From positions 186,001-250,000 of the forward strand of contig NZ_JAIRBM010000008.1 in the NCBI RefSeq assembly GCF_020089865.1: a stretch of 64,000 nt of DNA. The letters run 5' to 3'. Positions 1-64,000 of the stretch are shown here, piece by piece. The position numbers and the translations under genes are program-made. Under the pieces are notes generated by a model. It saw only the letters and a program-made list of their open reading frames with translations, was not told the DNA's origin and made no database searches. The DNA comes from Microvirga puerhi (GTDB lineage: Bacteria > Pseudomonadota > Alphaproteobacteria > Rhizobiales > Beijerinckiaceae). The stretch's first letter is position 1. Each line of letters opens with the position of its first letter.

Positions 1-2046
1 GACCAGCCTGGGAATGCCCGCAAGGTGCTAGTGCTTCTCCGGCCTCTCGAGACGAAAGTCACGGCCTTGGCCTCCGCGGCGAACCATTATGGGGCGCAGC
101 GGGTCACGGAAGATCAGCACGAACTCATTCGCCTGCACTGGCTGTTCTCAAGCCTCGCTGCCGGTCTCATCGTCTGCGGCTTCATCCTGCTCGGCCTTCT
201 CGGCTGGCATAATCGCCTGCTGACACGGGCGCATCACGATCTGCGCTTCCTGGCCGACAATCTGCAAAAGACCTCCGAGGAGCTGAAGAAGGCCAACAAA
301 GCCCTCGGCAATGCCTATGCAGAGCTTCAGCATCAAAACGGCGTCCTGCAGATCCAGGAGATCGAGCTCCGGACGCAAAACGAGCGCTTCAATGCAGCGC
401 TCAACAACATGTCTCACGGCCTGTGCATGGTGGACAGCACCGGCCATATCATCGTGTTCAACGCCCGCTTCGCGGAACTCTTCGAGCTGGAGAGTTCAGT
501 GCAGCCGGGAGCTACTCTCGGCGAGCTGATTGCATATGCGGACGCCCGTGGTCGGGAAGGGGCGGCTGCCCTGCGTCAGATCTGTGCGGAGCAGCAGGAG
601 CTGATCCAGAACCGGCGCAGCGCCACCTTCATCCAAGGCCAACCCGGCGGCAAGACCATCGCAGTCTCCCATCAGCCGATGAGCGACGGCGGTTGGGTCG
701 CGACCTACGAGGACATCACCGAGCGCCGCCAGGCCGAGACGCAGATCGCCTACATGGCCCACCATGATGCACTGACGGATCTCGCCAACAGGGTTCTGTT
801 CCGCGAGCAGATGGAGCGCTCGCTCGTCCACGCGCATCGGCATGATTCGCGCGTCGCGGTTCTCTGCCTTGATCTAGATCGGTTCAAGGACGTCAACGAT
901 ACGCTCGGCCACGAGACCGGGGACGCCCTGCTCAAGCTCGTCGCGCAACGCCTTCTGGCTTGCGTGGGCGAGGAGGACGTCGTCGCCCGCCTCGGCGGCG
1001 ACGAATTCGCGGTGTTGCAGCTGTCGATCCAGGAGCCGCACGACGCCGCCGTATTGGCCATGCGGATCGTCGAGTCTCTCGGCGCGCCCTATGACATCGA
1101 AGGCCAGGAAATCGTCATCGGCACCAGCATCGGAATCGCGTTTGCGGCGGAAGGGAGTCCGACACCGGATCAGCTTCTCAAGCATGCGGACCTGGCTCTC
1201 TATCGCGCCAAATCCGGAGGGCGCGGCACCTTCCGGTTCTTCGAGCCGGAGATGGACGAGCAACTTCAGGCCCGGCGCGTGCTCGAAGTCGATCTGCGCA
1301 AGGCTTTGGTGAACGGAGAGTTCGAGCTCTTCTATCAACCGCAGGTCGATATTCGAAAGAAGGTGATCACGGGTTACGAGGCTCTGCTGCGCTGGCGTCA
1401 TCCCGAGCGTGGCATCGTGTCCCCGGGTGAATTCATACCCATTGCGGAGGATATCGGGTTGATCTCTCCGCTGGGCGAATGGGTCATCCAGGAGGCCTGC
1501 CAGGAAGCAGCCAAATGGCCAGCGTCCATGAAAGTCGCCGTCAACCTGTCGCCTGTGCAGTTCCGCAACAAGAACCTCGTGCAATGCGTGAAGAACGCTC
1601 TCACCGCATCAAATCTCTGTCCGAGCAGGCTCGAGGTCGAGATTACCGAGTCGGTGCTGTTGCAAGACAACGATGCGACGCTTGCCACTCTGCATCAGCT
1701 GCGCAAGCTCGGGGTTCGCATCGCCATGGATGATTTCGGCACCGGCTATTCCTCGCTGAGTTATCTCCGGAGCTTCCCCTTCGACAAGATCAAGATCGAT
1801 CAGTCCTTCGTTCAGGGACTGTCGTCGCGGGCAGATTGCTTGGCGATCGTCCAGTCGATTGCGGGATTGGGCGCCAATCTCGGCATGAGCACCGTGGCCG
1901 AAGGCGTGGAGACCGAAGACCAGCTCATTCAGCTGCGTGCGGCCGGCTGCACTGAGGTACAGGGCTATTATTTCGGGCGTCCCAAACCCGCCCGCGAATT
2001 GGTCCATACGCTCGACATGTTCGAGCCGACACGGGCTGTGGGCTGA
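1..2046 (+). CDS. PAS-GGDEF-EAL cyclic-di-GMP signalling protein, 5' end outside the window
   Basis: The reading frame is open to base 1, so the gene probably starts upstream; the first in-window start codon is GTG at 25. The visible part has one membrane segment (about residues 39-62, counted from the GTG), a coiled coil (63-120), a PAS-like sensor (about 120-235), a diguanylate cyclase domain with an intact GGDEF motif (near residue 324), and a phosphodiesterase domain with EALLRW, the DDFGTGYSS loop and the VAEGVE motif. Both catalytic halves look intact by motif, so it could make or degrade cyclic-di-GMP; which activity dominates cannot be told. It acts at the inner membrane with the enzymatic part in the cytoplasm. 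A hairpin follows 35 bases after the stop. Confidence 0.9.
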   Translation, partial: DQPGNARKVLVLLRPLETKVTALASAANHYGAQRVTEDQHELIRLHWLFSSLAAGLIVCGFILLGLLGWHNRLLTRAHHDLRFLADNLQKTSEELKKANKALGNAYAELQHQNGVLQIQEIELRTQNERFNAALNNMSHGLCMVDSTGHIIVFNARFAELFELESSVQPGATLGELIAYADARGREGAAALRQICAEQQELIQNRRSATFIQGQPGGKTIAVSHQPMSDGGWVATYEDITERRQAETQIAYMAHHDALTDLANRVLFREQMERSLVHAHRHDSRVAVLCLDLDRFKDVNDTLGHETGDALLKLVAQRLLACVGEEDVVARLGGDEFAVLQLSIQEPHDAAVLAMRIVESLGAPYDIEGQEIVIGTSIGIAFAAEGSPTPDQLLKHADLALYRAKSGGRGTFRFFEPEMDEQLQARRVLEVDLRKALVNGEFELFYQPQVDIRKKVITGYEALLRWRHPERGIVSPGEFIPIAEDIGLISPLGEWVIQEACQEAAKWPASMKVAVNLSPVQFRNKNLVQCVKNALTASNLCPSRLEVEITESVLLQDNDATLATLHQLRKLGVRIAMDDFGTGYSSLSYLRSFPFDKIKIDQSFVQGLSSRADCLAIVQSIAGLGANLGMSTVAEGVETEDQLIQLRAAGCTEVQGYYFGRPKPARELVHTLDMFEPTRAVG

Positions 2047-2080
2047 GTTCTTTTCCGCAGAAGTAGCGTCGACGGAGTAA

Positions 2081-2106
2081 TGGGGCGGCAGATCCCGGCC
2101 GCCCCA
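2081..2106. terminator. Hairpin between convergent genes
   Basis: A perfect 9-base inverted repeat (TGGGGCGGC / GCCGCCCCA) with an 8-base loop lies between the ends of the GGDEF/EAL gene and the catalase gene. There is no clear T tract on either side, so calling it a bidirectional terminator is inference from position and stem stability. Confidence 0.55.
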
Positions 2107-2126
2107 GGTTGCGAGAACGCCGGATG

Positions 2127-3857
2127 CTATTCGGCGGCCTCTTCGATCGAACGTGTCTCTGAGGCGTCCTTCATGCCGCTGAGGACCTCGTCGACCGTCG
2201 CCCTGTGGTTCTTGACCGAACTCGTCCATTGTCCCCACGCAGCCGGATCGATCTTGTCTCCGTTGCGGCCGAGATTCTGCAGGCGATGCTCTTCGTCCTT
2301 CGTCAGAACCTGCTTGGGCAATGGCTTCAGGTGACGCACGTCGTCCGCCTTGAGACCAAGCATCTGGCCGACCCGCGTGCCGTAATCGTCATGGACCATC
2401 AGCAGGTGCCAGACCATGCGCTCCTGGACGTCGCGCTCGCACTGACCGAGCAAGGTTCCCATGTTGTGAACGAGGTCGTCGCGCTCCCAATCCATCATGG
2501 TGCAGTAGCGGCCGCGCGCATGAAGATAGTCGTTGCGGCGATCGATGACGCTGCGTGTCAGCCGCCCACGAACCTCCGGAGGATTGTTCGGTTGCTCGTG
2601 CGGAGCCTCGTGAAGACCGTCGTGGATGGACGGCTCATAGTTCACATGCGGGTTCTGCCCCGGCGCCAGGTCCCGGCGATACGCCATCTGACCGCCGTTC
2701 AGATTGGTCGCCACTTTGGCGTTCTTGGCCTGATTGACGGGCAGCTGCAGGTAGTTCGTGCCCACGCGATAGCGCTGCGTATCGGAATAGGAGAAGGTCC
2801 GGCCGACCAGCATCTTGTCGTCCGAGAAGTCCAGGCCGTCCACGAGAACGCCGGTTCCCATGGCGATCTGCTCGTTCTCGTTGAAGTGGTCATCGACGTT
2901 TCGATTGAGAGTCATGACGCCGATATGCCGAAGGGGAAAATCCTTTTCGGGCCAGACTTTCGTGTCATCGAGCGGGTCCCAGTCGAGCTCAGGATGGTCG
3001 TGATCCTCCATGATCTGAACGTAAATATCCCATTGCGGATATTCGCCGCGCTCGATGGCCTCGAAGAGATCCTTCGATGCGGATCCGAGATCCTGGCCCT
3101 GGACCTTCGCAGCCTCGTCTGCGGTCAGGCTGGCGACGCCGCAACGGGGATGGAAGTGATACTTGACGAGAACCGTCTCGCCCTTGGCGTTGACCATCTT
3201 GTAGGTGTTGACCCCAAATCCCTCCATGTGCCGGTAGTTCGCCGGAATGCCGCGCGGGCTGAACAGATGGGTCAGCATGTGCATGGATTCCGGTGTCTGA
3301 CTCATGAAGTCGAAGATCCGGTTCGGCTCCTGGCGGAAGGTCACGGGATCGGGCTTGAGGGAGTGGATCACGTCCGGAAACTTGATGGCATCCCGAATGA
3401 AGAACACGGCCAGATTATTGCCGACGAGGTCCCAATTGCCGTCCTCGGTGTAGAACTTCACCGCGAAGCCGCGGGGGTCCCGGGCGACTTCAGAGGAGTC
3501 CCGCCCGCCGATTACGGTCGAGAAGCGGATCGCCAGGGGCGTCTTCTTCCCAGCCTGCTGGAACAGTTTGGCGCGTGTATATTTGGAGGCCGGCTCATCG
3601 CCGATCTTTCCGGTCGCTTCCAGCTCCCCATAGCAGACGAAGCCGCGGGCATGGACGACCCGTTCCGGAATGCGTTCGCGGTCGAAATGGGTAATCTTCT
3701 CCAGGAACTGATAGTTTTCCAGAGTCGCCGGGCCGCGACTGCCGACGGTCCTCTGGGACTGGTTGTTGGTGATCGGATGGCCCTGTCGATTTGTCAGGGA
3801 CCGATCGTCCGCCGACGATCCTTGGTCGTGTCCGGAACCTGCCGATTTCTTGGCCAT
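2127..3857 (-). CDS. Monofunctional heme catalase
   Basis: A 576-residue catalase that breaks down hydrogen peroxide to water and oxygen. The distal histidine is in RVVHARG (about His69), the active-site asparagine is in DLVGNN (about 147), and the proximal heme-ligand tyrosine is in the [12 protein letters not shown] segment. The length matches the catalase core plus a short tail; the C-terminal DJ-1-like domain of large-subunit catalases is absent. I chose the ATG at 3857 rather than the longer frame because a strong Shine-Dalgarno (AGGGAGGAG) lies just upstream and the family homology begins after it. No signal peptide, so it is cytoplasmic. Single-gene unit. Confidence 0.95.
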
Positions 3858-3990
3858 GGTGCTCTCCTCCCTTGGGCGTGTTGACGTCGAGCCAACCCTG
3901 GAAAGCCATGATGGTTCTCTTGGCGGCCAAAATGTGATGGAGGGACCATGAGCGCATGGATCGGACGCGGCGATTGCATCCTGCATAAAC

Positions 3991-4028
3991 AAAAAACCCA
4001 TCGGCAATGCAGGGGCATCGCCGATGGG
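3991..4028 (-). terminator. Rho-independent terminator of the autotransporter gene
   Basis: A perfect 9-base stem (CCCATCGGC / GCCGATGGG, 14-base loop) is followed on the minus strand by TTTTTTG. It lies about 50 bases after the stop of the autotransporter gene, in the classic intrinsic-terminator arrangement, and would also shield the catalase promoter. Confidence 0.85.
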
Positions 4029-4078
4029 CTCGATCGATAAGCAGCCGAAGGACGTCGCCGGCCCCAGGGACGAGGTCG

Positions 4079-7000
4079 TCAGCGCGTCTCGAACTTCCAG
4101 ACGAAGTTGCCCTTGACCGTATGTTCCTGGGCCCGGTGGCCGATCTGGCCGCTATAGGAGACGCCGAGCGTGATCGCTTCGGACGGCTGCCATTCCAGCC
4201 CTGCCTCCGCGATCAGGGCATTCTTGTCCAACGGCGTGCCCGAAACGGTGAAGGCGGACGCCCCGTCACGGAAGGCCAGAAGCGCTTCCGGCTCCACGTC
4301 TCCGAAGGCATGACGCCAGCCGATCAGTCCCTTGAAGATCAGCGGGACCTCTTCGCTCAGCCGCGCCTCGGCCCGCACGCCGAGGGTCGTAGTACCGAGG
4401 TTATAGGTTCGTGCGTAACCGACCAAGGCCGCAGCGCCGCCGCTCTCGACGAAATTGTCGGTGTGCAGCCGCAGAACCGAGGCGCCCAGGAACGGCTCGA
4501 TCTCGGCTCCGGCGAAGGCAAAGCGATAGCCCGCCTCGCCGAAGGCCTGCAAAGTTGAGCCGTTATAGGACGCGCTCGTCGCGTCGGCGAAGCCGGGGAA
4601 CGTGATTGTACGCTGGGTATCGATGTCATGCCCCGCATAGGATGCGCCGAGGCGCAACGTGAACGCGCCCCAAGTTGCTGATCCGTAGAGGGCACCGAAA
4701 ACGCTCTCGTTGGACCCCGAGGACAGGAGTGAATCGACATCGAACGAGGTGCGGGTGTAGCCGCCGGCGAGGCCGAGGCGGATGCCGTCCGTCAGGCGAG
4801 CGTCGGCGCCGAGAATGAAACCGCCCGTGGACGATTCCAGCCCTGCCGTGCTTGCCGTCGAGCCGATCCGGCCCCAGGAGCCGAAGCCTTCGCCCCATAG
4901 CGCGAAGCGGCGCTGATCGAGTGAAGGATAGGGCACGCTGGCGACCGGCGCCGGACGTCCCGGCTTGTCCGCTGCGTAGGCCGCCGGGACTTGTGTCGTC
5001 GGGCGGGAGACGAGCGGGGCTCTCAGGCGGTTGAGCAGGGCGTCCTGAACCAGGCGGCTGTCGCCATAGGCGGCAGCGACCGCAGATGCGTGGGCTTCAC
5101 CGGACAGGAGGTCGATGGCCTGATCCGCTGACGCTGCATCGAGTGCCAAAATTGCCTCGACCAGACGGTTGTGCGGACCGAGCGCTTCGATGGACGCGGC
5201 CACGTCCTTCGCATCCGGGTTCGACTCTGTGCTGGCGAAAGACGTGTCATTACGCTCGAAGCTCACGGTCACGCTGTTGCCTGAATAGTGCAGCCGAGGA
5301 TCGAGGAAGGCCGATACGCTGTTGGAGCGCACCGTGCCGAACAGCCCCGTTGCGCCACCCTCCGAGGAGATGATTTCCATCGCGGTGTCCACGGGAGCTC
5401 GGCCGTTCACCAGCACCACCTCCAGGGCGCCGCCGGAAAGGGTCGTCGTTCCGCCGACAACGAGACGGTCATGCTGTCCCTGTGCATTCGCGTCGACCCG
5501 ATAGGTCGAGGTTGGTAGCAGCGTGGCGTTGCCGGTCACCGTCAGCGTTCCGAAGGAGCCGCCTGCCGCAGCACCCGGCTCGAGCGTGCCGGCGAGGGTC
5601 AGTGGCGCCTGGATGACGCCGGTTCCCCGTAAGGTCGCCGATGACCCGATCTCCATGGCGGATGCAACCGAGCCGTTGAGGGTGAGAATGCCGCCGAGAA
5701 CGTTGGTGCCGCCTTCATAGGTGTTTGCGCCGGTCAGAACGAGGTTGCCGTCTCCCCGCTTGATGAGACCGCCGGTGCCGACGATGTCGTTGGACCAGAC
5801 TGAGTCGTAGCCTTTCGTATTCACGTCGAAAACCGGGGCGAAGCCTTCCGCGCCGAATTCCTTGGGTCCCCTCGCAGCCCGGCCGAGGTTGAGAAGGCCG
5901 CGACCGTAAATCTCCTTCGGGCCGATATTGTCGGTCGTGGTCAGCATCACCTCGATGATCTGGCGCGCCGTCATGTACGGGAAGGCTTCCCGCAGAACGG
6001 CCGCAGCGCCAGCCACCACGGGAGCAGCCATCGATGTACCGACCATCGTCTGATAGGTGCTGAACGGATAGGTCGAGAGGATCTCGTAATATTCCTTGTT
6101 CAGGCCGGTCTGGTCGTGATCGCCGCCTGGTGCAGCCAGGCACCAGAGGAACGTCACGCCGCAACGGTTGCTGTAGCTTGAAATCTGATTATTGCGGTCG
6201 GTCGCGACGACGGCGATCAGAGCTCCCTGGAGATCGGAGAAATCGAGATTTGCGTAGGCGGGATCATTGGGATCCGCATAGACGTAGGTGGAAGGATCCG
6301 TGGGATTGCCATCTACGAGAAACTTATAGGCACCGGCCTGCGTGTTTTCGGGGCGGATATAGGGGAAGAAAGCGATTCCGTCCGGGCTGGACGCCGCGAT
6401 GGGCTGATCGCCATAGGCATTTCCGGCCGAGAAGACGAGCACGATATCCGCATTCGCTGCGGCTTTCACAGCATCGTATTCAGGTTGCAGGATCGGGCCG
6501 ACGATCACCTTGTCGGCCATCACCACATGGTTGGGATTCCGATAGTAATTGCCGGATGCATCCTGGAGCATGAGTGGAGGAAGAGGATTCGGGCCATAGC
6601 TTCCGTTGACGACCTGCGCGCCGTTTGCAGCAGCATAGTAGAGCGCGGCGAGCGTCGGATCCTCATCCGCTCTGTTCGTTGCGACTTCGACGGCGCGCAG
6701 GGGAAGGATCGTTGCATTGTACGCGACGCCTTGCGTCCCAACGCCGTTGCGCGCGGCGCCGATGATGCCGGCCACGTGCGTCCCATGCCCCGCAATCTGT
6801 CCGTTCTCTTCGAGATCGGTCATGAAGCCGGGAGGCTCATTGGCCGCGAAGGAGCGCAGCAGGGGCGAGACGCGCCCGGCGAATTCCGGATGATCGACAT
6901 CGAGTCCGGTATCGATCACGCCGACGACGACACCCTTGCCCGTGAAGCCCATGGCATAGGCGTCCGCGGCGTTGATCTTCCCGAGAAACCAGGAGCGATT

Positions 7001-7318
7001 GTATTCGTCCGTCTGGAACGAGGCGACTGTTGCACCGGACGTTCCTGTCGCGAAAGGACCGACAGCAAATGCGGCAAGGCCTCCGAGACCCGACGGGGAC
7101 GCATTCTTCGATGCAGCAGCATAGGCCCCGACGCCGAATTGCTCTTCGACGAAGGCCGGAATGTGCAGGCCGATGCCGTCAGCGGCTACGGCTTGCGAAA
7201 GTCCGGCGAACAGACCCACGGATGCGGTACCGGCCAACAGGCCGGCGACAAGCATGCGGGTCCGTGTAGACCGGCGCGCGCCGACAGGCGCACGGCGCCG
7301 GAACGAAAAGATTGTCAT
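4079..7318 (-). CDS. Subtilisin-like (S8) serine protease autotransporter
   Basis: A 1079-residue type V secreted protease. It has an N-terminal signal peptide with a basic start and hydrophobic core (residues about 21-46), then a peptidase S8 domain with the triad Asp in VGVIDTGLD (about 136), His in GHGTHVAG (about 181) and Ser in GTSMAAP. A passenger-associated repeat follows ([19 protein letters not shown] region), then a beta-helix-like passenger, and a C-terminal beta-barrel autotransporter domain over roughly the last 260 residues starting near [10 protein letters not shown]. It would be exported to the periplasm and displayed or released at the cell surface. The final residues are FETR rather than ending in phenylalanine, a small departure from most autotransporters. 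Substrate unknown. Confidence 0.93.
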
Positions 7319-7478
7319 GAAAGCCCCCAGTCAATCGAACGTGTCTTTTTCAGACGTCGTGATTGGGGAGGCAGACTAAGAATTAAGGTCTCGACGTCCA
7401 GCGCTTTGCAGACGAAGATGCATGCTTTCGACCGTGTGTTACCTTACGGCAACTGCGAATGCTGTGACGCGTAATACC

Positions 7479-7799
7479 TTATCCAAGAGGCCGAAACGCG
7501 CGGCTTTCCTTGCGCATTGGAGAAGCTTGCGTGCGGTGAACATTGCGTGGAGCGACGGTGTAACGCCTGACAACCGTCCGGCGCGGTGCATGCGACACAC
7601 GATAACGCGGACGTTCCGCTGAAGCGCCAACGACACCTCCGATCACGCCGCCGACTGCCGCACCAACCGGGCCTCCAACGACAGCACCAGCCAGAGCGCC
7701 CGTGCCCGCACCCGCGGCGGTGGCGGCCTGAGCCATGGCAAGCGTGGGCGACAGGGCGAGTGCCGTCAGCGGCACGAAAGCGAGAAGCAAGCGGCGCAT
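7479..7799 (-). CDS. Small exported glycine-zipper protein
   Basis: A 106-residue protein with a clear signal peptide (cut likely after AMAQA), followed by a glycine/alanine-rich zipper of alternating small residues (about 30-60) and a basic, arginine-rich tail. Glycine-zipper proteins of this kind sit in or at the cell envelope; the function is not known. A good Shine-Dalgarno (AAGGAT) precedes the ATG, and a candidate sigma-EcfG promoter lies just upstream, suggesting stress control. Monocistronic. Confidence 0.75.
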   Translation of the reverse strand: MRRLLLAFVPLTALALSPTLAMAQAATAAGAGTGALAGAVVGGPVGAAVGGVIGGVVGASAERPRYRVSHAPRRTVVRRYTVAPRNVHRTQASPMRKESRAFRPLG

Positions 7800-7828
7800 C
7801 GAAAATCCTTCATGAATGTCCCGGCGGG

Positions 7829-7854
7829 AACGCTCATAGAAAGGATCGGGTTCC
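7829..7854 (-). promoter_or_regulatory. Candidate sigma-EcfG promoter
   Basis: Read on the minus strand this is GGAAC, 17 bases, CGTT, which matches the general-stress sigma factor consensus of Alphaproteobacteria. It ends 30 bases upstream of the glycine-zipper start codon, a suitable distance. Found by eye; not tested. Confidence 0.55.
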
Positions 7855-7911
7855 GAGCATGTATCCGAATCGACGATTCATGAGGCGCACGAGCGTCGTC
7901 AAGTCAAGAGT

Positions 7912-9330
7912 CTAAGGAAAAACAACGACGCTCTTGATATTGACGAATTCGTGGATCCCCAAATCCGAGCACTCGCGACCATAGCCACTGTGCTTGACGC
8001 CGCCGAAGGGCATGCGCGGATCGGAGCGCACATTTCCATTCACGAAACTCATGCCGGCTTCCAGCGCATCTGCAGCGATTCGCTCGCCACGGGCAAGATC
8101 ACGCGTGAGAACACCCGATCCGAGACCGAAGGCCGAGCCGTTCGCGATCCGGATCGCATCATCCTCATCCTCTGCTTCGATGATTGCAGCGACGGGACCG
8201 AATACCTCATCGTCATAAGCAGGCATGCCAGGCTGCACGTTGGTGAGGATCGTCGGTGGATACCAGGCGCCGGGGCGATCCGGAATCTGGCCGCCAGTCA
8301 GGAGACGTGCACCCTTGTCGAGGCTGCGGCGAACCTGATCATGAATCTGATCGCGGGCCTTGACGCTCTCCATCGGACCGAGCTTCGTATCGGTGCTGCG
8401 CGGATCTCCCATCGCGTAGCGCTCCATTTCGCTCGTCAGGGAGCGCTCGAGGGCTTCTCGCACCGAACGTACAACGATGAAGCGCTTACCAGCGATGCAG
8501 CTCTGCCCACCATTCACCATTCGCGCAGTTGCGCAGACTTTCGCTGCCGCCGCGACATCGGCATCTTCCAACACCAGATAGGCGTCGGAACCTCCGAGTT
8601 CGAGCACGCTCTTCTTGAGCGCTGCACCCGCAGCACTGGCAACGCGACGACCGGCCTCGACGCTGCCCGTCAGCGTCACGGCCGCGATGGCAGGGTCTTC
8701 GATCAGAGTCTGGACGCTCGCACTCGGAATCAAAAGCGTCCGGAATACGTGCTCTGGAAAGCCGGCGTCGCGGAAGACGCTTTCGATGGCGAGCGCCGAG
8801 CCCGGGACGTTGCTGGCGTGTTTCAGAACGGCGGTGTTGCCTGCCATCAGCGTGGGGGCGGCGAACCGGAAGACCTGCCAGAATGGAAAATTCCACGGCA
8901 TGATGGCGAGCACCGTGCCGATCGGATTGAATGTCACGAAGGCCTTGTGTCCTTCAAAGTCGACGGGCCGGCGACTGAGAAATGTCTCCGCATTGTCGGC
9001 GAAATAGTCGCAATTGAAGGCACATTTCTCGATCTCCGCGCGTCCGTCGGCAATGAGTTTGCCCATCTCCGCGGTCATGATCTCGGCGAATTCTTCCTTC
9101 CGCCGGCGCAGCACGCGAGCGGCCTCGTGCATAAGGCCGGCGCGGTCTGCAAAGGACATGCTGCGCCAGCTCTCGAAGGCTTTGCGCGCTTGCCTTGCAA
9201 TCTCCACCGCCTCCGCGACGGTATGGCCTTCGTATTGACGCCCCGGCTTGCCGGTCGAAGGATCTATCGTCTCGAAGCGGGGCCTTGCACTGGCAGAGGA
9301 GCGACGATCGGACAGGGAACTCTCGGCCAT
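7912..9330 (-). CDS. NAD(P)-dependent aldehyde dehydrogenase (succinate-semialdehyde type)
   Basis: A 472-residue aldehyde dehydrogenase that oxidises an aldehyde to its acid. The general-base glutamate is in ELGGSD and the nucleophilic cysteine in NGGQSCIAGKR; the cofactor-binding PWNFPFWQ segment is present. The resemblance is to succinate-semialdehyde dehydrogenases, but the substrate cannot be fixed from sequence. The ATG at 9330 was chosen over a longer frame because AAAGGAGG stands at ideal spacing. It follows the universal stress protein gene on the same strand, separated by two hairpins. Confidence 0.9.
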   Translation of the reverse strand: MAESSLSDRRSSASARPRFETIDPSTGKPGRQYEGHTVAEAVEIARQARKAFESWRSMSFADRAGLMHEAARVLRRRKEEFAEIMTAEMGKLIADGRAEIEKCAFNCDYFADNAETFLSRRPVDFEGHKAFVTFNPIGTVLAIMPWNFPFWQVFRFAAPTLMAGNTAVLKHASNVPGSALAIESVFRDAGFPEHVFRTLLIPSASVQTLIEDPAIAAVTLTGSVEAGRRVASAAGAALKKSVLELGGSDAYLVLEDADVAAAAKVCATARMVNGGQSCIAGKRFIVVRSVREALERSLTSEMERYAMGDPRSTDTKLGPMESVKARDQIHDQVRRSLDKGARLLTGGQIPDRPGAWYPPTILTNVQPGMPAYDDEVFGPVAAIIEAEDEDDAIRIANGSAFGLGSGVLTRDLARGERIAADALEAGMSFVNGNVRSDPRMPFGGVKHSGYGRECSDLGIHEFVNIKSVVVFP

Positions 9331-9352
9331 GGCGGCCTCCTTTCGGAAGAGA

Positions 9353-9378
9353 CGGCCCGGTCTGTTCGGACCGGGCCG
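9353..9378. terminator. 10-base hairpin in the leader of the aldehyde dehydrogenase gene
   Basis: A perfect stem CGGCCCGGTC / GACCGGGCCG with a 6-base loop, ending 22 bases before the ATG of the minus-strand dehydrogenase. There is no T tract. It could terminate read-through from the stress gene, or act in the leader of the downstream message. Confidence 0.5.
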
Positions 9379-9409
9379 CTTCGGTGTCTCCATAAGCCTG
9401 CGGCCGGTC

Positions 9410-9433
9410 GTCGGTTCCTCCAAAGGAACCGAC
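9410..9433. terminator. 9-base hairpin after the universal stress protein gene
   Basis: A perfect stem GTCGGTTCC / GGAACCGAC with a 6-base loop, 13 bases downstream of the stress gene stop on the minus strand. Likely terminator or message-stabilising hairpin; no T tract. Confidence 0.5.
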
Positions 9434-9446
9434 CAGGTTGCGCTCG

Positions 9447-10289
9447 TCAATGAGCCATCAAAACCGGACAGTCGCCATGCTCCAGCATGTCCCGGCTCGT
9501 TCCGCCGAGGATCCACTGCCGGGCTCGCGAATGTCCGTAGCCACCCATGACGATGAGATCAGCAGACATGCGGCGGGCCTGATCGAGGATGACATCGGAG
9601 ACTGCGCGCCCCTCGCTGGCAACGAGATCGACCTCGACCTTGGTGCCATAGCGGTCGAGATGCTGTGCGATTTCGATATCCAGAGCGGGCGTTCCATCGG
9701 ACGCCATCGGCGGATCGACAACCAGTACGCGTGTCCGGACCGCTTTCTCGATCAGGGGTGCCGCTTCGCCGATCGCTCGCGCCGTTTCGCGGCTGTCGCG
9801 CCAGGCGACCAGGATGCGGCGAACGGAATCGGACGGTTGGCGACCGGGTGGGACCACATAGATACTGCGTCCGCCCCCGAAAAGCACGGCCTCGAACAGA
9901 TCGTCCCACTGCGCTGATCCGTTGCTGTCATAGGGCCGCGTCGCCACAAAGAGATCGGAGCGCCGGGCCTCCGAAACGACTTGGCCGACGAGCTGGCCGG
10001 GCGTTCCGTCGAGGCGGCGGATGTTGTTGGGCATAGCAAGGCGCGAGAAGCGCTCGGCCAGGCGCTGCTCGATTCGGTCGCCGGAGCGTCTCGCGTCGTC
10101 TTCGAGTTCGGCGACGACGCCGGCGACCGAGGCGCCATCCATGGGAGTCAAAGAAGCGATATCCGGGAGAACGTTCGTGAAGAGCCCGGTCACATGAGCC
10201 TGATTCGCTGATGCGATGGCCTCCGCATGCGCCAGACGAAGCTCATCGTCCGTGCTGCCATCCAGGTGAACCAGAATATCCTTGATCAT
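9447..10289 (-). CDS. Universal stress protein, tandem UspA domains
   Basis: A 280-residue cytoplasmic protein made of two UspA-like domains (about 1-140 and 150-280). The C-terminal domain keeps the GGYGHSR...GGTS nucleotide-binding pattern typical of ATP-binding Usp proteins; the first domain is more divergent. These proteins respond to starvation, oxygen or envelope stress, with no single known reaction. The ATG at 10289 (MIKDILVHLDG) was chosen because family homology starts there and GGAGAG precedes it; an upstream in-frame ATG at 10301 is possible. Confidence 0.88.
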   Translation of the reverse strand: MIKDILVHLDGSTDDELRLAHAEAIASANQAHVTGLFTNVLPDIASLTPMDGASVAGVVAELEDDARRSGDRIEQRLAERFSRLAMPNNIRRLDGTPGQLVGQVVSEARRSDLFVATRPYDSNGSAQWDDLFEAVLFGGGRSIYVVPPGRQPSDSVRRILVAWRDSRETARAIGEAAPLIEKAVRTRVLVVDPPMASDGTPALDIEIAQHLDRYGTKVEVDLVASEGRAVSDVILDQARRMSADLIVMGGYGHSRARQWILGGTSRDMLEHGDCPVLMAH

Positions 10290-10440
10290 GATGCTCTCCA
10301 TAGAGCGCCAGGCGAGGCTCCGACGCCTCGCCGATCGACGCATTCATCTTTCCTATTCAACACCAGCTCGGCCGTTCTGTCCTTGATCCTGCGCAAAGCC
10401 TGACCTGATTCCTATGCATGGCGCATGACACAGGTTCGCG

Positions 10441-11658
10441 TCAGTCGGAGAGGGAACTTTCCAGGGTGAACAATTCCTGCGATCGCTTGACCCCGCGCAG
10501 GGCATAGCGGCCGACCGAGACGAATTGCGCGCGATCGCTTTCCTGGACCGCAGCTGCGAAGGCAGACGATACGAGGACGTCTCTTTCAACGGAATGACAA
10601 AGAGCGGCGATCCGGCTGACCTCGTTGACGGCGGGTCCGACGACCGTGAAGTCGAGGCGCTCGCGGCTGCCGATATTGCCGTAGAACACCTCGCCGATAT
10701 GAAGGCCCAAATAGGCATCCGTGACGGGAAGCCCGCGCGACAGCCGCTCCTCGTTGAGAATTTTGATCTTCTCGCGCATGGCGTCCACGGCCGCCAGCGC
10801 CTGATGGCAGGCGAGTTCCTGATCCTCGGTCTTGAAAATCGCCAGCGTTCCGTCGCCGATGAGCTTCAGGACATCGCCTCCGGAATCGTGGATCGAGGAA
10901 ATGATCGCCTCGGAATAGTCGTTCAGGAAGGGGATGATCTGCTCCGGCTCGGAGGTTTCGGCGATGCGGGTGAAGCCGTGCAGATCGCTGAACCACAGCA
11001 CAGCCCAGATCCGATCCGTGATGCCCCGTGCGATCTTGCCGCTCAGCACGCGTCGGCCGGCATCGCGGCCGAGATAGGTCTCGACCAGGGTTTCGGCGAT
11101 CCGGGTCAGGGAACTGCATTTCATCGCGAGGGCGAGGGCAGGAACAAGCCGGCGCAGGCCTGCCAGATCCTCGTCGGAAAAGCCTCCCGGAACATCCGTC
11201 GTCCAGGACGAGAAGATACAGTCCATCTCGCCGATCACGCCTTGGGCCGCAAAGCGCTGCATCAGGGCGACATAGTCGGTCTGGCCGTGGCCATGCAGAT
11301 CCTGGAGAATGGGAAAGTCGACGGGATGCTCGGGGCCGATCCGGCGACGCAGAAGCTCTTCGCCCTTCTGATAGAGATGGAAGTAGGGGCTGCGCCGCCA
11401 CAGGGCCTCCGCTTCGGTGCCTTCGCTAAGACGGCCATATTCCGAGACCGGCACGAACTCGGCCTCATGAATCCAGCGAAAGACACGGCCCTCATAGACC
11501 GGGTGAAGCGTGTCGATGCCCATATTGGCGCGCTTGATGGGTAGACCCGCTTCCAGCAGGCGGCGGCAGAACTCCGGCAGAAGCTCCGTTTCGGCCATGC
11601 CGCTCAGTCCTGACGCGGTCACCCATTCCACGATCTGTGTCGCCTGGGCAGCATCCAT
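10441..11658 (-). CDS. Class III adenylate/guanylate cyclase domain protein
   Basis: A 405-residue soluble protein. The C-terminal half is a class III nucleotide cyclase: metal-binding aspartates lie in FSDLHGFT and IGDGTLAIF, and the transition-state asparagine/arginine pair in VNEVSR. The N-terminal about 200 residues carry an uncharacterised sensor-like region found in front of many rhizobial cyclases; no membrane segment is seen. It probably makes cyclic AMP, but ATP versus GTP specificity is not determined here. The ATG at 11658 is preceded by AGGAGGT; the longer upstream frame is unlikely. Confidence 0.88.
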   Translation of the reverse strand: MDAAQATQIVEWVTASGLSGMAETELLPEFCRRLLEAGLPIKRANMGIDTLHPVYEGRVFRWIHEAEFVPVSEYGRLSEGTEAEALWRRSPYFHLYQKGEELLRRRIGPEHPVDFPILQDLHGHGQTDYVALMQRFAAQGVIGEMDCIFSSWTTDVPGGFSDEDLAGLRRLVPALALAMKCSSLTRIAETLVETYLGRDAGRRVLSGKIARGITDRIWAVLWFSDLHGFTRIAETSEPEQIIPFLNDYSEAIISSIHDSGGDVLKLIGDGTLAIFKTEDQELACHQALAAVDAMREKIKILNEERLSRGLPVTDAYLGLHIGEVFYGNIGSRERLDFTVVGPAVNEVSRIAALCHSVERDVLVSSAFAAAVQESDRAQFVSVGRYALRGVKRSQELFTLESSLSD

Positions 11659-11729
11659 TGAGACCTCCTGACAGGCCCGAACCGGCTCCATCATGGTGGG
11701 CGCCCGGGGTGGAGGGCAAGCGGCTCGCT

Positions 11730-12434
11730 TCAGGCGAGCGGCATATCCGCCTTCGAGGGCAGAGGGAATAGGGAGACGAACTGGTCGGCGAGAGACCGGT
11801 TTCCCTCGGTGCGCAGGATGCCCTCCTGCTCCAGCTGAACAATCGAATGGCCTGCATAGATGGCGCGCGCAATTGCCGGGGCCGTCCCCGTCAGGACAAG
11901 ATCGGCGCTGTCGATGGTGCCGCGGCGAATATCGATGCGTCCCTGAACAACATGCGCGAGATAGGTCTCCTCCCCAATGTGAAAGCCGATCCGCGCGTCG
12001 AGTGTCCCGGCCTTTTGCGCATCCAGCATCGTTCGCAGGGACAGCATCAATGACACGGCGCTGAAGGGAAGGCTCGGATCATGCATCGGCGAACGGGCAG
12101 CCCAGCGGCCGAGAGCCTGGAAGATAGGCTCGCTCTCGTAACCCCATTCCGTCAGTTCGTAGACCTGGGTAGCCGCCGGCGGGGGAAGCTTGCGACGGAC
12201 GACGATGCCAGCCGCCTCCAGGCCCTTGAGGCGCTGCGTCAGGACATTTGCGCTGATGCCGGGAAGATTGCTCCGCAAATCGCTGAAACGCCTTGGCCCG
12301 AGCATGAGTTCGCGGATCACGAGGAGAGCCCATCGCTCCCCAACGAGATCGAGCGCATGTGCGGTAGCGCAGGCGTCGTCGTACTGGCGTTTCGAAGGCG
12401 GTTTAGGGCTGTTAGTTATTTTTTCTAACTTCAT
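11730..12434 (-). CDS. HxlR-family winged-helix regulator with a C-terminal extension
   Basis: A 234-residue transcription factor. Residues about 18-115 form an HxlR/MarR-like winged helix (LDLVGERWALLVIRELMLGPRRFSDL core). Residues about 125-234 form a second domain that resembles the SCP2 sterol-carrier fold seen in some HxlR proteins, perhaps for ligand binding. It is transcribed divergently from a VOC-family gene, and two palindromes overlap its own start, suggesting autoregulation and control of the neighbour. No strong Shine-Dalgarno is visible before the ATG at 12434. Confidence 0.85.
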   Translation of the reverse strand: MKLEKITNSPKPPSKRQYDDACATAHALDLVGERWALLVIRELMLGPRRFSDLRSNLPGISANVLTQRLKGLEAAGIVVRRKLPPPAATQVYELTEWGYESEPIFQALGRWAARSPMHDPSLPFSAVSLMLSLRTMLDAQKAGTLDARIGFHIGEETYLAHVVQGRIDIRRGTIDSADLVLTGTAPAIARAIYAGHSIVQLEQEGILRTEGNRSLADQFVSLFPLPSKADMPLA

Positions 12435-12451
12435 AGTTGCTTTTTATAACT
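12414..12451. promoter_or_regulatory. Double palindromic operator between HxlR and VOC genes
   Basis: Two 17-base palindromic copies, AGTTATTTTTTCTAACT (12414-12430) and AGTTGCTTTTTATAACT (12435-12451), are offset by 21 bases, two helical turns. The pair straddles the HxlR start codon. This is the arrangement expected for a dimeric winged-helix repressor binding two sites on one DNA face. Assignment to the HxlR protein is inference. Confidence 0.65.
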
Positions 12452-12491
12452 CTCTGCGGCATAGGTGTCAAACCGACATAGAGGAAATCCC

Positions 12492-12923
12492 ATGACCAAG
12501 CTGATCTTCCTGAATCTTCCCGTCAGCGATCTCGCACGTGCGACCGCTTTCTATGAGGCCATCGGCGTCACCAAGAACGAGCAATTCTGCGACGGCACCG
12601 CCTCTTGCATGGTCCTCTCCGAGACCATCCATGTGATGCTCCTGACCCATGACAAGTTCCGTCAATTCACGCCCAAGGCCATCGCCGACGCCAAGCGGAC
12701 CAGCGAAGTGTTGATCTGTGTGTCGGCGGAAAGCCGCGATGCGGTCGATGCCACGATAGCCAAGGCCGAGAGCGCGGGTGGCCTTATCGATCCCAGCCCG
12801 AAGCAGGACTACGGCTTCATGTACGGCCGCAGCTTCGAGGACCTCGATGGGCATATCTGGGAAGTGATGTGGATGGACGTCGCAGCTTTCCAGAACGCCC
12901 AGGCCGAGATGGCGTCGGCCTGA
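12492..12923 (+). CDS. VOC-family (glyoxalase/bleomycin-resistance fold) protein
   Basis: A 143-residue protein of the vicinal oxygen chelate family, covering the usual paired beta-alpha-beta-beta-beta modules. It starts MTKLIFLNLPVSDL and ends with the typical GHIWEVMWMD motif that carries a metal-ligand glutamate. Members include lyases, dioxygenases and resistance proteins, so the reaction is open. GAGGAAA precedes the ATG at 12492; the longer frame from 12465 is not needed. Divergent from the HxlR regulator and likely its target. Confidence 0.85.
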   Translation: MTKLIFLNLPVSDLARATAFYEAIGVTKNEQFCDGTASCMVLSETIHVMLLTHDKFRQFTPKAIADAKRTSEVLICVSAESRDAVDATIAKAESAGGLIDPSPKQDYGFMYGRSFEDLDGHIWEVMWMDVAAFQNAQAEMASA

Positions 12924-13329
12924 CGCCATACGCAAATGAAGAAGGAGTGACCTCAACAGGTTGCTCCCTCAGACCGAGGCATCGTGCAGGCAAGCACACC
13001 GAAGCTCAGTATGTTTCGGTGGCTGCCTGAGCGTCCGAGCATGGAGTGCCGCCGCACCTGACGGAGAATAAACCTGACGGGCTTTCTTCCGACGCCCCGC
13101 GCAATAATCCTATTGAGACCACGGATGCATTGGAAACAATCCCGAATTTCCAAAGGGCTGTGAGATTGGCGAGAAAAGAGGAGGTGAATTCCGTCCTGCA
13201 TGCGGAATCTACCCGTAAGGTGTGATCTACCATTGCCCGCCTGCTGAGGTTGATGAGTCCCGCATACCCTGGAGGTTCAGCGGCAGCGCCGGAGCCGGTC
13301 GCCTGCTTGGATTTGCATGAGGGACCGCG
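12924..13329. other. Gene-free 406-base interval
   Basis: Apart from the hairpin at 12944-12967 and the Shine-Dalgarno GAGGGA before the next gene, I see no convincing gene here. The short minus-strand frames have no homology I recognise. It presumably holds the promoter for the large downstream protein. Confidence 0.5.
12944..12967 (+). terminator. Hairpin after the VOC gene
   Basis: Arms GGAGTGACCT and AGGTTGCTCC pair over 10 positions with two G-T wobbles and a 4-base loop, 20 bases after the stop codon. No T tract follows. Possible terminator. Confidence 0.4.
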
Positions 13330-16300
13330 ATGCTCATCACGGACGACCAGCTGCTCCATAACATGTTGCGGCGCCTTCGTTTCCTCCGATCAGGAACGGA
13401 CGAGGATGCAGGTCTCGACACTCAAAGCAAGGATTCCACCACCTCAGCGGACTTGGGTGCGCGGGCCGTAAAGGGCTCCGCGAGCCTTGGATTCCTCTCC
13501 GGAACGAACAGCGTCCCATCATCCCATCAGGACGGCGACTCGCATGGCGACGCGGCAGGGGCAGGCCCCCATAACCTGACCATCGAGAGGCCGGCCAGCC
13601 ATCTCGATCCGCTTCAGACGCCAACGGCTGATGTCCATGGCCTGCCCCGGATCGAGCCGTTCGCATCCTTCAGCGCCAGGACGTCGCTTCCAGCGGCGGT
13701 GGTGGTGAATGCGCCGGCCGTCGTGTCCATGATGACACCGGCTGCTCTCCCGGCCTCCGCCTCCGGTCCGGCATCTCCTGCCTCGGCCATTCCAGCTCCT
13801 TCTCCGGCTCCCGGCGGAGCGGGAACCGGCAGTCTCGAAGACGCGCCGGTTTTCGGCGAGACCGCTGCCGGACAAACTGTGACGCAGGCAACAACTGTAT
13901 CAGGCACGGCTACCACGACGACCGGTCAGACCTCGACGCAAGGCCTCACGAATACCTCTCCCAATGCCATCGTCCTCGAGAACCAACAGCAGGGCTCGCC
14001 GGAAAGCGAATGGGGACTCCCGAACGGAGTGGGCGACAACAACATCCAGGGTTTCGCCACCAATATCAGCGTCAATCACGGCAGCACGATCGATTTCAAG
14101 ATCGCAACCGACTCCACCAACTACCGAATCGATATCTATCGCCTGGGCTATTACGACGGCGCCGGAGCCCGAAAGGTCAAGACGATCGAGAAGGATTTGG
14201 CCACCGCGCAGATCCAGCCGCATCCGATCGTCGACTATTCGCTCGGTCTCATCGATTGCGGCAACTGGTCCGTGTCCGCGAGCTGGGATGTTCCGGAGGA
14301 TGCGGTTTCGGGCGTGTACTTCGCAAAGCTGGTACGAGAAGACGGGACGCCCGGCCAGAACATCATTCCCTTCATCGTCCGCAACGATGAGGACAAGAGC
14401 GACATCACCTTCCAGACCTCGGACACCACGTGGCAGGCTTACAACGCCTGGGGCGGGGCAAGCCTTTATGTCGGCGATGTTCCGCTTAATCCCGAGGACA
14501 TGATCTCCTACATTCCGCCGAACTGCAGCTGCGGTCTCACTGCGATCGGCCGTGCTTATGCGGTCAGCTATAATCGGCCGTTCATCACGACCAGCAGTCC
14601 TCGCGGCGGACCGTGGGATTTCATTTTCGGCGCCGAGTATCCGGCCATTCGCTGGCTCGAGCAGAACGGCTACGACATCAACTACATTTCCGGCGTCGAT
14701 TCATCCCGCGACGGCGCCCAGCTCCTCAACAGCAAGATCTTCTTGTCCGTCGGCCACGACGAATATTGGTCGGGCGAGCAGCGTGCGAATGTGGAGGCGG
14801 CCCGCGATGCCGGTGTGAATCTCGCTTTCTGGAGCGGGAACGAGGCCTATTGGAAGATTCGTTGGGAAACCAGCATCGACGGTACGGGCACTCCTTACCG
14901 TACCATGGTCACCTACAAACAGACTCTCGCTCAGGCGGATATCGACCCGTCGGACGTCAACACCGGCACGTGGCGGGACCCGCGCTTCGCCGATCCGGGA
15001 CAAGAGCCGGAGAATTCTCTCACCGGCACCATGTTCATGGTGGATTCCTATCGCAGAGATACGATCACCATCCCCTATGACATGTCGCAGCTGCGGTTCT
15101 GGAAAAACACCTCCATTGCGAATCTGCAGCCCGGGGAGAGTGCCTCGCTCGTTCAGAATCTCCTCGGTTATGAGTGGGATTCCGATGTCGAGAATGGCTT
15201 CCGGCCCGAAGGACTGATCAACCTTTCCCTGTCGACGGTCAGCGTCAACACGCTCCTTCAGGACTACGGGTCGACGGTTGGACCTGGCACGGCCACGCAC
15301 AGCCTCACGCTTTATCGCGCGGCGAGCGGCGCGCTCGTGTTCGGTGCCGGCACGGTCTATTGGTCGTGGGGACTTGACCCCAACAATTCGATAGAGCCGG
15401 GTCCCGCCGATCCTAATGTCCAGCAAGCGATGGTGAACCTGTTCGCGGATATGGGCGTGCAGCCTGAGACCCTGCAGGCCAGCCTCGTCATGGCCTCGGC
15501 CTCGACGGACCATACAGGTCCGACCACGACACTGACATTCCCGAATGGAACCAGCGAAATCCGGGAAGGACAGAAGATCACGATCAGCGGTACTGCCGCA
15601 GACCTCGGCGGCGGCATCGTCGCGGGCGTGGAGGTCTCGACGGACGGTGGCACGACATGGCGCAAGGCGACGGGCCGTGAGAACTGGACCTATACCTGGT
15701 ATACGCAGGATAGCGGGACTTATCAGGTGGTGGCCCGTGCGGTCGACGACAGCGTCAATATCGGTGCTGCGACCGCACCCGTCGCCATCACGGTCAAGCC
15801 CTCGTTCACCGAGAGCCTGTTCAATTTCTCCGACGCGCCCGAGACCATGTTCAACGTAGATGGGAAGAGCGTCGAACTCGGCATGAAGTTCTCGAGCTCC
15901 ACGGACGGTTACATCACGGGCATCCGGTTCTATAAGCCGGCGCAGATCCTGGGTGACCGGGTGGCTCATCTCTGGTCGTCGGATGGCACTCTCCTGGGAA
16001 CGGCCACCTTCGACGACATGACCTATTCCGGCTGGCAGACCGCGACGTTCTCCGCCCCGATCGCCATCTCGGCTGGTGTGACCTATGTGGCGTCCTACCA
16101 CACCCGGTTCTATCCATCGACGAGCAACTACTTCACAACCCCAAAGACTTCGGGCCCTCTTACGGCACCGGTCGGCGCAGCTGTCTTCGCCTATGGAGAT
16201 GGCGCCCTCTTCCCGAATTCGAGCGGCGGCAACACCAATTACTTCGTGGACGTCATTTTCGACGGTGGTCCGCAACAGCCGCCCGTGGCAAATGCCGACA

Positions 16301-17832
16301 GCGGCTTCAAGACGCTGCGCAACAACGCCTTGACGATCACGGCCGCCACGCTCCTCGCCAACGATACCGATCCCAACGGCGATACCCTTACGATCACGGG
16401 CGTGAGTGGAGCAAATCACGGCAGCGTCGTATACGACTCTCAGACCAGGACGGTAATATTCACGCCAACCGCTGGCTATACCGGTGCAGCCAGCTTCACC
16501 TACACAATCGCGGACAAGCATGGCGCGACATCGTCGGCCAATGTCAGCCTTTCCGTGATCGACGAGAGCCAACTTCCCGTCTCGCTGTTCTCATCATCGG
16601 CGACACCGGCAGTGCTCTCGACCAACGACCGGAACTCCGTCGAGCTAGGCATGAAGTTCCAGGCTTCGGTCGCGGGCACGGTGAGCGGTATCAAGTTCTA
16701 TAAAGGGACCGGAGATACGGGGACGCATACCGGACAGTTGTGGACCTCGACCGGCACCCTGCTCGGTAGCGTCACCTTCCAGAACGAGACCGCCAGCGGT
16801 TGGCAGACGGCCACCTTCTCCAACCCGATCAACATCAGCGCGGGCACCACCTACGTCGTCTCCTATCACAGCAACGGCTATTATGCCTCTACCTCGAACT
16901 ATTTCACGTCGACGGTGACCAATGGGCCGCTCAGCGCCCCCGGCGGCGCCAACGGCGTCTATGCCTATGGCACCTCCAGTCTTTTCCCGACGAATAGCTA
17001 CGGCTCGACGAACTATTTCGTGGATGTGCTGTTCAATGGATCGCCGGCTGTGAACCAATCCCCGGTGGCGAATGCCGATAGCGGCTTCACGACCGTACGC
17101 AACAGCACGTTGACGATCTCGGCTGCCACGCTCCTTGCCAACGACACGGATCCCGATGGCGATACTCTGACGATTTCCGGCGTCAGCGGTGCAAGCCACG
17201 GCAGCGTTTCATATGACGCGCAGGCCAAGACGGTGACATTCACACCGACAGCCGGATATGTCGGCAATGCCGGTTTCACCTATACGGTTTCGGACGGCAA
17301 TGGTGGAACCGCATCGGCCAATGTCAGCCTTTCCGTAATCAACGAGAGCCAGCTGCCTGTCTCGCTGTTCTCCACATCGGCGACACCCGAGGTCGTATCG
17401 AACAACGACCGGAACTCCGTCGAGCTCGGCATGAAGTTTCAGACTTCCACTGCCGGCACGGTCAGCGGCATCACCTACTATAAAGGTGCCGGCGACGTGG
17501 GAGCGCATGAAGGCCACCTTTGGACATCGACCGGAACGCTGCTCGGCACCGTCACGTTTCAGAACGAGACCGCCAGTGGCTGGCAGACGGCGTCCTTCAC
17601 GAGCCCGATTAGCATCAATGCCAATGAGACCTATATCGTCTCTTATCACAGCAACGGCTACTACGCGTCGACGAGCAACTATTTCACGTCACCGGTAAGC
17701 AGCGGGCCGATCAGCGCTCCTTCCGGAAGCAACGGCGTCTACGCCTATGGCTCGTCGGCACTCTTCCCGACGAACAGCTACAGGTCCACGAACTATTTCG
17801 TGGATGTCCTGTTCAACGCGCAGACGGTTTGA
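13330..17832 (+). CDS. Giant multidomain protein: N,N-dimethylformamidase-beta-like domain, Ig-like and three DUF4082 domains
   Basis: A 1500-residue protein. Residues 1-200 are low-complexity (Ser/Ala/Pro/Thr-rich) and show no signal peptide. About 210-705 resemble the large subunit of N,N-dimethylformamidase (NISVNHGSTIDFKI, RLGYYDGAGAR and VGHDEYWSGEQR segments). Then come an Ig-like module (727-820), DUF4082 (826-975), a cadherin-like module (980-1075), DUF4082 (1080-1235), cadherin-like (1243-1340) and DUF4082 (1345-1500). The modular repeats suggest an extracellular or surface role, perhaps carbohydrate binding, with the first domain acting as an amidase or a structural relative. GAGGGA precedes the ATG. 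A COG0523 GTPase gene follows 9 bases later, suggesting co-transcription. The export route is unclear. Confidence 0.85.
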   Translation: MLITDDQLLHNMLRRLRFLRSGTDEDAGLDTQSKDSTTSADLGARAVKGSASLGFLSGTNSVPSSHQDGDSHGDAAGAGPHNLTIERPASHLDPLQTPTADVHGLPRIEPFASFSARTSLPAAVVVNAPAVVSMMTPAALPASASGPASPASAIPAPSPAPGGAGTGSLEDAPVFGETAAGQTVTQATTVSGTATTTTGQTSTQGLTNTSPNAIVLENQQQGSPESEWGLPNGVGDNNIQGFATNISVNHGSTIDFKIATDSTNYRIDIYRLGYYDGAGARKVKTIEKDLATAQIQPHPIVDYSLGLIDCGNWSVSASWDVPEDAVSGVYFAKLVREDGTPGQNIIPFIVRNDEDKSDITFQTSDTTWQAYNAWGGASLYVGDVPLNPEDMISYIPPNCSCGLTAIGRAYAVSYNRPFITTSSPRGGPWDFIFGAEYPAIRWLEQNGYDINYISGVDSSRDGAQLLNSKIFLSVGHDEYWSGEQRANVEAARDAGVNLAFWSGNEAYWKIRWETSIDGTGTPYRTMVTYKQTLAQADIDPSDVNTGTWRDPRFADPGQEPENSLTGTMFMVDSYRRDTITIPYDMSQLRFWKNTSIANLQPGESASLVQNLLGYEWDSDVENGFRPEGLINLSLSTVSVNTLLQDYGSTVGPGTATHSLTLYRAASGALVFGAGTVYWSWGLDPNNSIEPGPADPNVQQAMVNLFADMGVQPETLQASLVMASASTDHTGPTTTLTFPNGTSEIREGQKITISGTAADLGGGIVAGVEVSTDGGTTWRKATGRENWTYTWYTQDSGTYQVVARAVDDSVNIGAATAPVAITVKPSFTESLFNFSDAPETMFNVDGKSVELGMKFSSSTDGYITGIRFYKPAQILGDRVAHLWSSDGTLLGTATFDDMTYSGWQTATFSAPIAISAGVTYVASYHTRFYPSTSNYFTTPKTSGPLTAPVGAAVFAYGDGALFPNSSGGNTNYFVDVIFDGGPQQPPVANADSGFKTLRNNALTITAATLLANDTDPNGDTLTITGVSGANHGSVVYDSQTRTVIFTPTAGYTGAASFTYTIADKHGATSSANVSLSVIDESQLPVSLFSSSATPAVLSTNDRNSVELGMKFQASVAGTVSGIKFYKGTGDTGTHTGQLWTSTGTLLGSVTFQNETASGWQTATFSNPINISAGTTYVVSYHSNGYYASTSNYFTSTVTNGPLSAPGGANGVYAYGTSSLFPTNSYGSTNYFVDVLFNGSPAVNQSPVANADSGFTTVRNSTLTISAATLLANDTDPDGDTLTISGVSGASHGSVSYDAQAKTVTFTPTAGYVGNAGFTYTVSDGNGGTASANVSLSVINESQLPVSLFSTSATPEVVSNNDRNSVELGMKFQTSTAGTVSGITYYKGAGDVGAHEGHLWTSTGTLLGTVTFQNETASGWQTASFTSPISINANETYIVSYHSNGYYASTSNYFTSPVSSGPISAPSGSNGVYAYGSSALFPTNSYRSTNYFVDVLFNAQTV
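16275..17832 (+). repeat. Tandem 780-base internal duplication (cadherin-like plus DUF4082 unit)
   Basis: Two consecutive copies, about 16275-17054 and 17055-17832, match with a constant period of 780 bases. For example the CAGAACGAGACCGCCAG stretch occurs at 16781 and 17561, and the AATGCCGA(C/T)AGCGGCTTCA stretch in both cadherin-like starts. Each unit codes for 260 residues. The high nucleotide similarity points to a fairly recent duplication within the gene. Confidence 0.85.
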
Positions 17833-17841
17833 GGAAGCGCA

Positions 17842-19167
17842 ATGCCTGTATCGACGACCGGACGAGATGCTCTTCTGCCCGTAACTGTCCTGTGCGGCTT
17901 CCTCGGGGCCGGCAAGACGACGCTACTGAATCACATTCTCAACAACCGTGACGGGAAGCGCGTCGCCGTCATCGTCAACGATATGAGCGAGATCAATATC
18001 GACGCGGACCTGATCCGGGGTGGTGGCGCGGATCTGTCACACACCACCGAGCAATTGGTCGAACTGACGAACGGCTGCATCTGCTGCACCCTTCGGGACG
18101 ATCTTCACAAAGAGATCGCGCGGCTGGCGGGAGAGAAGCGGTTCGACTACCTGCTGATAGAGGCCACGGGTATCGCCGAACCGCTGCCGATCGCTGCGAC
18201 ATTCTCGTTTCGGAGCGAGGAGGGGTTCTCGATTGCAGATGTTGCGCGGCTTGATGCGGTCGTGACCGTCATCGATGCCTATAGCCTGACCAACGACGTC
18301 AACAGTGTCGATCTGCTACGGCAACGCGGGCCGGCCGCGACCGAGGATGATGAGCGGACTCTTGCCGACCTGCTGGTTGATCAGATCGAGTTCGCCGATC
18401 TGATCGTCATCAACAAGATTTCGGCCGTCGACGAAGCCGAAAGGCAAAGAGTTCATCGCATCGTGCGGGCCTTGAACGCCGATGCCGTCGTCCTTGAGAC
18501 CGATTTCGGCCAGGTGGCTCTAGACTGTGTCCTCGATACCCACCTGTTCCGAGAGGGGAAGGCCGCCACTCACCCGCTCTGGTTCAAGGAACTCTATGGA
18601 CGGGCTTATCATACGCCCGAAACGGAAGAGTACGGTATTTCAAGCTTCGTCTTCCGCGCTCGCCGACCTTTCGACCCGGGACGGCTCAAGGCCTTTCTCG
18701 ACAGGCGCTGGACGGGTCTCCTCCGGGCCAAAGGCCATCTCTGGCTTGCGACGCGGCCCGATAACGTCGTGCAATATTCCGTGGCCGGTTCTCAGACGCG
18801 TCTCAATTTCAAGGGGCTTTGGTGGTCGGCGGTTCCGCAGAATAAATGGCCGAGCAATCCGTTCTTCCGCCAGCATCTGCAGCAACACTGGAACCCTGTC
18901 TGGGGTGACCGCAGGCAGGAGATCGTGTTCATCGGAACGGGGATGGAGGAGGCCGAGATCCGTGCGGCCCTCGAACAATGCCTGATCGGGTCGGAAACGC
19001 ATTTCGACAAGGCCGCCTATCGAGGCCTCGAAGATGATGATCTCGGCCTCGGCGATGCGCCCGATCTGGCCGGTCATCACACGCGGGCGCCCGCACCTCC
19101 AAGCGCGATGCCGGCTCCTGCTCCCCAGCCCACGTTTGTGCGAGCGGTGATGGGTTCGGCCCTCTAG
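17842..19167 (+). CDS. COG0523 (CobW/ZigA-like) metallochaperone GTPase
   Basis: A 441-residue cytoplasmic GTPase. It has Walker A GFLGAGKT (about 19-26), the family metal-binding CxCC motif in NGCICCT (about 77), a VNDMSEIN segment, and a C-terminal CobW domain (about 255-370), followed by a proline-rich tail with a His-His pair. COG0523 proteins insert or allocate metals such as zinc, cobalt or iron to client enzymes. Here it starts 9 bases after the DMFase-like gene with GAGGAAG as ribosome site, so the client may be that protein or an unlinked zinc enzyme. The metal cannot be read from sequence. Confidence 0.9.
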
Positions 19168-19221
19168 ACTCCTCACTTGTCGGCCCGGCAACGGTCCGGA
19201 CGAGGCGGGTCGGTCGCCGCA

Positions 19222-20889
19222 CTATGCAAATGCGGCGTCAGGCATTCTCGCTTCATCATCGAGACGCCACTTCAGGTGCAGGCCTCCGCCTGCGGTGGCT
19301 TCCAGGACCGGAATGGCGGACAGGAGTTGGCGCGTATAGGGATGCTGGGGTCGGTCGAAGATCGCATCGCGGTCTCCTTCCTCTACGATCTGGCCATCCT
19401 TCATGACGACCACGCGGTCCGCGATCTGCTCCACTACTCCGAGATCATGGCTGATGAAGAGGCAGGAAAAGCCGTGTCGCTCCTGCAGATCGGCAAAGAC
19501 GTCGAGTACCTGGGCCCGCACGGTCACGTCGAGAGCCGAGACTGGCTCATCGGCGATGACAAAGGCGGGTCGACGCACGATCGCCCGGGCGATGGCCACG
19601 CGCTGGCGTTGGCCCCCGGAAAGCTCGTGGGGATAGCGATCCGCATAGGTCTCGCCGAGACCCACCTCGCCAAGTACCTCGTGGACACGCGCGATCTTGT
19701 CGCGTGCGCTCATGTTCGGCACTTGACGCAGCGCCTCCAGCACGAGCGATCCAATGGTCATCCGCGGGTCCAATGAAGAATAGGGATCCTGGAAGACCAT
19801 CTGGCAGTTGAAGCGATAGTCGTTCCATCCCTCGCTGCCTGGCACGATCGAGCGACCGGCATAGCGGATCTCTCCGCCGCTCGGCTTCAGAAGTCCGGCG
19901 ATGGCACGGCCCAATGTCGTTTTGCCTGACCCCGATCCTCCGACGAGCGCGACGACCTCGCGCGGCTTGATTGCCAGATTGATGCCGTGCAGAGCGCGCT
20001 TGCCGGGCTCCTTGCGAAAGAAACCCTGCTTTCCACCGTAGTCGACCACCAGGTCGCGCACCTCCACGATCGGTGTCGTGGCCGGCGGAATGTCCCGGGT
20101 CGGCAGACGCCGCGGCATCGCGGCGAGGAGTTTGCGGGTATAGGGGTGTCGAGGATCGCGCAGAAGTTCTTCCGTCGCGCCTTCCTCCACGATCTCGCCC
20201 CGGCACATGACGATGATCCGGTCCGTGTATCGGGCGACCATCGAGAGATCGTGACTGATCATGAGCACGGCGGTGCCGCGCGCCCGTGTCAGCTCGACCA
20301 TGAGTTCCAGAACGTCGCGCTGCACGACCGCATCCAGGGCCGTCGTGGGCTCGTCCGCCACCAGAAGGGCCGGCTGCAGGAGCATGACCGATGCCAGCAT
20401 GATGCGTTGGCGCATGCCGCCGGAGAACTGATGTGGATAGGAAGTGAGGGCGCCCTCAGGATCCTTGATTCCGACACGGCGAAGCATGTCGAGAACGAGC
20501 GCGCGGCGCTCTTCGGCGCTGAGATTGCGATGCAGCGCCAATCCCTCGTCGAGCTGCCGGCCGATCAGCATCGACGGGTTGAGAGAGGTCATCGGCTCTT
20601 GGAACACCATGCCGATCCGCGCACCCCTCAGCTCCCTCAGCTCCGCAGGCGAGAGCTGCGCAATGTCCCTGCCTTCGAAATGGATGGTCCCTGCGGTTCT
20701 ACGGATCGAAGGCGGCTCAAGGCTCATGATGGCCTTGGCGGCAAGCGTCTTGCCGCTGCCGGATTCCCCGACGATTCCCACGATCTCGCCGGGTGCGACC
20801 GAAAAGCTGACGCCCTTGACGACCTCCAGGCCGCTGTGGGCGACCACGAGCCGCAAACCCTCGACGCTGAGCAGTTTCGTATCGGTCAT
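19222..20889 (-). CDS. Oligopeptide-type ABC transporter, fused double ATPase
   Basis: A 555-residue protein joining two ABC ATPase domains of the DppD and DppF type (about 5-260 and 285-540). Walker A motifs are GESGSGKT and GGSGSGKT; signature motifs are FSGGMRQR and LSGGQRQR. The fusion powers uptake through the two permeases encoded just upstream. Last gene of the operon, starting one base after the permease stop region and preceded by GAGGAGT. Substrate is likely a peptide or related amide, judged only from family and neighbours. Confidence 0.93.
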   Translation of the reverse strand: MTDTKLLSVEGLRLVVAHSGLEVVKGVSFSVAPGEIVGIVGESGSGKTLAAKAIMSLEPPSIRRTAGTIHFEGRDIAQLSPAELRELRGARIGMVFQEPMTSLNPSMLIGRQLDEGLALHRNLSAEERRALVLDMLRRVGIKDPEGALTSYPHQFSGGMRQRIMLASVMLLQPALLVADEPTTALDAVVQRDVLELMVELTRARGTAVLMISHDLSMVARYTDRIIVMCRGEIVEEGATEELLRDPRHPYTRKLLAAMPRRLPTRDIPPATTPIVEVRDLVVDYGGKQGFFRKEPGKRALHGINLAIKPREVVALVGGSGSGKTTLGRAIAGLLKPSGGEIRYAGRSIVPGSEGWNDYRFNCQMVFQDPYSSLDPRMTIGSLVLEALRQVPNMSARDKIARVHEVLGEVGLGETYADRYPHELSGGQRQRVAIARAIVRRPAFVIADEPVSALDVTVRAQVLDVFADLQERHGFSCLFISHDLGVVEQIADRVVVMKDGQIVEEGDRDAIFDRPQHPYTRQLLSAIPVLEATAGGGLHLKWRLDDEARMPDAAFA

Positions 20890-20890
20890 G

Positions 20891-21706
20891 TCAGACTCCT
20901 CGCATGCGCGGGTCGAGCTTGTCCCGAAGGGCGTCGCCCAAAAGGTTGATGCCGAGAAGCGTCAGCGAAATGCACAAGCCGGGGAAAATGCCGAGCCACA
21001 CGGCCTGAGCGATGAAGGCGCGGCTGCTGGCCAGCATATTGCCCCAGGTCGGAGCAGGTGGGGGAACGCCGAGCCCGAGGAAGCTCAGGGCACTCTCGGA
21101 GAGAAGCACCCAACCGAACATGGAGGTTGCCAGGACGGTGAGCGGTGCAACGCAGTTGGGAAGAATGTGCCGCGCCATCGTGAAGAGCTCGGAATTGCCC
21201 ATCACGCGGGAAGCTTCGACGAATTCCCGTTCGCGCAGAGACAGAACCGTGCCGCGCACGACGCGCGCGACCGACGGCGTGTAGGCGAGCCCTAGGGCCA
21301 GGATGATGCCGTATTTGTTCGCGCCGATCACGGCCAGCAGGCCGAGCGCCAGCAGGATGCCGGGGAATGCCAGGAGCGCGTCGTTGAACGCCATGAGGAC
21401 CCGGTCCGTCCAGCCCCGAAGATAGCCTGTCAGGACGCCGATGGCCGTCCCGGCGGTGACGGCCGCCGTGACCGTCAGAAGACTGATCCAGACGCTCGTG
21501 GCTGCAGCCGCCATCAGGCGGCTCAGCACGTCGCGACCGAACTCGTCCGTGCCGAGCCAGTAGATGGGGCCAGGCGGCTGCAGGCGTGCCGCGAAATTGA
21601 TCTTGAGCGGATCGAAGGGTGTCCAGACCGCACCGAATAATGCGCAGACGACAACGATGCCGATGATCGCACCGCCAAGGATGGCGTTGGGAGCCGGTAG
21701 TCTCAT
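20891..21706 (-). CDS. Oligopeptide-type ABC permease (DppC-like)
   Basis: A 271-residue inner-membrane permease with about six transmembrane segments and the BPD_transp_1 EAA-loop region (SRVMGNSELFTMARHILPN). It forms the channel with the DppB-like protein. Its ATG overlaps the upstream stop in an ATGA arrangement, so the two are translationally coupled. Confidence 0.92.
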   Translation of the reverse strand: MRLPAPNAILGGAIIGIVVVCALFGAVWTPFDPLKINFAARLQPPGPIYWLGTDEFGRDVLSRLMAAAATSVWISLLTVTAAVTAGTAIGVLTGYLRGWTDRVLMAFNDALLAFPGILLALGLLAVIGANKYGIILALGLAYTPSVARVVRGTVLSLREREFVEASRVMGNSELFTMARHILPNCVAPLTVLATSMFGWVLLSESALSFLGLGVPPPAPTWGNMLASSRAFIAQAVWLGIFPGLCISLTLLGINLLGDALRDKLDPRMRGV

Positions 21707-22647
21707 TCCGCAGTCACCCTTGGATCGAAGACGGGATAGAGGAGATCGACGATGAGGTTCACGACCACATAGACGAAGGCCACGAAGAGCAGGCAGCCCT
21801 GGATGACCGGATAGTCACGCGCGAAGATCGAATCGACGAGGAGACGCCCTAAGCCCGGAATCGTGAACACGGTCTCGACGACCGCGATGCCGCCGAGCAG
21901 ATTGCCCAGAACCAGGCCGATCAAAGTCCATGTGGGGCCGAATGCATTCTTGAAGGCGTGCCGCCACAGGACAGCGCTTTCAGAAAGACCCTTGGCACGG
22001 GCATGGGTGATGTAGTCGAGCCGCAGCACTTCGAGCGTGCTCGCCCGCGCCATGCGGATCAGGACACCCATCTCATGAAGGAACAGGGTCATGACCGGCA
22101 TGATGATATAGAGGAGCGCCGCCGTTGGATTGTCCCTGAAGGACACGTAGCCGACGACCGGAAGCCATTCGAGCTTCAGTCCGAAGAACAGGAGAAGCAG
22201 AAGCCCGAGCCAGAAGGTCGGAATCGACAGCAGCACCGTCGCCGAGCCCACGAGAGCGAGATCGAGGGCGCTGTTCTGCCGCCAGGCGGCAATCACGCCG
22301 GCCGGAACTGCGATGAGGCTTGCGATGAAGACGGCGACGAGCACGATCCGTGCGCTGATCCAGAAACGATCGAAAACCAGCGGCAGGACCGGTTGGCCCG
22401 ACGTGATGGAATTCCCGAGGTCGCCATGGAGCACGTTCCCGAACCAGATGAAGAACTGCACCGGGAGGCTCTGGTCGAGCCCCAGTCGCTTTTGCAGATC
22501 GGCGAGGCTCGCGGGGTCCGCGAGGTCGCCGAGCATGAGCGAGGCCGGATCTCCCGGGATAAGGCGGATCAGGACAAAGACTGAAACCGCCATGATCAGC
22601 AGAGTCGGGACGGCCATGAGGATCCGTCTGAGTGCGAAACGCAGCAT
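21703..22647 (-). CDS. Oligopeptide-type ABC permease (DppB-like)
   Basis: A 314-residue inner-membrane permease that begins MLRFALRRILMAVPTLL, the usual DppB opening helix, and carries the EAA loop (HARAKGLSESAVLWRHAFKN). GAAAGGGG is the ribosome site. Overlaps the DppC-like gene by four bases and follows the binding-protein gene by 24 bases. Confidence 0.92.
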   Translation of the reverse strand: MLRFALRRILMAVPTLLIMAVSVFVLIRLIPGDPASLMLGDLADPASLADLQKRLGLDQSLPVQFFIWFGNVLHGDLGNSITSGQPVLPLVFDRFWISARIVLVAVFIASLIAVPAGVIAAWRQNSALDLALVGSATVLLSIPTFWLGLLLLLFFGLKLEWLPVVGYVSFRDNPTAALLYIIMPVMTLFLHEMGVLIRMARASTLEVLRLDYITHARAKGLSESAVLWRHAFKNAFGPTWTLIGLVLGNLLGGIAVVETVFTIPGLGRLLVDSIFARDYPVIQGCLLFVAFVYVVVNLIVDLLYPVFDPRVTAE

Positions 22648-22671
22648 GGCCGCCCCTTTCTCGTGGGTTCG

Positions 22672-24219
22672 TTAGTTCGTCACGACCCGCGCGCCCCACA
22701 CGCGCGGCTTGCCTTCCCACGGATCGGCGCCTTCGACGCGCTTCGTATGGGCCCAGGCTTCCTGGCCATTGGCGAAGATGATCAGCGGCGTGGTCTCCAT
22801 CTGGAGCTTGTGGAGCTCGTCGAAGATTTTCCGGCGTTCGGCTTCGTCCGAAATGGTCGAGGCCTTCTCGATCAGCTCCTGAGCCTTCGCCTCATCCCAG
22901 ACCTTGCGCGGCTGCTTGTCCTTCGGACCGGCAAACTGCTCATAGCTGAGCGCAGGGTCGAGCCGTGCCGAATAGGAGAAGGACATCATCTGGTAGTTGC
23001 CCTTGTTGTAGCGATCAAGCTGCGTCGCCCATTCGAGCACCTCGATCTCTGCATTGATGCCGACGGCCTGCATCATGGCTTGCGCAATCACCGCTGCGTT
23101 GAAGCTCGGCACGTGGACGCGCTTGTTGGCGATGATCTTGATCGGCTCGCCCTTGTACCCTGCTTCCTTCAGCAGCTTCTGCGCCTTGGCGGGATCGTAG
23201 GCATATCCCTGCCGTTGGACGTCGTCGTAGTAAGCCGAGGTCAGCGCGACGGCCGAATTGTTGGGCTTGCCGTTGCCGTTCGAGACCGCTGCCACGAGTT
23301 GCGGTGTGTCGATGGCGGCCGCGATCGCCTGACGGAGCTTCACGTTGCTCAGAAGCGGATCACGCGTCTGGAACAGGAACGTGTGCTTGGTGGCAGAAGG
23401 GTAGAGGCCGACCGCCACGCTCTTGGCCTTGGAGAGTTCCGGAACATCCGAATCCAGGACCTGAGCGACGTCGACGGCGCCGGAGACGAGGGCGGCCTTC
23501 ACAGTCGAGGCGTCCGGCACGACGAGGAACTTCACCTCGGGCAGAACGGTCTTCTTGGCGCCGACAAGACCGTCCGGCTTGTCGCCGGGAGGCGACTGAT
23601 AATCCTCGAACCGCGTGAGGGTGACATATTCGCCGCGTCGCCAATCACCGAATTTGAATGGACCGGTTCCGACCGGCTTGTCCCAGCTGCCGTCCTCCTT
23701 GACCGAGCTCTTGTGCAGGACGGCCGTCACCCCGCAATCAGTGCGAGCGAGAGAGTCGAGAAAGAGAGCGCTCGGGTGATCGAGGGTCATCGTCACCGTG
23801 TTGGCGTCCGGAGCCTCGACTTTCTCGACCTTCAGACCGGCATGGCCGTCGAAGTCGGAGCGGCAGCGCCAATCGGTCTTGGGATCCATGTAGCGGTTCC
23901 AGCTCCACAGCACGTCCGCCGAGGTCAGCTCCGCGCCGTTGTGAAACTTGACGCCCTTGCGCAGGCGGAAAGTGTAGGTTTTCCCGTCGGGAGAGAGCTG
24001 GATGGATTCTGCCAGCAGGGGCGCAACCGTCCCGTTTTCCCGATAGCCGACGAGACCTTCCACCATGTGCAGCACCACGGCGTCGGTGTTGTCGTCGCGA
24101 TTGACGCCCGGATTCGTGCTGCGAATGTCCGCGTTCAATGCCACGGTCACGGTTTGGGCTGCGGCTGGCGTCGCCGCGATGAGCATGGCTCCAAGAGCGG
24201 ATGCGGTCGATATCTTCAT
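22672..24219 (-). CDS. Family 5 extracellular solute-binding protein (first paralogue)
   Basis: A 515-residue periplasmic binding protein with signal peptide (MKISTASALGAMLIAATPAAAQ). It has the SBP_bac_5 core: LLAES, the KGVKFHNGAELTSADVLWSW segment and GTGPF. It delivers substrate to the permease pair encoded next to it. It is a close paralogue of the binding protein at 26001-27569, sharing long stretches such as VNRDDNTDAVVLH and LDRYNKGNYQMM. An alpha/beta hydrolase gene lies 16 bases upstream. Confidence 0.93.
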   Translation of the reverse strand: MKISTASALGAMLIAATPAAAQTVTVALNADIRSTNPGVNRDDNTDAVVLHMVEGLVGYRENGTVAPLLAESIQLSPDGKTYTFRLRKGVKFHNGAELTSADVLWSWNRYMDPKTDWRCRSDFDGHAGLKVEKVEAPDANTVTMTLDHPSALFLDSLARTDCGVTAVLHKSSVKEDGSWDKPVGTGPFKFGDWRRGEYVTLTRFEDYQSPPGDKPDGLVGAKKTVLPEVKFLVVPDASTVKAALVSGAVDVAQVLDSDVPELSKAKSVAVGLYPSATKHTFLFQTRDPLLSNVKLRQAIAAAIDTPQLVAAVSNGNGKPNNSAVALTSAYYDDVQRQGYAYDPAKAQKLLKEAGYKGEPIKIIANKRVHVPSFNAAVIAQAMMQAVGINAEIEVLEWATQLDRYNKGNYQMMSFSYSARLDPALSYEQFAGPKDKQPRKVWDEAKAQELIEKASTISDEAERRKIFDELHKLQMETTPLIIFANGQEAWAHTKRVEGADPWEGKPRVWGARVVTN

Positions 24220-24235
24220 TGTTTGATCCCTTGGC

Positions 24236-25105
24236 TTAGTTTTTTTCGTTGAGGCGCCGGTTCCTCAGAACGCCGGCGAAGAAGTTCTGCACATGCTCGA
24301 CGACCCGCATGCCGTCATGCGGCACATTGGGGACGAGGTCGAAGCGGACCTGGATGCCCTCCGCTTCGAAGGAGCGGCGCAGGCTATCGAGGCGTTCGGG
24401 GCGGGTGCGCCCGGCATCGTTGGCACCTGGCATCCAGTTCTTGCCGCCCTCGCGGTGAGTGATTTCCCAGGTTTCGAGATCGGCGGCTCCGACGATCATC
24501 TGGACCGGCACGCGACGCATCGCATCGATATCGATTGTGCGGCCGAAGCGCTCCTTCACGTCACGGATGCCCACCCACCAGTCACGGGTCGGGTCGAGTA
24601 GCGTTACGGAGCCCGGAGCGCCGATGGCGGCCGCCCATAGCCGCTGCGGATGGAGCATGAGGAAGCGATGCGTGAAGTGTCCGCCGCCCGAGAAGCCGAA
24701 GAGGGCAAAGCGATCTTCCAGGAGGCCATAGCGTTCACGGACCTCCCCGACGATCGACAGAAGAACCTCGTCATATCGGATCCCCGCTTCCGCCATGTAC
24801 TTGAAGCCGTCCCGGTTTCCGTCGCCTAAGACTCCGACAGGAAAAAGCGGGCAGAGAATGATGCAGTTGTTCCAGCGACCGAACTCCGCAAAAGCATCGC
24901 GGTATTCCATGAAGGCGCGTCCCGTGCCGTGCATGGCGACGACGAGTTCCGGCGCATCATCCTGGCCGAGGGTCGGAGGAACGTAGAGGCAATAAGAAAA
25001 GCGTGGATCCTGCTTGCTCGCAAAGACCGTCGTATGGCCGAGATCATAGATCTGGCGTCCTCGATCCTTTTCCGGCGTTTCAGGTGGGGCAACGGCTAGA
25101 TTCAT
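24236..25105 (-). CDS. Alpha/beta hydrolase (esterase or amidase), first gene of the ABC operon
   Basis: A 289-residue hydrolase without signal peptide. The nucleophile elbow is GFSGGG (G-x-S-x-G), and the likely catalytic histidine is in NVPHDGMR near the C-terminus. It resembles the polyhydroxybutyrate-depolymerase/feruloyl-esterase-like branch. It is the leading gene of the transporter operon, so it may hydrolyse the imported compound. A related hydrolase, with the same general position, sits in the second peptide operon at 56932-57804. Substrate unknown. Confidence 0.82.
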   Translation of the reverse strand: MNLAVAPPETPEKDRGRQIYDLGHTTVFASKQDPRFSYCLYVPPTLGQDDAPELVVAMHGTGRAFMEYRDAFAEFGRWNNCIILCPLFPVGVLGDGNRDGFKYMAEAGIRYDEVLLSIVGEVRERYGLLEDRFALFGFSGGGHFTHRFLMLHPQRLWAAAIGAPGSVTLLDPTRDWWVGIRDVKERFGRTIDIDAMRRVPVQMIVGAADLETWEITHREGGKNWMPGANDAGRTRPERLDSLRRSFEAEGIQVRFDLVPNVPHDGMRVVEHVQNFFAGVLRNRRLNEKN

Positions 25106-25130
25106 TCTGCAAGCTCGATTGGTTCAATAA

Positions 25131-25140
25131 TTGGCGCCAA
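25131..25140. promoter_or_regulatory. Perfect palindrome TTGGCGCCAA upstream of the hydrolase operon
   Basis: A 10-base perfect palindrome lies 25 bases upstream of the hydrolase ATG in the divergent region shared with the GntR gene. It is a plausible operator core, but short enough to occur by chance. Confidence 0.35.
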
Positions 25141-25310
25141 AATGTTTGCATCTATGACGAAGGTTGGCAATATAGGATTTTGAAATTTCCAAAGGCCGCG
25201 TTTGGGGAAATATCGTTGCGCCCGCGGGCCACGCCCGAAGACGGATTGCCCATAGCGCACGATGTCGTATGAGAGGCATCGAGCCATGCCACCAAGGTTC
25301 CTTTGCGCCC

Positions 25311-25976
25311 ATGACCGTCAAAACCGCTTCCACTCCTGAACGCCTCGTCGACGTGATGGCACGGGATATTCAGGCCGGGGTCTTCACGCCAGGCACGTGG
25401 CTCAAGCAGATCGACCTCGAGAACCGCTATGGCGCGACACGCATGGATGTGCGCCGCGCGCTTGACCAACTGGCGCTGAAGAGGCTGGTTCGGCATGTCC
25501 CCAATCGCGGCTATCATGTCCATGCCCTGGACGGTCGGCAGGCCAACGACATCCGCGACGTTCGAATCATCCTCGAGACGGCCGCTGCCGAGAACATGGT
25601 CGGGAACGTCAACGACGCCGACCTGGACGATCTTCGCCGTCTGGCAGCGCGATTCGACGAGCTGATCCTGACCGGCACAATTCTTGAGCAATATGACGCC
25701 AACATCGCGTTTCACGTGCGTCTCCTGAAGCTCTGCTCCAACCAGGAACTCGTGAACATAGTCATGGAACTGCGCGGTCGTGGCCCGTCGGCACCCGCGA
25801 CCCAATGGAAGACACGGGCCCGCATCGAGCAGTCAGGTCGCGAACACTTCATGATGATCGATGCCCTGGCGGCCCGCGATGCCGTCGCTCTCAGGCGCGT
25901 CCTCGCCGCTCACATCCGGCAGAGCGGTCTTGAGGAGGCTTCGGTGATTCAGCCGCTCGAGCGGAAGAGCGGCTGA
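25311..25976 (+). CDS. GntR-family regulator (FCD subfamily)
   Basis: A 221-residue repressor/activator with an N-terminal winged helix (about 5-72, including RYGATRMDVRRALDQLALKRLV) and an all-helical FCD ligand-binding domain (about 85-205). It is divergent from the hydrolase/ABC operon and convergent with the second binding-protein gene, lying between two paralogous binding proteins, so it is the obvious candidate regulator of the whole locus. I chose the ATG at 25311; an in-frame ATG at 25269 has no ribosome site. Confidence 0.88.
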   Translation: MTVKTASTPERLVDVMARDIQAGVFTPGTWLKQIDLENRYGATRMDVRRALDQLALKRLVRHVPNRGYHVHALDGRQANDIRDVRIILETAAAENMVGNVNDADLDDLRRLAARFDELILTGTILEQYDANIAFHVRLLKLCSNQELVNIVMELRGRGPSAPATQWKTRARIEQSGREHFMMIDALAARDAVALRRVLAAHIRQSGLEEASVIQPLERKSG

Positions 25977-25979
25977 ATC
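25946..25979. terminator. 13-base hairpin overlapping the GntR stop codon
   Basis: A perfect 13-base stem (GATTCAGCCGCTC / GAGCGGCTGAATC) with an 8-base loop includes the TGA stop of the GntR gene. It lies between convergent genes and is placed to end transcription from both sides. Confidence 0.65.
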
Positions 25980-26000
25980 TAATTTGACCGGAGAACGAAG

Positions 26001-27569
26001 TCAGTTCGCGATCCGGACCTCCCAAGCGCGCGGCTTGGAGAGTACCGATGCGGTATATCCCTGAACGTTCTTCCGGAAGGCGCTGGCTTCGACGCCGTTA
26101 TAGAGCATGACGAATGGGACCTCGGTCAGGAACCGGCCATGCAACTCGTCGAAGATCTTCTGACGCTCATCCGTTTTCGAGGCGATCATCGACTTTTCGA
26201 GGAGAGCCTGTGCTTCCGGGCTGTCCCAGACCTTGCGTGGTTGCTTGTCCTTCGGACCCATTACCGATTCGAAGCTGAGAGAGGGATCGAGCCGCGCGGA
26301 GTAGGGGAACGCCATCATCTGATAGTTGCCCTTGTTGTAGCGATCGAGCTGGGTTCCCCATTCCAGAACCTCGAGATTGGCGTTGATCCCGACGGCCTGC
26401 AGCATGGCTTGAATGATGACGGAGGATGCGAAGGTCTGCGGATAGCGCTTGTTGGTCAGGATCGTGACCGGCTCACCCTTGTATCCCGCTTCCTGTAGCA
26501 GCTTTTTTGCAACTTCGGGGTCGTACTTGTAGCCCTGATCGTGCGCTGCCGTGTGATAGGAGGAGCTCAGTGGCACGATGGAGTTGTTATGCTTTGCTAA
26601 ACCTTCGGTGACGGCCTGGGCGATCTGCGGCGTATCGAGCGCTGCCGCGATGGCTTGCCGCAATTTGACGCTCGACAGGAGCGGATCGCGCGTCTGGATC
26701 AGAAGCGTGCTCAATCCCATGTTCTGGGCAATCGAGAGGCCGAGATTGGCATTGCCCTTGATTTCCTTCACATCCGCATTGGCAATGTCCGGCACGACGT
26801 CCACATCGCCGCGAAGCAGGGCGGCCTTTGCGGCGGCATTGTCCGGAATCACCAGGAAACGGACCTCGTCGACGAGCGGGCGCTTTGACCCCGAATAGCC
26901 ATCAGGCTTGCTCTCGCTGCGATTCGCATAGCTGTCGAACTTCGAAAGCTTGACGAACTCGCCGCGCCGCCATTCCTTCAGCTTGAAGGGCCCGGTGCCG
27001 ATCGGCTTGTCCCAGGTTCCGTCGGCCTTGACGGAATCTTTGTGCACGATGCCGGTCATGGCGCAATCGGTGCGGGCAAGTGTCGCCAGAAAGAGCGCAT
27101 CGGGCTTCGTCAGCCGGAAGACAACCGTTTGCGGATCCGGTGTTTCGACCGCTTCCACCTGCGAACGACCGCGGCCATCGAATTCGGAGAGGCAACGCCA
27201 TTCGGTCTTCGGGTCGGTGTAACGCTTCCAGTTCCAGACGACGTCTTCGGCCGTCAGCTCGGCGCCATTGTGAAACTTGACGCCTTTGCGCAGCTTGAAG
27301 GTGTAGGAGCGCCCGTCCTCGGAGATCGCGTAGGATTCCGCCAGGAGAGGCTGGATGCTGGCGTTCTCACCATAGGCGACGAGACCCTCGACGACGTGCA
27401 GAACCACCGCGTCCGTATTGTCGTCCCGGTTGACGCCGGGATTGGTGCCGCGAATGTCGGCATTGAGGGCGATGCGCAGCAAAGATTGCTGCGCAAATGC
27501 CGGAAACGCTGAGACAGCCAATAAGGCCGATGCGCATCCGGCAAGAAGGAGTTTCGCCTTCAGTTTCAT
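26001..27569 (-). CDS. Family 5 extracellular solute-binding protein (second paralogue)
   Basis: A 522-residue periplasmic binding protein with signal peptide (MKLKAKLLLAGCASALLAVS..., cut likely after AFA). It aligns along its full length with the protein at 22672-24219, with roughly half or more of residues visibly identical. It has no permease or ATPase genes of its own nearby, so it probably shares the DppBC-DF complex of the adjacent operon and broadens its specificity. Of two adjacent ATG codons the one at 27569 has better spacing to GGAGG. It follows the C45 hydrolase gene and is probably co-transcribed. Confidence 0.93.
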   Translation of the reverse strand: MKLKAKLLLAGCASALLAVSAFPAFAQQSLLRIALNADIRGTNPGVNRDDNTDAVVLHVVEGLVAYGENASIQPLLAESYAISEDGRSYTFKLRKGVKFHNGAELTAEDVVWNWKRYTDPKTEWRCLSEFDGRGRSQVEAVETPDPQTVVFRLTKPDALFLATLARTDCAMTGIVHKDSVKADGTWDKPIGTGPFKLKEWRRGEFVKLSKFDSYANRSESKPDGYSGSKRPLVDEVRFLVIPDNAAAKAALLRGDVDVVPDIANADVKEIKGNANLGLSIAQNMGLSTLLIQTRDPLLSSVKLRQAIAAALDTPQIAQAVTEGLAKHNNSIVPLSSSYHTAAHDQGYKYDPEVAKKLLQEAGYKGEPVTILTNKRYPQTFASSVIIQAMLQAVGINANLEVLEWGTQLDRYNKGNYQMMAFPYSARLDPSLSFESVMGPKDKQPRKVWDSPEAQALLEKSMIASKTDERQKIFDELHGRFLTEVPFVMLYNGVEASAFRKNVQGYTASVLSKPRAWEVRIAN

Positions 27570-27634
27570 CATGGTCCTCCAGAAGTCCTTTGATTCCTGC
27601 TCTGTTATGATTGCCTGCAGCCGTTGATCGCTGC

Positions 27635-28813
27635 TTAGGCGGTCTTCACGAATGATGTGACCTGTGGCGATCCAGCTTCGCTCTGGTTGGTGGGCGTTTG
27701 GATATCCATGTCGAGCTTGTAGGTCGTGAAGTTGCGGTTGAGGGCAGGCAGCATGGCGACCTCCATGAGCCCGAGCATCGGCTCCATCACGATCATCGCG
27801 ACCGTGGCGCTGAGGTTGTTGCTCAAGTTCTTGCGCGGCGGGCGGCAGACCGACCACGGCGTCTCGAAATCATCGAAGAGCGCATTCTTCACCGTGTCCC
27901 GTGTGACATGGCCGAGATGAGGCTCGATCAATGCCCGGACCCGCAGATCGCGATAGAGGCTGTCGGGGGTATTCTCGATTCCCGTATCCTTGAGCTTCGA
28001 CAGTGCGACCGGGCTTTGAAAATGATTGGCGTGAACGATGAGTCCTCGCTCCGCATGCACCTGGAAAGTTTCATCGGGAGCGCATTCGAAATCGATCGCG
28101 ATGCCGTTCGCCTGGCTGACAATCATATTGTTGGCGGCGGATTTCGGCGTCACGTAAACAGCCCGCATGGAGGCCGCCACCTGCCGCTGTTCGAGAACCT
28201 TGCGGCGGATGAGCGCCAGCGGAACACCGAGACGGCGATAGTCCCGATCTGTTTCCAGATAATTCGCAGTGATCGCGATTCCCGCAGCATTAAAACCCGA
28301 ACGCGCCAGCGCGCCGGCCTCCGTGAAAGTCAGGATGTCCGGCCCGTCTTCCCGGCGAATCTTGAGCACCACTGCCGTATCGGCGCATTCCACTTTCCAG
28401 TCCCAATTCTGGGCATGGATCAGGCGTCCGTCTTTGGTGACTTCCGGCAGAGCCACGACACCGGTGCAGCCGTCCGGATCGTCGTCGGGAACATTGCGCT
28501 CGTCGGCCGGGCGTTGCGCGAGCTTCAGGATCTCCGTGCGGGCATTGAGGAGGACGACCGACTCGAACGCGACGCCCGCTCCCTCGGAAATGCCGCGCAT
28601 TTCCTCGAGATAAGTGGGATCGAAGCGGTCGATCGTTGGCTCGAAGCGCTTCACGAGCGCTTTGATGCCCTCTGCCGTGAGGTTGTTGCTGCCAAGCTGT
28701 TCGGAATAGTGTTCGATACCAAGGCGGACCCGATCTGCGGCCTGCTCGCCATATTGCCGGCCTCTCTCGCGGGGCAGGCCGGATACTTCAATGAGCGGGC
28801 AGGGTGTTGTCAT
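27635..28813 (-). CDS. C45-family Ntn hydrolase (acyl-CoA:6-APA acyltransferase-like)
   Basis: A 392-residue protein of the AAT/peptidase C45 family. These are N-terminal-nucleophile enzymes that self-cleave before a cysteine; here the expected Gly-Cys junction is in DGCTGVV (Cys about 116). Relatives form or hydrolyse amide bonds between acyl groups and amines, including penicillin acyl transfer and some acylated amino compounds. There is no signal peptide, so it would act in the cytoplasm on imported substrate. It leads a two-gene unit with the second binding protein and is divergent from a GntR regulator. GAAAGGCG lies before the ATG. Confidence 0.87.
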   Translation of the reverse strand: MTTPCPLIEVSGLPRERGRQYGEQAADRVRLGIEHYSEQLGSNNLTAEGIKALVKRFEPTIDRFDPTYLEEMRGISEGAGVAFESVVLLNARTEILKLAQRPADERNVPDDDPDGCTGVVALPEVTKDGRLIHAQNWDWKVECADTAVVLKIRREDGPDILTFTEAGALARSGFNAAGIAITANYLETDRDYRRLGVPLALIRRKVLEQRQVAASMRAVYVTPKSAANNMIVSQANGIAIDFECAPDETFQVHAERGLIVHANHFQSPVALSKLKDTGIENTPDSLYRDLRVRALIEPHLGHVTRDTVKNALFDDFETPWSVCRPPRKNLSNNLSATVAMIVMEPMLGLMEVAMLPALNRNFTTYKLDMDIQTPTNQSEAGSPQVTSFVKTA

Positions 28814-28855
28814 CGGGACGCCTTTCTCGGAGGGCTGGTGTTTTTCGTCAGTACA

Positions 28856-28881
28856 TTGTATTTCATCATGACAGAATACAA
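28856..28881. promoter_or_regulatory. Inverted repeat TTGTATT-N12-AATACAA in the C45/GntR divergent region
   Basis: Perfect 7-base arms with a 12-base spacer lie midway between the divergent start codons. The segment TGTATTTC (28857-28864) recurs in the next intergenic region at 29795-29802. Likely operator of the adjacent GntR protein; inference from position and symmetry. Confidence 0.55.
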
Positions 28882-28898
28882 GCAAGAGGAAATTTGGC

Positions 28899-29786
28899 GT
28901 GCAGCAACCGACCCGATTGCAGCAGGATCTCGCCGAACGCATCGTCCAGCTGGTGAATGAGGATGGTCTCGCTGTCGGAGACCTGCTCAATGAGAACAGT
29001 CTGGCGCGGCGGCTCGAGGTCTCGCGCACGCCTGTCCGTGGGGCGCTTCAACATCTCGAACGTTTAGGAATCGTCGCCCGCCGCCCGAATCGCGGGGTCG
29101 AGCTGATCGCGATCCCACGGGCGGAGTCGATCACCGCTCCGACCGCTGATGCGGACGAGGATTGGCTGGTCCGCATTGCGCGGGACCATCGAACAGCCGG
29201 GCTGCCTCAGGACATCTCGGAAGTCGAGATCATGCGTCGCTACGGCCTGAATCGGCCGACGGTACAGCGCGTCCTGTCACGGCTGGCCGATCTTGAGATG
29301 GTCGAGCGAAAGCCGGGCTACGGCTGGCGCTTCCTGACCGGCACGCGTGACACGGCGACCCACGACGAGAGTTATCGATTCCGCCTCATGATCGAGCCGA
29401 TGGGGATCCTGGAACCGGGATTTCGCCTGGAGTCCTCATGGATCGAGAACATGCGGCGCCTCCATGCGGAGACTTTGGAGCGCCCATGGCAGGAATCGTC
29501 CAGCGTCGCCTTCTTCGAGATGAATGCGGCTTTCCATGAGGGTCTTGCGGCGGCATCGGGCAATCGGTTCGTCCATACCGCCATCCGGCACCAGAATCAG
29601 CTCAGGCGCTTCTCGCAATATGACTGGAAGTTCGGTTTCGAGCGGGTGGTCGTGAACTGCCGCGAACATATGGAGATGCTCGATTATCTCGCGCGCGATG
29701 AGCGTGAGATCGCCTCCCTGCTGATGCGCCGCCATCTGGAGCGCGCGAGCCAGGTCAGATCCAGGACCGATCCGGATCCCGGGTAA
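28899..29786 (+). CDS. GntR/FCD-type regulator with two winged-helix domains
   Basis: A 295-residue transcription factor. The first winged helix (about 5-65) has the GntR pattern LARRLEVSRTPVRGALQHLERLGIV. A second winged-helix segment (about 105-150, IMRRYGLNRPTVQRVLSRLADLEMVERK) follows before a helical C-terminal FCD-like domain. A tandem DNA-binding arrangement is uncommon for GntR proteins. The start is GTG at 28899 with GAGGA 8 bases upstream. It is divergent from the C45 hydrolase gene and directly precedes the aminotransferase gene, so it likely controls both sides. Confidence 0.85.
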   Translation: MQQPTRLQQDLAERIVQLVNEDGLAVGDLLNENSLARRLEVSRTPVRGALQHLERLGIVARRPNRGVELIAIPRAESITAPTADADEDWLVRIARDHRTAGLPQDISEVEIMRRYGLNRPTVQRVLSRLADLEMVERKPGYGWRFLTGTRDTATHDESYRFRLMIEPMGILEPGFRLESSWIENMRRLHAETLERPWQESSSVAFFEMNAAFHEGLAAASGNRFVHTAIRHQNQLRRFSQYDWKFGFERVVVNCREHMEMLDYLARDEREIASLLMRRHLERASQVRSRTDPDPG

Positions 29787-29810
29787 GTTGATACTGTATT
29801 TCTTATCAAC
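29787..29810. promoter_or_regulatory. Inverted repeat GTTGATA-N10-TATCAAC upstream of the aminotransferase
   Basis: Perfect 7-base arms immediately after the regulator stop codon and 45 bases before the aminotransferase ATG. Its spacer contains TGTATTTC, shared with the palindrome at 28856-28881. It could be an operator, or a weak terminator for the regulator gene. Confidence 0.5.
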
Positions 29811-29855
29811 AAAGTTCAAATATTCCCATTCCCTTGCCTTCACCAGGAGATCCTC

Positions 29856-31199
29856 ATGACAGCCGCGCCGTCTCTCGCCTCTCGCGCGATGGCCAACGAT
29901 ATCGGCGACGCCCATTGGCTTCCCTTCACGGCCATGCGCCAGTTCCGCTCGAACCCGATGATGTTCTTGGCGGCGGAAGGCATGCACTACACATCTGCGG
30001 ATGGACGGCGGATCCTCGACGGCATGGCGGGTCTTTGGTGCGTCAATGCCGGCCACGGGCAACCCCGCATCGTCGAGGCCATTCGAGAAGCCGCTGGGCG
30101 GCTCGATTTCGTGTCCTCATTCAAGATGACGCATCCCGCCACATTCGAGCTCGCTGGGCGTCTTGCCGGGATTGCTCCCGAGGGCTTCGGGCGTGTGTTC
30201 TTCACCAATTCAGGCTCCGAAGCTGTCGACAGCGCGCTCAAAATCGCCCGGGGCTACCATCGCGCGCGCGGCGATGCCGGCCGTACCAAGTTCATCGGAC
30301 GAGCCAAGGGTTATCACGGCATGGGGTTCGGTGGCCTCTCGGTCGGTGGCATTGGCCGTCACAAGCGAGATTTCGGCCCCCTGCTGCCGGATGTTGCGCA
30401 TCTCTCATTGCCCTACGACCGAGCCTCGATGGGCTTCTCGCGCGGCCAGCCCGATGCGGGGGCGCATTATGCGGACGAACTGGAAAGCCTGCTTCAGATC
30501 AATGATCCCGCAACCGTCGCAGCCGTCATCGTCGAGCCGGTGATCGGCTCCGGCGGCGTTTATCCGCCGCCGAAGGAATATCTTGAACGCCTGCGCTCCA
30601 TCTGCAGCCGTCACGGCATCTTGTTGATCTTTGACGAGGTCATCACCGGTTTCGGTCGCCTTGGCACAGCCTTCGCGGCGCAGGCTCTCCGCGTCACACC
30701 GGATCTCATCACCTGCGCCAAGGGCATGACCAACGGCGCCGTTCCCATGGGAGGAGTCCTCATCCGGGACTTCATCTTCGACGCCTTCATGGCGGGCCCG
30801 CCGGAGGCGATCGAGCTGTTCCACGGTTACACTTATTCCGGCCATCCCCTGGCTTGCGCAGCGGGGCTTGCGGCCCTCGATGTTTACGAGGAACTCCGGC
30901 TGTTCGAGCGAACGGCGGTCATTGCGACGACTTGGCAAGAGGCCCTTCACAGTCTGAGGGACGAGCCTCATATCGCAGACATCCGCAACATTGGTCTTCT
31001 CGGCGTGGTCGAACTCGCGGCTCGAAAGGGCGAGCCGGGTGCAAGGGGAGCCTCCTGTGCCCAGAGCTGCTACGACAACGGCGTGCTCGTGCGCGCGTCG
31101 GGCGATCTCATCGTCCTGTCGCCGCCGCTGATCATCGACGAGGAGCAGATCGCACAGATCGTGGACAGCATCCGCTCCGCCGTGAGACAGATGAACTGA
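29856..31199 (+). CDS. Class III aminotransferase (omega-amino acid:pyruvate type)
   Basis: A 447-residue PLP-dependent aminotransferase. The cofactor-binding lysine is in TCAKGMTNGAVPMG, and the family motifs LLIFDEVITGFGRLG, TNSGSEAVDSALK and VEPVIGSGG are intact. Enzymes of this branch move the terminal amino group of beta-alanine, taurine, putrescine-like or other omega-amino compounds to pyruvate, giving an aldehyde. An aldehyde dehydrogenase gene follows 19 bases later, so the pair would turn an amine into an acid. AGGAGA precedes the ATG. Confidence 0.92.
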   Translation: MTAAPSLASRAMANDIGDAHWLPFTAMRQFRSNPMMFLAAEGMHYTSADGRRILDGMAGLWCVNAGHGQPRIVEAIREAAGRLDFVSSFKMTHPATFELAGRLAGIAPEGFGRVFFTNSGSEAVDSALKIARGYHRARGDAGRTKFIGRAKGYHGMGFGGLSVGGIGRHKRDFGPLLPDVAHLSLPYDRASMGFSRGQPDAGAHYADELESLLQINDPATVAAVIVEPVIGSGGVYPPPKEYLERLRSICSRHGILLIFDEVITGFGRLGTAFAAQALRVTPDLITCAKGMTNGAVPMGGVLIRDFIFDAFMAGPPEAIELFHGYTYSGHPLACAAGLAALDVYEELRLFERTAVIATTWQEALHSLRDEPHIADIRNIGLLGVVELAARKGEPGARGASCAQSCYDNGVLVRASGDLIVLSPPLIIDEEQIAQIVDSIRSAVRQMN

Positions 31200-31218
31200 A
31201 CGTCTAGGAGATCGATTC

Positions 31219-32655
31219 GTGTCGCATCATCATCAATTTTATGTCGACGGGCAGTGGATCGCGCCGGTTGAAGAGCGCCATCTCGACGTGATCAATCCGG
31301 CGACCGAAGAGCCGGTGACGTCGATTGCAATCGGACAAGCAGCGGACGTTGACAAGGCTGTTGCAGCTGCACGGCGGGCTTTTGATTCCTTCGCGCAGAC
31401 GAGCCGCGATGAGCGCCTTGCTCTGTTGACGGAGATCGTGAAGGTCTATCAGCGCCGTGCCCAGGATCTTGCCGAAGCTGTTTCGTCCGAGATGGGTGCG
31501 CCGCTGGCCTTCGCACGGGAGCGACATGTGCCGGCCGGATTGGGGCATCTCCAGCGGATCATCGAGGTCTTGAAGGCCTATTCCTTCGATGAGCGGATCG
31601 GCTCGACGCTCATCGCCCGCGAGCCCATTGGCGTCGTGGGCCTGATCACTCCCTGGAACTGGCCCCTGAATCAGATTGCCTGCAAGGTCGGTCCAGCCTT
31701 GGCGGCGGGTTGCACGATGGTCCTCAAGCCCAGCGAGGTTGCGCCTCTGTCGGCCTTGGTCTTTGCGGAGATCCTTGAGGAGGCCGGTGTTCCGGCAGGC
31801 GTGTTCAATCTGGTCAATGGTGACGGTCCAGGTGTCGGACAAACCCTTTCGAGCCATCCTGACATCGACATGGTCTCCTTCACGGGCTCGACCCGCGCCG
31901 GAATCCTCGTGGCGAAAGCCGCCGCGGATACCGTGAAGCGAGTGCATCAGGAGCTGGGTGGAAAATCGCCCAACATCATCCTGGACGATGCCGATTTCGA
32001 AGCTGCGATCACGCATGGGACGCGGGCTTGCTTTGCCAACAGCGGACAATCCTGTAACGCACCGACCCGGTTGCTTGTCCCGGCTGACAGGCAGAACGAT
32101 GTGATCGAGATCGCCCGGCACATTGCAGCGGAGACAGTCGCGGGAGATCCGACATCGCCCACGACGACCATTGGCCCTGTCGTCAGCCGAATTCAATTCG
32201 AGCGCATTCAGGCCCTGATCGAGGCCGGCATCCAGGAAGGAGCTACTCTGGTGGCCGGTGGTCTAGGACGTCCTGCGGGCCTCAATCGGGGCTACTACGT
32301 GCAGCCCACGGTGTTCGCGAATGTGCGCAACGACATGAAGATCGCCCGCGAGGAAATCTTCGGGCCTGTCGTGAGCATTCTGCCCTATCGTGACGAGGAA
32401 GAGGCAATTCGGATCGCAAACGACACGGTCTACGGCCTGTCCAGCTACGTCACATCGGGCGATATCGAACGAGCCAGAGGCGTCGCTCGCCGGATCCGAG
32501 CCGGTATGGTCCATCTGAATGGCGCTCGCGGGGACAATGCGGCGCCTTTTGGCGGCTACAAGCAGTCGGGGAATGGTCGCGAATGGGGTCGGTTCGGCTT
32601 CGAGGAGTTCCTCGAAACGAAGTCCGTATTCGGATATTCGGAAGCCCAGGCCTGA
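31219..32655 (+). CDS. Aldehyde dehydrogenase following the aminotransferase
   Basis: A 478-residue NAD(P)-dependent aldehyde dehydrogenase with base glutamate in QELGGKSP and nucleophile cysteine in NSGQSCNAPTR. Start is GTG at 31219 after AGGAGAT. Its place directly behind the aminotransferase suggests that it oxidises the aldehyde released by transamination. It is not a close copy of the other aldehyde dehydrogenase at 7912-9330, so the two probably serve different routes. Confidence 0.93.
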   Translation: MSHHHQFYVDGQWIAPVEERHLDVINPATEEPVTSIAIGQAADVDKAVAAARRAFDSFAQTSRDERLALLTEIVKVYQRRAQDLAEAVSSEMGAPLAFARERHVPAGLGHLQRIIEVLKAYSFDERIGSTLIAREPIGVVGLITPWNWPLNQIACKVGPALAAGCTMVLKPSEVAPLSALVFAEILEEAGVPAGVFNLVNGDGPGVGQTLSSHPDIDMVSFTGSTRAGILVAKAAADTVKRVHQELGGKSPNIILDDADFEAAITHGTRACFANSGQSCNAPTRLLVPADRQNDVIEIARHIAAETVAGDPTSPTTTIGPVVSRIQFERIQALIEAGIQEGATLVAGGLGRPAGLNRGYYVQPTVFANVRNDMKIAREEIFGPVVSILPYRDEEEAIRIANDTVYGLSSYVTSGDIERARGVARRIRAGMVHLNGARGDNAAPFGGYKQSGNGREWGRFGFEEFLETKSVFGYSEAQA

Positions 32656-32667
32656 CACAGGGACAGA

Positions 32668-32683
32668 AGAAGAATTTTCTTCT
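32668..32683. terminator. Inverted repeat AGAAGAA-TT-TTCTTCT after the aldehyde dehydrogenase
   Basis: Seven-base arms around TT, 13 bases after the stop codon. A partial copy (AGAAGAATTTC) begins at 32703. Could act as a weak terminator or processing site. Confidence 0.35.
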
Positions 32684-32720
32684 CCCCAAGGTTCCACTCG
32701 GAGAAGAATTTCAATCCGAA

Positions 32721-32746
32721 GGAATGTTCTTTTAAAAGAACATTCC
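32721..32746. promoter_or_regulatory. Perfect 26-base palindrome upstream of the ATP-grasp gene
   Basis: GGAATGTTCTTTT is followed directly by its reverse complement AAAAGAACATTCC, 62 bases before the ATP-grasp ATG. The lack of a loop and the dyad symmetry favour a protein-binding site; as RNA it could still fold into a hairpin. Confidence 0.55.
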
Positions 32747-32807
32747 GGTTGACGAAAAGATCGTTTCGCCGGAATCCTCCTGACATCTTCAGGAGCGAGG
32801 AAGCGTC

Positions 32808-33764
32808 ATGTCGAAGGTGTTCGTCATCCATGAGAACAGTGCCTGGGTGGAACCGCTGCGGGCGGCTTTTGCCCAGGATGGCACGCCCTACGAAGAGTGG
32901 TTTCTCGACCAGGGCGTGCTCGATCTCCGCTCCCCACCGCCAGCGGGTGTTTTCTACAACCGGATGAGCGCTTCGTCTCACACGCGGGATCATCGCTTTG
33001 CCGCCGAGTACACCGGTGCCGTCCTCGCATGGCTGGAGCGACACGGCGGGACCATTGTGAACGACAGCCGCGCGCTACGCCTTGAGATCAGCAAGGTGGC
33101 TCAGTACGAAGCCCTCACAAAATTTGGGCTGCGGACACCGGAGACGCTTGCGGTCGTTGGCAAGAGCAACATCACGGCCGCTGCGGCGACGCTCGGCTTT
33201 CCTCTTATCCTGAAGCACAATCGTGGCGGCAAAGGCTTGGGCGTGCGTCTCTTCCTGAGCGCCGCGGCTCTTGAACAGCATCTCGAATCGGATGAGTTCG
33301 AAGAACCCGTGGACGGGATTACGCTGGTTCAGCGCTATATCCAGGCGCCCGAACCGTTTATCACGCGCCTTGAGTTCATCGGTGGACGATTCCTCTATGC
33401 GGTGCGGGTCGATACGAGCGAAGGCTTCCAGCTTTGCCCGGCCGATGCCTGCCAAGTCGACAACAGCGCCATCGGTTCGGCAGCCTGCCCTGCGGTTGCT
33501 CCATCCGAGAAGTTCCAAATTCTTAAGGGATATGAGAACCCGGCAATTCCGAAATATGAAAGCTTCATCGCTGCCAATGGGATTGGAATCGCCGGCATCG
33601 AGATCATCACCGACCAGAATGGTGTTACCTATACCTACGATGTGAACACCAACACGAACTACAATCCCGATGCAGAAGCGCGCGCGGGGCTCTTCGGGAT
33701 GCGGACGATCGCCCGGCATCTCCGCTCACTTCTCGACCGTGAGTTTGCCGCCCAGGCAGCTTGA
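32808..33764 (+). CDS. RimK-like ATP-grasp ligase
   Basis: A 318-residue ATP-grasp protein. The ATP-grasp core spans about 100-305, with the lysine-containing FPLILKHNRGGKG segment and the acidic metal-binding DVNTNTNYNPDAEAR segment near the C-terminus. RimK-like ligases join a carboxylate to an amine, often adding glutamate or another amino acid. It lies downstream of the aminotransferase/ALDH pair on the same strand but 150 bases away with its own palindrome, so it may be a separate unit. Substrates unknown; a role in activating or conjugating the substrate is inference. Confidence 0.83.
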   Translation: MSKVFVIHENSAWVEPLRAAFAQDGTPYEEWFLDQGVLDLRSPPPAGVFYNRMSASSHTRDHRFAAEYTGAVLAWLERHGGTIVNDSRALRLEISKVAQYEALTKFGLRTPETLAVVGKSNITAAAATLGFPLILKHNRGGKGLGVRLFLSAAALEQHLESDEFEEPVDGITLVQRYIQAPEPFITRLEFIGGRFLYAVRVDTSEGFQLCPADACQVDNSAIGSAACPAVAPSEKFQILKGYENPAIPKYESFIAANGIGIAGIEIITDQNGVTYTYDVNTNTNYNPDAEARAGLFGMRTIARHLRSLLDREFAAQAA

Positions 33765-33775
33765 CGTCTCGCTCT

Positions 33776-33803
33776 GCACGTTCATCTGCTCAGATGAGCG
33801 TGC
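33776..33803. terminator. 12-base hairpin between convergent genes
   Basis: Arms GCACGTTCATCT and AGATGAGCGTGC pair with one wobble and a 4-base loop between the ATP-grasp gene and the end of the sugar operon. No T tract. Likely bidirectional terminator. Confidence 0.6.
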
Positions 33804-33854
33804 GAGGCTCAATGCTACACTCTGAAGAGCGCATATCTTTCGCGCGGATGAGTT

Positions 33855-34736
33855 TCAGCTGGCGTGGTCCTCGACACCAAAGCTCAATACCATCGGAAGT
33901 CGTGCTTCTTCCTCAGGTTGAAGGATAATGGCGCCAGCCCGTTCTTCGAGCGGCTCCTGTTTGCCTACGGGTGCGGGCAGGCCATGCCAAGGTTCGATGC
34001 ACAGGAAAGAAGCGCCCGGCTTCGTCCAGATGCCGAGATGCGGCATGTTCGGGAATGCGACATGCACGCCAGGGTGGCCCGGCGCCCCATACCAAACGGT
34101 TTTGATATCGGGGTCATCAAAGATCATTGCGTCTTCGACAAAAAGATCTGGTTTCAGCGTCAGGACGCCATTGACGAAAGGAGAAGGCAGCCGCTGATCT
34201 TTCAGAAGGCCGTTGGCATCGATCCTTAGAAGTTTTGGCGCGCGTCGCGTTCCGAGGTGCACCTCATGGCTTTCCTCATCCTTGGCCCCTGGGAGGGGCC
34301 ATGGGAAAGCAGGATGATAGCCGAAGCAGAACGGCATCGGCCTTTTGTCGCGGTTGAAGATCCGCGTCTCGATTTCCAGCGATGACCCATCAAGATGGAA
34401 AGAGATGTCGAGCGTGAAGCGGAAGGGGAAACACTTGCGTGTTTCTTCGCTATCTTCCAAGCGCAGCACGCAATGGGACTCCGAAACTTCTTTCGCTTCG
34501 AAGCGACTCGTACGCGCAAAGCCATGTGGCGCCATGGGACGGAGCGTGCCCTCGATCATGGCCTTGCCGTCAAAACTCTTTCCGATGACCGGGAACAGAA
34601 GCGGTGCACGCCCTGCCCAGAAGGTTGAATCGCCATGCCAGAGCCAGGAGCGGCCGCCTGCATCCCGGATTGCTTGCAGTTCCGCGCCGAGCGGCGAGAC
34701 ATCGACGGTAAGAGAGTCATTCGCGATGGTGATCAT
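33855..34736 (-). CDS. Aldose 1-epimerase family protein
   Basis: A 293-residue galactose-mutarotase-like protein (LacX/YeaD-type branch). The PMAPHGFART segment and the FCFGYHPAFPWP segment carry histidines expected in the active site. It would interconvert sugar anomers before oxidation. Last gene of the long minus-strand sugar-acid operon; 13 bases after the FAD dehydrogenase stop. Cytoplasmic. Confidence 0.85.
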   Translation of the reverse strand: MITIANDSLTVDVSPLGAELQAIRDAGGRSWLWHGDSTFWAGRAPLLFPVIGKSFDGKAMIEGTLRPMAPHGFARTSRFEAKEVSESHCVLRLEDSEETRKCFPFRFTLDISFHLDGSSLEIETRIFNRDKRPMPFCFGYHPAFPWPLPGAKDEESHEVHLGTRRAPKLLRIDANGLLKDQRLPSPFVNGVLTLKPDLFVEDAMIFDDPDIKTVWYGAPGHPGVHVAFPNMPHLGIWTKPGASFLCIEPWHGLPAPVGKQEPLEERAGAIILQPEEEARLPMVLSFGVEDHAS

Positions 34737-34749
34737 ATGGTATGGTACC

Positions 34750-36168
34750 TTAGGGGCGGAGCGATTGGCTGGCGCTTAACATCACGCCGGGATTGAGAAT
34801 GCCGGCTGGATCGAAGGAATGCTTGATCGCCGTCATCAAACGGAGCTCTACAGGGTCAGCTCTATGAGAGAAGGCCTCCCGCTTGAAGCGGCCGATGCCA
34901 TGCTCCGCTGAGATGCTTCCATCGAGCTCACCGACGATATCATAGATCATATCGTTCACCTGGCGCGAGATCGCCCGGAAATTCTTTTGATCGGTAAGGA
35001 TTTGATGCGGAAGGAGGATGTTAACGTGAATGTTGCCGTCCCCGATATGCCCGACAAGGAGCGGAAGTGCCTCGGGGAAATCCGCAATCCGGCGTGATAC
35101 GTTCGCTATCAACGTTGGGACGTCTTGAGTGGCGACGCTGACGTCATGCGAAACTGTCGGTCCTGCAAGGCGATTGGCTTCCGAGACGGCGAAGCGGAGA
35201 TGCCAGATTTCCTTGCTTTGTGCCTCGCTTGTGGCGAGCACTGCGTCCGTGACGATGCTCTTGTCCAGCGCATGGCTTAAGGCCGCTTCAGTTCGTTCGG
35301 AGACAACCTCATCACGCTCGCCGCCGATTTCGACGAAAACATACCAGGGATGGTTGTCTGCAAACGGATAGCGCTGAGAAGGAAAGCGGGCACGAACGAG
35401 GTTCATCTCGTTGCCGCACATTAATTCGAAAGCAAGGATATTCTCGCCGACCGTTTCTCGGATAAGACGCAAGAGCGACAAGGCTGCATCCGGTGTCCCA
35501 ACAGCAGCAAGCGCGCTTATTCGCGCCGGCGGCGGCTGAACGATCTTCAGCGCAGCGGCCGTGATGACGGCGAGACTGCCCTCCGATCCGATCAGGAGAT
35601 GACGCAGGTCGTAGCCTGTGTTGTTCTTGTGCAGCTTCCGCGGTCCGCGAACGATCTCGCCTGCGGCCGTGACATATTCGAGGCCAAGCACCAGATCGCG
35701 CGTCATCCCATATCGGATGACATTGATCCCGCCCGCATTCGTGGCGAGAATACCGCCGATCTGGCAGGAGCCCTCGCTCCCGAGGCTCACTGGAAAGAGC
35801 CGCCCTACATCGGCAGCTGCCTGCTGCACGTTTGCAAGAATGCAGCCAGCCTGAGCAACAAGTGTATTGCCGACAGGGTCGATAGACAGGATGCGGTTGA
35901 GACGTTCCAACGATAACACAATGGCGCGGCCAGACCGATCTGGTGTCGCACCGCCAGAAAGTCCGGTATTGCCTCCCTGTGGAACGACCGGAGTACCGGT
36001 CTGTGAAGCCCATTGCAGCACGCGGGCGACATCTTCCGTCGTTTGTGGCTTCACGACCGCCTGTGCTGTTCCTTTTGCTAAGCCCCGCCAATCCGAGAGG
36101 TAGGGTGCCATGCCATCAGGGTCGGTCACGACGCTGGAGCTATTCAGGATGGTGGCAAGCGGATGCAT
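34750..36168 (-). CDS. FAD-linked 2-hydroxyacid dehydrogenase (GlcD/D-lactate type)
   Basis: A 472-residue flavoprotein with an FAD_binding_4 domain (PQGGNTGLSGGATPDR, about 65-80) and the C-terminal FAD-oxidase domain with HIGDGNIHVN and EHGIGRFKR. Relatives oxidise D-lactate, glycolate or D-2-hydroxyglutarate to the keto acid. In this operon it may deal with a hydroxyacid released by aldolase cleavage, or oxidise a sugar acid. Starts 8 bases after the SDR stop; the ATG at 36168 begins MHPLATILN. Confidence 0.88.
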   Translation of the reverse strand: MHPLATILNSSSVVTDPDGMAPYLSDWRGLAKGTAQAVVKPQTTEDVARVLQWASQTGTPVVPQGGNTGLSGGATPDRSGRAIVLSLERLNRILSIDPVGNTLVAQAGCILANVQQAAADVGRLFPVSLGSEGSCQIGGILATNAGGINVIRYGMTRDLVLGLEYVTAAGEIVRGPRKLHKNNTGYDLRHLLIGSEGSLAVITAAALKIVQPPPARISALAAVGTPDAALSLLRLIRETVGENILAFELMCGNEMNLVRARFPSQRYPFADNHPWYVFVEIGGERDEVVSERTEAALSHALDKSIVTDAVLATSEAQSKEIWHLRFAVSEANRLAGPTVSHDVSVATQDVPTLIANVSRRIADFPEALPLLVGHIGDGNIHVNILLPHQILTDQKNFRAISRQVNDMIYDIVGELDGSISAEHGIGRFKREAFSHRADPVELRLMTAIKHSFDPAGILNPGVMLSASQSLRP

Positions 36169-36176
36169 GAGAGCGC

Positions 36177-36938
36177 TCAGACGACACCAGCGTCGACGAT
36201 ATAGTTCTGACCTGTGCACCGCCGGGCAGCGTCGGACGAGAGGAAGAGAACCATCGCGGCTACGTCCTCGGGCAGGATCTCGCCCTTGATCGACTGCCGC
36301 GCCTGGGCTGCCTCCCATTTCTCCGGAGTCCGCCATGTTTTGCGCTGGCGCTCCGTCATCACCCAACCGGGTGTCACGCAGTTCACGCGGATGCCATCGG
36401 GTCCGAGTTCTCGGGCAAGGGACCGTGTGAAGCCGAGGACGGCCGATTTCGCCGTCGTATAGGCAATGAGGCCTGCTGCTCCCTGCATCCAGGAAGTCGA
36501 CCCCAGGTTGATGATCGATCCGCCTCCCAAGGATCGCATGCCGGAAACGACGGCTTGGCTCACGAACATCATCGGCCGCAGATTCACCGCGAAGCGGTCA
36601 TCCCAATAGGCTTCGTTCACCTCGTCGAAGCGATGACGCTCGTCGTGACCTGCATTATTGACGCAAATCGAGAAGGGACCGGTTTCCTCCTCCAGTTCCT
36701 TTATCGCTTTGCGCGTGGAGGCAAGGTCCCGCAGGTCGACGGGCCGGAAGGAGATGATCGCATCGGAATCTCGAAGCTGCGTTATCAAGTCCTCGCCAGC
36801 TGATTTGTTGACATCAAGGAAGGCAACCTTCGTTCCCTGCGCCGCCAGGGCTTCGACGATCGCGCGGCCAATGCCGTCGGCACCGCCGGTGACCAGGGCC
36901 GTGCGGGATGAAAGATCGGGATAGCGAGGAAAGGTCAC
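36177..36938 (-). CDS. Short-chain dehydrogenase/reductase
   Basis: A 253-residue NAD(P)-dependent SDR. It shows the cofactor motif VTGGADGIGRA, NNAG, and the catalytic Ser and Tyr-x-x-x-Lys (GSTSWM...YTTAK). Start is GTG, overlapping the upstream stop as GTGA, so it is coupled to the IclR/SMP-30 fusion. In this pathway it most likely oxidises the aldose to the aldonolactone, which the SMP-30 half would open. Sugar specificity not readable. Confidence 0.9.
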   Translation of the reverse strand: MTFPRYPDLSSRTALVTGGADGIGRAIVEALAAQGTKVAFLDVNKSAGEDLITQLRDSDAIISFRPVDLRDLASTRKAIKELEEETGPFSICVNNAGHDERHRFDEVNEAYWDDRFAVNLRPMMFVSQAVVSGMRSLGGGSIINLGSTSWMQGAAGLIAYTTAKSAVLGFTRSLARELGPDGIRVNCVTPGWVMTERQRKTWRTPEKWEAAQARQSIKGEILPEDVAAMVLFLSSDAARRCTGQNYIVDAGVV

Positions 36939-38644
36939 CCTGCAAACTCCGAGACGGGCAGACCGGCGGCAGGGGCTGCCATCGCAAAAAGGCCACCTGA
37001 AAAAGGCGCTTCCGCCAAGGCACGTGAAGGTAACCGAATGCGAGCGGTCGTGATGAAGAGAGTCTTGAGATCATCGCCGCCGAAAGCGACGCTCGTGGGC
37101 CGCGGAACCGGCAGTCGGATCTCACGGTCGAGGCGCCCGTCGGGTGCGTAACGGCGCACGCACCAGCCATCCCAGATGGCGCACCAGAGAAATCCTTCGC
37201 TGTCCACGGCGAGGCCGTCGGGCCGTCCCTCCTGGGCATCCACCGTCGCGAAGATCCGGCGATTGTCGATCGTCCCGGCGGAAAGATCGAAATCATAGGC
37301 GTAGATGCGTCCTGGTGCCGAGTCCACGAAGTAGAGTGTCCGCCCGTCGGGACTCCAGTCGAGCCCGTTTGCCACCGTGAAGCCTGAGGCGACCTTGCGC
37401 CAGGTTCGATCGCCCGAAATAGCGTAGAGCGCACCGGTGGCGCGGCTTGCATCAAGCCGCATCGTGCCACCCCAGAGACGGCCCAATCGGTCGCATTTCC
37501 CGTCATTGAAGCGATTGTCAGGAACGTCGGCCTCCGGATCGACGAGAGGCGTCAGCTTGCCGCTGACGAAGTCCAAGGCCTCAAGGCCATCCTGCGTGAG
37601 AGCCGCGAGTCCGCCCCCGCGGCGCGGTACGATCGCACTCACCAGGCGCGGCAGGACGATCTCCTCGTTGGTTCGGGTGACCGGATCGAAACGGTGCGCC
37701 GAAGGGGCAAGGATATCCACCCAGTACAGGCGCTTCTCATGAGGGGCCCAGACAGGGCCTTCCGCCAGATGTGCGCCCCAGGGGAGGACGCATTCCGCGT
37801 CGCTTTCGGACGGAGATCGCGCGCGGCTTTGGGGAGTGATGTTCATCGGCATGGCGCCGACATTTCCGGAAATCTGGCGCGCCGCCGCCATGAGATCCCG
37901 GCCTGTTGTGTGTAGGCGATCGTTGGACAGGCGCGAGCTTGGACCGAATACCCCGATGGCCGCGATGGCACGTCCCGTGTGATCGAAGATCGGTGCCGCA
38001 ACCGATACGACGCCCGAGACATGCTCCTCGAGCGAGATGGCGTAGCCTCGCGCCCGCGCCAGGGCGAGGTCGGCCAAAAGCGCCTCTTCCTCGACGATCG
38101 TTCGCTCCGTGAAGCGCTCGAAAGGTCCGTGATTGAGCATCACGCGGCGCTCGTGTGGCGAGGCGAAGGCAAGAAGCGCCTTTCCGCCAGCGGTGCAATG
38201 AAGCGGTGCACGGCGCCCGATTTCGATACGAAAGCCGAATGCGCCGCCACGGCTTTTCTGGTCGATATACAGAACCTCGTGGCCGTCGACGGAGCACAGG
38301 GCTACCGTCTCACGCGTCTCGTCGGCAAGGCGCTCGATGACAGGCGCTGCAGCACCTCTCAGATCGAAGGATTCCCACACGCGATGGGCAAGCTCGAAGA
38401 GCCGATGACCCAGCCGGTACGTATTGTCGCTTTCCTCGTGGCGGACTAGCCGAAACAGCACGAGGGTGTTCAGCATCCGTGCCAAAGTGCCTTTGGACAG
38501 GTTCGTCGCGGCCTGAAGGTCCTTGAACCGGGGTGGCGTCGGATGCTCGCCGATGACGTCGAGAAGATACAATCCCTTGGCAAGCGCAGCGGCGCCCGTC
38601 GGCACCTCCCGTTCTTCCGGCGGCGGCACGCGGATGCTGTCCAC
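36935..38644 (-). CDS. Fusion of IclR-type regulator and SMP-30/gluconolactonase
   Basis: A 569-residue single reading frame. Residues about 15-80 are an IclR winged helix (LQAATNLSKGTLARMLNTL), 90-260 the IclR effector-binding domain, 261-285 a linker, and 286-560 an SMP-30/LRE beta-propeller lactonase. The likely metal ligands are visible: Glu295 in AEGPVW, the asparagine in NGLDWS, and the aspartate in PDGLAVD. The protein could bind the operator of this operon, sense a sugar or lactone and also hydrolyse it. I chose the GTG at 38644, two bases after the epimerase stop; an ATG at 38713 would overlap that gene by 67 bases. No stop or frameshift separates the halves. Confidence 0.88.
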   Translation of the reverse strand: MDSIRVPPPEEREVPTGAAALAKGLYLLDVIGEHPTPPRFKDLQAATNLSKGTLARMLNTLVLFRLVRHEESDNTYRLGHRLFELAHRVWESFDLRGAAAPVIERLADETRETVALCSVDGHEVLYIDQKSRGGAFGFRIEIGRRAPLHCTAGGKALLAFASPHERRVMLNHGPFERFTERTIVEEEALLADLALARARGYAISLEEHVSGVVSVAAPIFDHTGRAIAAIGVFGPSSRLSNDRLHTTGRDLMAAARQISGNVGAMPMNITPQSRARSPSESDAECVLPWGAHLAEGPVWAPHEKRLYWVDILAPSAHRFDPVTRTNEEIVLPRLVSAIVPRRGGGLAALTQDGLEALDFVSGKLTPLVDPEADVPDNRFNDGKCDRLGRLWGGTMRLDASRATGALYAISGDRTWRKVASGFTVANGLDWSPDGRTLYFVDSAPGRIYAYDFDLSAGTIDNRRIFATVDAQEGRPDGLAVDSEGFLWCAIWDGWCVRRYAPDGRLDREIRLPVPRPTSVAFGGDDLKTLFITTARIRLPSRALAEAPFSGGLFAMAAPAAGLPVSEFAG

Positions 38645-38646
38645 GA

Positions 38647-39636
38647 CTATGCGACCTTCGCCCTCGCGGCGCGAGCGGCGGCTGCCTCTGCGATCATGCG
38701 ATCTATTGTCCATTGCGGTGCAAAGCCCAGCTCCTCGCGAATGCGAGCATTGGAAGTCTCGTAGAAAACACCGCTACCGGGCAGATCGACGGTCTTCAAT
38801 GGCAAATTCGTCAGGTTCGCCATGAGCGCCAGCGCTTCCGCAAAGTCAACAGGAGCAGTAGCGCCCAGATTATAGGTACGGCCCGCGGCCTTGGGATTGT
38901 CCAATGCGAGAAGGATGCCATCGACCATGTCCCGCGTGTCAGTGATGTGCATTTTGAACGGGCGACCATTCTCGTTGCAGGACACGACGAGGCTTTCACG
39001 ACCGTCATCGATCGCTCTCAGACGTCCCACCGCGGCCGTATTGCCTAAACCTTCCTGTTGCCGAATCTTCGGGTGCAGGAAGAAGCGCGGTCCTGAGAAG
39101 AAGCTCGCCGGGTCGAGCAGCTCAGCTGCATCCTGGGTATGGGAGAAACGCAGGATCGTGGCCGGAATTCCGGAGGTCCGCTCGAAGAATCGCACGAGTT
39201 CCTCGCCGAGAAGCTTGGTCAGGCCGTAGGGCGAGCGCGGCTTGAGCGGATGATCCTCATCCACCGGAAGATAATCGGGCACGTTTTCCGGGTAGACTTC
39301 GCCGGAGCTTGCAAAGAGAACGCGCTCCGGTTTGACCCGAGCGGCCTGTTCCAGAAGGATGCGTGTGCCGTCCACGTTCGCTCGATGCAGCTTGTCCGCA
39401 TCGCTCGGCAGCCAGGACATGAAGGCACCGAGATGCAGAATGGCGCTCGCCCCCTCGGCGGCTTCAGCGGCAGAAGCCCGATCATCGAAAGAGCCGATGA
39501 TTTCTCTATATTGCCGATGATTGATCGTCGAAGACCGGAGGTCGAAACCGGTCACCGCGTGCCCCTGGTCGAGCAGGCGTTGGACGACTTTTGAACCGAC
39601 ACGGCCGGCGCTTCCAGTCACAAGAATAGGCATCAT
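38647..39636 (-). CDS. NAD-dependent epimerase/dehydratase (extended SDR)
   Basis: A 329-residue Rossmann-fold enzyme with GSAGRVG near the N-terminus and the catalytic YGLTK motif. Relatives include nucleotide-sugar epimerases and uronate or sugar dehydrogenases. In this operon, oxidation or epimerisation of the imported sugar is likely. Two adjacent ATG codons start the frame. It begins 6 bases after the ABC ATPase stop. Confidence 0.88.
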   Translation of the reverse strand: MMPILVTGSAGRVGSKVVQRLLDQGHAVTGFDLRSSTINHRQYREIIGSFDDRASAAEAAEGASAILHLGAFMSWLPSDADKLHRANVDGTRILLEQAARVKPERVLFASSGEVYPENVPDYLPVDEDHPLKPRSPYGLTKLLGEELVRFFERTSGIPATILRFSHTQDAAELLDPASFFSGPRFFLHPKIRQQEGLGNTAAVGRLRAIDDGRESLVVSCNENGRPFKMHITDTRDMVDGILLALDNPKAAGRTYNLGATAPVDFAEALALMANLTNLPLKTVDLPGSGVFYETSNARIREELGFAPQWTIDRMIAEAAAARAARAKVA

Positions 39637-39642
39637 CGAAAC

Positions 39643-40758
39643 TCACTCAATGGAGGCTTGCGTCGTGGCGTCGAAGAGATGAAGGCGCGCAGGATCAAAG
39701 GACAAGGTGATACGACCATCGGCGATCCGCTCGTCCGGATTGATGAGACGGGCAATGATCGTGTCTGTGCGCCGCTCGTCACCGCCGGAGCGTGCCACTT
39801 CGGCGCGGTTCTCCGACGGGACGTCCACATAGATGTACTTCTCACTTCCGAGACTCTCGACAAGGCGCGGCGTCACCTCGAAAGTGACCGGGCCGGGTCC
39901 GGCAACGATATGCTCCGGACGCAGGCCCACAACAACGTCGCGGCCTGCAAGGGACTGAGATGCCTGCAGGGGAACCTCATGGCCGAAGAGACGCACTGCC
40001 GGGTTCGCGCCGTTGCTCGTCACCGTTGCACGCAGGAAGTTCATCCCGGGCGATCCGATGAACCCCGCCACGAACAGATTTGCCGGCTTCCGGAACATGG
40101 TGTCCGGATCGGCGATCTGCTGAATGATGCCGTCTCTCATGATGACGATCCGATCAGCCATGGTCATGGCCTCGATCTGATCGTGCGTCACGTAGATCGT
40201 GGTGACGCCAAGGCGCTTGTGGAGAGCACTGATCTCCGCCCGTGTATGGACGCGCAGCTTTGCATCGAGATTGGAAAGAGGCTCGTCCATTAGGAACGCC
40301 TGCGGCTCCCGAACGATGGCGCGGCCGAGCGCCACGCGCTGCCTCTGACCGCCGGAGAGAGCCTTCGGTCGGCGGTCGAGAAGGTGCTCGACGCCGAGGA
40401 TCTTGGCGGCGTCCGTCACGCGCCGGTCGATCTCCGTGGAATCGGTGCCACGCATCTTGAGACCGAAGCCCATGTTTTTGCGGACAGTGAGGTGCGGATA
40501 GAGCGCATAATTCTGGAAGACCATCGCGATGTCGCGATCGCCAGGTGCCAGGTCCGTAACGTCGCGACCGCCGATCCGGATCGAGCCGGAAGATGCCTCC
40601 TCCAGCCCGGCGAGGATCTTCAGCATGGTGGACTTGCCGCAACCCGACGGCCCGACGAAGACGACAAACTCGCCGTCCTTGACCTCGAGCGAGAAGTCCT
40701 TGAGGACGGCGAGCTGTCCGTAGGATTTGGTCACTCTCTCAATGTGAATGCCGGCCAT
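39643..40758 (-). CDS. Sugar ABC transporter ATPase (UgpC/MsmK-like)
   Basis: A 371-residue ATPase of the carbohydrate uptake family: Walker A GPSGCGKST, signature LSGGQRQR, Walker B FLMDEP, and a C-terminal TOBE domain (about 240-360) typical of CUT1 transporters. It drives import with the two permeases encoded immediately upstream (12 bases). Cytoplasmic face of the inner membrane. Confidence 0.95.
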   Translation of the reverse strand: MAGIHIERVTKSYGQLAVLKDFSLEVKDGEFVVFVGPSGCGKSTMLKILAGLEEASSGSIRIGGRDVTDLAPGDRDIAMVFQNYALYPHLTVRKNMGFGLKMRGTDSTEIDRRVTDAAKILGVEHLLDRRPKALSGGQRQRVALGRAIVREPQAFLMDEPLSNLDAKLRVHTRAEISALHKRLGVTTIYVTHDQIEAMTMADRIVIMRDGIIQQIADPDTMFRKPANLFVAGFIGSPGMNFLRATVTSNGANPAVRLFGHEVPLQASQSLAGRDVVVGLRPEHIVAGPGPVTFEVTPRLVESLGSEKYIYVDVPSENRAEVARSGGDERRTDTIIARLINPDERIADGRITLSFDPARLHLFDATTQASIE

Positions 40759-40770
40759 GCCGTGACTCCA

Positions 40771-41601
40771 CTATTTTTCCGCGCCGGCGGTCAGTCCGCC
40801 GACAAGGTAGCGTTCGAGGAAGAGGTAAATGAGGAGAACGGGAAGCGCGACGAGGATCGAAGCGGCGGAAATGTCACCCCAGTTCGAAATGTATTCGCCC
40901 TTCATGGTCGTGATGCCGAGATTGGCGGTCCAATTCGTCTGCGCGTTGGTCAGGAAGGTACGGGCATACGCGTAATCGGACCAAGACAGGACGAAGCCGT
41001 AGAGAGCTGTAGCGGCAAGACCCGGCGCTGATACCGGAAGGATCACCCGGGCCATAGCGCCAAGAGGCGAACAGCCGTCGACCATGGCGGCCTGCTCGAG
41101 TTCGCGCGGAATAGTGTCGAAGTATCCCTTCAGCATCCAGGTGGTGAACGGCACGATCAGGGTGGCATGCGCCAGGATGATAGACCACAGGCTGCCGATC
41201 AGATCGAGCGTCCGAAAGATGCCAAACAAGGGAATGACCAGGAGCGTGGCGGGCAGCATCTTCGCCGTGAGGATGAAGAGACCGAGAGATTGACCGCCGC
41301 GAACCCGGAAGCGCGAGAGACTGTATCCGGCAAGAACCGAGACCGTCATCGAGAGAATAACGCTCCCCAGAGCAGCGAGCGCGGAGTTGCCGAGCCAGAG
41401 CAGGACCGGTCTGTCGCGCATGATTTGACCGAACACCTCCCAACGAGGGAACTCAGGCCAGAATCGGGGTGGCAGGACGCGGAGTTGGTCCGGCGGCGAT
41501 ATGGCTGTGATGAACAGCCAGTAGATAGGAAAGACCAGAAGAGCACAGACGAGAATGACTGTCCCGTAGAGAATCGTCTGGTTGAGGAGGCTGCGCTTCA
41601 T
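40771..41601 (-). CDS. Sugar ABC permease (MalG-like)
   Basis: A 276-residue CUT1 permease with about six membrane helices and the EAA loop (EQAAMVDGCSPLGAMARVILP). It pairs with the MalF-like permease, whose stop is 10 bases upstream. Confidence 0.94.
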   Translation of the reverse strand: MKRSLLNQTILYGTVILVCALLVFPIYWLFITAISPPDQLRVLPPRFWPEFPRWEVFGQIMRDRPVLLWLGNSALAALGSVILSMTVSVLAGYSLSRFRVRGGQSLGLFILTAKMLPATLLVIPLFGIFRTLDLIGSLWSIILAHATLIVPFTTWMLKGYFDTIPRELEQAAMVDGCSPLGAMARVILPVSAPGLAATALYGFVLSWSDYAYARTFLTNAQTNWTANLGITTMKGEYISNWGDISAASILVALPVLLIYLFLERYLVGGLTAGAEK

Positions 41602-41611
41602 GACGATCCCC

Positions 41612-42517
41612 TCAGATATTGTCGGGAGCCCGGCCGATCATCAGACGGCTGGCGATCACACAGATGATAAGAGTCACGACGCCGATGGCGGACGCATAGC
41701 CCATCTTGAAGAACCCGAAGGCCTGTTCGTAGGTCATGATCGAGAGTGATTGCGTAGCCTTGAGCGGTCCGCCGCCGGTCATCACGTAGATGATGGAGAA
41801 GTCGCGGAAGACCCAAAGCATGACGAGCACGAGTGTGACCCCGAGCACGGGCATCAGCGATGGGATGGTAATATTGACCAAACGCTGCCAAGCATTGGCC
41901 CCGTCTACGCGGGCAGCGTTGTAGAAGTCTTCCGGGATCGATTGAAGGCCAGCCAGCATCATGATCGATACGAACGGATAACCCTTCCAGATCATCGTGA
42001 TGCACACGACAGCGAAGGCGGCTGCGGGTGAAGAGAACCAGTTGATGGTGGTGTCGATGAAACCGAGCTTGATGAAGACCCAGTTCATCAGCCCGAACGA
42101 AGAATCGAACATCCAGGCGAAAATGACAACGGCGATCACCTCTGGCATGGCCCAGGGCAGAGCCACGAGAAGCCTTGCGAAGGTACGGCCTTTAAACTTG
42201 TTGTTGACGAGGAGGGCGGTCGCAAGGCCGATCACGAAACAGAACAGGCTGACGATGACAATGAGCTTCAGCGTGACCCAGCTCGCGTTCCAGAAGTCTC
42301 CGGACGCGAACAATCGCTCGTAGTTGGCGGTTGTAAACGGCCGACGTGGCTGGTCGAGCCGGGCGATATTCACGTTCTGAAACGAGATATCGACGGAAAC
42401 GATGAGCGGATAGATGATGATGAGGCCGATGAGAAGGACGGCCGGCGCAAGGAGAAGATAGCCGAGCCAATGGCGACGGCTCGGGCGCGCAAGGTCGAGG
42501 CTGAATCTCGGCTTCAT
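41612..42517 (-). CDS. Sugar ABC permease (MalF-like)
   Basis: A 301-residue CUT1 permease, about six membrane helices, EAA loop NAARVDGANAWQRLVNITIP. I chose the ATG at 42517 (MKPRFSLD) with GAGGA just upstream; the longer frame would need a TTG start. A 24-base palindrome lies between it and the binding-protein gene. Confidence 0.94.
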   Translation of the reverse strand: MKPRFSLDLARPSRRHWLGYLLLAPAVLLIGLIIIYPLIVSVDISFQNVNIARLDQPRRPFTTANYERLFASGDFWNASWVTLKLIVIVSLFCFVIGLATALLVNNKFKGRTFARLLVALPWAMPEVIAVVIFAWMFDSSFGLMNWVFIKLGFIDTTINWFSSPAAAFAVVCITMIWKGYPFVSIMMLAGLQSIPEDFYNAARVDGANAWQRLVNITIPSLMPVLGVTLVLVMLWVFRDFSIIYVMTGGGPLKATQSLSIMTYEQAFGFFKMGYASAIGVVTLIICVIASRLMIGRAPDNI

Positions 42518-42535
42518 GAAATCCTCTGTCAAGGA

Positions 42536-42559
42536 GCCGGCCGCGACGTCGCGGCCGGC
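42536..42559. repeat. Perfect 24-base palindrome between binding-protein and permease genes
   Basis: A perfect 12+12 GC-rich dyad (half-site GCCGGCCGCGAC) lies 13 bases after the binding-protein stop and 18 bases before the permease ATG. As RNA it forms a very stable hairpin. In many ABC operons such a hairpin protects the binding-protein message and dampens expression of the permease genes; the same role is inferred here. Confidence 0.7.
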
Positions 42560-42572
42560 ATAGGCGCAAGCA

Positions 42573-43838
42573 TCACTGCTGCTGAAGGGCTTCGGCCTTC
42601 TGCTGCATGGTCGCGGCGACGGCCTTCGGGTCGAGGTCCTGAATGATCATGCGCTGAGCTTCTTCCATAACCATCTTCGAGAACTCGTTGAACTGGATCT
42701 CAAGGCCTTTCGGAATGCGGTCGACCTTGGCTTTCGCTGCTGCCTGTGTCGCTTCCACGAGGAGATCGAAGTTCGGATTCTCCGCCTTGGCGGCCTTGAT
42801 GTCCGCCCGCGGGCTTGGGGGCGGCGATGCTCCGAGCGTCGCATAGGTCGACTGGAACGGGTCAGAGGTGGCGATCTTGATAAAGTCCCAGACGAGTTTC
42901 TTATTGTCCTTGGAAATGTCCGTCGGGATAGCAAGGATGTTGGATGATCCTCCGACCGGCGGGTTGAATGGTACCATCGCGGTCTTGATCTGATCCTTGG
43001 CCTTGCCCTTCTGAATGATCGGCCACAGCCAAGGGCCATCCATCTTCAGGGCGATCTTGCCATCGGCGAAGAGCTGGCGCACTTCACCTGCCGACATGTC
43101 GCGTGGCGTTAGGTTGTTCTTGACGATCGTCTTCCAACGCGAAAGGCCCTCGATCATCTGTGGGGTGTTGATCGTGACCTTGCCATTCTCGTCGGTCCAG
43201 CGCCCACCGGCGTCGAGAGTGTAGTTCATCATCTCGCTGATGTACTGGCCGCCACCGCCGCGAGTCTCGTGACCCGTGCCATACTGATCGATGATACCGT
43301 CACCATTGAGATCCTTCGTGGTCTTCTTGGCGGCTTCCAAGAATTCGGCGTAGGTCTTCGGAACGGAAAGGCCTTCCTTCTTCAGAAGGTCCTCGTTGTA
43401 GGCGAGGAAATAGCCGAAATAGAGCATCATCGTGCACACGGTCTGTTTGTTCCAGACGCATGTGTCCTGCCCGGCCCAGTTGATCAGATCGAGCTTGGAA
43501 TCCTTGATGTAGGGATCGAGAGGCTCAAGCCAGCCGTTATCGGCAAATTTCTGAAATTCGAAGGATGCCAGATGGACGATGTCGGGTGGGTTTCCGCCGG
43601 CAAAGAGCGTCGTCATCGTGTCTGCGTATGCTCCACGCTCGACCTTGGTCCATTCGATCTTCACGCCTGGATGGGCTTCCTCGAAAGCCTTGATGACAGA
43701 GGCCCACCAGTCACCGACGCCGCGCTCATCCTTCTGCCAGGAAACGAATTTCAGGACTTTGTTCTGGGCGAAGGCGACGTTCGTGCTCAAGGCGAGGGCG
43801 GCAGTCGTCGCCAGCACGGTCAATGTTCTTCTCAGCAT
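42573..43838 (-). CDS. Sugar ABC transporter solute-binding protein
   Basis: A 421-residue periplasmic family 1 binding protein with signal peptide (MLRRTLTVLATTAALALS..., cut likely after AFA). Typical features are FEEAHPGVKIEW, GGNPPDIVHL and the DGPWLWP region. It captures the sugar or sugar acid for the MalF/MalG-like permeases. It starts 24 bases after the dehydratase stop. Confidence 0.93.
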   Translation of the reverse strand: MLRRTLTVLATTAALALSTNVAFAQNKVLKFVSWQKDERGVGDWWASVIKAFEEAHPGVKIEWTKVERGAYADTMTTLFAGGNPPDIVHLASFEFQKFADNGWLEPLDPYIKDSKLDLINWAGQDTCVWNKQTVCTMMLYFGYFLAYNEDLLKKEGLSVPKTYAEFLEAAKKTTKDLNGDGIIDQYGTGHETRGGGGQYISEMMNYTLDAGGRWTDENGKVTINTPQMIEGLSRWKTIVKNNLTPRDMSAGEVRQLFADGKIALKMDGPWLWPIIQKGKAKDQIKTAMVPFNPPVGGSSNILAIPTDISKDNKKLVWDFIKIATSDPFQSTYATLGASPPPSPRADIKAAKAENPNFDLLVEATQAAAKAKVDRIPKGLEIQFNEFSKMVMEEAQRMIIQDLDPKAVAATMQQKAEALQQQ

Positions 43839-43862
43839 GGCATTTCCTCGGTTGCGGTTTCA

Positions 43863-45038
43863 TCATTGTTTATATTGTTGGAGGAGGCTGAGTGCCTCCT
43901 CGGATGGCTCGACGCCGAGACCGGGGCCGGTCGGCAGCGTGTAGAAACCTTCCCGGCAGTCCATGTCGCCGGTGACGAGCCTGCGATTGGGTTCGAAGAT
44001 CGAGTGCTGATACTCATGGCACGTAACGGCTGTCAGCGCGGCGCTTGCATGCAAGCTCGCCGCCATGAACAGACCGATTCCGATGGTCGCGTGCGGGATA
44101 ACCTCCAGATGATGCGCCTGGGCATATTGGCCGATCCGCATGAACTCGGTGATGCCCTTGTGTCCCATCTCTGGCTGGATGATACCGCAGGCTCGCTTGG
44201 CGACGCGTGGCACAAGATCGAAGACCGTACGCCACTCTTCTCCAGCAGCGACAGTGGCCGCCACGTTGGCCGCGACATGGGCAAGGCCATCGAGATCCTC
44301 CGGCTTCACTGGCGCCTCAGCGAACCAGAGGCCATGCGGCTCCATGGCACGAATGGCAGCAATCGCCTGATCGGCTGTGTGAGCCCAATGCATGTCACAT
44401 GCAATCCGGGCCGAGGGGCCGAGCTTGCTCCGGAGCGTCTGCATCTCGGCAACGATTCCGTCGTCCGCAACGGGCGCCGCGAACTTGAAACTGGAAAAGC
44501 CTTTCGCCTGCCATTCGGCCGCAAAGGATGCACGCTCTTCCCGCGTCCGTTTTGGAAGACCGGAGATATAGGCCGGAAGTCTCTCGTGACGCTGCCCCCC
44601 GAGCAACTTCACCAGAGGCAGATCGGCAAGCTTGCCGCAGATGTCCCAGAGAGCGATGTCGATTGCGGCGAGCGCATCGAGGTAGAAGCCCCCGGTGTAT
44701 CCACGGACCCGCATGAGATCGTAGAGATCCTCATGGATGATCACGGCGTCGCGCGGGTCGCGGCCTACGACATAAGGGCCGAGAAGATCGTCGATAATGG
44801 CCATCGCGGCCCCAGGTGCCACGATGCCGTAGGTCTCGCCCCAACCCACGGCTCCGTCCTGCGTCTCGACGCGGACGACAACGGTTCTGTCGCTGGTAGG
44901 ATAGACGGTGCGATTGCCCTTTCGGACGATATATCCCTTTTCGTTCACCATCTCGCCTGGTCGCGGCGCACCGAGATAGATCGTCTCGCGAGGAATGGTG
45001 ATCGAATACGTTTCGACCTTGGCAATGCGGGCATTCAT
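43863..45038 (-). CDS. Enolase-superfamily sugar acid dehydratase (mandelate racemase/muconate lactonizing group)
   Basis: A 391-residue enzyme with an N-terminal capping domain and a C-terminal barrel. Metal ligands are suggested by ACDMHW (Asp), FAEAPV (Glu) and AAGEEW (Glu), and the catalytic base by the VIPHATIG histidine. It most likely dehydrates an aldonic acid to a 2-keto-3-deoxy acid. The neighbouring 2-keto-3-deoxygalactonate kinase gene points to galactonate or a stereoisomer, but L-fuconate or arabinonate-type substrates are not ruled out. Overlaps the upstream aldolase stop as ATGA. Confidence 0.9.
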   Translation of the reverse strand: MNARIAKVETYSITIPRETIYLGAPRPGEMVNEKGYIVRKGNRTVYPTSDRTVVVRVETQDGAVGWGETYGIVAPGAAMAIIDDLLGPYVVGRDPRDAVIIHEDLYDLMRVRGYTGGFYLDALAAIDIALWDICGKLADLPLVKLLGGQRHERLPAYISGLPKRTREERASFAAEWQAKGFSSFKFAAPVADDGIVAEMQTLRSKLGPSARIACDMHWAHTADQAIAAIRAMEPHGLWFAEAPVKPEDLDGLAHVAANVAATVAAGEEWRTVFDLVPRVAKRACGIIQPEMGHKGITEFMRIGQYAQAHHLEVIPHATIGIGLFMAASLHASAALTAVTCHEYQHSIFEPNRRLVTGDMDCREGFYTLPTGPGLGVEPSEEALSLLQQYKQ

Positions 45039-45958
45039 TCGGCCGCCCCGCGAAGCATCACGTTTCCTGTGGTCAGAAGAGAAGATGCCGACGTCAGCCA
45101 GGCGTCGATTTCCGACAGATCCATGGCATCCATGGGTGGTAGTTTTGCACGTGAGGCGTGGTTCGTCAGGATGCCGCGACGGGAGAGCACATATTTGGTG
45201 AAGGCCATCCGGAAATTGGCCTGGATCACGAGGAGCGGCAGCGTTCGCATATAGAGATCGCGTGCCTTTGCAAGGTCGCCGCTCCGGAAGGCTCGATCAA
45301 GCGCCACGTGAACATCGGCGATCTCGACCGCCGGCATGGCCCCGCAGGCACCGCGGCGATATTCGTCGATGACGTAGCGGGCCCCGCCGCCACCGATGAC
45401 CCCTTTGAGATGGGCCGGCTTATTCTTGAGAATGGCGGTGATGGCCGGACCTGCAGGTAGGGTCTCTTCCTTGACGTAGGTGATTGCGGGATTTCCGCTC
45501 GCGATAGTCAGGATCACGTCCGGCTTGAGGTCGGAACCGCGCGGCGCAGGCGCGTTTTGAAGGACGATTTCGATTTCGGGCACCGCTTGAGCGATCGCGC
45601 CGTAGAAGGCTGCGACGGCTTCGGCCGTTACGCCAACGCTCTTCGGCGCCTGGATCATCACGATACGTACGCCAGCAGCCACGGCCTCCCGCGCATGCGC
45701 GATCGCTTCCTCAGCGCTTGGTGCACTGGCACCGGCAATCACGGGCACCCGACCGGCTACCCTATCGACGACGAGGCGCAGAAGGCTCCCCCGTTCGCGT
45801 CCATCGAGTTCGTCGACCTCGCTGGCGAAGCCAGGAAAAACGACACCATCGACGCCTGAGGCGAGTGCGAAATCGACGATACGCTCCATGGCATCATGGT
45901 CGACGGATCCGTCGGCGGCGAAGGGAGTCGGCAGGACGGGAAGAATCCCCTTGAGCAT
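45035..45958 (-). CDS. Dihydrodipicolinate synthase-family aldolase
   Basis: A 307-residue class I aldolase of the DapA/NanA/KDG-aldolase family. The Schiff-base lysine is in ITYVKEETLP, and the start MLKGILPVLPTPF is typical. In this context it probably cleaves or dehydrates the 2-keto-3-deoxy sugar acid made by the adjacent dehydratase. First gene of the minus-strand operon that runs to 33855. Confidence 0.9.
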   Translation of the reverse strand: MLKGILPVLPTPFAADGSVDHDAMERIVDFALASGVDGVVFPGFASEVDELDGRERGSLLRLVVDRVAGRVPVIAGASAPSAEEAIAHAREAVAAGVRIVMIQAPKSVGVTAEAVAAFYGAIAQAVPEIEIVLQNAPAPRGSDLKPDVILTIASGNPAITYVKEETLPAGPAITAILKNKPAHLKGVIGGGGARYVIDEYRRGACGAMPAVEIADVHVALDRAFRSGDLAKARDLYMRTLPLLVIQANFRMAFTKYVLSRRGILTNHASRAKLPPMDAMDLSEIDAWLTSASSLLTTGNVMLRGAAE

Positions 45959-45972
45959 CGCGTTTCCTTTTG

Positions 45973-46008
45973 GTCCATATGTTGGACTATTTGTTTTTCA
46001 TGTTGGAC
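45973..46008. promoter_or_regulatory. Operator-like repeats in the aldolase/dgoK divergent region
   Basis: GTCCA-TATGT-TGGAC is a dyad at 45973-45987. The element ATGTTGGAC occurs at 45979-45987 and again at 46000-46008, 21 bases apart on the same strand. The region lies between the two divergent start codons and is the natural control point of the sugar-acid cluster, likely bound by the IclR/SMP-30 fusion or an unlinked regulator. Confidence 0.6.
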
Positions 46009-46063
46009 CTTACGTTGAGTTGGTTTATGGGTCAAGCACTCACAGAAACGAACGGAAACGCCC

Positions 46064-47002
46064 ATGAACGCTAAAGTCTCCCAGCTTCGCATCATTCTCG
46101 ATTGGGGCACGACCTCGTTCCGCGCACTTCTGGTGAATGGAACAGGCAAGGTGATCGATCGGATTGAGACGGAAGAGGGTATTCAGTCGGTTCGTGGGGA
46201 TTTCCTCGGCGTGCTGCAACGCGCCATTACTCCGTGGCGAGAGAAGCACGGCATCGTGCCGATCTATGCTGCCGGTATGATTGGCAGCCGCAACGGCTGG
46301 ATTGAGATGCCCTATGTACCGGCCCCGGCTGATGCAGGGGCGCTGGCTGCCCAGGTGAAGACTATGCAACTTCCCGACGGCGGGACGATTACCTTCATTC
46401 CGGGCCTGACCGATCCGTCCGCCTATCCATTCCCCGATGTCATGCGAGGCGAGGAGACCCAACTTGTCGGCTTCGGGCTCAACGAGGACATGACCGTCGT
46501 TCTTCCTGGTACGCATGCGAAATGGGCCCGCATCGCGGGTGGTCAGATCGCTGCCTTTCAGACGCTGGTTACCGGCGAGATCTTCGGGACCCTTTCACAG
46601 CATTCGTTTCTTTCCAAAGTCGCACGGAAGCCGGAGACGCCCGACTGGGAGGCATTCGACAAGGCAGTCGCTATGGTACGGGACGATGCTCGGCCGGCGG
46701 GCCTTTTGACGCGTCTCTTCGCCGTGAGGACTGGATGGCTCTCCGGTGCCTTATCGCCCGCAGAGATGACGGACTATCTCTCCGGAATCGTGGTTGCGTC
46801 GGAGTTCCGCGAAGCGAAGTCGCTCGGCTGGTATGTAGACGGCGCGAGGATCGCCGTTGTCGGAGATGACGATCTCGTCGAGGTCTATAGCCGTGTGGCT
46901 AAGGCTTTCGGTCTCATCCTTGCGCCTGCACCGGACGATGCAGCCGTGCGCGGCTGCCTTGCCATCGCAGAGGCCGTCGAAAGCGTCCGTCGCAGCGCCT
47001 GA
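46064..47002 (+). CDS. dgoK: 2-dehydro-3-deoxygalactonokinase
   Basis: A 312-residue DgoK-family kinase that phosphorylates 2-keto-3-deoxygalactonate to the 6-phospho form. The N-terminal DWGTTSFRALL phosphate-binding segment and the LPGTHAKWA motif are characteristic. It is divergent from the aldolase-led operon and completes its phosphorylating branch. No 6-phospho-aldolase gene follows in this window, so that step must be encoded elsewhere or done by the DapA-type aldolase. A single-gene unit here. Confidence 0.9.
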   Translation: MNAKVSQLRIILDWGTTSFRALLVNGTGKVIDRIETEEGIQSVRGDFLGVLQRAITPWREKHGIVPIYAAGMIGSRNGWIEMPYVPAPADAGALAAQVKTMQLPDGGTITFIPGLTDPSAYPFPDVMRGEETQLVGFGLNEDMTVVLPGTHAKWARIAGGQIAAFQTLVTGEIFGTLSQHSFLSKVARKPETPDWEAFDKAVAMVRDDARPAGLLTRLFAVRTGWLSGALSPAEMTDYLSGIVVASEFREAKSLGWYVDGARIAVVGDDDLVEVYSRVAKAFGLILAPAPDDAAVRGCLAIAEAVESVRRSA

Positions 47003-47096
47003 GCCTGGCGTATCAGCAAGGGGCTTTCTCGCCTTCCTCTTGCCTCGGATACATTGCGCGTCGAGACTATTCTCTCGGCGTCAAGGAGCAGGCCGG

Positions 47097-47543
47097 TCAG
47101 CTCATTGCCCGAAGCGCTTCTCGAATGGGAACAGAAGTCGGCTCCGGCAAGAGGCGATCAACTTCGGCGTGGGTGTGTTGCCAGATTGGAAGGGCTTTTG
47201 CCAGCAAAGCTTCGCCTTCGGTGGTAAGGGCAAGGAGGCGGCTGCGGGCGTCGCTGGGATTTGCCAGAGAGGTTACGAGACTACGACGCTCCAAAGGTTT
47301 GAGAGCCGCCGTGAGAGTGGTCCGGTCCATAGCCAGGAGCCTTGCGACCGCGCCCATAGGGGCGGCCTCCGGACGATTGAGCGCCATCAGGAGAGAGAAC
47401 TGGCCGTTCGTGAGCTCCAATGGGCGCAGGGCCTCGTCGAAGCGGCGTGCAAGCGCTCGCGCCGCGCGCTGAGCGTGAAGACAGAGGCAGTGATCGCGAA
47501 CGAACAGCGTGGTTTCATAAGGGATGGCCGGGACCTTTGACAT
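47097..47543 (-). CDS. MarR-family regulator
   Basis: A 148-residue winged-helix protein with the MarR core (about 30-130): LTNGQFSLLMAL, ARLLAMDRTTLTAALKPLERRSLV and the DARSRLLALT wing. Such proteins usually repress adjacent genes and release DNA on binding small phenolics or oxidants. It is divergent from a VOC gene. I chose the ATG at 47543; a TTG at 47549 is in frame. Neither has a clear ribosome site. Confidence 0.87.
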   Translation of the reverse strand: MSKVPAIPYETTLFVRDHCLCLHAQRAARALARRFDEALRPLELTNGQFSLLMALNRPEAAPMGAVARLLAMDRTTLTAALKPLERRSLVTSLANPSDARSRLLALTTEGEALLAKALPIWQHTHAEVDRLLPEPTSVPIREALRAMS

Positions 47544-47555
47544 GCCCAATATATG

Positions 47556-47565
47556 TTGATATCAA
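47556..47565. promoter_or_regulatory. Palindrome TTGATATCAA in the MarR/VOC divergent region
   Basis: A perfect 10-base dyad 12 bases upstream of the MarR ATG, in the 55-base shared promoter region. Plausible MarR operator core; short, so chance is possible. Confidence 0.45.
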
Positions 47566-47598
47566 TCTTCTTTGTCAAGATTCACTGGAGTACGAGCC

Positions 47599-48027
47599 AT
47601 GGCCGAATCCACCGTATCCGAGCGTCCCGCCGATTTACGTGCGCCACTGAAAGGTGGGGTGGTTCCTTACCTGATGCTCGACGGTGCAGCTGCCGCGATT
47701 GACTTCTATAAGAAAGCGCTCGACGCAGAGGAGATCGGAGAGCGCGCCAAGATGGACGATGGCCGCATCCTCAACGCTCGCATCGATGTTAATGGCGGCT
47801 CCATCATGCTGATGGATCCTATGCCCGAGCATGGCTACCCTGCGACGACTCATGATGGCTTCAACCTTCATCTTCATGTTGATGATGCGGACCGTTGGTT
47901 CGACCGCGCTGTCGCCGCTGGATGCACCGTTCTGATGCCCATGGCACTTCAGTTTTGGGGTGACCGATATGGCATGGTGAAGGATCCCTTCGGTGTCACC
48001 TGGGCGTTCGGAACGACGCCTGCCTGA
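47599..48027 (+). CDS. VOC-family protein (PhnB-like)
   Basis: A 142-residue glyoxalase-fold protein of the PhnB-like branch (VVPYLMLDGAAAAIDFYKKAL start, DPFGVTWAFGT end). Reaction unknown; these are often linked to stress or resistance. ATG at 47599 with GGAG upstream; the longer frame uses a TTG. It precedes a DUF899 gene and is divergent from the MarR regulator. Confidence 0.83.
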   Translation: MAESTVSERPADLRAPLKGGVVPYLMLDGAAAAIDFYKKALDAEEIGERAKMDDGRILNARIDVNGGSIMLMDPMPEHGYPATTHDGFNLHLHVDDADRWFDRAVAAGCTVLMPMALQFWGDRYGMVKDPFGVTWAFGTTPA

Positions 48028-48079
48028 CTTCGGCCAAGCAGCATCACAGTTTCCTGAACATGACAGCGTGAGCACCCCC

Positions 48080-48790
48080 ATGACCGCTTCGACATCGCTG
48101 AAGCCTGCCAGAGAACTCGCCGAGATCAACGATGCGCGATTTCCCAATGAGAGCGATGAGTATCGTCGTGCCCGAACAGCTCTTCTCGCCGAGGAGATAG
48201 AGCTGCGGCGACACATCGAGCGAGTTGCGGAAATGCGTCGCGCATTGCCACCAGGCGGCGCGATCACGAAAGACTATCGCTTCATAGGCGAAGAGGGTCC
48301 GGTCAGCTTCCTCGATTTGTTCCGTGATAAGCAAACGCTTGTGGCGTACAGTTATATGTTTGGACCTCAACGCAAGCGTCCGTGCCCCATGTGCACTTCG
48401 CTGCTCTCTTCCTGGGACGGCGAGGCGCTCGATGTTGAGCAGCGCGCAGCTCTCGTCGTGATCGCTCGTTCACCCGTCGAGCGCTTGGTCGCCTTCAAAC
48501 ACGAGCGTGGCTGGAAAAGCCTGAGGATCTACTCCGATCTGACCGGCGACTATACGCGGGACTATGTCAGTACTGATGACGCGGACGTGCCGGCGTTCAA
48601 CGTGTTCACGCGTCGCGACGGAACGGTCCGCCATTTCTGGAGCGGTGAGATGGGCATGGAGACGGCTGACCCCGGGCAAGACCCGCGCGGTGCGCCGGAC
48701 CTGATGCCGCTATGGACCATTCTCGACTGTACTCCTGAGGGGAGAGGCAAGGATTGGTATCCGAAACTGGAATATGACAGCACCATCTAG
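48080..48790 (+). CDS. DUF899 thioredoxin-like protein
   Basis: A 236-residue protein of the DUF899 family, recognised from KDYRFIGEEG, FRDKQTLVAYSYMFGP and the CPMC motif (Cys about 102 and 105) in the position of a thioredoxin-fold active site. Likely a cytoplasmic redox protein of unknown substrate. It follows the VOC gene by 52 bases and may be co-regulated by the MarR protein. The ATG at 48080 is favoured; an in-frame GTG at 48068 is possible. Confidence 0.83.
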   Translation: MTASTSLKPARELAEINDARFPNESDEYRRARTALLAEEIELRRHIERVAEMRRALPPGGAITKDYRFIGEEGPVSFLDLFRDKQTLVAYSYMFGPQRKRPCPMCTSLLSSWDGEALDVEQRAALVVIARSPVERLVAFKHERGWKSLRIYSDLTGDYTRDYVSTDDADVPAFNVFTRRDGTVRHFWSGEMGMETADPGQDPRGAPDLMPLWTILDCTPEGRGKDWYPKLEYDSTI

Positions 48791-48860
48791 CAAGCGAATG
48801 AAAAGATTTCACTCCGACGCTTGCGTGATTCTGGATGGTGCCGTCAGTTCGGCCAACAAA

Positions 48861-49214
48861 CTATCTCGCCGGCGGTGTCCCGGGAGCCGGAGCACCGGAG
48901 CCGCCTCCCGGTGGCATTGCCGCATGTGCCCGTTCCAGCAACGTCGTCGCTGCATCGACGCAGGCTCTCATGGAATCCCGTGGATCGCACCGCACGGCAA
49001 GGGTCGCATCTCCCGAGCGCAACAGAAAGCCCGCACCTCGTGATGATGCTCCTCCTCCTGACATCCGGCCATCAAGACCACGCAGGAGATCACTTAGATC
49101 ACGGTCGCGCTGATTCATAGACATGCCGCGATCGTCAGAACCATCTGAACCCTGACTGAAGGCTGGCAAAGAACTCAGCATCAAGCTGACCGCCACGACA
49201 AAGGCCCGCTTCAT
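48861..49214 (-). CDS. Small exported protein of unknown function
   Basis: A 117-residue protein with signal peptide (MKRAFVVAVSLMLSSLPAFS). The mature part starts Asp/Ser/Gly/Arg-rich, then has LAVRCDPRDSMRACVDAATTLLERA with two cysteines that could pair, and a Pro/Gly-rich tail. A good ribosome site (AAGGGAG) supports it. It follows the exported protein at 49245-49733 by 30 bases, so the two probably form an operon. I do not recognise a family. Confidence 0.7.
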   Translation of the reverse strand: MKRAFVVAVSLMLSSLPAFSQGSDGSDDRGMSMNQRDRDLSDLLRGLDGRMSGGGASSRGAGFLLRSGDATLAVRCDPRDSMRACVDAATTLLERAHAAMPPGGGSGAPAPGTPPAR

Positions 49215-49244
49215 TTCACATCTCCCTTTGAAAAATCCGACAGG

Positions 49245-49733
49245 CTAATCGCGACAGATGCGCCTGCGGACCACGACCAAGAGGCTGCCGTCCTGATCTC
49301 TGAGGCTCCGCGTGAAGAAGTAGCAATTACCGCCCAGGCGCTCCGCCAAGCGATCGCGCAAACCACCGCGCCAATCACCACCGCTCTCGTCTTCAGAATT
49401 CCATCGTGAGGCTAAGCGTTCGCGAAGACGCTCTCGCAATGCTGGATGATTCCGAAGAAAATCGATAATTTCGTCGCGGCGATCCAGGCGGTCCTGAGGT
49501 GATCCCATAAGATCATCTCGCTGACTCTGGCGCTCCTGAATCAAGTCCATAAGCATATCGCGGCGGTCGGTACGATTTTGAATCCACCCTCGGACAAGGT
49601 CTCGCAGGCTGCCGTCGGTATCGCCAGAAGACCAATCGTCTTGAGCGATCGCCGGGGTCGCCGTCGCAAGAAAAAATGTCGGTGACGCAGCGAGAGCGAA
49701 AACTGCCATCGCTATCATAGAAAGTCGGGTCAT
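49245..49733 (-). CDS. Exported charged helical protein of unknown function
   Basis: A 162-residue protein with a signal peptide (cut likely near AIAQ) and a mature part dominated by Arg/Asp/Glu-rich helices (RDMLMDLIQERQSQRDDLM region), ending with two cysteines (NCYFFT, RRRICRD) that could form a disulfide. GGAGAA precedes the ATG. It may be a periplasmic chaperone-like or binding protein; no function assigned. First gene of a two-gene unit. Confidence 0.7.
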   Translation of the reverse strand: MTRLSMIAMAVFALAASPTFFLATATPAIAQDDWSSGDTDGSLRDLVRGWIQNRTDRRDMLMDLIQERQSQRDDLMGSPQDRLDRRDEIIDFLRNHPALRERLRERLASRWNSEDESGGDWRGGLRDRLAERLGGNCYFFTRSLRDQDGSLLVVVRRRICRD

Positions 49734-50421
49734 GATGCTTCTCCAGTTGGGAACTAAACAGCTTCAACTCGGACGCACATCCACACCATTTTGCGTTGCT
49801 TCGAATCTCATGCAACAAAGCTCGGCCATGAAAGCCAAATGCTGGAAGCATAAGATCCACCAACCCAGGATTTGAAGAGCTAAGCGATTGTGACAGTCAC
49901 CTGCCAACACATCTATTGTGCAGTGTCACGTGGACTTCTTTAGGACCACAGACGGCCTCGGACAGGGCCACCATTATAGAATAAGCGGTATTGCCTTGTC
50001 TCTTCCGAGGAAGATAAGGGAAAGGCTGGTGATGGATCGGCGCTGTCTCGACCGATTCAAGGGCCGCCTTTCGATGCTTTTGCCGTATTCAAATGTCTTG
50101 GCCATATTCAATGTATCGGATTCGCCGATACAGCAGCGTACAATAACTGACTGCATGACGCGGAGACTGTATCGCGCAATTTTGAGATATCGCCCCTTCA
50201 ATCAGGCGACCGGGTATCTGACAACTAGTCGGTCGATTCTGACCCAGCCGGTTGCGCCAGTGGTCAAGATAGTCAGCGATGGTGTGGCGAACGGAACTGG
50301 ATTATTTCCTCAGACGCCATTCGTGAATCTTAAGTTGAGGGTCATTGCCGGGGCAGATTGTCCACACAATTGCACGCTAAATCGTGATAGTCGGCAGAGG
50401 CAACGGGAGGGATAAAGCACA
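49734..50421. other. Gene-poor 688-base interval
   Basis: No convincing gene. A plus-strand frame at 49918-50415 has no recognisable domain, no ribosome site and atypical codon use. The interval appears less GC-rich than the flanks. It must hold the promoter for the exported-protein pair and possibly that of the NepR-like gene. Confidence 0.45.
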
Positions 50422-50631
50422 ATGACGCCGAAAGGCCAGAACGCAAGAGCGCAACGGCACGGACTAAATCCTGACAAGATGCCACGTCTTCCTCGACATG
50501 TGGAAGATTTCCTCGCGCAAGGACTCAGGAACCGGTATCAGGACACTCTTCTTGCTCCCTTACCTGACAAGCTCTCGAATCTTGCTCAAGCTCTGTTCCA
50601 ACGCCGGTCATCATCATCGGAGGGGACCTAG
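50422..50631 (+). CDS. NepR-like anti-sigma factor (short)
   Basis: A 69-residue protein. The segment FLAQGLRNRYQDTLLAPLPDKLSNLAQAL resembles the two-helix NepR core (LR..Y....EP.PD....LL..L) that binds sigma-EcfG in the alphaproteobacterial general stress response, where PhyR releases it. A strong ribosome site (GGGAGGG) supports translation. There is no phyR or ecfG gene next to it, so it would be an orphan paralogue. Assigned by motif only; could also be an unrelated small protein. Confidence 0.55.
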   Translation: MTPKGQNARAQRHGLNPDKMPRLPRHVEDFLAQGLRNRYQDTLLAPLPDKLSNLAQALFQRRSSSSEGT

Positions 50632-50811
50632 GAAATCCGTGAAGAAATAGAAAGCGATTACGATCTTACGAGCACATGAGCCTTGGCAGTCGGACCATCC
50701 GGCCGCAAACGGGCACGATCGGGTAGTTCAACCAAAGGAATTGCCTCCAAGTCTTGGCTTTCCAGCCAAGCCAAGTCATGTCAGACTGATCCCGTTCGCA
50801 GAGGACATGCG

Positions 50812-51582
50812 ATGAAATGGCTTCGGTTCGTCCTCGCCGGCCTGCTTTTAGGCCTATTCGCCGGATCACTGCCAGCACGTGCCGAGACCGAGGTCGATCT
50901 CGCTCTCGTTATTGCCGTGGATGTTTCCTATTCGATGGACGAAGATGAACAGGAATTGCAACGAGAAGGCTATGCCGAGGCATTCCGCTCGCCGCTTGTG
51001 CATGACGCCATCCGGAACGGCAGCGCCGGCCGCATCGCAGTTACGTACATGGAGTGGTCGAGTGCTTCTGAGCAATGGATTATGCTACCTTGGACGGTGC
51101 TCGATAATCCAGAGGGCATTCTAGCGTTTGCGGACCGGATCTCACACATACCACTCCGGCGCGCTCAACTCACCTCGATTTCCGGAGCGCTTGACCGAGC
51201 TTCACAGCTGTTCGAATCCAGTGGTCTTATGGCTACTCGCCGCGTCGTCGATGTATCAGGCGACGGATCTAACAACGATGGACGGCCTGTAACGGCTGCA
51301 CGCGATGAGGCGATAGCGAAAGGCATCGTCATCAACGGCCTACCGATCACGCTCAAGACTCCGAATGCTTTCGATACCCCAAATCTCGAGCGCTATTATC
51401 GGGATTGTGTCATTGGTGGGCCAGGCGCATTCATTGTCCCGGCCCGTGAACGGGCGCAGTTTCAGACGGCAATCAAGATGAAGATCCTGAGAGAGGTGTC
51501 GAGTACTCCAGGGTTGATGATTCAGCTGGCGCAAGCCCAGGAACCCCGTGCCGACTGCACGGCCGACGGCTCCAGGAACTAG
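50812..51582 (+). CDS. DUF1194 von Willebrand factor A-like exported protein
   Basis: A 256-residue protein with signal peptide (cut likely after ARA) and a VWA-type fold with the MIDAS-like DVSYSMDED motif and a downstream DVSGDGSNNDGR segment, typical of DUF1194. It probably binds a divalent metal and a protein partner in the periplasm. GAGGA lies before the ATG at 50812. The beta-propeller gene follows 57 bases later. Confidence 0.87.
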   Translation: MKWLRFVLAGLLLGLFAGSLPARAETEVDLALVIAVDVSYSMDEDEQELQREGYAEAFRSPLVHDAIRNGSAGRIAVTYMEWSSASEQWIMLPWTVLDNPEGILAFADRISHIPLRRAQLTSISGALDRASQLFESSGLMATRRVVDVSGDGSNNDGRPVTAARDEAIAKGIVINGLPITLKTPNAFDTPNLERYYRDCVIGGPGAFIVPARERAQFQTAIKMKILREVSSTPGLMIQLAQAQEPRADCTADGSRN

Positions 51583-51600
51583 GGCAGAGTATGGCATGTT
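51575..51600 (+). promoter_or_regulatory. Candidate sigma-EcfG promoter before the beta-propeller gene
   Basis: GGAAC, 17 bases, TGTT, ending 39 bases before the ATG at 51640 and overlapping the end of the DUF1194 gene. One base off the usual CGTT. Confidence 0.35.
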
Positions 51601-51639
51601 GCACCTCCACTCGTTGCTGATCGATGCCGGATGGTCCAC

Positions 51640-52833
51640 ATGCTCAATCGATCACAGTTCCACTGTTCTTTGAGACTTCTCGCCTTCCTAATCGCCAGTC
51701 TCTCCTGGGCTTTCCACGGATCTCATGCACAAACCGGATCCGATAGTTTGCAACATATCGAAACCGTTCCGGGCATGCCGCCTGTCGTTGATCCGAATAA
51801 TCTCTATAGCGAAACTTCAGCGAACCGGATTAGCTCAATCGTTGCGAATGCAACGCCTCGAGTCTACGTGCCCAATATCGCCAGTGGCGATGTGGATGTC
51901 ATTGATCCGGCGACATTGAAGGTCGTCGATCACTTTAAGGCAGGTCGTAATCCGCAGCATGTTGTTCCTTCCTGGGATCTTAAGACCTTATGGGTGGCGG
52001 GAAGCGCCAAAGGCCGCAAGGATCGGGGCAGCCTTCTGCCCATCGATGCAGCGACCGGCAAACCTAGCCGAATAATCTCAGTACCAGATGCCTATAACCT
52101 CTATTTCACACCCGATGGTCAATCAGCCATCGTTGTTGCTGAAGCGCGAAGGCAGCTCGAGTTCCGCGATCCCAAGACCATGTCTCTTCGGCATTCGTTA
52201 GCAATCCCGCAATGCGCGGGTATCAATCACGCCGATTTTTCGATCGATGGCCGTTACGCCGTCTTCACCTGCGAGTTTAGTGGCAGTTTGGTTAAGATCG
52301 ATTTAGTGCAGAATGCCATCGTGGGATTTTTGAAACTGTCCAAGGGTGGCATGCCACAAGACATTCGCATATCACCGGATGGAAGTCTCTTTTACGTAGC
52401 TGATATGATGGCAGACGGTGTCTTCCTGGTGAAAGGCGAGACGCTCGAGGAGATTGGCTTCATCGCAACAGGCATTGGCGCACATGGGCTCTATCCCAGT
52501 CGCGATAGCCAGAAGATCTACGTGTCCAATCGAGGCTCCCATCATCCCAGCGGGCCGCGCCACGGTCCGGGAAGTGTCTCGGTCATCGATTTCTCAACCC
52601 GTCGAGTCGAGACGACGTGGCCAATTCCAGGTGGTGGGAGCCCAGACATGGGTCAAGTCAGCGCCGATGGAAAGCAGCTTTGGCTCTCTGGGCGGTTCGA
52701 CAATGTCGTTTATGTCATCGATACTGATAACGGTACTGTGCAATCAGTTCCAGTTGGGCGTGAGCCGCATGGCCTAACCGTATGGCCGCAGCCAGGTCGT
52801 TACTCGCTTGGGCACACCGGAAATATGCGATGA
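51640..52833 (+). CDS. Exported YVTN-type beta-propeller protein
   Basis: A 397-residue protein with a signal peptide (cut likely after SHAQ) and a seven-bladed-like propeller made of repeats such as RVYVPNIASGDVDVIDPATLKVV and KIYVSNRGS. It resembles the cytochrome cd1 d1-domain/YVTN family, but no heme-binding CxxCH is present. It ends GREPHGLTVWPQPGRYSLG, which is common in this family. Periplasmic; function unknown. An ATG 9 bases upstream (51631) is in frame. Confidence 0.83.
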   Translation: MLNRSQFHCSLRLLAFLIASLSWAFHGSHAQTGSDSLQHIETVPGMPPVVDPNNLYSETSANRISSIVANATPRVYVPNIASGDVDVIDPATLKVVDHFKAGRNPQHVVPSWDLKTLWVAGSAKGRKDRGSLLPIDAATGKPSRIISVPDAYNLYFTPDGQSAIVVAEARRQLEFRDPKTMSLRHSLAIPQCAGINHADFSIDGRYAVFTCEFSGSLVKIDLVQNAIVGFLKLSKGGMPQDIRISPDGSLFYVADMMADGVFLVKGETLEEIGFIATGIGAHGLYPSRDSQKIYVSNRGSHHPSGPRHGPGSVSVIDFSTRRVETTWPIPGGGSPDMGQVSADGKQLWLSGRFDNVVYVIDTDNGTVQSVPVGREPHGLTVWPQPGRYSLGHTGNMR

Positions 52834-53302
52834 AGGCCTGTCTCGGACATGATGGGACAATGCTGTCGGTCTAACGCCGTTCGGAAAAGCCAATCTTCTG
52901 AAATGCGAGGCAACAGCAATCTCTTTTCTATGCTGCAGCGCCCAGTCTGGCCATAGCGAGTTGAGTAAGACCTCAGCTGTTTTGTAGCCAAAACTTCGGA
53001 CGGACGTGCAGACTCTGAATCGATATAGCAAGGACGGCAGCTCAGCCGATACTGGGGCTTCTATAAAGTCCTATATCGCGGAATACATATAATTGTCTCT
53101 AAGCAGTACCACTTTAGAGGCAGTGCCGGGGCCTGCAATTTGAATCTGTGTGGCTAGGCCGCAACAGACTTATTTCAACGCACGCTTAGACTCCAATAGT
53201 GGGATTCGACACGCCAAGAAAAGCCATGGGCGCAAAGTGATGCTGCCCTTTCCGGCTATGACTTCTAGGGGCCATCAAGATTGGACTGTCGGGAGGATCA
53301 TT
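52834..53302. other. Gene-free 469-base interval before the porin
   Basis: No gene recognised on either strand; short frames have no family match I can name. It likely contains the porin promoter and leader. A degenerate mobile-element remnant cannot be excluded, but I see no inverted-repeat ends. Confidence 0.45.
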
Positions 53303-54709
53303 ATGGAGCGCTACAAGGGTCTTTTACTCGGGTTGACCACAGGCTTCGCTACCGCTGCGGGCGCCCAGGCGGCGGATCTCCCCGTCGCAAAGGCTGCACC
53401 TGTCGAGTATGTCCGCGTATGCTCCACGATCGGTACCGGATTCTTCTATATTCCAGGTACCGAGACCTGTCTGCGTGTCGGTGGTCGTGTCCGAGCCGAG
53501 TATTTGTATAGCTCTACATTCGGGCGCGCTCAGGATGCAACCGGGTTCTATACGCGAGGTCGCATCCAATTGGATGCCCGCACGATGACCGCATATGGTT
53601 TGCTTCGTTCGGTCGTTCGTTTTGAAATCACCCGTAGGTCGGGCTCAGCTCTCAATGGCTTTGGCGGAAACGCCGCCGTCAGTAATGGCATTCCTCTCGC
53701 CGGAACGATTATTACATCTCCTCAAGTCGCTGAAGCATTCATCCAGTTCGGAGGGCTGACAGCTGGTCGCGTCATATCGTTCTTCTCCAACAGTGACTTA
53801 CCGACTGAGCACTTTGGCACATTGCGCTTCGACGACGCGCCGGATGTCGATCTGTTGGCCTACACTTTCTCTTTCGGCAACGGATTTTCCGCAACCCTGT
53901 CGATCGAAGATGGACTTGAGCGTCGTTTGGCCGGCTTTATTCCAGGTGGCTTTGCTGCAAACACGCTCCTATACGCGGGCCAACGCGCGCCTGATCTTGT
54001 TGGTAATATCAAGTATACAGGAACTTGGGGTACGGCTCAGATCTCCGGTGCTGTCCACCAGATTCGGAGTCTCGTCCTCACGAATGCGGTGGGCGGTCCA
54101 ATCATTTATGGGCCACTTGTGGAAGGAACGATTCCGGATACGGAATACGGCTTCGCAGCAGCAGGTTATTTGAGCTTCAATCTTCCACAACTTGCGCCGG
54201 GCGACGCTCTCTGGCTGGCTGCAACCTACACCAACGGTGCGCTCGCCTATATGAACGGCGGCAACTCGGCTACTGCGGTTGATCCGAATAACCAAATTGG
54301 CGCAGCCGGCGCAGTCGGAATGGTCGATGCCTACATCAACCCCATTACAGGCGACATCAAGCGTGGCCATGGTTGGTCGATCGCCGGCGGCTTCCGACAC
54401 TATTGGACACCACAGATTCGCCAGTCGATCTTCGGCTCATACATGCGGGTCGAGTACGGCGCCGGTGCCTCAACTATTGTTCCGGCTGGGTTTACGACAG
54501 GCCTTGTCGACTTCAACGAGCTTCGTCTTGGTTCGAACGTGATCTGGTCACCCGTCAGCGGCCTCGATCTCGGTCTCGAAGTAATCTATGCTAAGCTTGA
54601 TCCTCGCGGCCGGGTATTCGTTCCCTCAGTCATTCCAGGTGTTCCCGGCACCATCGAAGGCTCTTCGCATTCCTGGGAAGGCCGACTACGCGTGCAGCGC
54701 GACTTCTAA
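53303..54709 (+). CDS. Omp2-type outer-membrane porin
   Basis: A 468-residue porin of the Hyphomicrobiales Omp2a/Omp2b family. It has a signal peptide (MERYKGLLLGLTTGFATAAG, cut after AQA), the hallmark ADLPVAKAAPVEYVRVCSTIGTGFFYIPGTETCLRVGG-type opening, and a series of amphipathic strands ending in an aromatic residue (VQRDF). It forms a 16-strand-type channel for small hydrophilic solutes. GGAGGAT before the ATG at 53303 decides the start over the longer frame. Confidence 0.94.
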   Translation: MERYKGLLLGLTTGFATAAGAQAADLPVAKAAPVEYVRVCSTIGTGFFYIPGTETCLRVGGRVRAEYLYSSTFGRAQDATGFYTRGRIQLDARTMTAYGLLRSVVRFEITRRSGSALNGFGGNAAVSNGIPLAGTIITSPQVAEAFIQFGGLTAGRVISFFSNSDLPTEHFGTLRFDDAPDVDLLAYTFSFGNGFSATLSIEDGLERRLAGFIPGGFAANTLLYAGQRAPDLVGNIKYTGTWGTAQISGAVHQIRSLVLTNAVGGPIIYGPLVEGTIPDTEYGFAAAGYLSFNLPQLAPGDALWLAATYTNGALAYMNGGNSATAVDPNNQIGAAGAVGMVDAYINPITGDIKRGHGWSIAGGFRHYWTPQIRQSIFGSYMRVEYGAGASTIVPAGFTTGLVDFNELRLGSNVIWSPVSGLDLGLEVIYAKLDPRGRVFVPSVIPGVPGTIEGSSHSWEGRLRVQRDF

Positions 54710-54863
54710 CCGTCCCTCCGATGAAGAATTGAAGATCTCGGTACAAAGCGCATGAATTTGCGTCCCTAAGCGCAAGCGAAGGGCGCAATCTCCCGCGTAG
54801 ATTTCCTTGGCTGAAAGGGAGTATGTGCCGGGATCACAGTCGCGCGATCAAAGCCGATGATTG

Positions 54864-54889
54864 GGAACGCCGATTTAGGGATCGCTGTT
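54864..54889 (+). promoter_or_regulatory. Candidate sigma-EcfG promoter before the small exported protein
   Basis: GGAAC, 17 bases, TGTT, ending 30 bases before the ATG at 54920. Near-consensus general-stress promoter. Confidence 0.4.
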
Positions 54890-54919
54890 GGTTCGACAGT
54901 CCCTAAAGGGAGGTGCTCC

Positions 54920-55249
54920 ATGCACAAGTTCATTTCTCTAGCCGCAGTTGGAGCGGCATTCGTTTTCACCGGTTCTGCCACCCAGGCCCAAGATTGGGTG
55001 CCGAGCAAAGCCGCAGCAATGCTTGAGACGGCGCAATACGCTCAGCAAAGTGCGCCACATCATCGGACTGTGCAACATAGGCGGGTTTATCGTGAGCCTA
55101 CTGCAACGGGAGCGATCGGCATGCCTATAGCTTCTTCCTATCCTGCTCCGGAGCTTTGGCCGCATTGCTGGGCCGGCCCTCCCACATGCACCGCAGCGGG
55201 CTATCCTAATCTCCGTTACCTCAGAGAAATGGAAGGGTATCCAGACTGA
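54920..55249 (+). CDS. Small exported protein of unknown function
   Basis: A 109-residue protein with a signal peptide (MHKFISLAAVGAAFVFTGSA, cut likely after TQA). The mature part has a His/Arg-rich stretch (SAPHHRTVQHRRVYRE), and a C-terminal part with two cysteines (PHCWAGPPTCTAAGYPN). AAGGGAGG is an excellent ribosome site. A stress-type promoter may drive it. Family not recognised. Confidence 0.72.
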   Translation: MHKFISLAAVGAAFVFTGSATQAQDWVPSKAAAMLETAQYAQQSAPHHRTVQHRRVYREPTATGAIGMPIASSYPAPELWPHCWAGPPTCTAAGYPNLRYLREMEGYPD

Positions 55250-55303
55250 GCTGATCGGAGCGGAGGCAATCATTATAAGCTGGAATTCTTAAGTGCTACT
55301 GCC

Positions 55304-55349
55304 TTGCCGTGAATGGAAGCGGAATGCGACCCACTTCCATTCACGGCAA
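55304..55349. terminator. 16-base perfect hairpin between convergent genes
   Basis: TTGCCGTGAATGGAAG and CTTCCATTCACGGCAA form a perfect 16-base stem with a 14-base loop, between the small exported protein and the M20 amidohydrolase. No T tract follows. Likely bidirectional terminator; the length is also compatible with a dispersed palindromic repeat. Confidence 0.6.
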
Positions 55350-55451
55350 CAATTCAGGCATCTTTGAAAAAGAGACTCTCCAGCGCAGGACCAAGCAATT
55401 CGGCGCTGTTGCCCATCGCAACATAGAAACCCGAAGCGCGAAATGATCTGC

Positions 55452-56870
55452 CTAGCCCGCGGACATGTCGAGCGGCGGTTCAACGCCTTTACGCAACGGA
55501 CTCACATATGGCGTTTCCCGAGTTCTGTTGGCGAGATCGGCCTTTGCGGCTGTGATGAGCGCAGGATCGATGATCGCTGCCAATCCAGTTGCCGCCATTG
55601 CCTTAGCGACATGAATCATAGCCTTGTGAGCGGCAGGCGTCTTGCCCTGAGCAACGACTTGCCATGTGTGGAAGGGTGTTCCGATAGCGACCGTGGGCGC
55701 ATGAGCCTGCACGGTCGGTACGACCCAGCTTACGTCGCCGATGTCCGTCGATCCAATCATCGGTTTACGCGGAGAGTCGAGAGGAATGAGGAAGTCCGCG
55801 AGCGGCGCATCAGTCTGCTTCTGGCCGACAGCACGGTAAACGGACGCAATCTCCTGCGGAGATAGAGTCGAACGGATCTCGCGGGCGAATGCGCGATCAT
55901 TCTCGTCAAACGGAGGGGCTCCCAGCTCCTCCATGGCGTCGTGCAGGGCGCGCTCAAGAGGTTCATTGCCGAGCGTGTTCGATACGGCGCTGACAATGCG
56001 CATCTCGACGCTCGTCTCTGTCATGAGAGCGGCGCCCTGTGCGATTTTGTGGACCCGCTCGACCAGTTCAAGCATCCCGGCCAAGTCCATGGCACGAATG
56101 GAGTAGCGAACGCGGGCATGGGCCTGGACAACGTTCGGTGCAATACCACCCGTATCTAGCAAAGCGTAATGAACACGGGCATCGGATGGCATATGCTCAC
56201 GCATATAGTTCACGCCCACATTCATCAATTCGACGGCATCGAGGGCGCTTCGACCAAGGTGGGGAGAGGCGGCAGCGTGCGCAGCACGGCCAGTGAAGAT
56301 GAAGTCCGCACGCGTGTTGGCGAGTGAGAGGGCCGGTGCAACTTCCCAGAAGCTGTAGGGATGCCAGGATATGGCAATGTCGGCGTCATCGAAGGCGCCA
56401 GCGCGTACCATGAAGGATTTGGCCGCGCCTCCCTCCTCGGCAGGACATCCATAGTAGCGAACGCGACCAGGGATGCCTTTCTCGGCTAGCCAGTTCTTCA
56501 GGGCCACTGCTGCAAGCATGGCACCAGCGCCGAGAAGGTTATGACCGCACCCATGTCCATGTCCGCCAGCCTCAATCGGTCGATGTTCTGCGACGCCGGC
56601 CTCTTGACTCAGGCCAGGAAGCGCATCGAACTCACCCATGAAGGCAATAATGGGACCACTCTTGCCTGCTTCGCCGATAACAGCGGTCGGAATGCCAGCC
56701 ACGCCTTCTGTGATACGAAACCCCTGATGGCGAAGTTCTGCGACGTGTTCTGCTGCCGAGCGCACTTCGGTATAGCAGACCTCCGGCATCCCCCAGACCC
56801 GATCGCTCAAGGCGACGAGCCTATCCTGGGCGGCTTCGACATGTTGCCAAATCTCATTCCGGACGTTCAT
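55452..56870 (-). CDS. M20-family amidohydrolase (AbgB-like)
   Basis: A 472-residue metallo-amidohydrolase resembling the aminobenzoyl-glutamate hydrolase subunit. Metal-site motifs are visible: GHGHGCGHN, GEFDALPG, PAEEGGAAK and the late GTPFHTW histidine. It removes an acyl or aryl group from an amino acid. No signal peptide, so it acts in the cytoplasm. It is the last gene of the second peptide-type ABC operon, 61 bases after the alpha/beta hydrolase, suggesting that the imported compound is an N-acyl amino acid or peptide. ATG at 56870 with GGGAG upstream. Confidence 0.9.
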   Translation of the reverse strand: MNVRNEIWQHVEAAQDRLVALSDRVWGMPEVCYTEVRSAAEHVAELRHQGFRITEGVAGIPTAVIGEAGKSGPIIAFMGEFDALPGLSQEAGVAEHRPIEAGGHGHGCGHNLLGAGAMLAAVALKNWLAEKGIPGRVRYYGCPAEEGGAAKSFMVRAGAFDDADIAISWHPYSFWEVAPALSLANTRADFIFTGRAAHAAASPHLGRSALDAVELMNVGVNYMREHMPSDARVHYALLDTGGIAPNVVQAHARVRYSIRAMDLAGMLELVERVHKIAQGAALMTETSVEMRIVSAVSNTLGNEPLERALHDAMEELGAPPFDENDRAFAREIRSTLSPQEIASVYRAVGQKQTDAPLADFLIPLDSPRKPMIGSTDIGDVSWVVPTVQAHAPTVAIGTPFHTWQVVAQGKTPAAHKAMIHVAKAMAATGLAAIIDPALITAAKADLANRTRETPYVSPLRKGVEPPLDMSAG

Positions 56871-56931
56871 TTCCAACTCCCAAATAATGCACGCGTGAGG
56901 AAACACTGAGCGAAGATAAGATTCTCGCTGA

Positions 56932-57804
56932 TCACAACGTGCCAGCTTGCTCGGAAATAAGTTCCTCGGCCGGGGGGATGCGGTCCTCAAACCAGTAGGC
57001 AGCCGCGGCACGTGACATGGCGGCGCCATCGTGGCCCACCCCCGCTACCCGGACCAACTGCCAGCGGAACGGGAGGTCGAGACGCTCTGCTTCTCGTCGT
57101 GCGAAGTCGTAGACGAAATGAGCACGGGCATACCGCGTGGGACCCTGCCTCAGAGCCTCTAGCTGTGCAGGAAGATTCGGATCATCCATACTGATATCTT
57201 GGTCGCCTGCGAAAATGTGCATCGGACGGGAAAGCCATCTCGAGAGGTTCGCTTCATCGAGGCCGATGCCAGAAAGTCCTTCCGGAAATTCGCGCTCCAT
57301 CGTTGGCAAAGTGTACCAGCCGGGGTTGGCAGCGATCACTGCTTCAAACGGCGAATGGTCCTGAGTTGCCAGCAAGCGGTGGGAAAACTGGCCGCCGGCG
57401 GAGTGTCCAAAGAGATATGCCTGAGGTCTGCGTGTCGTACCGCTATTTCGCAAAGCTGTAAGCACGCGTCCCGGCACGGAATAGATCCAATGCTCATATG
57501 GCTGCACGCTTCCGTCGATTCCGAGGACGAGACCGTTATTGTATCCTTCCGCTCCGGGAAAGTTCTCGTTCGAGAAGGTAGGAGCTGCGATGAGAAGGCG
57601 GTGCTTTTCCGCGGCAGGAATCCAAAAGTCACGATAATCGTCGCCGTTGCGAAGCATGCCGTGCTGGACGATGACGACTGGATCATCTGGACCGTGAGTG
57701 GAAGGGCGATAGAAGTTCACCGCGAGCGGGCGATCCGGGTGAAACGGATCCACGTAAGAAAGTGTCGTGCGGCCTGTTTGGGGCGTGAGAGCGCTCGTGG
57801 TCAT
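56932..57804 (-). CDS. Alpha/beta hydrolase of the second ABC operon
   Basis: A 290-residue hydrolase without signal peptide. The nucleophile elbow is FGHSAGG, and the likely catalytic histidine is in GVGHDG near the end; the oxyanion region QHGMLRNGDDYRDFW is intact. It is a distant relative of the hydrolase at 24236-25105, also placed in an oligopeptide ABC operon. It overlaps the upstream ATPase stop (ATGA). Probably cleaves an ester or amide in the imported substrate. Confidence 0.83.
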   Translation of the reverse strand: MTTSALTPQTGRTTLSYVDPFHPDRPLAVNFYRPSTHGPDDPVVIVQHGMLRNGDDYRDFWIPAAEKHRLLIAAPTFSNENFPGAEGYNNGLVLGIDGSVQPYEHWIYSVPGRVLTALRNSGTTRRPQAYLFGHSAGGQFSHRLLATQDHSPFEAVIAANPGWYTLPTMEREFPEGLSGIGLDEANLSRWLSRPMHIFAGDQDISMDDPNLPAQLEALRQGPTRYARAHFVYDFARREAERLDLPFRWQLVRVAGVGHDGAAMSRAAAAYWFEDRIPPAEELISEQAGTL

Positions 57805-58805
57805 GTGTTGTCCGAAATATGCAAATGGCAGGCTGCGCTGCGGCCAGGAGCGATCTCCGCCAGAGCGGGGCGAACGTCACGGCATACAGGCATAGCGTGT
57901 TCGCAGCGCGGGTGAAATGGGCAGCCACTCGGTGGTGAGAGGGGAGATGGAAGTTCGCCTCTGAGCGGCTGGAAGGCACGCTTGCGTCGAGCGGCTGAGG
58001 GGCTCGCCGCGATTAGAGCAGCGCTGTAGGGATGGGCTGGTTTGGCAAAGACGGCCGCGGCCGGTCCGACTTCGACGATGCGCCCGAGATACATGATCGC
58101 GACACGGTCGCTGATATGGCGGACGATACCCAGATCGTGGCTGACGAAGAGATAAGTCAGACCGTGTTTCTCCCGCACATCCATGAACAGGTTGATGACT
58201 TGAGCTTGAATCGAGACGTCGAGCGCAGAAACTGGCTCGTCGCAAACCAGGAAATCGGGCTTCACCGCAAGCGCTCTTGCAATTCCGATGCGTTGACGTT
58301 GGCCGCCGGAAAATTGGTGCGGGTAGCGGTTCCGGTAGGCAAGATCGAGTCCGACTTCGGTCAGCGCTCTATCCACAGCAGGATTGATCTCACTTCTTGG
58401 CAGAAGGCGGTGGACACGCAGAGCTTCACCGACGATCTTGTGCACTTGCATACGCGGATCGAGAGATGCATAGGGATCTTGAAAGACCATCTGCACTTTG
58501 AGCAGATAATCCAGCCGCTCCTTGCCTTTCAGGCCAGCTACTGAGCGCCCGTTATACGTCACCTCACCGGCCGTAGGCTTGAGGATGCCTGTGGCAACGC
58601 GCGCAAGGGTGGACTTGCCACAACCGGACTCACCCACGAGCCCCAGCACCTCACCGCGATTTACGTGCAGATCGACGCCATCGACGGCCCGCAAGACGGG
58701 GGGCGGTGATGCCTGACCAATGGTAGCGAGAATATGCTGGGCAAAAGTCGACTTTCCACGGAAGTGTCGCTTCACACCGCGCAATTCGAAGATGGGCGAA
58801 GTCAT
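57801..58805 (-). CDS. Oligopeptide ABC transporter ATPase (DppF/OppF-like)
   Basis: A 334-residue ATPase: Walker A GESGCGKST, signature FSGGQRQR, and the C-terminal oligopeptide/dipeptide cysteine-containing extension (CPFHPRCEHAMPVC), which in relatives can bind an iron-sulfur cluster. Partner of the DppD-like protein encoded just upstream with a 4-base overlap. Confidence 0.94.
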   Translation of the reverse strand: MTSPIFELRGVKRHFRGKSTFAQHILATIGQASPPPVLRAVDGVDLHVNRGEVLGLVGESGCGKSTLARVATGILKPTAGEVTYNGRSVAGLKGKERLDYLLKVQMVFQDPYASLDPRMQVHKIVGEALRVHRLLPRSEINPAVDRALTEVGLDLAYRNRYPHQFSGGQRQRIGIARALAVKPDFLVCDEPVSALDVSIQAQVINLFMDVREKHGLTYLFVSHDLGIVRHISDRVAIMYLGRIVEVGPAAAVFAKPAHPYSAALIAASPSAARRKRAFQPLRGELPSPLSPPSGCPFHPRCEHAMPVCRDVRPALAEIAPGRSAACHLHISDNT

Positions 58806-59782
58806 GGAGTGCTGCCCTCTGGTACTGGATTGTGGCAGCGGTAGCTGTGTTCGCGGTCGGATTGTGGCGATGGATCGACTTCAGAGCAAATCGCGAGAGC
58901 GCGCTCGCAGCGAGGTCGGAACGGACATCCGCTGGGCCTAGAGTTGATACTAGGTGCCATGCCGTTGATCTGCCTCAACCGTTCGCCAGGAGCTATGGCT
59001 GCAGCAGATGAGCCGAGCAAACCCAGCGTATATGGATGGCGCGGGTGATCTAATACATCGTCCACTGTTCCCGTTTCGACGATTCGCCCGGCATACATGA
59101 CAGCGACACGGTCCGCGAGTTCAGCGATGACGGCAAGGTCATGCGTGATCCACAGTACCGCTGCACCAGTCTCGCGGCTTAACTTCTGGACCTCAAAGAG
59201 GATCTGGCTCTGAATCGTCACGTCGAGTGCGGTGGTCGGCTCATCGGCGATGATCAAGTCCGGTTTGTTTAGAAGCGCCGTTGCGATCGCAACCCGCTGG
59301 CGCATGCCGCCCGAGAATTCGTGCGGGAACTGTTTGAGGCGCGCCTCCGGAGACGGAATGCCGACGCGCGCCAATGCGTTGGCCGCTTCCTTCAAGGCCT
59401 CTTGTCGGCTTACAGTACGGTGCTCGAGGATCGCTTCGCACATCTGCTCCCCAATGCTCAGGACCGGATTGAGCGTCATCAATGGATCCTGGAAGATCAT
59501 CGCGATGCGGTCACCGCGCAGATTACGCATGCGCTCCTCGGACGCGCGCCGCAGATCTTCGCCCTTGAACATCACGTCGCCGGCGACGACTTCCCCAGGA
59601 GCGTCGATCAATTGGACGAGCGAGAAACCGGTTACGGATTTGCCGGATCCGGATTCACCGACGAGCCCGAGAATCTCGCCTGGTTCCACGATAAGGTCGA
59701 CTCCGTCGACGGCAGGCCACGCACCTTTGAGGTCATGAAATACGGTTTTGAGGCCACGAACCTCAAGGAGGGGCGATGTCAT
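58802..59782 (-). CDS. Oligopeptide ABC transporter ATPase (DppD/OppD-like)
   Basis: A 326-residue ATPase with Walker A GESGSGKS, signature FSGGMRQR and the C-terminal CPFRPRCERALAIC extension. The start at 59782 overlaps the permease stop (ATGA) and is preceded by GAGGGG; the longer frame from 59881 is not needed. Confidence 0.94.
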   Translation of the reverse strand: MTSPLLEVRGLKTVFHDLKGAWPAVDGVDLIVEPGEILGLVGESGSGKSVTGFSLVQLIDAPGEVVAGDVMFKGEDLRRASEERMRNLRGDRIAMIFQDPLMTLNPVLSIGEQMCEAILEHRTVSRQEALKEAANALARVGIPSPEARLKQFPHEFSGGMRQRVAIATALLNKPDLIIADEPTTALDVTIQSQILFEVQKLSRETGAAVLWITHDLAVIAELADRVAVMYAGRIVETGTVDDVLDHPRHPYTLGLLGSSAAAIAPGERLRQINGMAPSINSRPSGCPFRPRCERALAICSEVDPSPQSDREHSYRCHNPVPEGSTP

Positions 59783-60693
59783 GAGCCCCTCACGTTGAAG
59801 CTGCGGCGCAGACGATCTCCCACGAGATTGAGTGAGATGATCAGCAGGACCAGCGCAATGCCAGGGAACACCGCGATCCAATACTCGCCAGAGAGCAGAA
59901 ACTCGAATCCGTTGGCGATCAGAAGGCCGAGCGACGGCTGCGTCACCGGCACGCCAACTCCTAAAAACGACAGTGTTGCCTCGAGCGTGATCGCTCCGGC
60001 AATGCTGATTGTCGAGACGACGAGCACAGAGCCGATAGAGTTCGGCAGCAAATGGGCCAGCATGATATGACGGGTCGGAAGGCCGAAATTGACCGCCGCC
60101 TCGATATATTCCTTACGCCGCTCAACGAGTGCGGCAGCGCGCATCAGGCGAGCGTATTGCGCCCATTGCACGAGGATAATGGCAATGATCACTTTATCGA
60201 CCCCGCGTCCGATAGAGGCGAGAAGGACAAGTGCAATGAGAATCGATGGGAAGCCCAGCATGAAGTCGACGACGCGCATGATGGCCGCGTCGATGACTCC
60301 TCCGAACTGTGCCGCCACAAGGCCTGCGGCGACGCCGATGGCAAGGGCGCCGACGGTTGAGGACAATCCGACGAGAAGGCTTGTGCGAAGGCCATAGAGG
60401 ATAGCACTGAGCATATCCCGGCCTTGAGCATCCGTACCAAGCCAGTAGGTCATGCCATTTATGCTCTCGGAACCGGGGGCCAAGCGGTTGTCCATCACAC
60501 TCAAGGATGCGAGATCGTGCGGATTCTGGGGAGCGATGACGGGCGCCAACACTGCGAGAAGGACGAGGATGCCTAAGAGGATCGCTGCGCCGCGCGTCGT
60601 TGGTCGATTGCGAATGCGTCGCAGCACCTTTTTCCGGAGCGGCGTATCGGCATAGGATGCGACAATTGCCGCCCCCGATTTCGACGGGTTCAT
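59779..60693 (-). CDS. Oligopeptide ABC permease (DppC-like)
   Basis: A 304-residue inner-membrane permease with the DppC-type N-terminal cytoplasmic region, about six helices and the EAA loop (EAAVNFGLPTRHIMLAHLLPN). Overlaps both neighbours by four bases, so translation is coupled. Confidence 0.93.
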   Translation of the reverse strand: MNPSKSGAAIVASYADTPLRKKVLRRIRNRPTTRGAAILLGILVLLAVLAPVIAPQNPHDLASLSVMDNRLAPGSESINGMTYWLGTDAQGRDMLSAILYGLRTSLLVGLSSTVGALAIGVAAGLVAAQFGGVIDAAIMRVVDFMLGFPSILIALVLLASIGRGVDKVIIAIILVQWAQYARLMRAAALVERRKEYIEAAVNFGLPTRHIMLAHLLPNSIGSVLVVSTISIAGAITLEATLSFLGVGVPVTQPSLGLLIANGFEFLLSGEYWIAVFPGIALVLLIISLNLVGDRLRRSFNVRGS

Positions 60694-61667
60694 ACCATTT
60701 CTCCCGTCAGCTTCACGCGGGGATCGAGCGCAGCGTAGAGGATGTCGACGAGGAAGTTCACGGCCACGAAAAGCAGCGTTGCAAGCATCACGTAAGCAAC
60801 GATGACCGGACGGTCGAGTTGGTAGATGCTGTCAATCAGGAGTTTGCCCATGCCAGGCCAAGCAAAAACGGTTTCGGTAATCGTCGAGAAAGCAACCAAG
60901 CTGCCAAATTCCATCCCGGCCACCGTGACGACAGGGATCAAGATATTGCGCAGCACATGCCGCCCGACGACTCGTTTGGGACGGACGCCCTTGGCGCGGG
61001 CGTATTTGACGTAGTCTTGAGTCATCGCCTCTGATGTTCCGGCAGCGACGAGCTTGATCATCAGCGCCATATTCGGAATGGCCAGGTTGAGGGCGGGCAA
61101 GACAAGGTGCTTCAGGCCGTCGAGCGTCAGTAGGCTCGTTTGGATACCGAGGACCGACACCGTTTCGCCCCGCCCTGCCGTCGGCAGCCAGCCGAGGGCA
61201 ACGCTGAAGAGAAGGACAAGCATCATTCCTTTCCAGAAACTCGGCAGCGAAAACCCAAGAACCGTTCCGGCCATGATCGCTCGGCTTGGACGGCTTTCCG
61301 GATTGAGCCCGGCAAGAAGGCCGAGCGGTATTCCCACGACGGCTGCAAGGCTCATGGCCAGAAGAACGAGTTCAAAAGTGGCCGGCAGTCTGGCCAGAAT
61401 CAGATCGACTGCCGGCACGCCATGCACGAAGGAGCGCCCGAGATCGCCCTTGAGGGCATTGCCCAGAAAAACGAGATACTGCTGCAAGACGGGCAGGTCG
61501 AGGCCGAGGCGACGGATCATCGCCGCGCGCTCGGCCGCGCTCACCTGCGGCGGGACCAGCAGTTCGATCGGGTCTCCAATGCCGTAGACGGCAAGGAAGA
61601 CGACGATCGAAACCGCGAGTAGAACCAGAATACTCTGGATCAAGCGCTGCAGAACATAGGCCGTCAT
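60690..61667 (-). CDS. Oligopeptide ABC permease (DppB-like)
   Basis: A 325-residue permease opening MTAYVLQRLIQSILVLL, with the EAA loop (YARAKGVRPKRVVGRHVLRN). It pairs with the DppC-like protein. The binding-protein gene is 35 bases upstream. Confidence 0.93.
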   Translation of the reverse strand: MTAYVLQRLIQSILVLLAVSIVVFLAVYGIGDPIELLVPPQVSAAERAAMIRRLGLDLPVLQQYLVFLGNALKGDLGRSFVHGVPAVDLILARLPATFELVLLAMSLAAVVGIPLGLLAGLNPESRPSRAIMAGTVLGFSLPSFWKGMMLVLLFSVALGWLPTAGRGETVSVLGIQTSLLTLDGLKHLVLPALNLAIPNMALMIKLVAAGTSEAMTQDYVKYARAKGVRPKRVVGRHVLRNILIPVVTVAGMEFGSLVAFSTITETVFAWPGMGKLLIDSIYQLDRPVIVAYVMLATLLFVAVNFLVDILYAALDPRVKLTGEMV

Positions 61668-61702
61668 TGCATGTATTCCAGGCTAAGGACGCTCCTGCCT
61701 AC

Positions 61703-63313
61703 TCACTGCTTTGGCTTGACCGACATGGCCATCGTGAACTGGTCCGCGCGGCCGACATAGGTCAGGTTGGACTTGTAGGCCCAGACGGTGCTTTCGAAAT
61801 GCAGCGGTATGAACGCATTACTTTCGAGAACTTGCGCGCCGGCCTTCTGAAGCAGTTCCGACCGCTTGGCATCGTCGAGAGTCGTGATCGCGGACTGGAT
61901 CAGTTTGTCGAATTCGGCATCCGCGTAGCCGCCATAGTTCGAGCCGCCGATGGTCTTGGCCTCATCCGGCGTTGCAGGCCATTGCCTCAGGAAGGAGGAC
62001 GCCTCACCGCTCGTGGAACCCCACCCGCCGAGTGCAACGCTGAATTCCTTCTTGGAGCGGCGCGGGAAATAGATCGCGCGTGTCATGGCATCCACATCGG
62101 CGCGAATGCCAATCTGAGTCAGATATTGCGCGACGGCCTGGGCGATTTGGCTATCGTTGATGTAGCGGTCGTTGGTCGTCGAAAGCGTGACCTGGAAACC
62201 CTTAGGGTAGCCGGCCTCGCTGAGAAGCTTTTTGGCCTCGGTCGGATCGTAGCGCAGCGCTGGCGGGTTCGGAAGCGTTCCGAACATGCCGGTGGGCAGG
62301 AACTGATAGGCCGGCTCGGCTGCACCGTCCATGATGCGCTTCACGATCGCGTCACGATCGATTGCGAGCGACATCGCCTTGCGAACACGCGGATCCTTGA
62401 GCGGGTTCTTGCCGTTCTCAGCCTTGACGAACGGACTCTCATCACGTGCCACGTCGAGCTGGAAATAGATCACACGAGTCGAGGGTGTGATCACGTAACC
62501 GAAGCGCTTGTCGTCCTTGATTCGTCCGAGATCGCGCGCTGCCGGGTTCTCGATCACATCGTAGTCGCCGGCGAGAAGACCTGCTAGGCGCGGACCTGCA
62601 TTGGGAACGGGCACGAAACGTACACTGGCCCAGGGCTCTGCGGGGCCCCAATATTTCTCGTTGCGATCGAGCTCAATAGCCGTTCCCTTCACATAGCTCT
62701 TGAACTTGTAGGGGCCTGTGCCAATGGCGAGCTTACCGTCGTTGAAATCGCCGACGACCGGCCAGTTCCCTGTTACCCCGCAGTTCTTGGCGGGCTCGAA
62801 AGTCAGCTTATCGTGCGGGATGATGGAAGCGCTTAGGATGCCAACACCGGAGAGGAAGTTCGGCAGAAGCGGATCGGGCGTCTTGGTCGTAATGACGATG
62901 GTTTGAGAATCGGGTGCCTCGACAGCCGTGAAGTTACCGGTGATGTCCGCGAAGGATCCGGCAATGGCGGTCTCGTTCTTGAGTGTCCGGCAGAAGGTGA
63001 AGATCACGTCGTCAGCTGTAAAAGGCTTGCCGTCCGAGAACGTCACGCCTTGGCGCAACTTGAATGTCCACTTGTTCTTGCCATCATTGTCCCAGGATGT
63101 GGCAAGGCCCGGCAGGAGCTTTTGTGTCTCGTCCTGCTTGGTCAATCCTTCGAAGATATGAGCCGCGAGAGCATTGTTCGGCGACAGATCGTGATAATGT
63201 GGATCGATTGCCGTCGGCTCAGAGCTGAGCGCGACCCGCAGGGATTGAGCCCAGGCGGGTGCGCTGAGCAGGCAAGTGCCGGCGACGAACGCGAACATCA
63301 GGCGGTTGCGCAT
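61703..63313 (-). CDS. Family 5 extracellular solute-binding protein of the second operon
   Basis: A 536-residue periplasmic binding protein with signal peptide (MRNRLMFAFVAGTCLLSAPA, cut after WAQ) and SBP_bac_5 features (LLPGLATSWD, RQGVTFSDGKPFTADDVIF, GTGPYKF). It is not a close relative of the two paralogues at 22-28 kb, so this operon likely takes a different substrate. First gene of the operon; divergent from an RpiR-type regulator. Confidence 0.93.
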   Translation of the reverse strand: MRNRLMFAFVAGTCLLSAPAWAQSLRVALSSEPTAIDPHYHDLSPNNALAAHIFEGLTKQDETQKLLPGLATSWDNDGKNKWTFKLRQGVTFSDGKPFTADDVIFTFCRTLKNETAIAGSFADITGNFTAVEAPDSQTIVITTKTPDPLLPNFLSGVGILSASIIPHDKLTFEPAKNCGVTGNWPVVGDFNDGKLAIGTGPYKFKSYVKGTAIELDRNEKYWGPAEPWASVRFVPVPNAGPRLAGLLAGDYDVIENPAARDLGRIKDDKRFGYVITPSTRVIYFQLDVARDESPFVKAENGKNPLKDPRVRKAMSLAIDRDAIVKRIMDGAAEPAYQFLPTGMFGTLPNPPALRYDPTEAKKLLSEAGYPKGFQVTLSTTNDRYINDSQIAQAVAQYLTQIGIRADVDAMTRAIYFPRRSKKEFSVALGGWGSTSGEASSFLRQWPATPDEAKTIGGSNYGGYADAEFDKLIQSAITTLDDAKRSELLQKAGAQVLESNAFIPLHFESTVWAYKSNLTYVGRADQFTMAMSVKPKQ

Positions 63314-63337
63314 GGAATTTTCTCCGTTCCCTTGCTT

Positions 63338-63352
63338 CTGTCATTTTGACAG
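63338..63352. promoter_or_regulatory. Perfect palindrome CTGTCA-TTT-TGACAG
   Basis: A 15-base dyad 24 bases upstream of the binding-protein ATG in the shared promoter of the operon and the RpiR-type gene. Likely operator; a second dyad lies at 63379-63388. Confidence 0.55.
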
Positions 63353-63378
63353 ATTTATTTTCCAAATTTAGAGAACAT

Positions 63379-63388
63379 GAAAAATTTC
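63379..63388. promoter_or_regulatory. GAAA-AA-TTTC dyad
   Basis: This sits 24 bases before the RpiR-type start. GAAA/TTTC dyads are the usual type of site for RpiR-family proteins, so it is a candidate autoregulatory site. Confidence 0.45.
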
Positions 63389-63412
63389 TGACGTCAATCT
63401 GCCTGGAGCGCC

Positions 63413-64000
63413 GATGCCCCCCGCCCTTAAGCCGACGACGGACCTCGCCAACAGAATAGCGGCCGTTTATCCGGCGCTTAGCGGTGCGCACCGGCGCGTG
63501 GCGGATTTTGTGTTACAGAATCCGCTCGATAGCGCGACGATGACGATCGAGGGATTGGCGGAGCGTAGCAGCACCTCGACAGCGACGGTTACCCGTTTCG
63601 TGCGGAATTTGGATTATGCTGGCTATAGCGAGTTCCGCGCCGCACTTTCGTCCGCCCTCAAGCTCGCCATGGCGCCGGTGGATGGCTTGGCAGATGGCCG
63701 TGCCGCGGCTGGATCGACATTCGCGACTCTCGTCACCGCGCTCAAGGATCAGGCAGCCAATCTAACGGAAGCAATTTCGACACTGGACGAAGCCATTTGC
63801 TCGCAGGTCATCGACGCCCTCTTGCGGTCTCATCGCGTCTTCATCGTTGGATCCGGCGCTAGCCATCATGTGGCGGCTTATCTCGAAGAAGGGCTCGCCC
63901 TTTATCTTGAGGCGAGCGTCATCTTTGCATCGTCGCGTGTTGGGCCCGAGCACGCCATTCGACACATGATGTCGTCCGGACAAAATGATCTCGTTCTCGC
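63413..64000 (+). CDS. MurR/RpiR-family regulator, 3' end outside the window
   Basis: An open frame of 196 codons without a stop. The N-terminal HTH_6 domain (about 5-80) includes GLAERSSTSTATVTRFVRNLDYAGYSEFR, and a SIS sugar-isomerase-like ligand domain begins near 120 (RVFIVGSGASHHVA). GGAG lies 7 bases before the ATG. RpiR proteins usually sense phosphosugars, but those next to peptide or amino-acid ABC operons sense other ligands. Divergent from the second oligopeptide operon, which it probably controls. Confidence 0.88.

Follow-up and report, generated by a model that had tools for sequence, protein, structure and literature searches.

Do the neighbouring genes for a C45 Ntn hydrolase, a peptide-type importer, GntR regulators and an omega-aminotransferase in Microvirga puerhi form one pathway and, if so, what would it consume? 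No account of this locus was found in openly licensed literature. In the window, i.e., the whole 64,000-nucleotide stretch of M. puerhi DNA that was analysed, we found all the genes listed in the original prediction, with only small corrections. The features are as follows.

19222..20889, minus strand: DppDF, a fused double ATPase (two ABC_tran stretches, oligo_HPY)
20891..21706, minus strand: DppC-type permease (PF00528, OppC_N)
21703..22647, minus strand: DppB-type permease (PF00528)
22672..24219, minus strand: SBP1, second family 5 binding protein (PF00496)
24236..25105, minus strand: ABH, alpha/beta hydrolase with a GFSGG nucleophile elbow (conserved residues, distant PDB relatives)
25269..25976, plus strand: GntR1, lineage-specific single-wHTH FCD regulator, alternative start 25311 (PF00392, PF07729)
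26001..27572, minus strand: SBP2, core family 5 solute-binding protein in line with C45 (PF00496)
27635..28813, minus strand: C45, autoproteolytic Ntn hydrolase (amidase) of 392 aa, maturation predicted (PF03417, NF040521)
28856..28881, no strand assigned: palindrome TTGTATT-N12-AATACAA in the divergent C45/GntR2 promoter region (repeat search)
28899..29786, plus strand: GntR2, core tandem-wHTH FCD regulator, divergent from C45 (two GntR stretches and FCD)
29856..31199, plus strand: AptA-type class III omega-aminotransferase (NF052567, 633.5 against an equivalog cut-off of 500)
31219..32655, plus strand: aldehyde dehydrogenase (ALDH), optional member (PF00171, 529.8 bits)
32808..33764, plus strand: ATP-grasp protein, neighbour outside the module (below both RimK cut-offs)

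C45 passes both the Pfam AAT profile PF03417 (54.9 bits, cut-off 23.2), which is its sole Pfam match at E <= 1, and NCBIfam C45_proenzyme NF040521 (301.6, cut-off 85). A plus-strand ORF at 27698-28960 was also considered for C45, but it matches no family and merely shadows the real gene on the minus strand. All the solved relatives that were found are structures of the penicillin acyltransferase IAT; the alignment to IAT 2x1d (E 2.6e-21) covers the catalytic Cys, the QNWD Asp and the Asn preceding His264. G115-C116 matches the Gly-Cys of IAT and is invariant in 20 of 20 aligned rows (window included), and the DGCT motif occurs in 75 of 79 called C45 relatives; Cys116 within it is the predicted nucleophile and cleavage site. 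No signal peptide was seen on inspection by eye, so hydrolysis would be cytoplasmic.

We then asked how conserved the C45 neighbourhood is. Gene-neighbourhood comparison of C45 relatives, the check put forward with the original prediction, covered a named set of 80 loci in alpha- and betaproteobacteria, with counts taken over the 63, 67 or 71 that had enough sequence. It shows that in many genera C45 is indeed accompanied by a binding protein, an importer and a GntR regulator, as proposed. C45 is immediately followed by an SBP in 58 of 67 loci, the order SBP-DppB-DppC-DppDF directly downstream of C45 is found in 56 of 67 (21 of 30 genus-level groups), and GntR2 is divergent upstream in 57 of 71 (22 of 34 groups). 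An aminotransferase with at least 50% identity to AptA lies within ~9 kb of C45 in 42 of 71 loci (15 of 34 groups), and AptA stands directly behind GntR2 in 37 of 71 (12 of 34 groups, two classes); its predicted co-occurrence with C45 holds in many genera. DppB at 50% identity or more is absent from nine of 67 loci (L012, L030, L056, L059, L060, L061, L064, L075 and L079). The linkage is beyond chance, since the same order recurs in genera of two classes, whereas profile searches of the 5.17-Mb M. puerhi genome gave 38 places for SBP_bac_5 and 10 for class III aminotransferases. It is weaker in a class-wide set not chosen by identity, for which genomes were drawn evenly: 25 of its 33 regions have a C45 match at the limits applied, with the importer nearby in 15 of these and AptA at 50% or more in four. 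With seven hand-picked family regions added, the figures become 21 and 8 of 32. In this survey, importer and GntR2 are both absent from L147-L153 (53-57% C45 identity), L135 (68%) and L158 (at a contig end).

Three other Microvirga loci (L007, L008 and L009) carry C45-SBP2-ABH-DppB-DppC-DppDF in this order and all on a single strand, so the two minus-strand blocks of the window look like one system that is split by SBP1 and GntR1. In a tree, SBP1 groups with the SBP2 of its own lineage and not with SBPs that are linked to ABH in other families; GntR1 is clustered in four Microvirga loci and also present in Chelatococcus L010. Judging from these results, SBP1 and GntR1 are additions in Microvirga and close kin and do not belong to the core. 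As clues to the substrate, neighbours encoding aconitase (c17, 6 loci), M20 (c30, 4), SGNH (c19, 5) and AspA-like proteins (c22, 4) gave nothing consistent.

The ATP-grasp protein, originally proposed as a pathway member, was rejected. A counterpart is found in 0 of the 67 loci with enough upstream sequence, and a relative occurs in 6 of 99 family genomes, M. puerhi itself among the six. It scores below the RimK cut-offs of both PF08443 (20.1, cut-off 21) and TIGR00768 (62.4, cut-off 143.4). The 152 bases between it and the ALDH gene contain a perfect 13-nt inverted repeat at 32721-32746, which was not among the sites predicted by a terminator scan.

Could C45 instead have a non-nutritional role, as an acyltransferase or detoxifying hydrolase acting on an antibiotic or signal that is beta-lactam-like or an acyl-amide? 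Its kinship with IAT points that way, as does a serine beta-lactamase-like ORF near C45 in L173, recognised by eye and with no NCBIfam match at 1e-40. Moreover, the bacterial C45 enzymes AzsT and DobA serve natural-product pathways, according to the accessible parts of the reports (PMC10445470, PMC12154687). However, C45 is often linked to a peptide-type importer and catabolic aminotransferases, and no biosynthetic cluster was recognised in the loci, which are partly annotated. We regard this possibility as very improbable.

A catabolic role draws attention to the fate of the amine. The best PDB chain for AptA is 4b98, a beta-alanine:pyruvate transaminase. In the Pseudomonas enzyme, the carboxyl site comprises Trp61, Arg414 and Gln421, as given in the available portion of PMC3606037. 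The Trp61 equivalent is conserved in 54 of 54 aligned AptA rows and that of Arg414 in 53 of 53 rows with a letter, but Gln421 is replaced by V, L, M or A in 53 of 53; the Pseudomonas-type carboxyl site is therefore not reproduced. ALDH, tried as a CoA-acylating MMSDH (malonate semialdehyde dehydrogenase), scores 249.3 with TIGR01722, under the cut-off of 448.5. Its predicted membership survives only as an option, since an ALDH is near C45 in 8 of 67 loci, from two genus groups. A second AptA (718 bits) and an MMSDH over cut-off (659.3 bits) are encoded elsewhere in the M. puerhi genome, so this locus need not supply a plain beta-alanine pathway.

These two genes also speak for a narrower core, made up of importer, C45 and regulator only and devoted to peptide or amide scavenging, with AptA and ALDH forming a pathway of their own, for an amine or beta-alanine, that in some lineages just happens to share the neighbourhood of the regulator. 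AptA is encoded on the strand opposite to C45, and 29 of 71 named loci and 21 of 25 class-wide regions have no AptA at 50% identity or more near C45. Against this stand the frequent position of AptA directly behind GntR2, in two classes, and the presence near C45 of other deaminating enzymes. In L173, a GabT over cut-off (574.2, cut-off 506.65) lies 2.0 kb from C45 and adjoins an ALDH-like gene; L154 has a PRK06105 aminotransferase (673, cut-off 517) and an SSADH-like ALDH behind GntR2; and a DAO-family oxidoreductase is near C45 in 5 of 63 loci. Such amine-removing enzymes were found where AptA is missing or distant, and their repeated recruitment fits amine release by C45. We consider the narrower core unlikely.

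In ABH, GFSGG and His263 are invariant in 10 aligned rows (window included), and its matches to families are weak: up to E = 1 Pfam gave a single match (E 0.19, far under its cut-off), and NCBIfam PHA-depolymerase scores 29.6 against a cut-off of 150. An ABH accompanies C45 in 11 of 63 named loci and 10 of 25 class-wide regions, and amidase-signature enzymes, which occur only beside relatives, do so in 6 of 63; ABH is probably an accessory amidase or esterase. These frequencies, together with a distant similarity to 9o7u, a poly(aspartic acid) hydrolase-1 structure (E 1.4e-11), would accommodate a scheme in which ABH or the amidase cuts first and C45 later, the imported compound being an omega-amino acid oligo-amide of the nylon-oligomer kind. 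However, ABH is absent from 52 of the 63 named loci and the similarity is weak (47.4 bits), which leaves this scheme with a very slim likelihood.

FadR-type GntR/FCD regulators usually have a single N-terminal wHTH. GntR2 has two winged-helix domains before FCD, with a conserved AAATACA alongside the gene, a detail that is new. When cut out, the second wHTH gave a GntR match, mostly along the second half of the profile, in 10 of 10 members tested (E 8.6e-12 to 1.1e-3), exceeding the 27-bit cut-off in seven. No description of a tandem-wHTH FCD regulator was found in openly licensed literature. This architecture is not exclusive to C45 loci: of 190 genomes, 14 gave a match, and five of these (G199, G233, G238, G337 and G345) have it in other settings, in one case adjoining aconitase.

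Of the 60 named C45/GntR2 regions, 47 contain AAATACA, as do 7 of 16 sampled ones. The long palindrome at 28856..28881 is a candidate operator and/or promoter: it is present in the window and eight Microvirga loci (L002-L009), whereas the other regions compared do not have it in this form. Because AAATACAW shares its strand with C45 in 41 of 60 regions and lies on the opposite strand in none, with a TTG hexamer upstream (by eye), and because the long palindrome has this distribution, the element may be no more than the C45 operon promoter. A sigma-70 scan of the window did not place the palindrome region among its predicted sites. The palindrome has one place in the genome at <=2 mismatches, which is no enrichment since a backward control pattern has four per strand, and two matches in the window at <=3 mismatches, equalled by 5 of 100 shuffles.

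Taken together, the original interpretation stands in the linkage of C45, SBP, importer and GntR, often with the aminotransferase, and not in ATP-grasp, ALDH, SBP1 or GntR1 as core members. Its sequence of import, hydrolysis and transamination is compatible with the conserved linkage. The analysis establishes the gene identities, the conserved linkage, the retention of catalytic residues and a conserved element between C45 and GntR2. From these we infer the order of reactions, the regulation and the substrate class (an acylated amine or peptide-like amide, as first proposed), and think it probable that the locus is a catabolic module for a small amide under GntR2 control. The family 5 binding proteins and DppBC-DF would carry the amide into the cytoplasm, where C45, matured via self-cleavage before Cys116, would split it. 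AptA would then transaminate the freed primary amine or short omega-amino acid, with pyruvate as the probable acceptor, and ALDH would oxidise the aldehyde or semialdehyde so formed; in our reading, the released amine is often transaminated, and oxidised in some genera. GntR2 would probably sense a pathway compound and control both arms from the shared intergenic region, while ABH, elsewhere an amidase-signature enzyme, would probably trim related amides or esters.

If this is true, the C45 "acyltransferase-like" proteins, a common but unassigned group in soil and root-associated bacteria, gain a metabolic role that can be tested, and one family of Dpp importers may be matched to substrates other than peptides. 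GntR2, as a tandem-wHTH FCD regulator, and its short conserved element offer a compact system for the effect of a second wHTH on GntR recognition.

How does this module compare with known systems? Like DppABCDF and other family 5 importers, it has two permeases, two ATPase domains and a family 5 SBP; unlike DppABCDF, its ATPases are fused, with two SBPs per importer in this lineage. GntR2 shares the N-terminal wHTH and C-terminal FCD of FadR-type regulators and differs by the second wHTH in between. Caulobacter AptA acts on beta-alanine, beta-aminobutyrate and alpha-methylbenzylamine (PMC3281772, as far as its accessible text goes); AptA here passes the AptA equivalog cut-off, with a genomic role tied to C45. 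Penicillin IAT, insect Tan and bacterial AzsT belong to the same C45/PF03417 profile family of Ntn hydrolases, with a Cys after Gly and amide cleavage, whereas C45 here is tied to an importer and often an aminotransferase; Tan and AzsT are likened to it by family only. Tan, an NBAD hydrolase acting on a beta-alanyl amine, is placed in the C45 family in PMC10194958 (available part). A proteobacterial counterpart of Tan, importing N-(beta-alanyl) or short omega-aminoacyl amides (carcinine- or N-beta-alanyldopamine-like) for C45 hydrolysis, burning the omega-amino acid via AptA and regulated by a protein with four wHTH per dimer reading a composite palindrome, is a decidedly doubtful extension. 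The nylon oligomer pathway, in which nyl hydrolases are followed by nylD1 and nylE1 (PMC6752018, from the text accessible), has the same logic of amide hydrolysis, aminotransferase and aldehyde dehydrogenase. As far as that text goes, our module differs in its hydrolase, which is a C45 enzyme and not of NylA/B/C type (C45 has the AAT match only, and ABH no relevant Pfam match), and in the importer and tandem-wHTH regulator that belong to the set.

Family scans confirmed each of the genes named in the original prediction, which had proposed a locus for amide import and breakdown. The genes lie on either side of a divergent intergenic region. Leftward run C45, a predicted autoproteolytic Ntn hydrolase gene (start taken as 28813), the family 5 binding protein gene SBP2, an alpha/beta hydrolase gene (ABH), a second family 5 binding protein gene (SBP1) and the importer genes DppB and DppC (permeases) and DppDF (fused ATPase), with GntR1, a plus-strand gene for a single-wHTH FCD regulator, between SBP2 and ABH. 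Rightward run GntR2 (tandem-wHTH FCD regulator), AptA (class III omega-aminotransferase) and an aldehyde dehydrogenase gene (ALDH). A ligase-like ATP-grasp gene follows 3' of ALDH, after a 152-base gap holding a perfect 13-nt inverted repeat; this 26-bp palindrome (GGAATGTTCTTTT/AAAAGAACATTCC, 32721-32746) is absent from the terminator scan's list. Elsewhere in the window, a single ORF (36935-38713, minus strand) encodes a fusion of an IclR regulator (HTH and IclR_C) with a likely lactonase, an SMP-30/gluconolactonase domain; sugar-type ABC transporter genes lie close by. DUF4082 repeats, a dimethylformamidase-like domain and cadherin/Ig domains are combined in a protein of 1500 aa (13330-17832, plus strand) that adjoins a CobW-type GTPase.

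Conservation was measured in named loci around C45 relatives (the best 80 of 314), the closest named ones being from Microvirga (83-90%), by comparing genes with those of the window; counts cover loci with enough sequence, and groups are at genus level, each unnamed MAG forming its own. Within these 80, a binding protein gene lies immediately behind C45 in 58/67 loci, SBP-DppB-DppC-DppDF stand in a row in 56/67 (21/30 groups), and a divergent GntR2 is found within 1.5 kb in 57/71 (22/34 groups). Within ~9 kb of C45 on either side, AptA of at least 50% identity occurs in 42/71 loci (15/34 groups); in 37 of these loci it is directly behind GntR2. ALDH (at least 50%) occurs in 8/67 loci and 2/31 groups (Microvirga and Acidovorax), ABH in 11/63, an amidase in 6/63, DAO in 5/63 and ATP-grasp in 0/67; DppB of at least 50% is missing in nine of 67 (L012, L030, L056, L059, L060, L061, L064, L075 and L079). 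Co-occurrence across genomes holds for C45, the binding protein, the importer and GntR2, and often for AptA, but not for ATP-grasp or, in most loci, ALDH. The core is found in groups such as Bradyrhizobium, Cupriavidus, Acidovorax, Ramlibacter, Labrys, Rhizobium and Microvirga. This common order, found in both alpha- and betaproteobacteria, is far more than chance would give: the window's own genome (5.17 Mb) has 38 SBP_bac_5 and 10 class III aminotransferase places.

A wider sample gave C45 matches in 30/385 genomes drawn evenly over the class (E <= 1e-60, at most five candidates scored per genome) and in 20/199 family genomes (E <= 0.001), own genome included in both. Regions were fetched around all 33 non-own class places and seven hand-picked of 21 non-own family places, four genomes contributing two regions each; within the limits applied to these regions, a C45 match was found in 25/33 and 7/7, respectively. 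Near C45 we found DppB in 15 of the 25 class regions, GntR2 in 13, ABH in 10 and AptA (at least 50%) in four; the hand-picked family regions gave six, six, four and four of seven, and the combined 32 gave 21, 19, 14 and 8. The importer was not found near C45 in the branch L147-L153 (53-57% C45 identity) or in L135 (68%). Together with the named loci, these counts show that the core is importer, C45 and regulator, and that AptA often accompanies it in the closest relatives without being a fixed member. A 55% C45 relative lies on a 363-kb Klebsiella pneumoniae plasmid (NZ_CP141562.1), the sole enterobacterial host among the matches listed (30 of 31).

The left arm varies within Microvirga: it is an unbroken C45-SBP2-ABH-DppB-DppC-DppDF in L007-L009, and SBP1 and GntR1 are inserted in L002-L005 and the window. 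Microvirga sp. VF16 has both arrangements, on a plasmid (L004) and the chromosome (L008). In a tree of 55 binding proteins (including 30 rows drawn from the 77 next to C45 and each of the 23 next to ABH), this lineage's SBP1 groups with its SBP2 (support 99/97), and ABH-linked proteins of other families are set apart (99/95); from this grouping, SBP1 looks like a local duplicate.

GntR2 has the order wHTH, second wHTH, FCD. The second wHTH, cut out, matched Pfam GntR in 10/10 members tested and passed the cut-off in 7/10. GntR2 is the only place in its genome spanning the whole tandem model; an extra match (C8:67648-68265) covers the model's second-wHTH and FCD portion. Tandem matches at E <= 1e-45 occurred in 14/190 class genomes (own included, with scoring limited to 12 candidates per genome): all 11 places with E <= 2.1e-96 lie within C45 regions seen before, and five weaker ones (E 1.7e-90 to 8.3e-76) have non-C45 settings. 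A tandem-wHTH relative also stands directly 5' of an aconitase-type gene in L209 (9575-13199) and L079 (4529-8242), adjoining a C45 locus in L079, with no C45 found in L209.

The divergent region holds one candidate element:

28856-28881: palindrome TTGTATT-N12-AATACAA in the C45/GntR2 intergenic region, candidate operator and/or promoter

This is the sole such place in the genome at <= 2 mismatches. Because the backward control pattern gives four places per strand, single occurrence is in itself no enrichment, and the palindrome's weight rests on conservation. AAATACA is present in 47/60 named C45/GntR2 regions and 7/16 sampled ones, and 41 other arrangements of its letters have a median of 0 regions, the highest three (33, 32 and 28) being taken from the same CAAAATACA stretch at an offset. 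In a separate count, AAATACAW occurred in 40/59 regions vs 1.4% of 5000 random 280-base segments.

C45 aligned to penicillin acyltransferase (IAT, 2x1d; E 2.6e-21), and the match takes in the Cys, the aspartate of QNWD and the NH-pair asparagine. Another solved entry, 2x1c, carries Ala in place of the Cys. AptA scores above its equivalog cut-off, and the in-locus ALDH is under the MMSDH cut-off. Compared with the Pseudomonas beta-alanine enzyme structure (PMC3606037), the AptA pocket retains Trp61 and the arginine but not Gln421, which is V, L, M or A in 53/53 AptA rows with a letter there. Caulobacter AptA is described as active on beta-alanine, beta-aminobutyrate and alpha-methylbenzylamine (PMC3281772). 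Given these pocket residues and this range, either a short beta/omega-amino acid or an amine lacking a carboxyl group may serve as donor. The genome's second AptA (G000:C34:237425-238762; 54% to the window's, higher AptA score of 718 bits) is one of these 53 rows without Gln421, and its 15-kb surroundings gave no match to the other window genes that served as queries.

Other amine-removing enzymes stand near C45 in variant loci. L173 has a GabT (TIGR00700, 574.2 vs cut-off 506.65) 2.0 kb upstream of C45 and next to it, on the other strand, a gene resembling ALDH (33% to that of the window), with no GntR2 match at that site. Behind GntR2 in L154 are a PRK06105 aminotransferase (673 vs cut-off 517) and an SSADH-like ALDH (449.3, under its 646.35 cut-off). 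L057 and L136 carry a DAO-family enzyme nearest L-pipecolate oxidase (274.9 and 296.2, far under the cut-off of 600). This variety suggests that what C45 sets free is a primary amine or an omega-amino acid.

No published account of the module was found in the openly licensed literature searched. The locus is an undescribed yet understandable catabolic module, new in its gene combination and regulator and ordinary in its reaction types.
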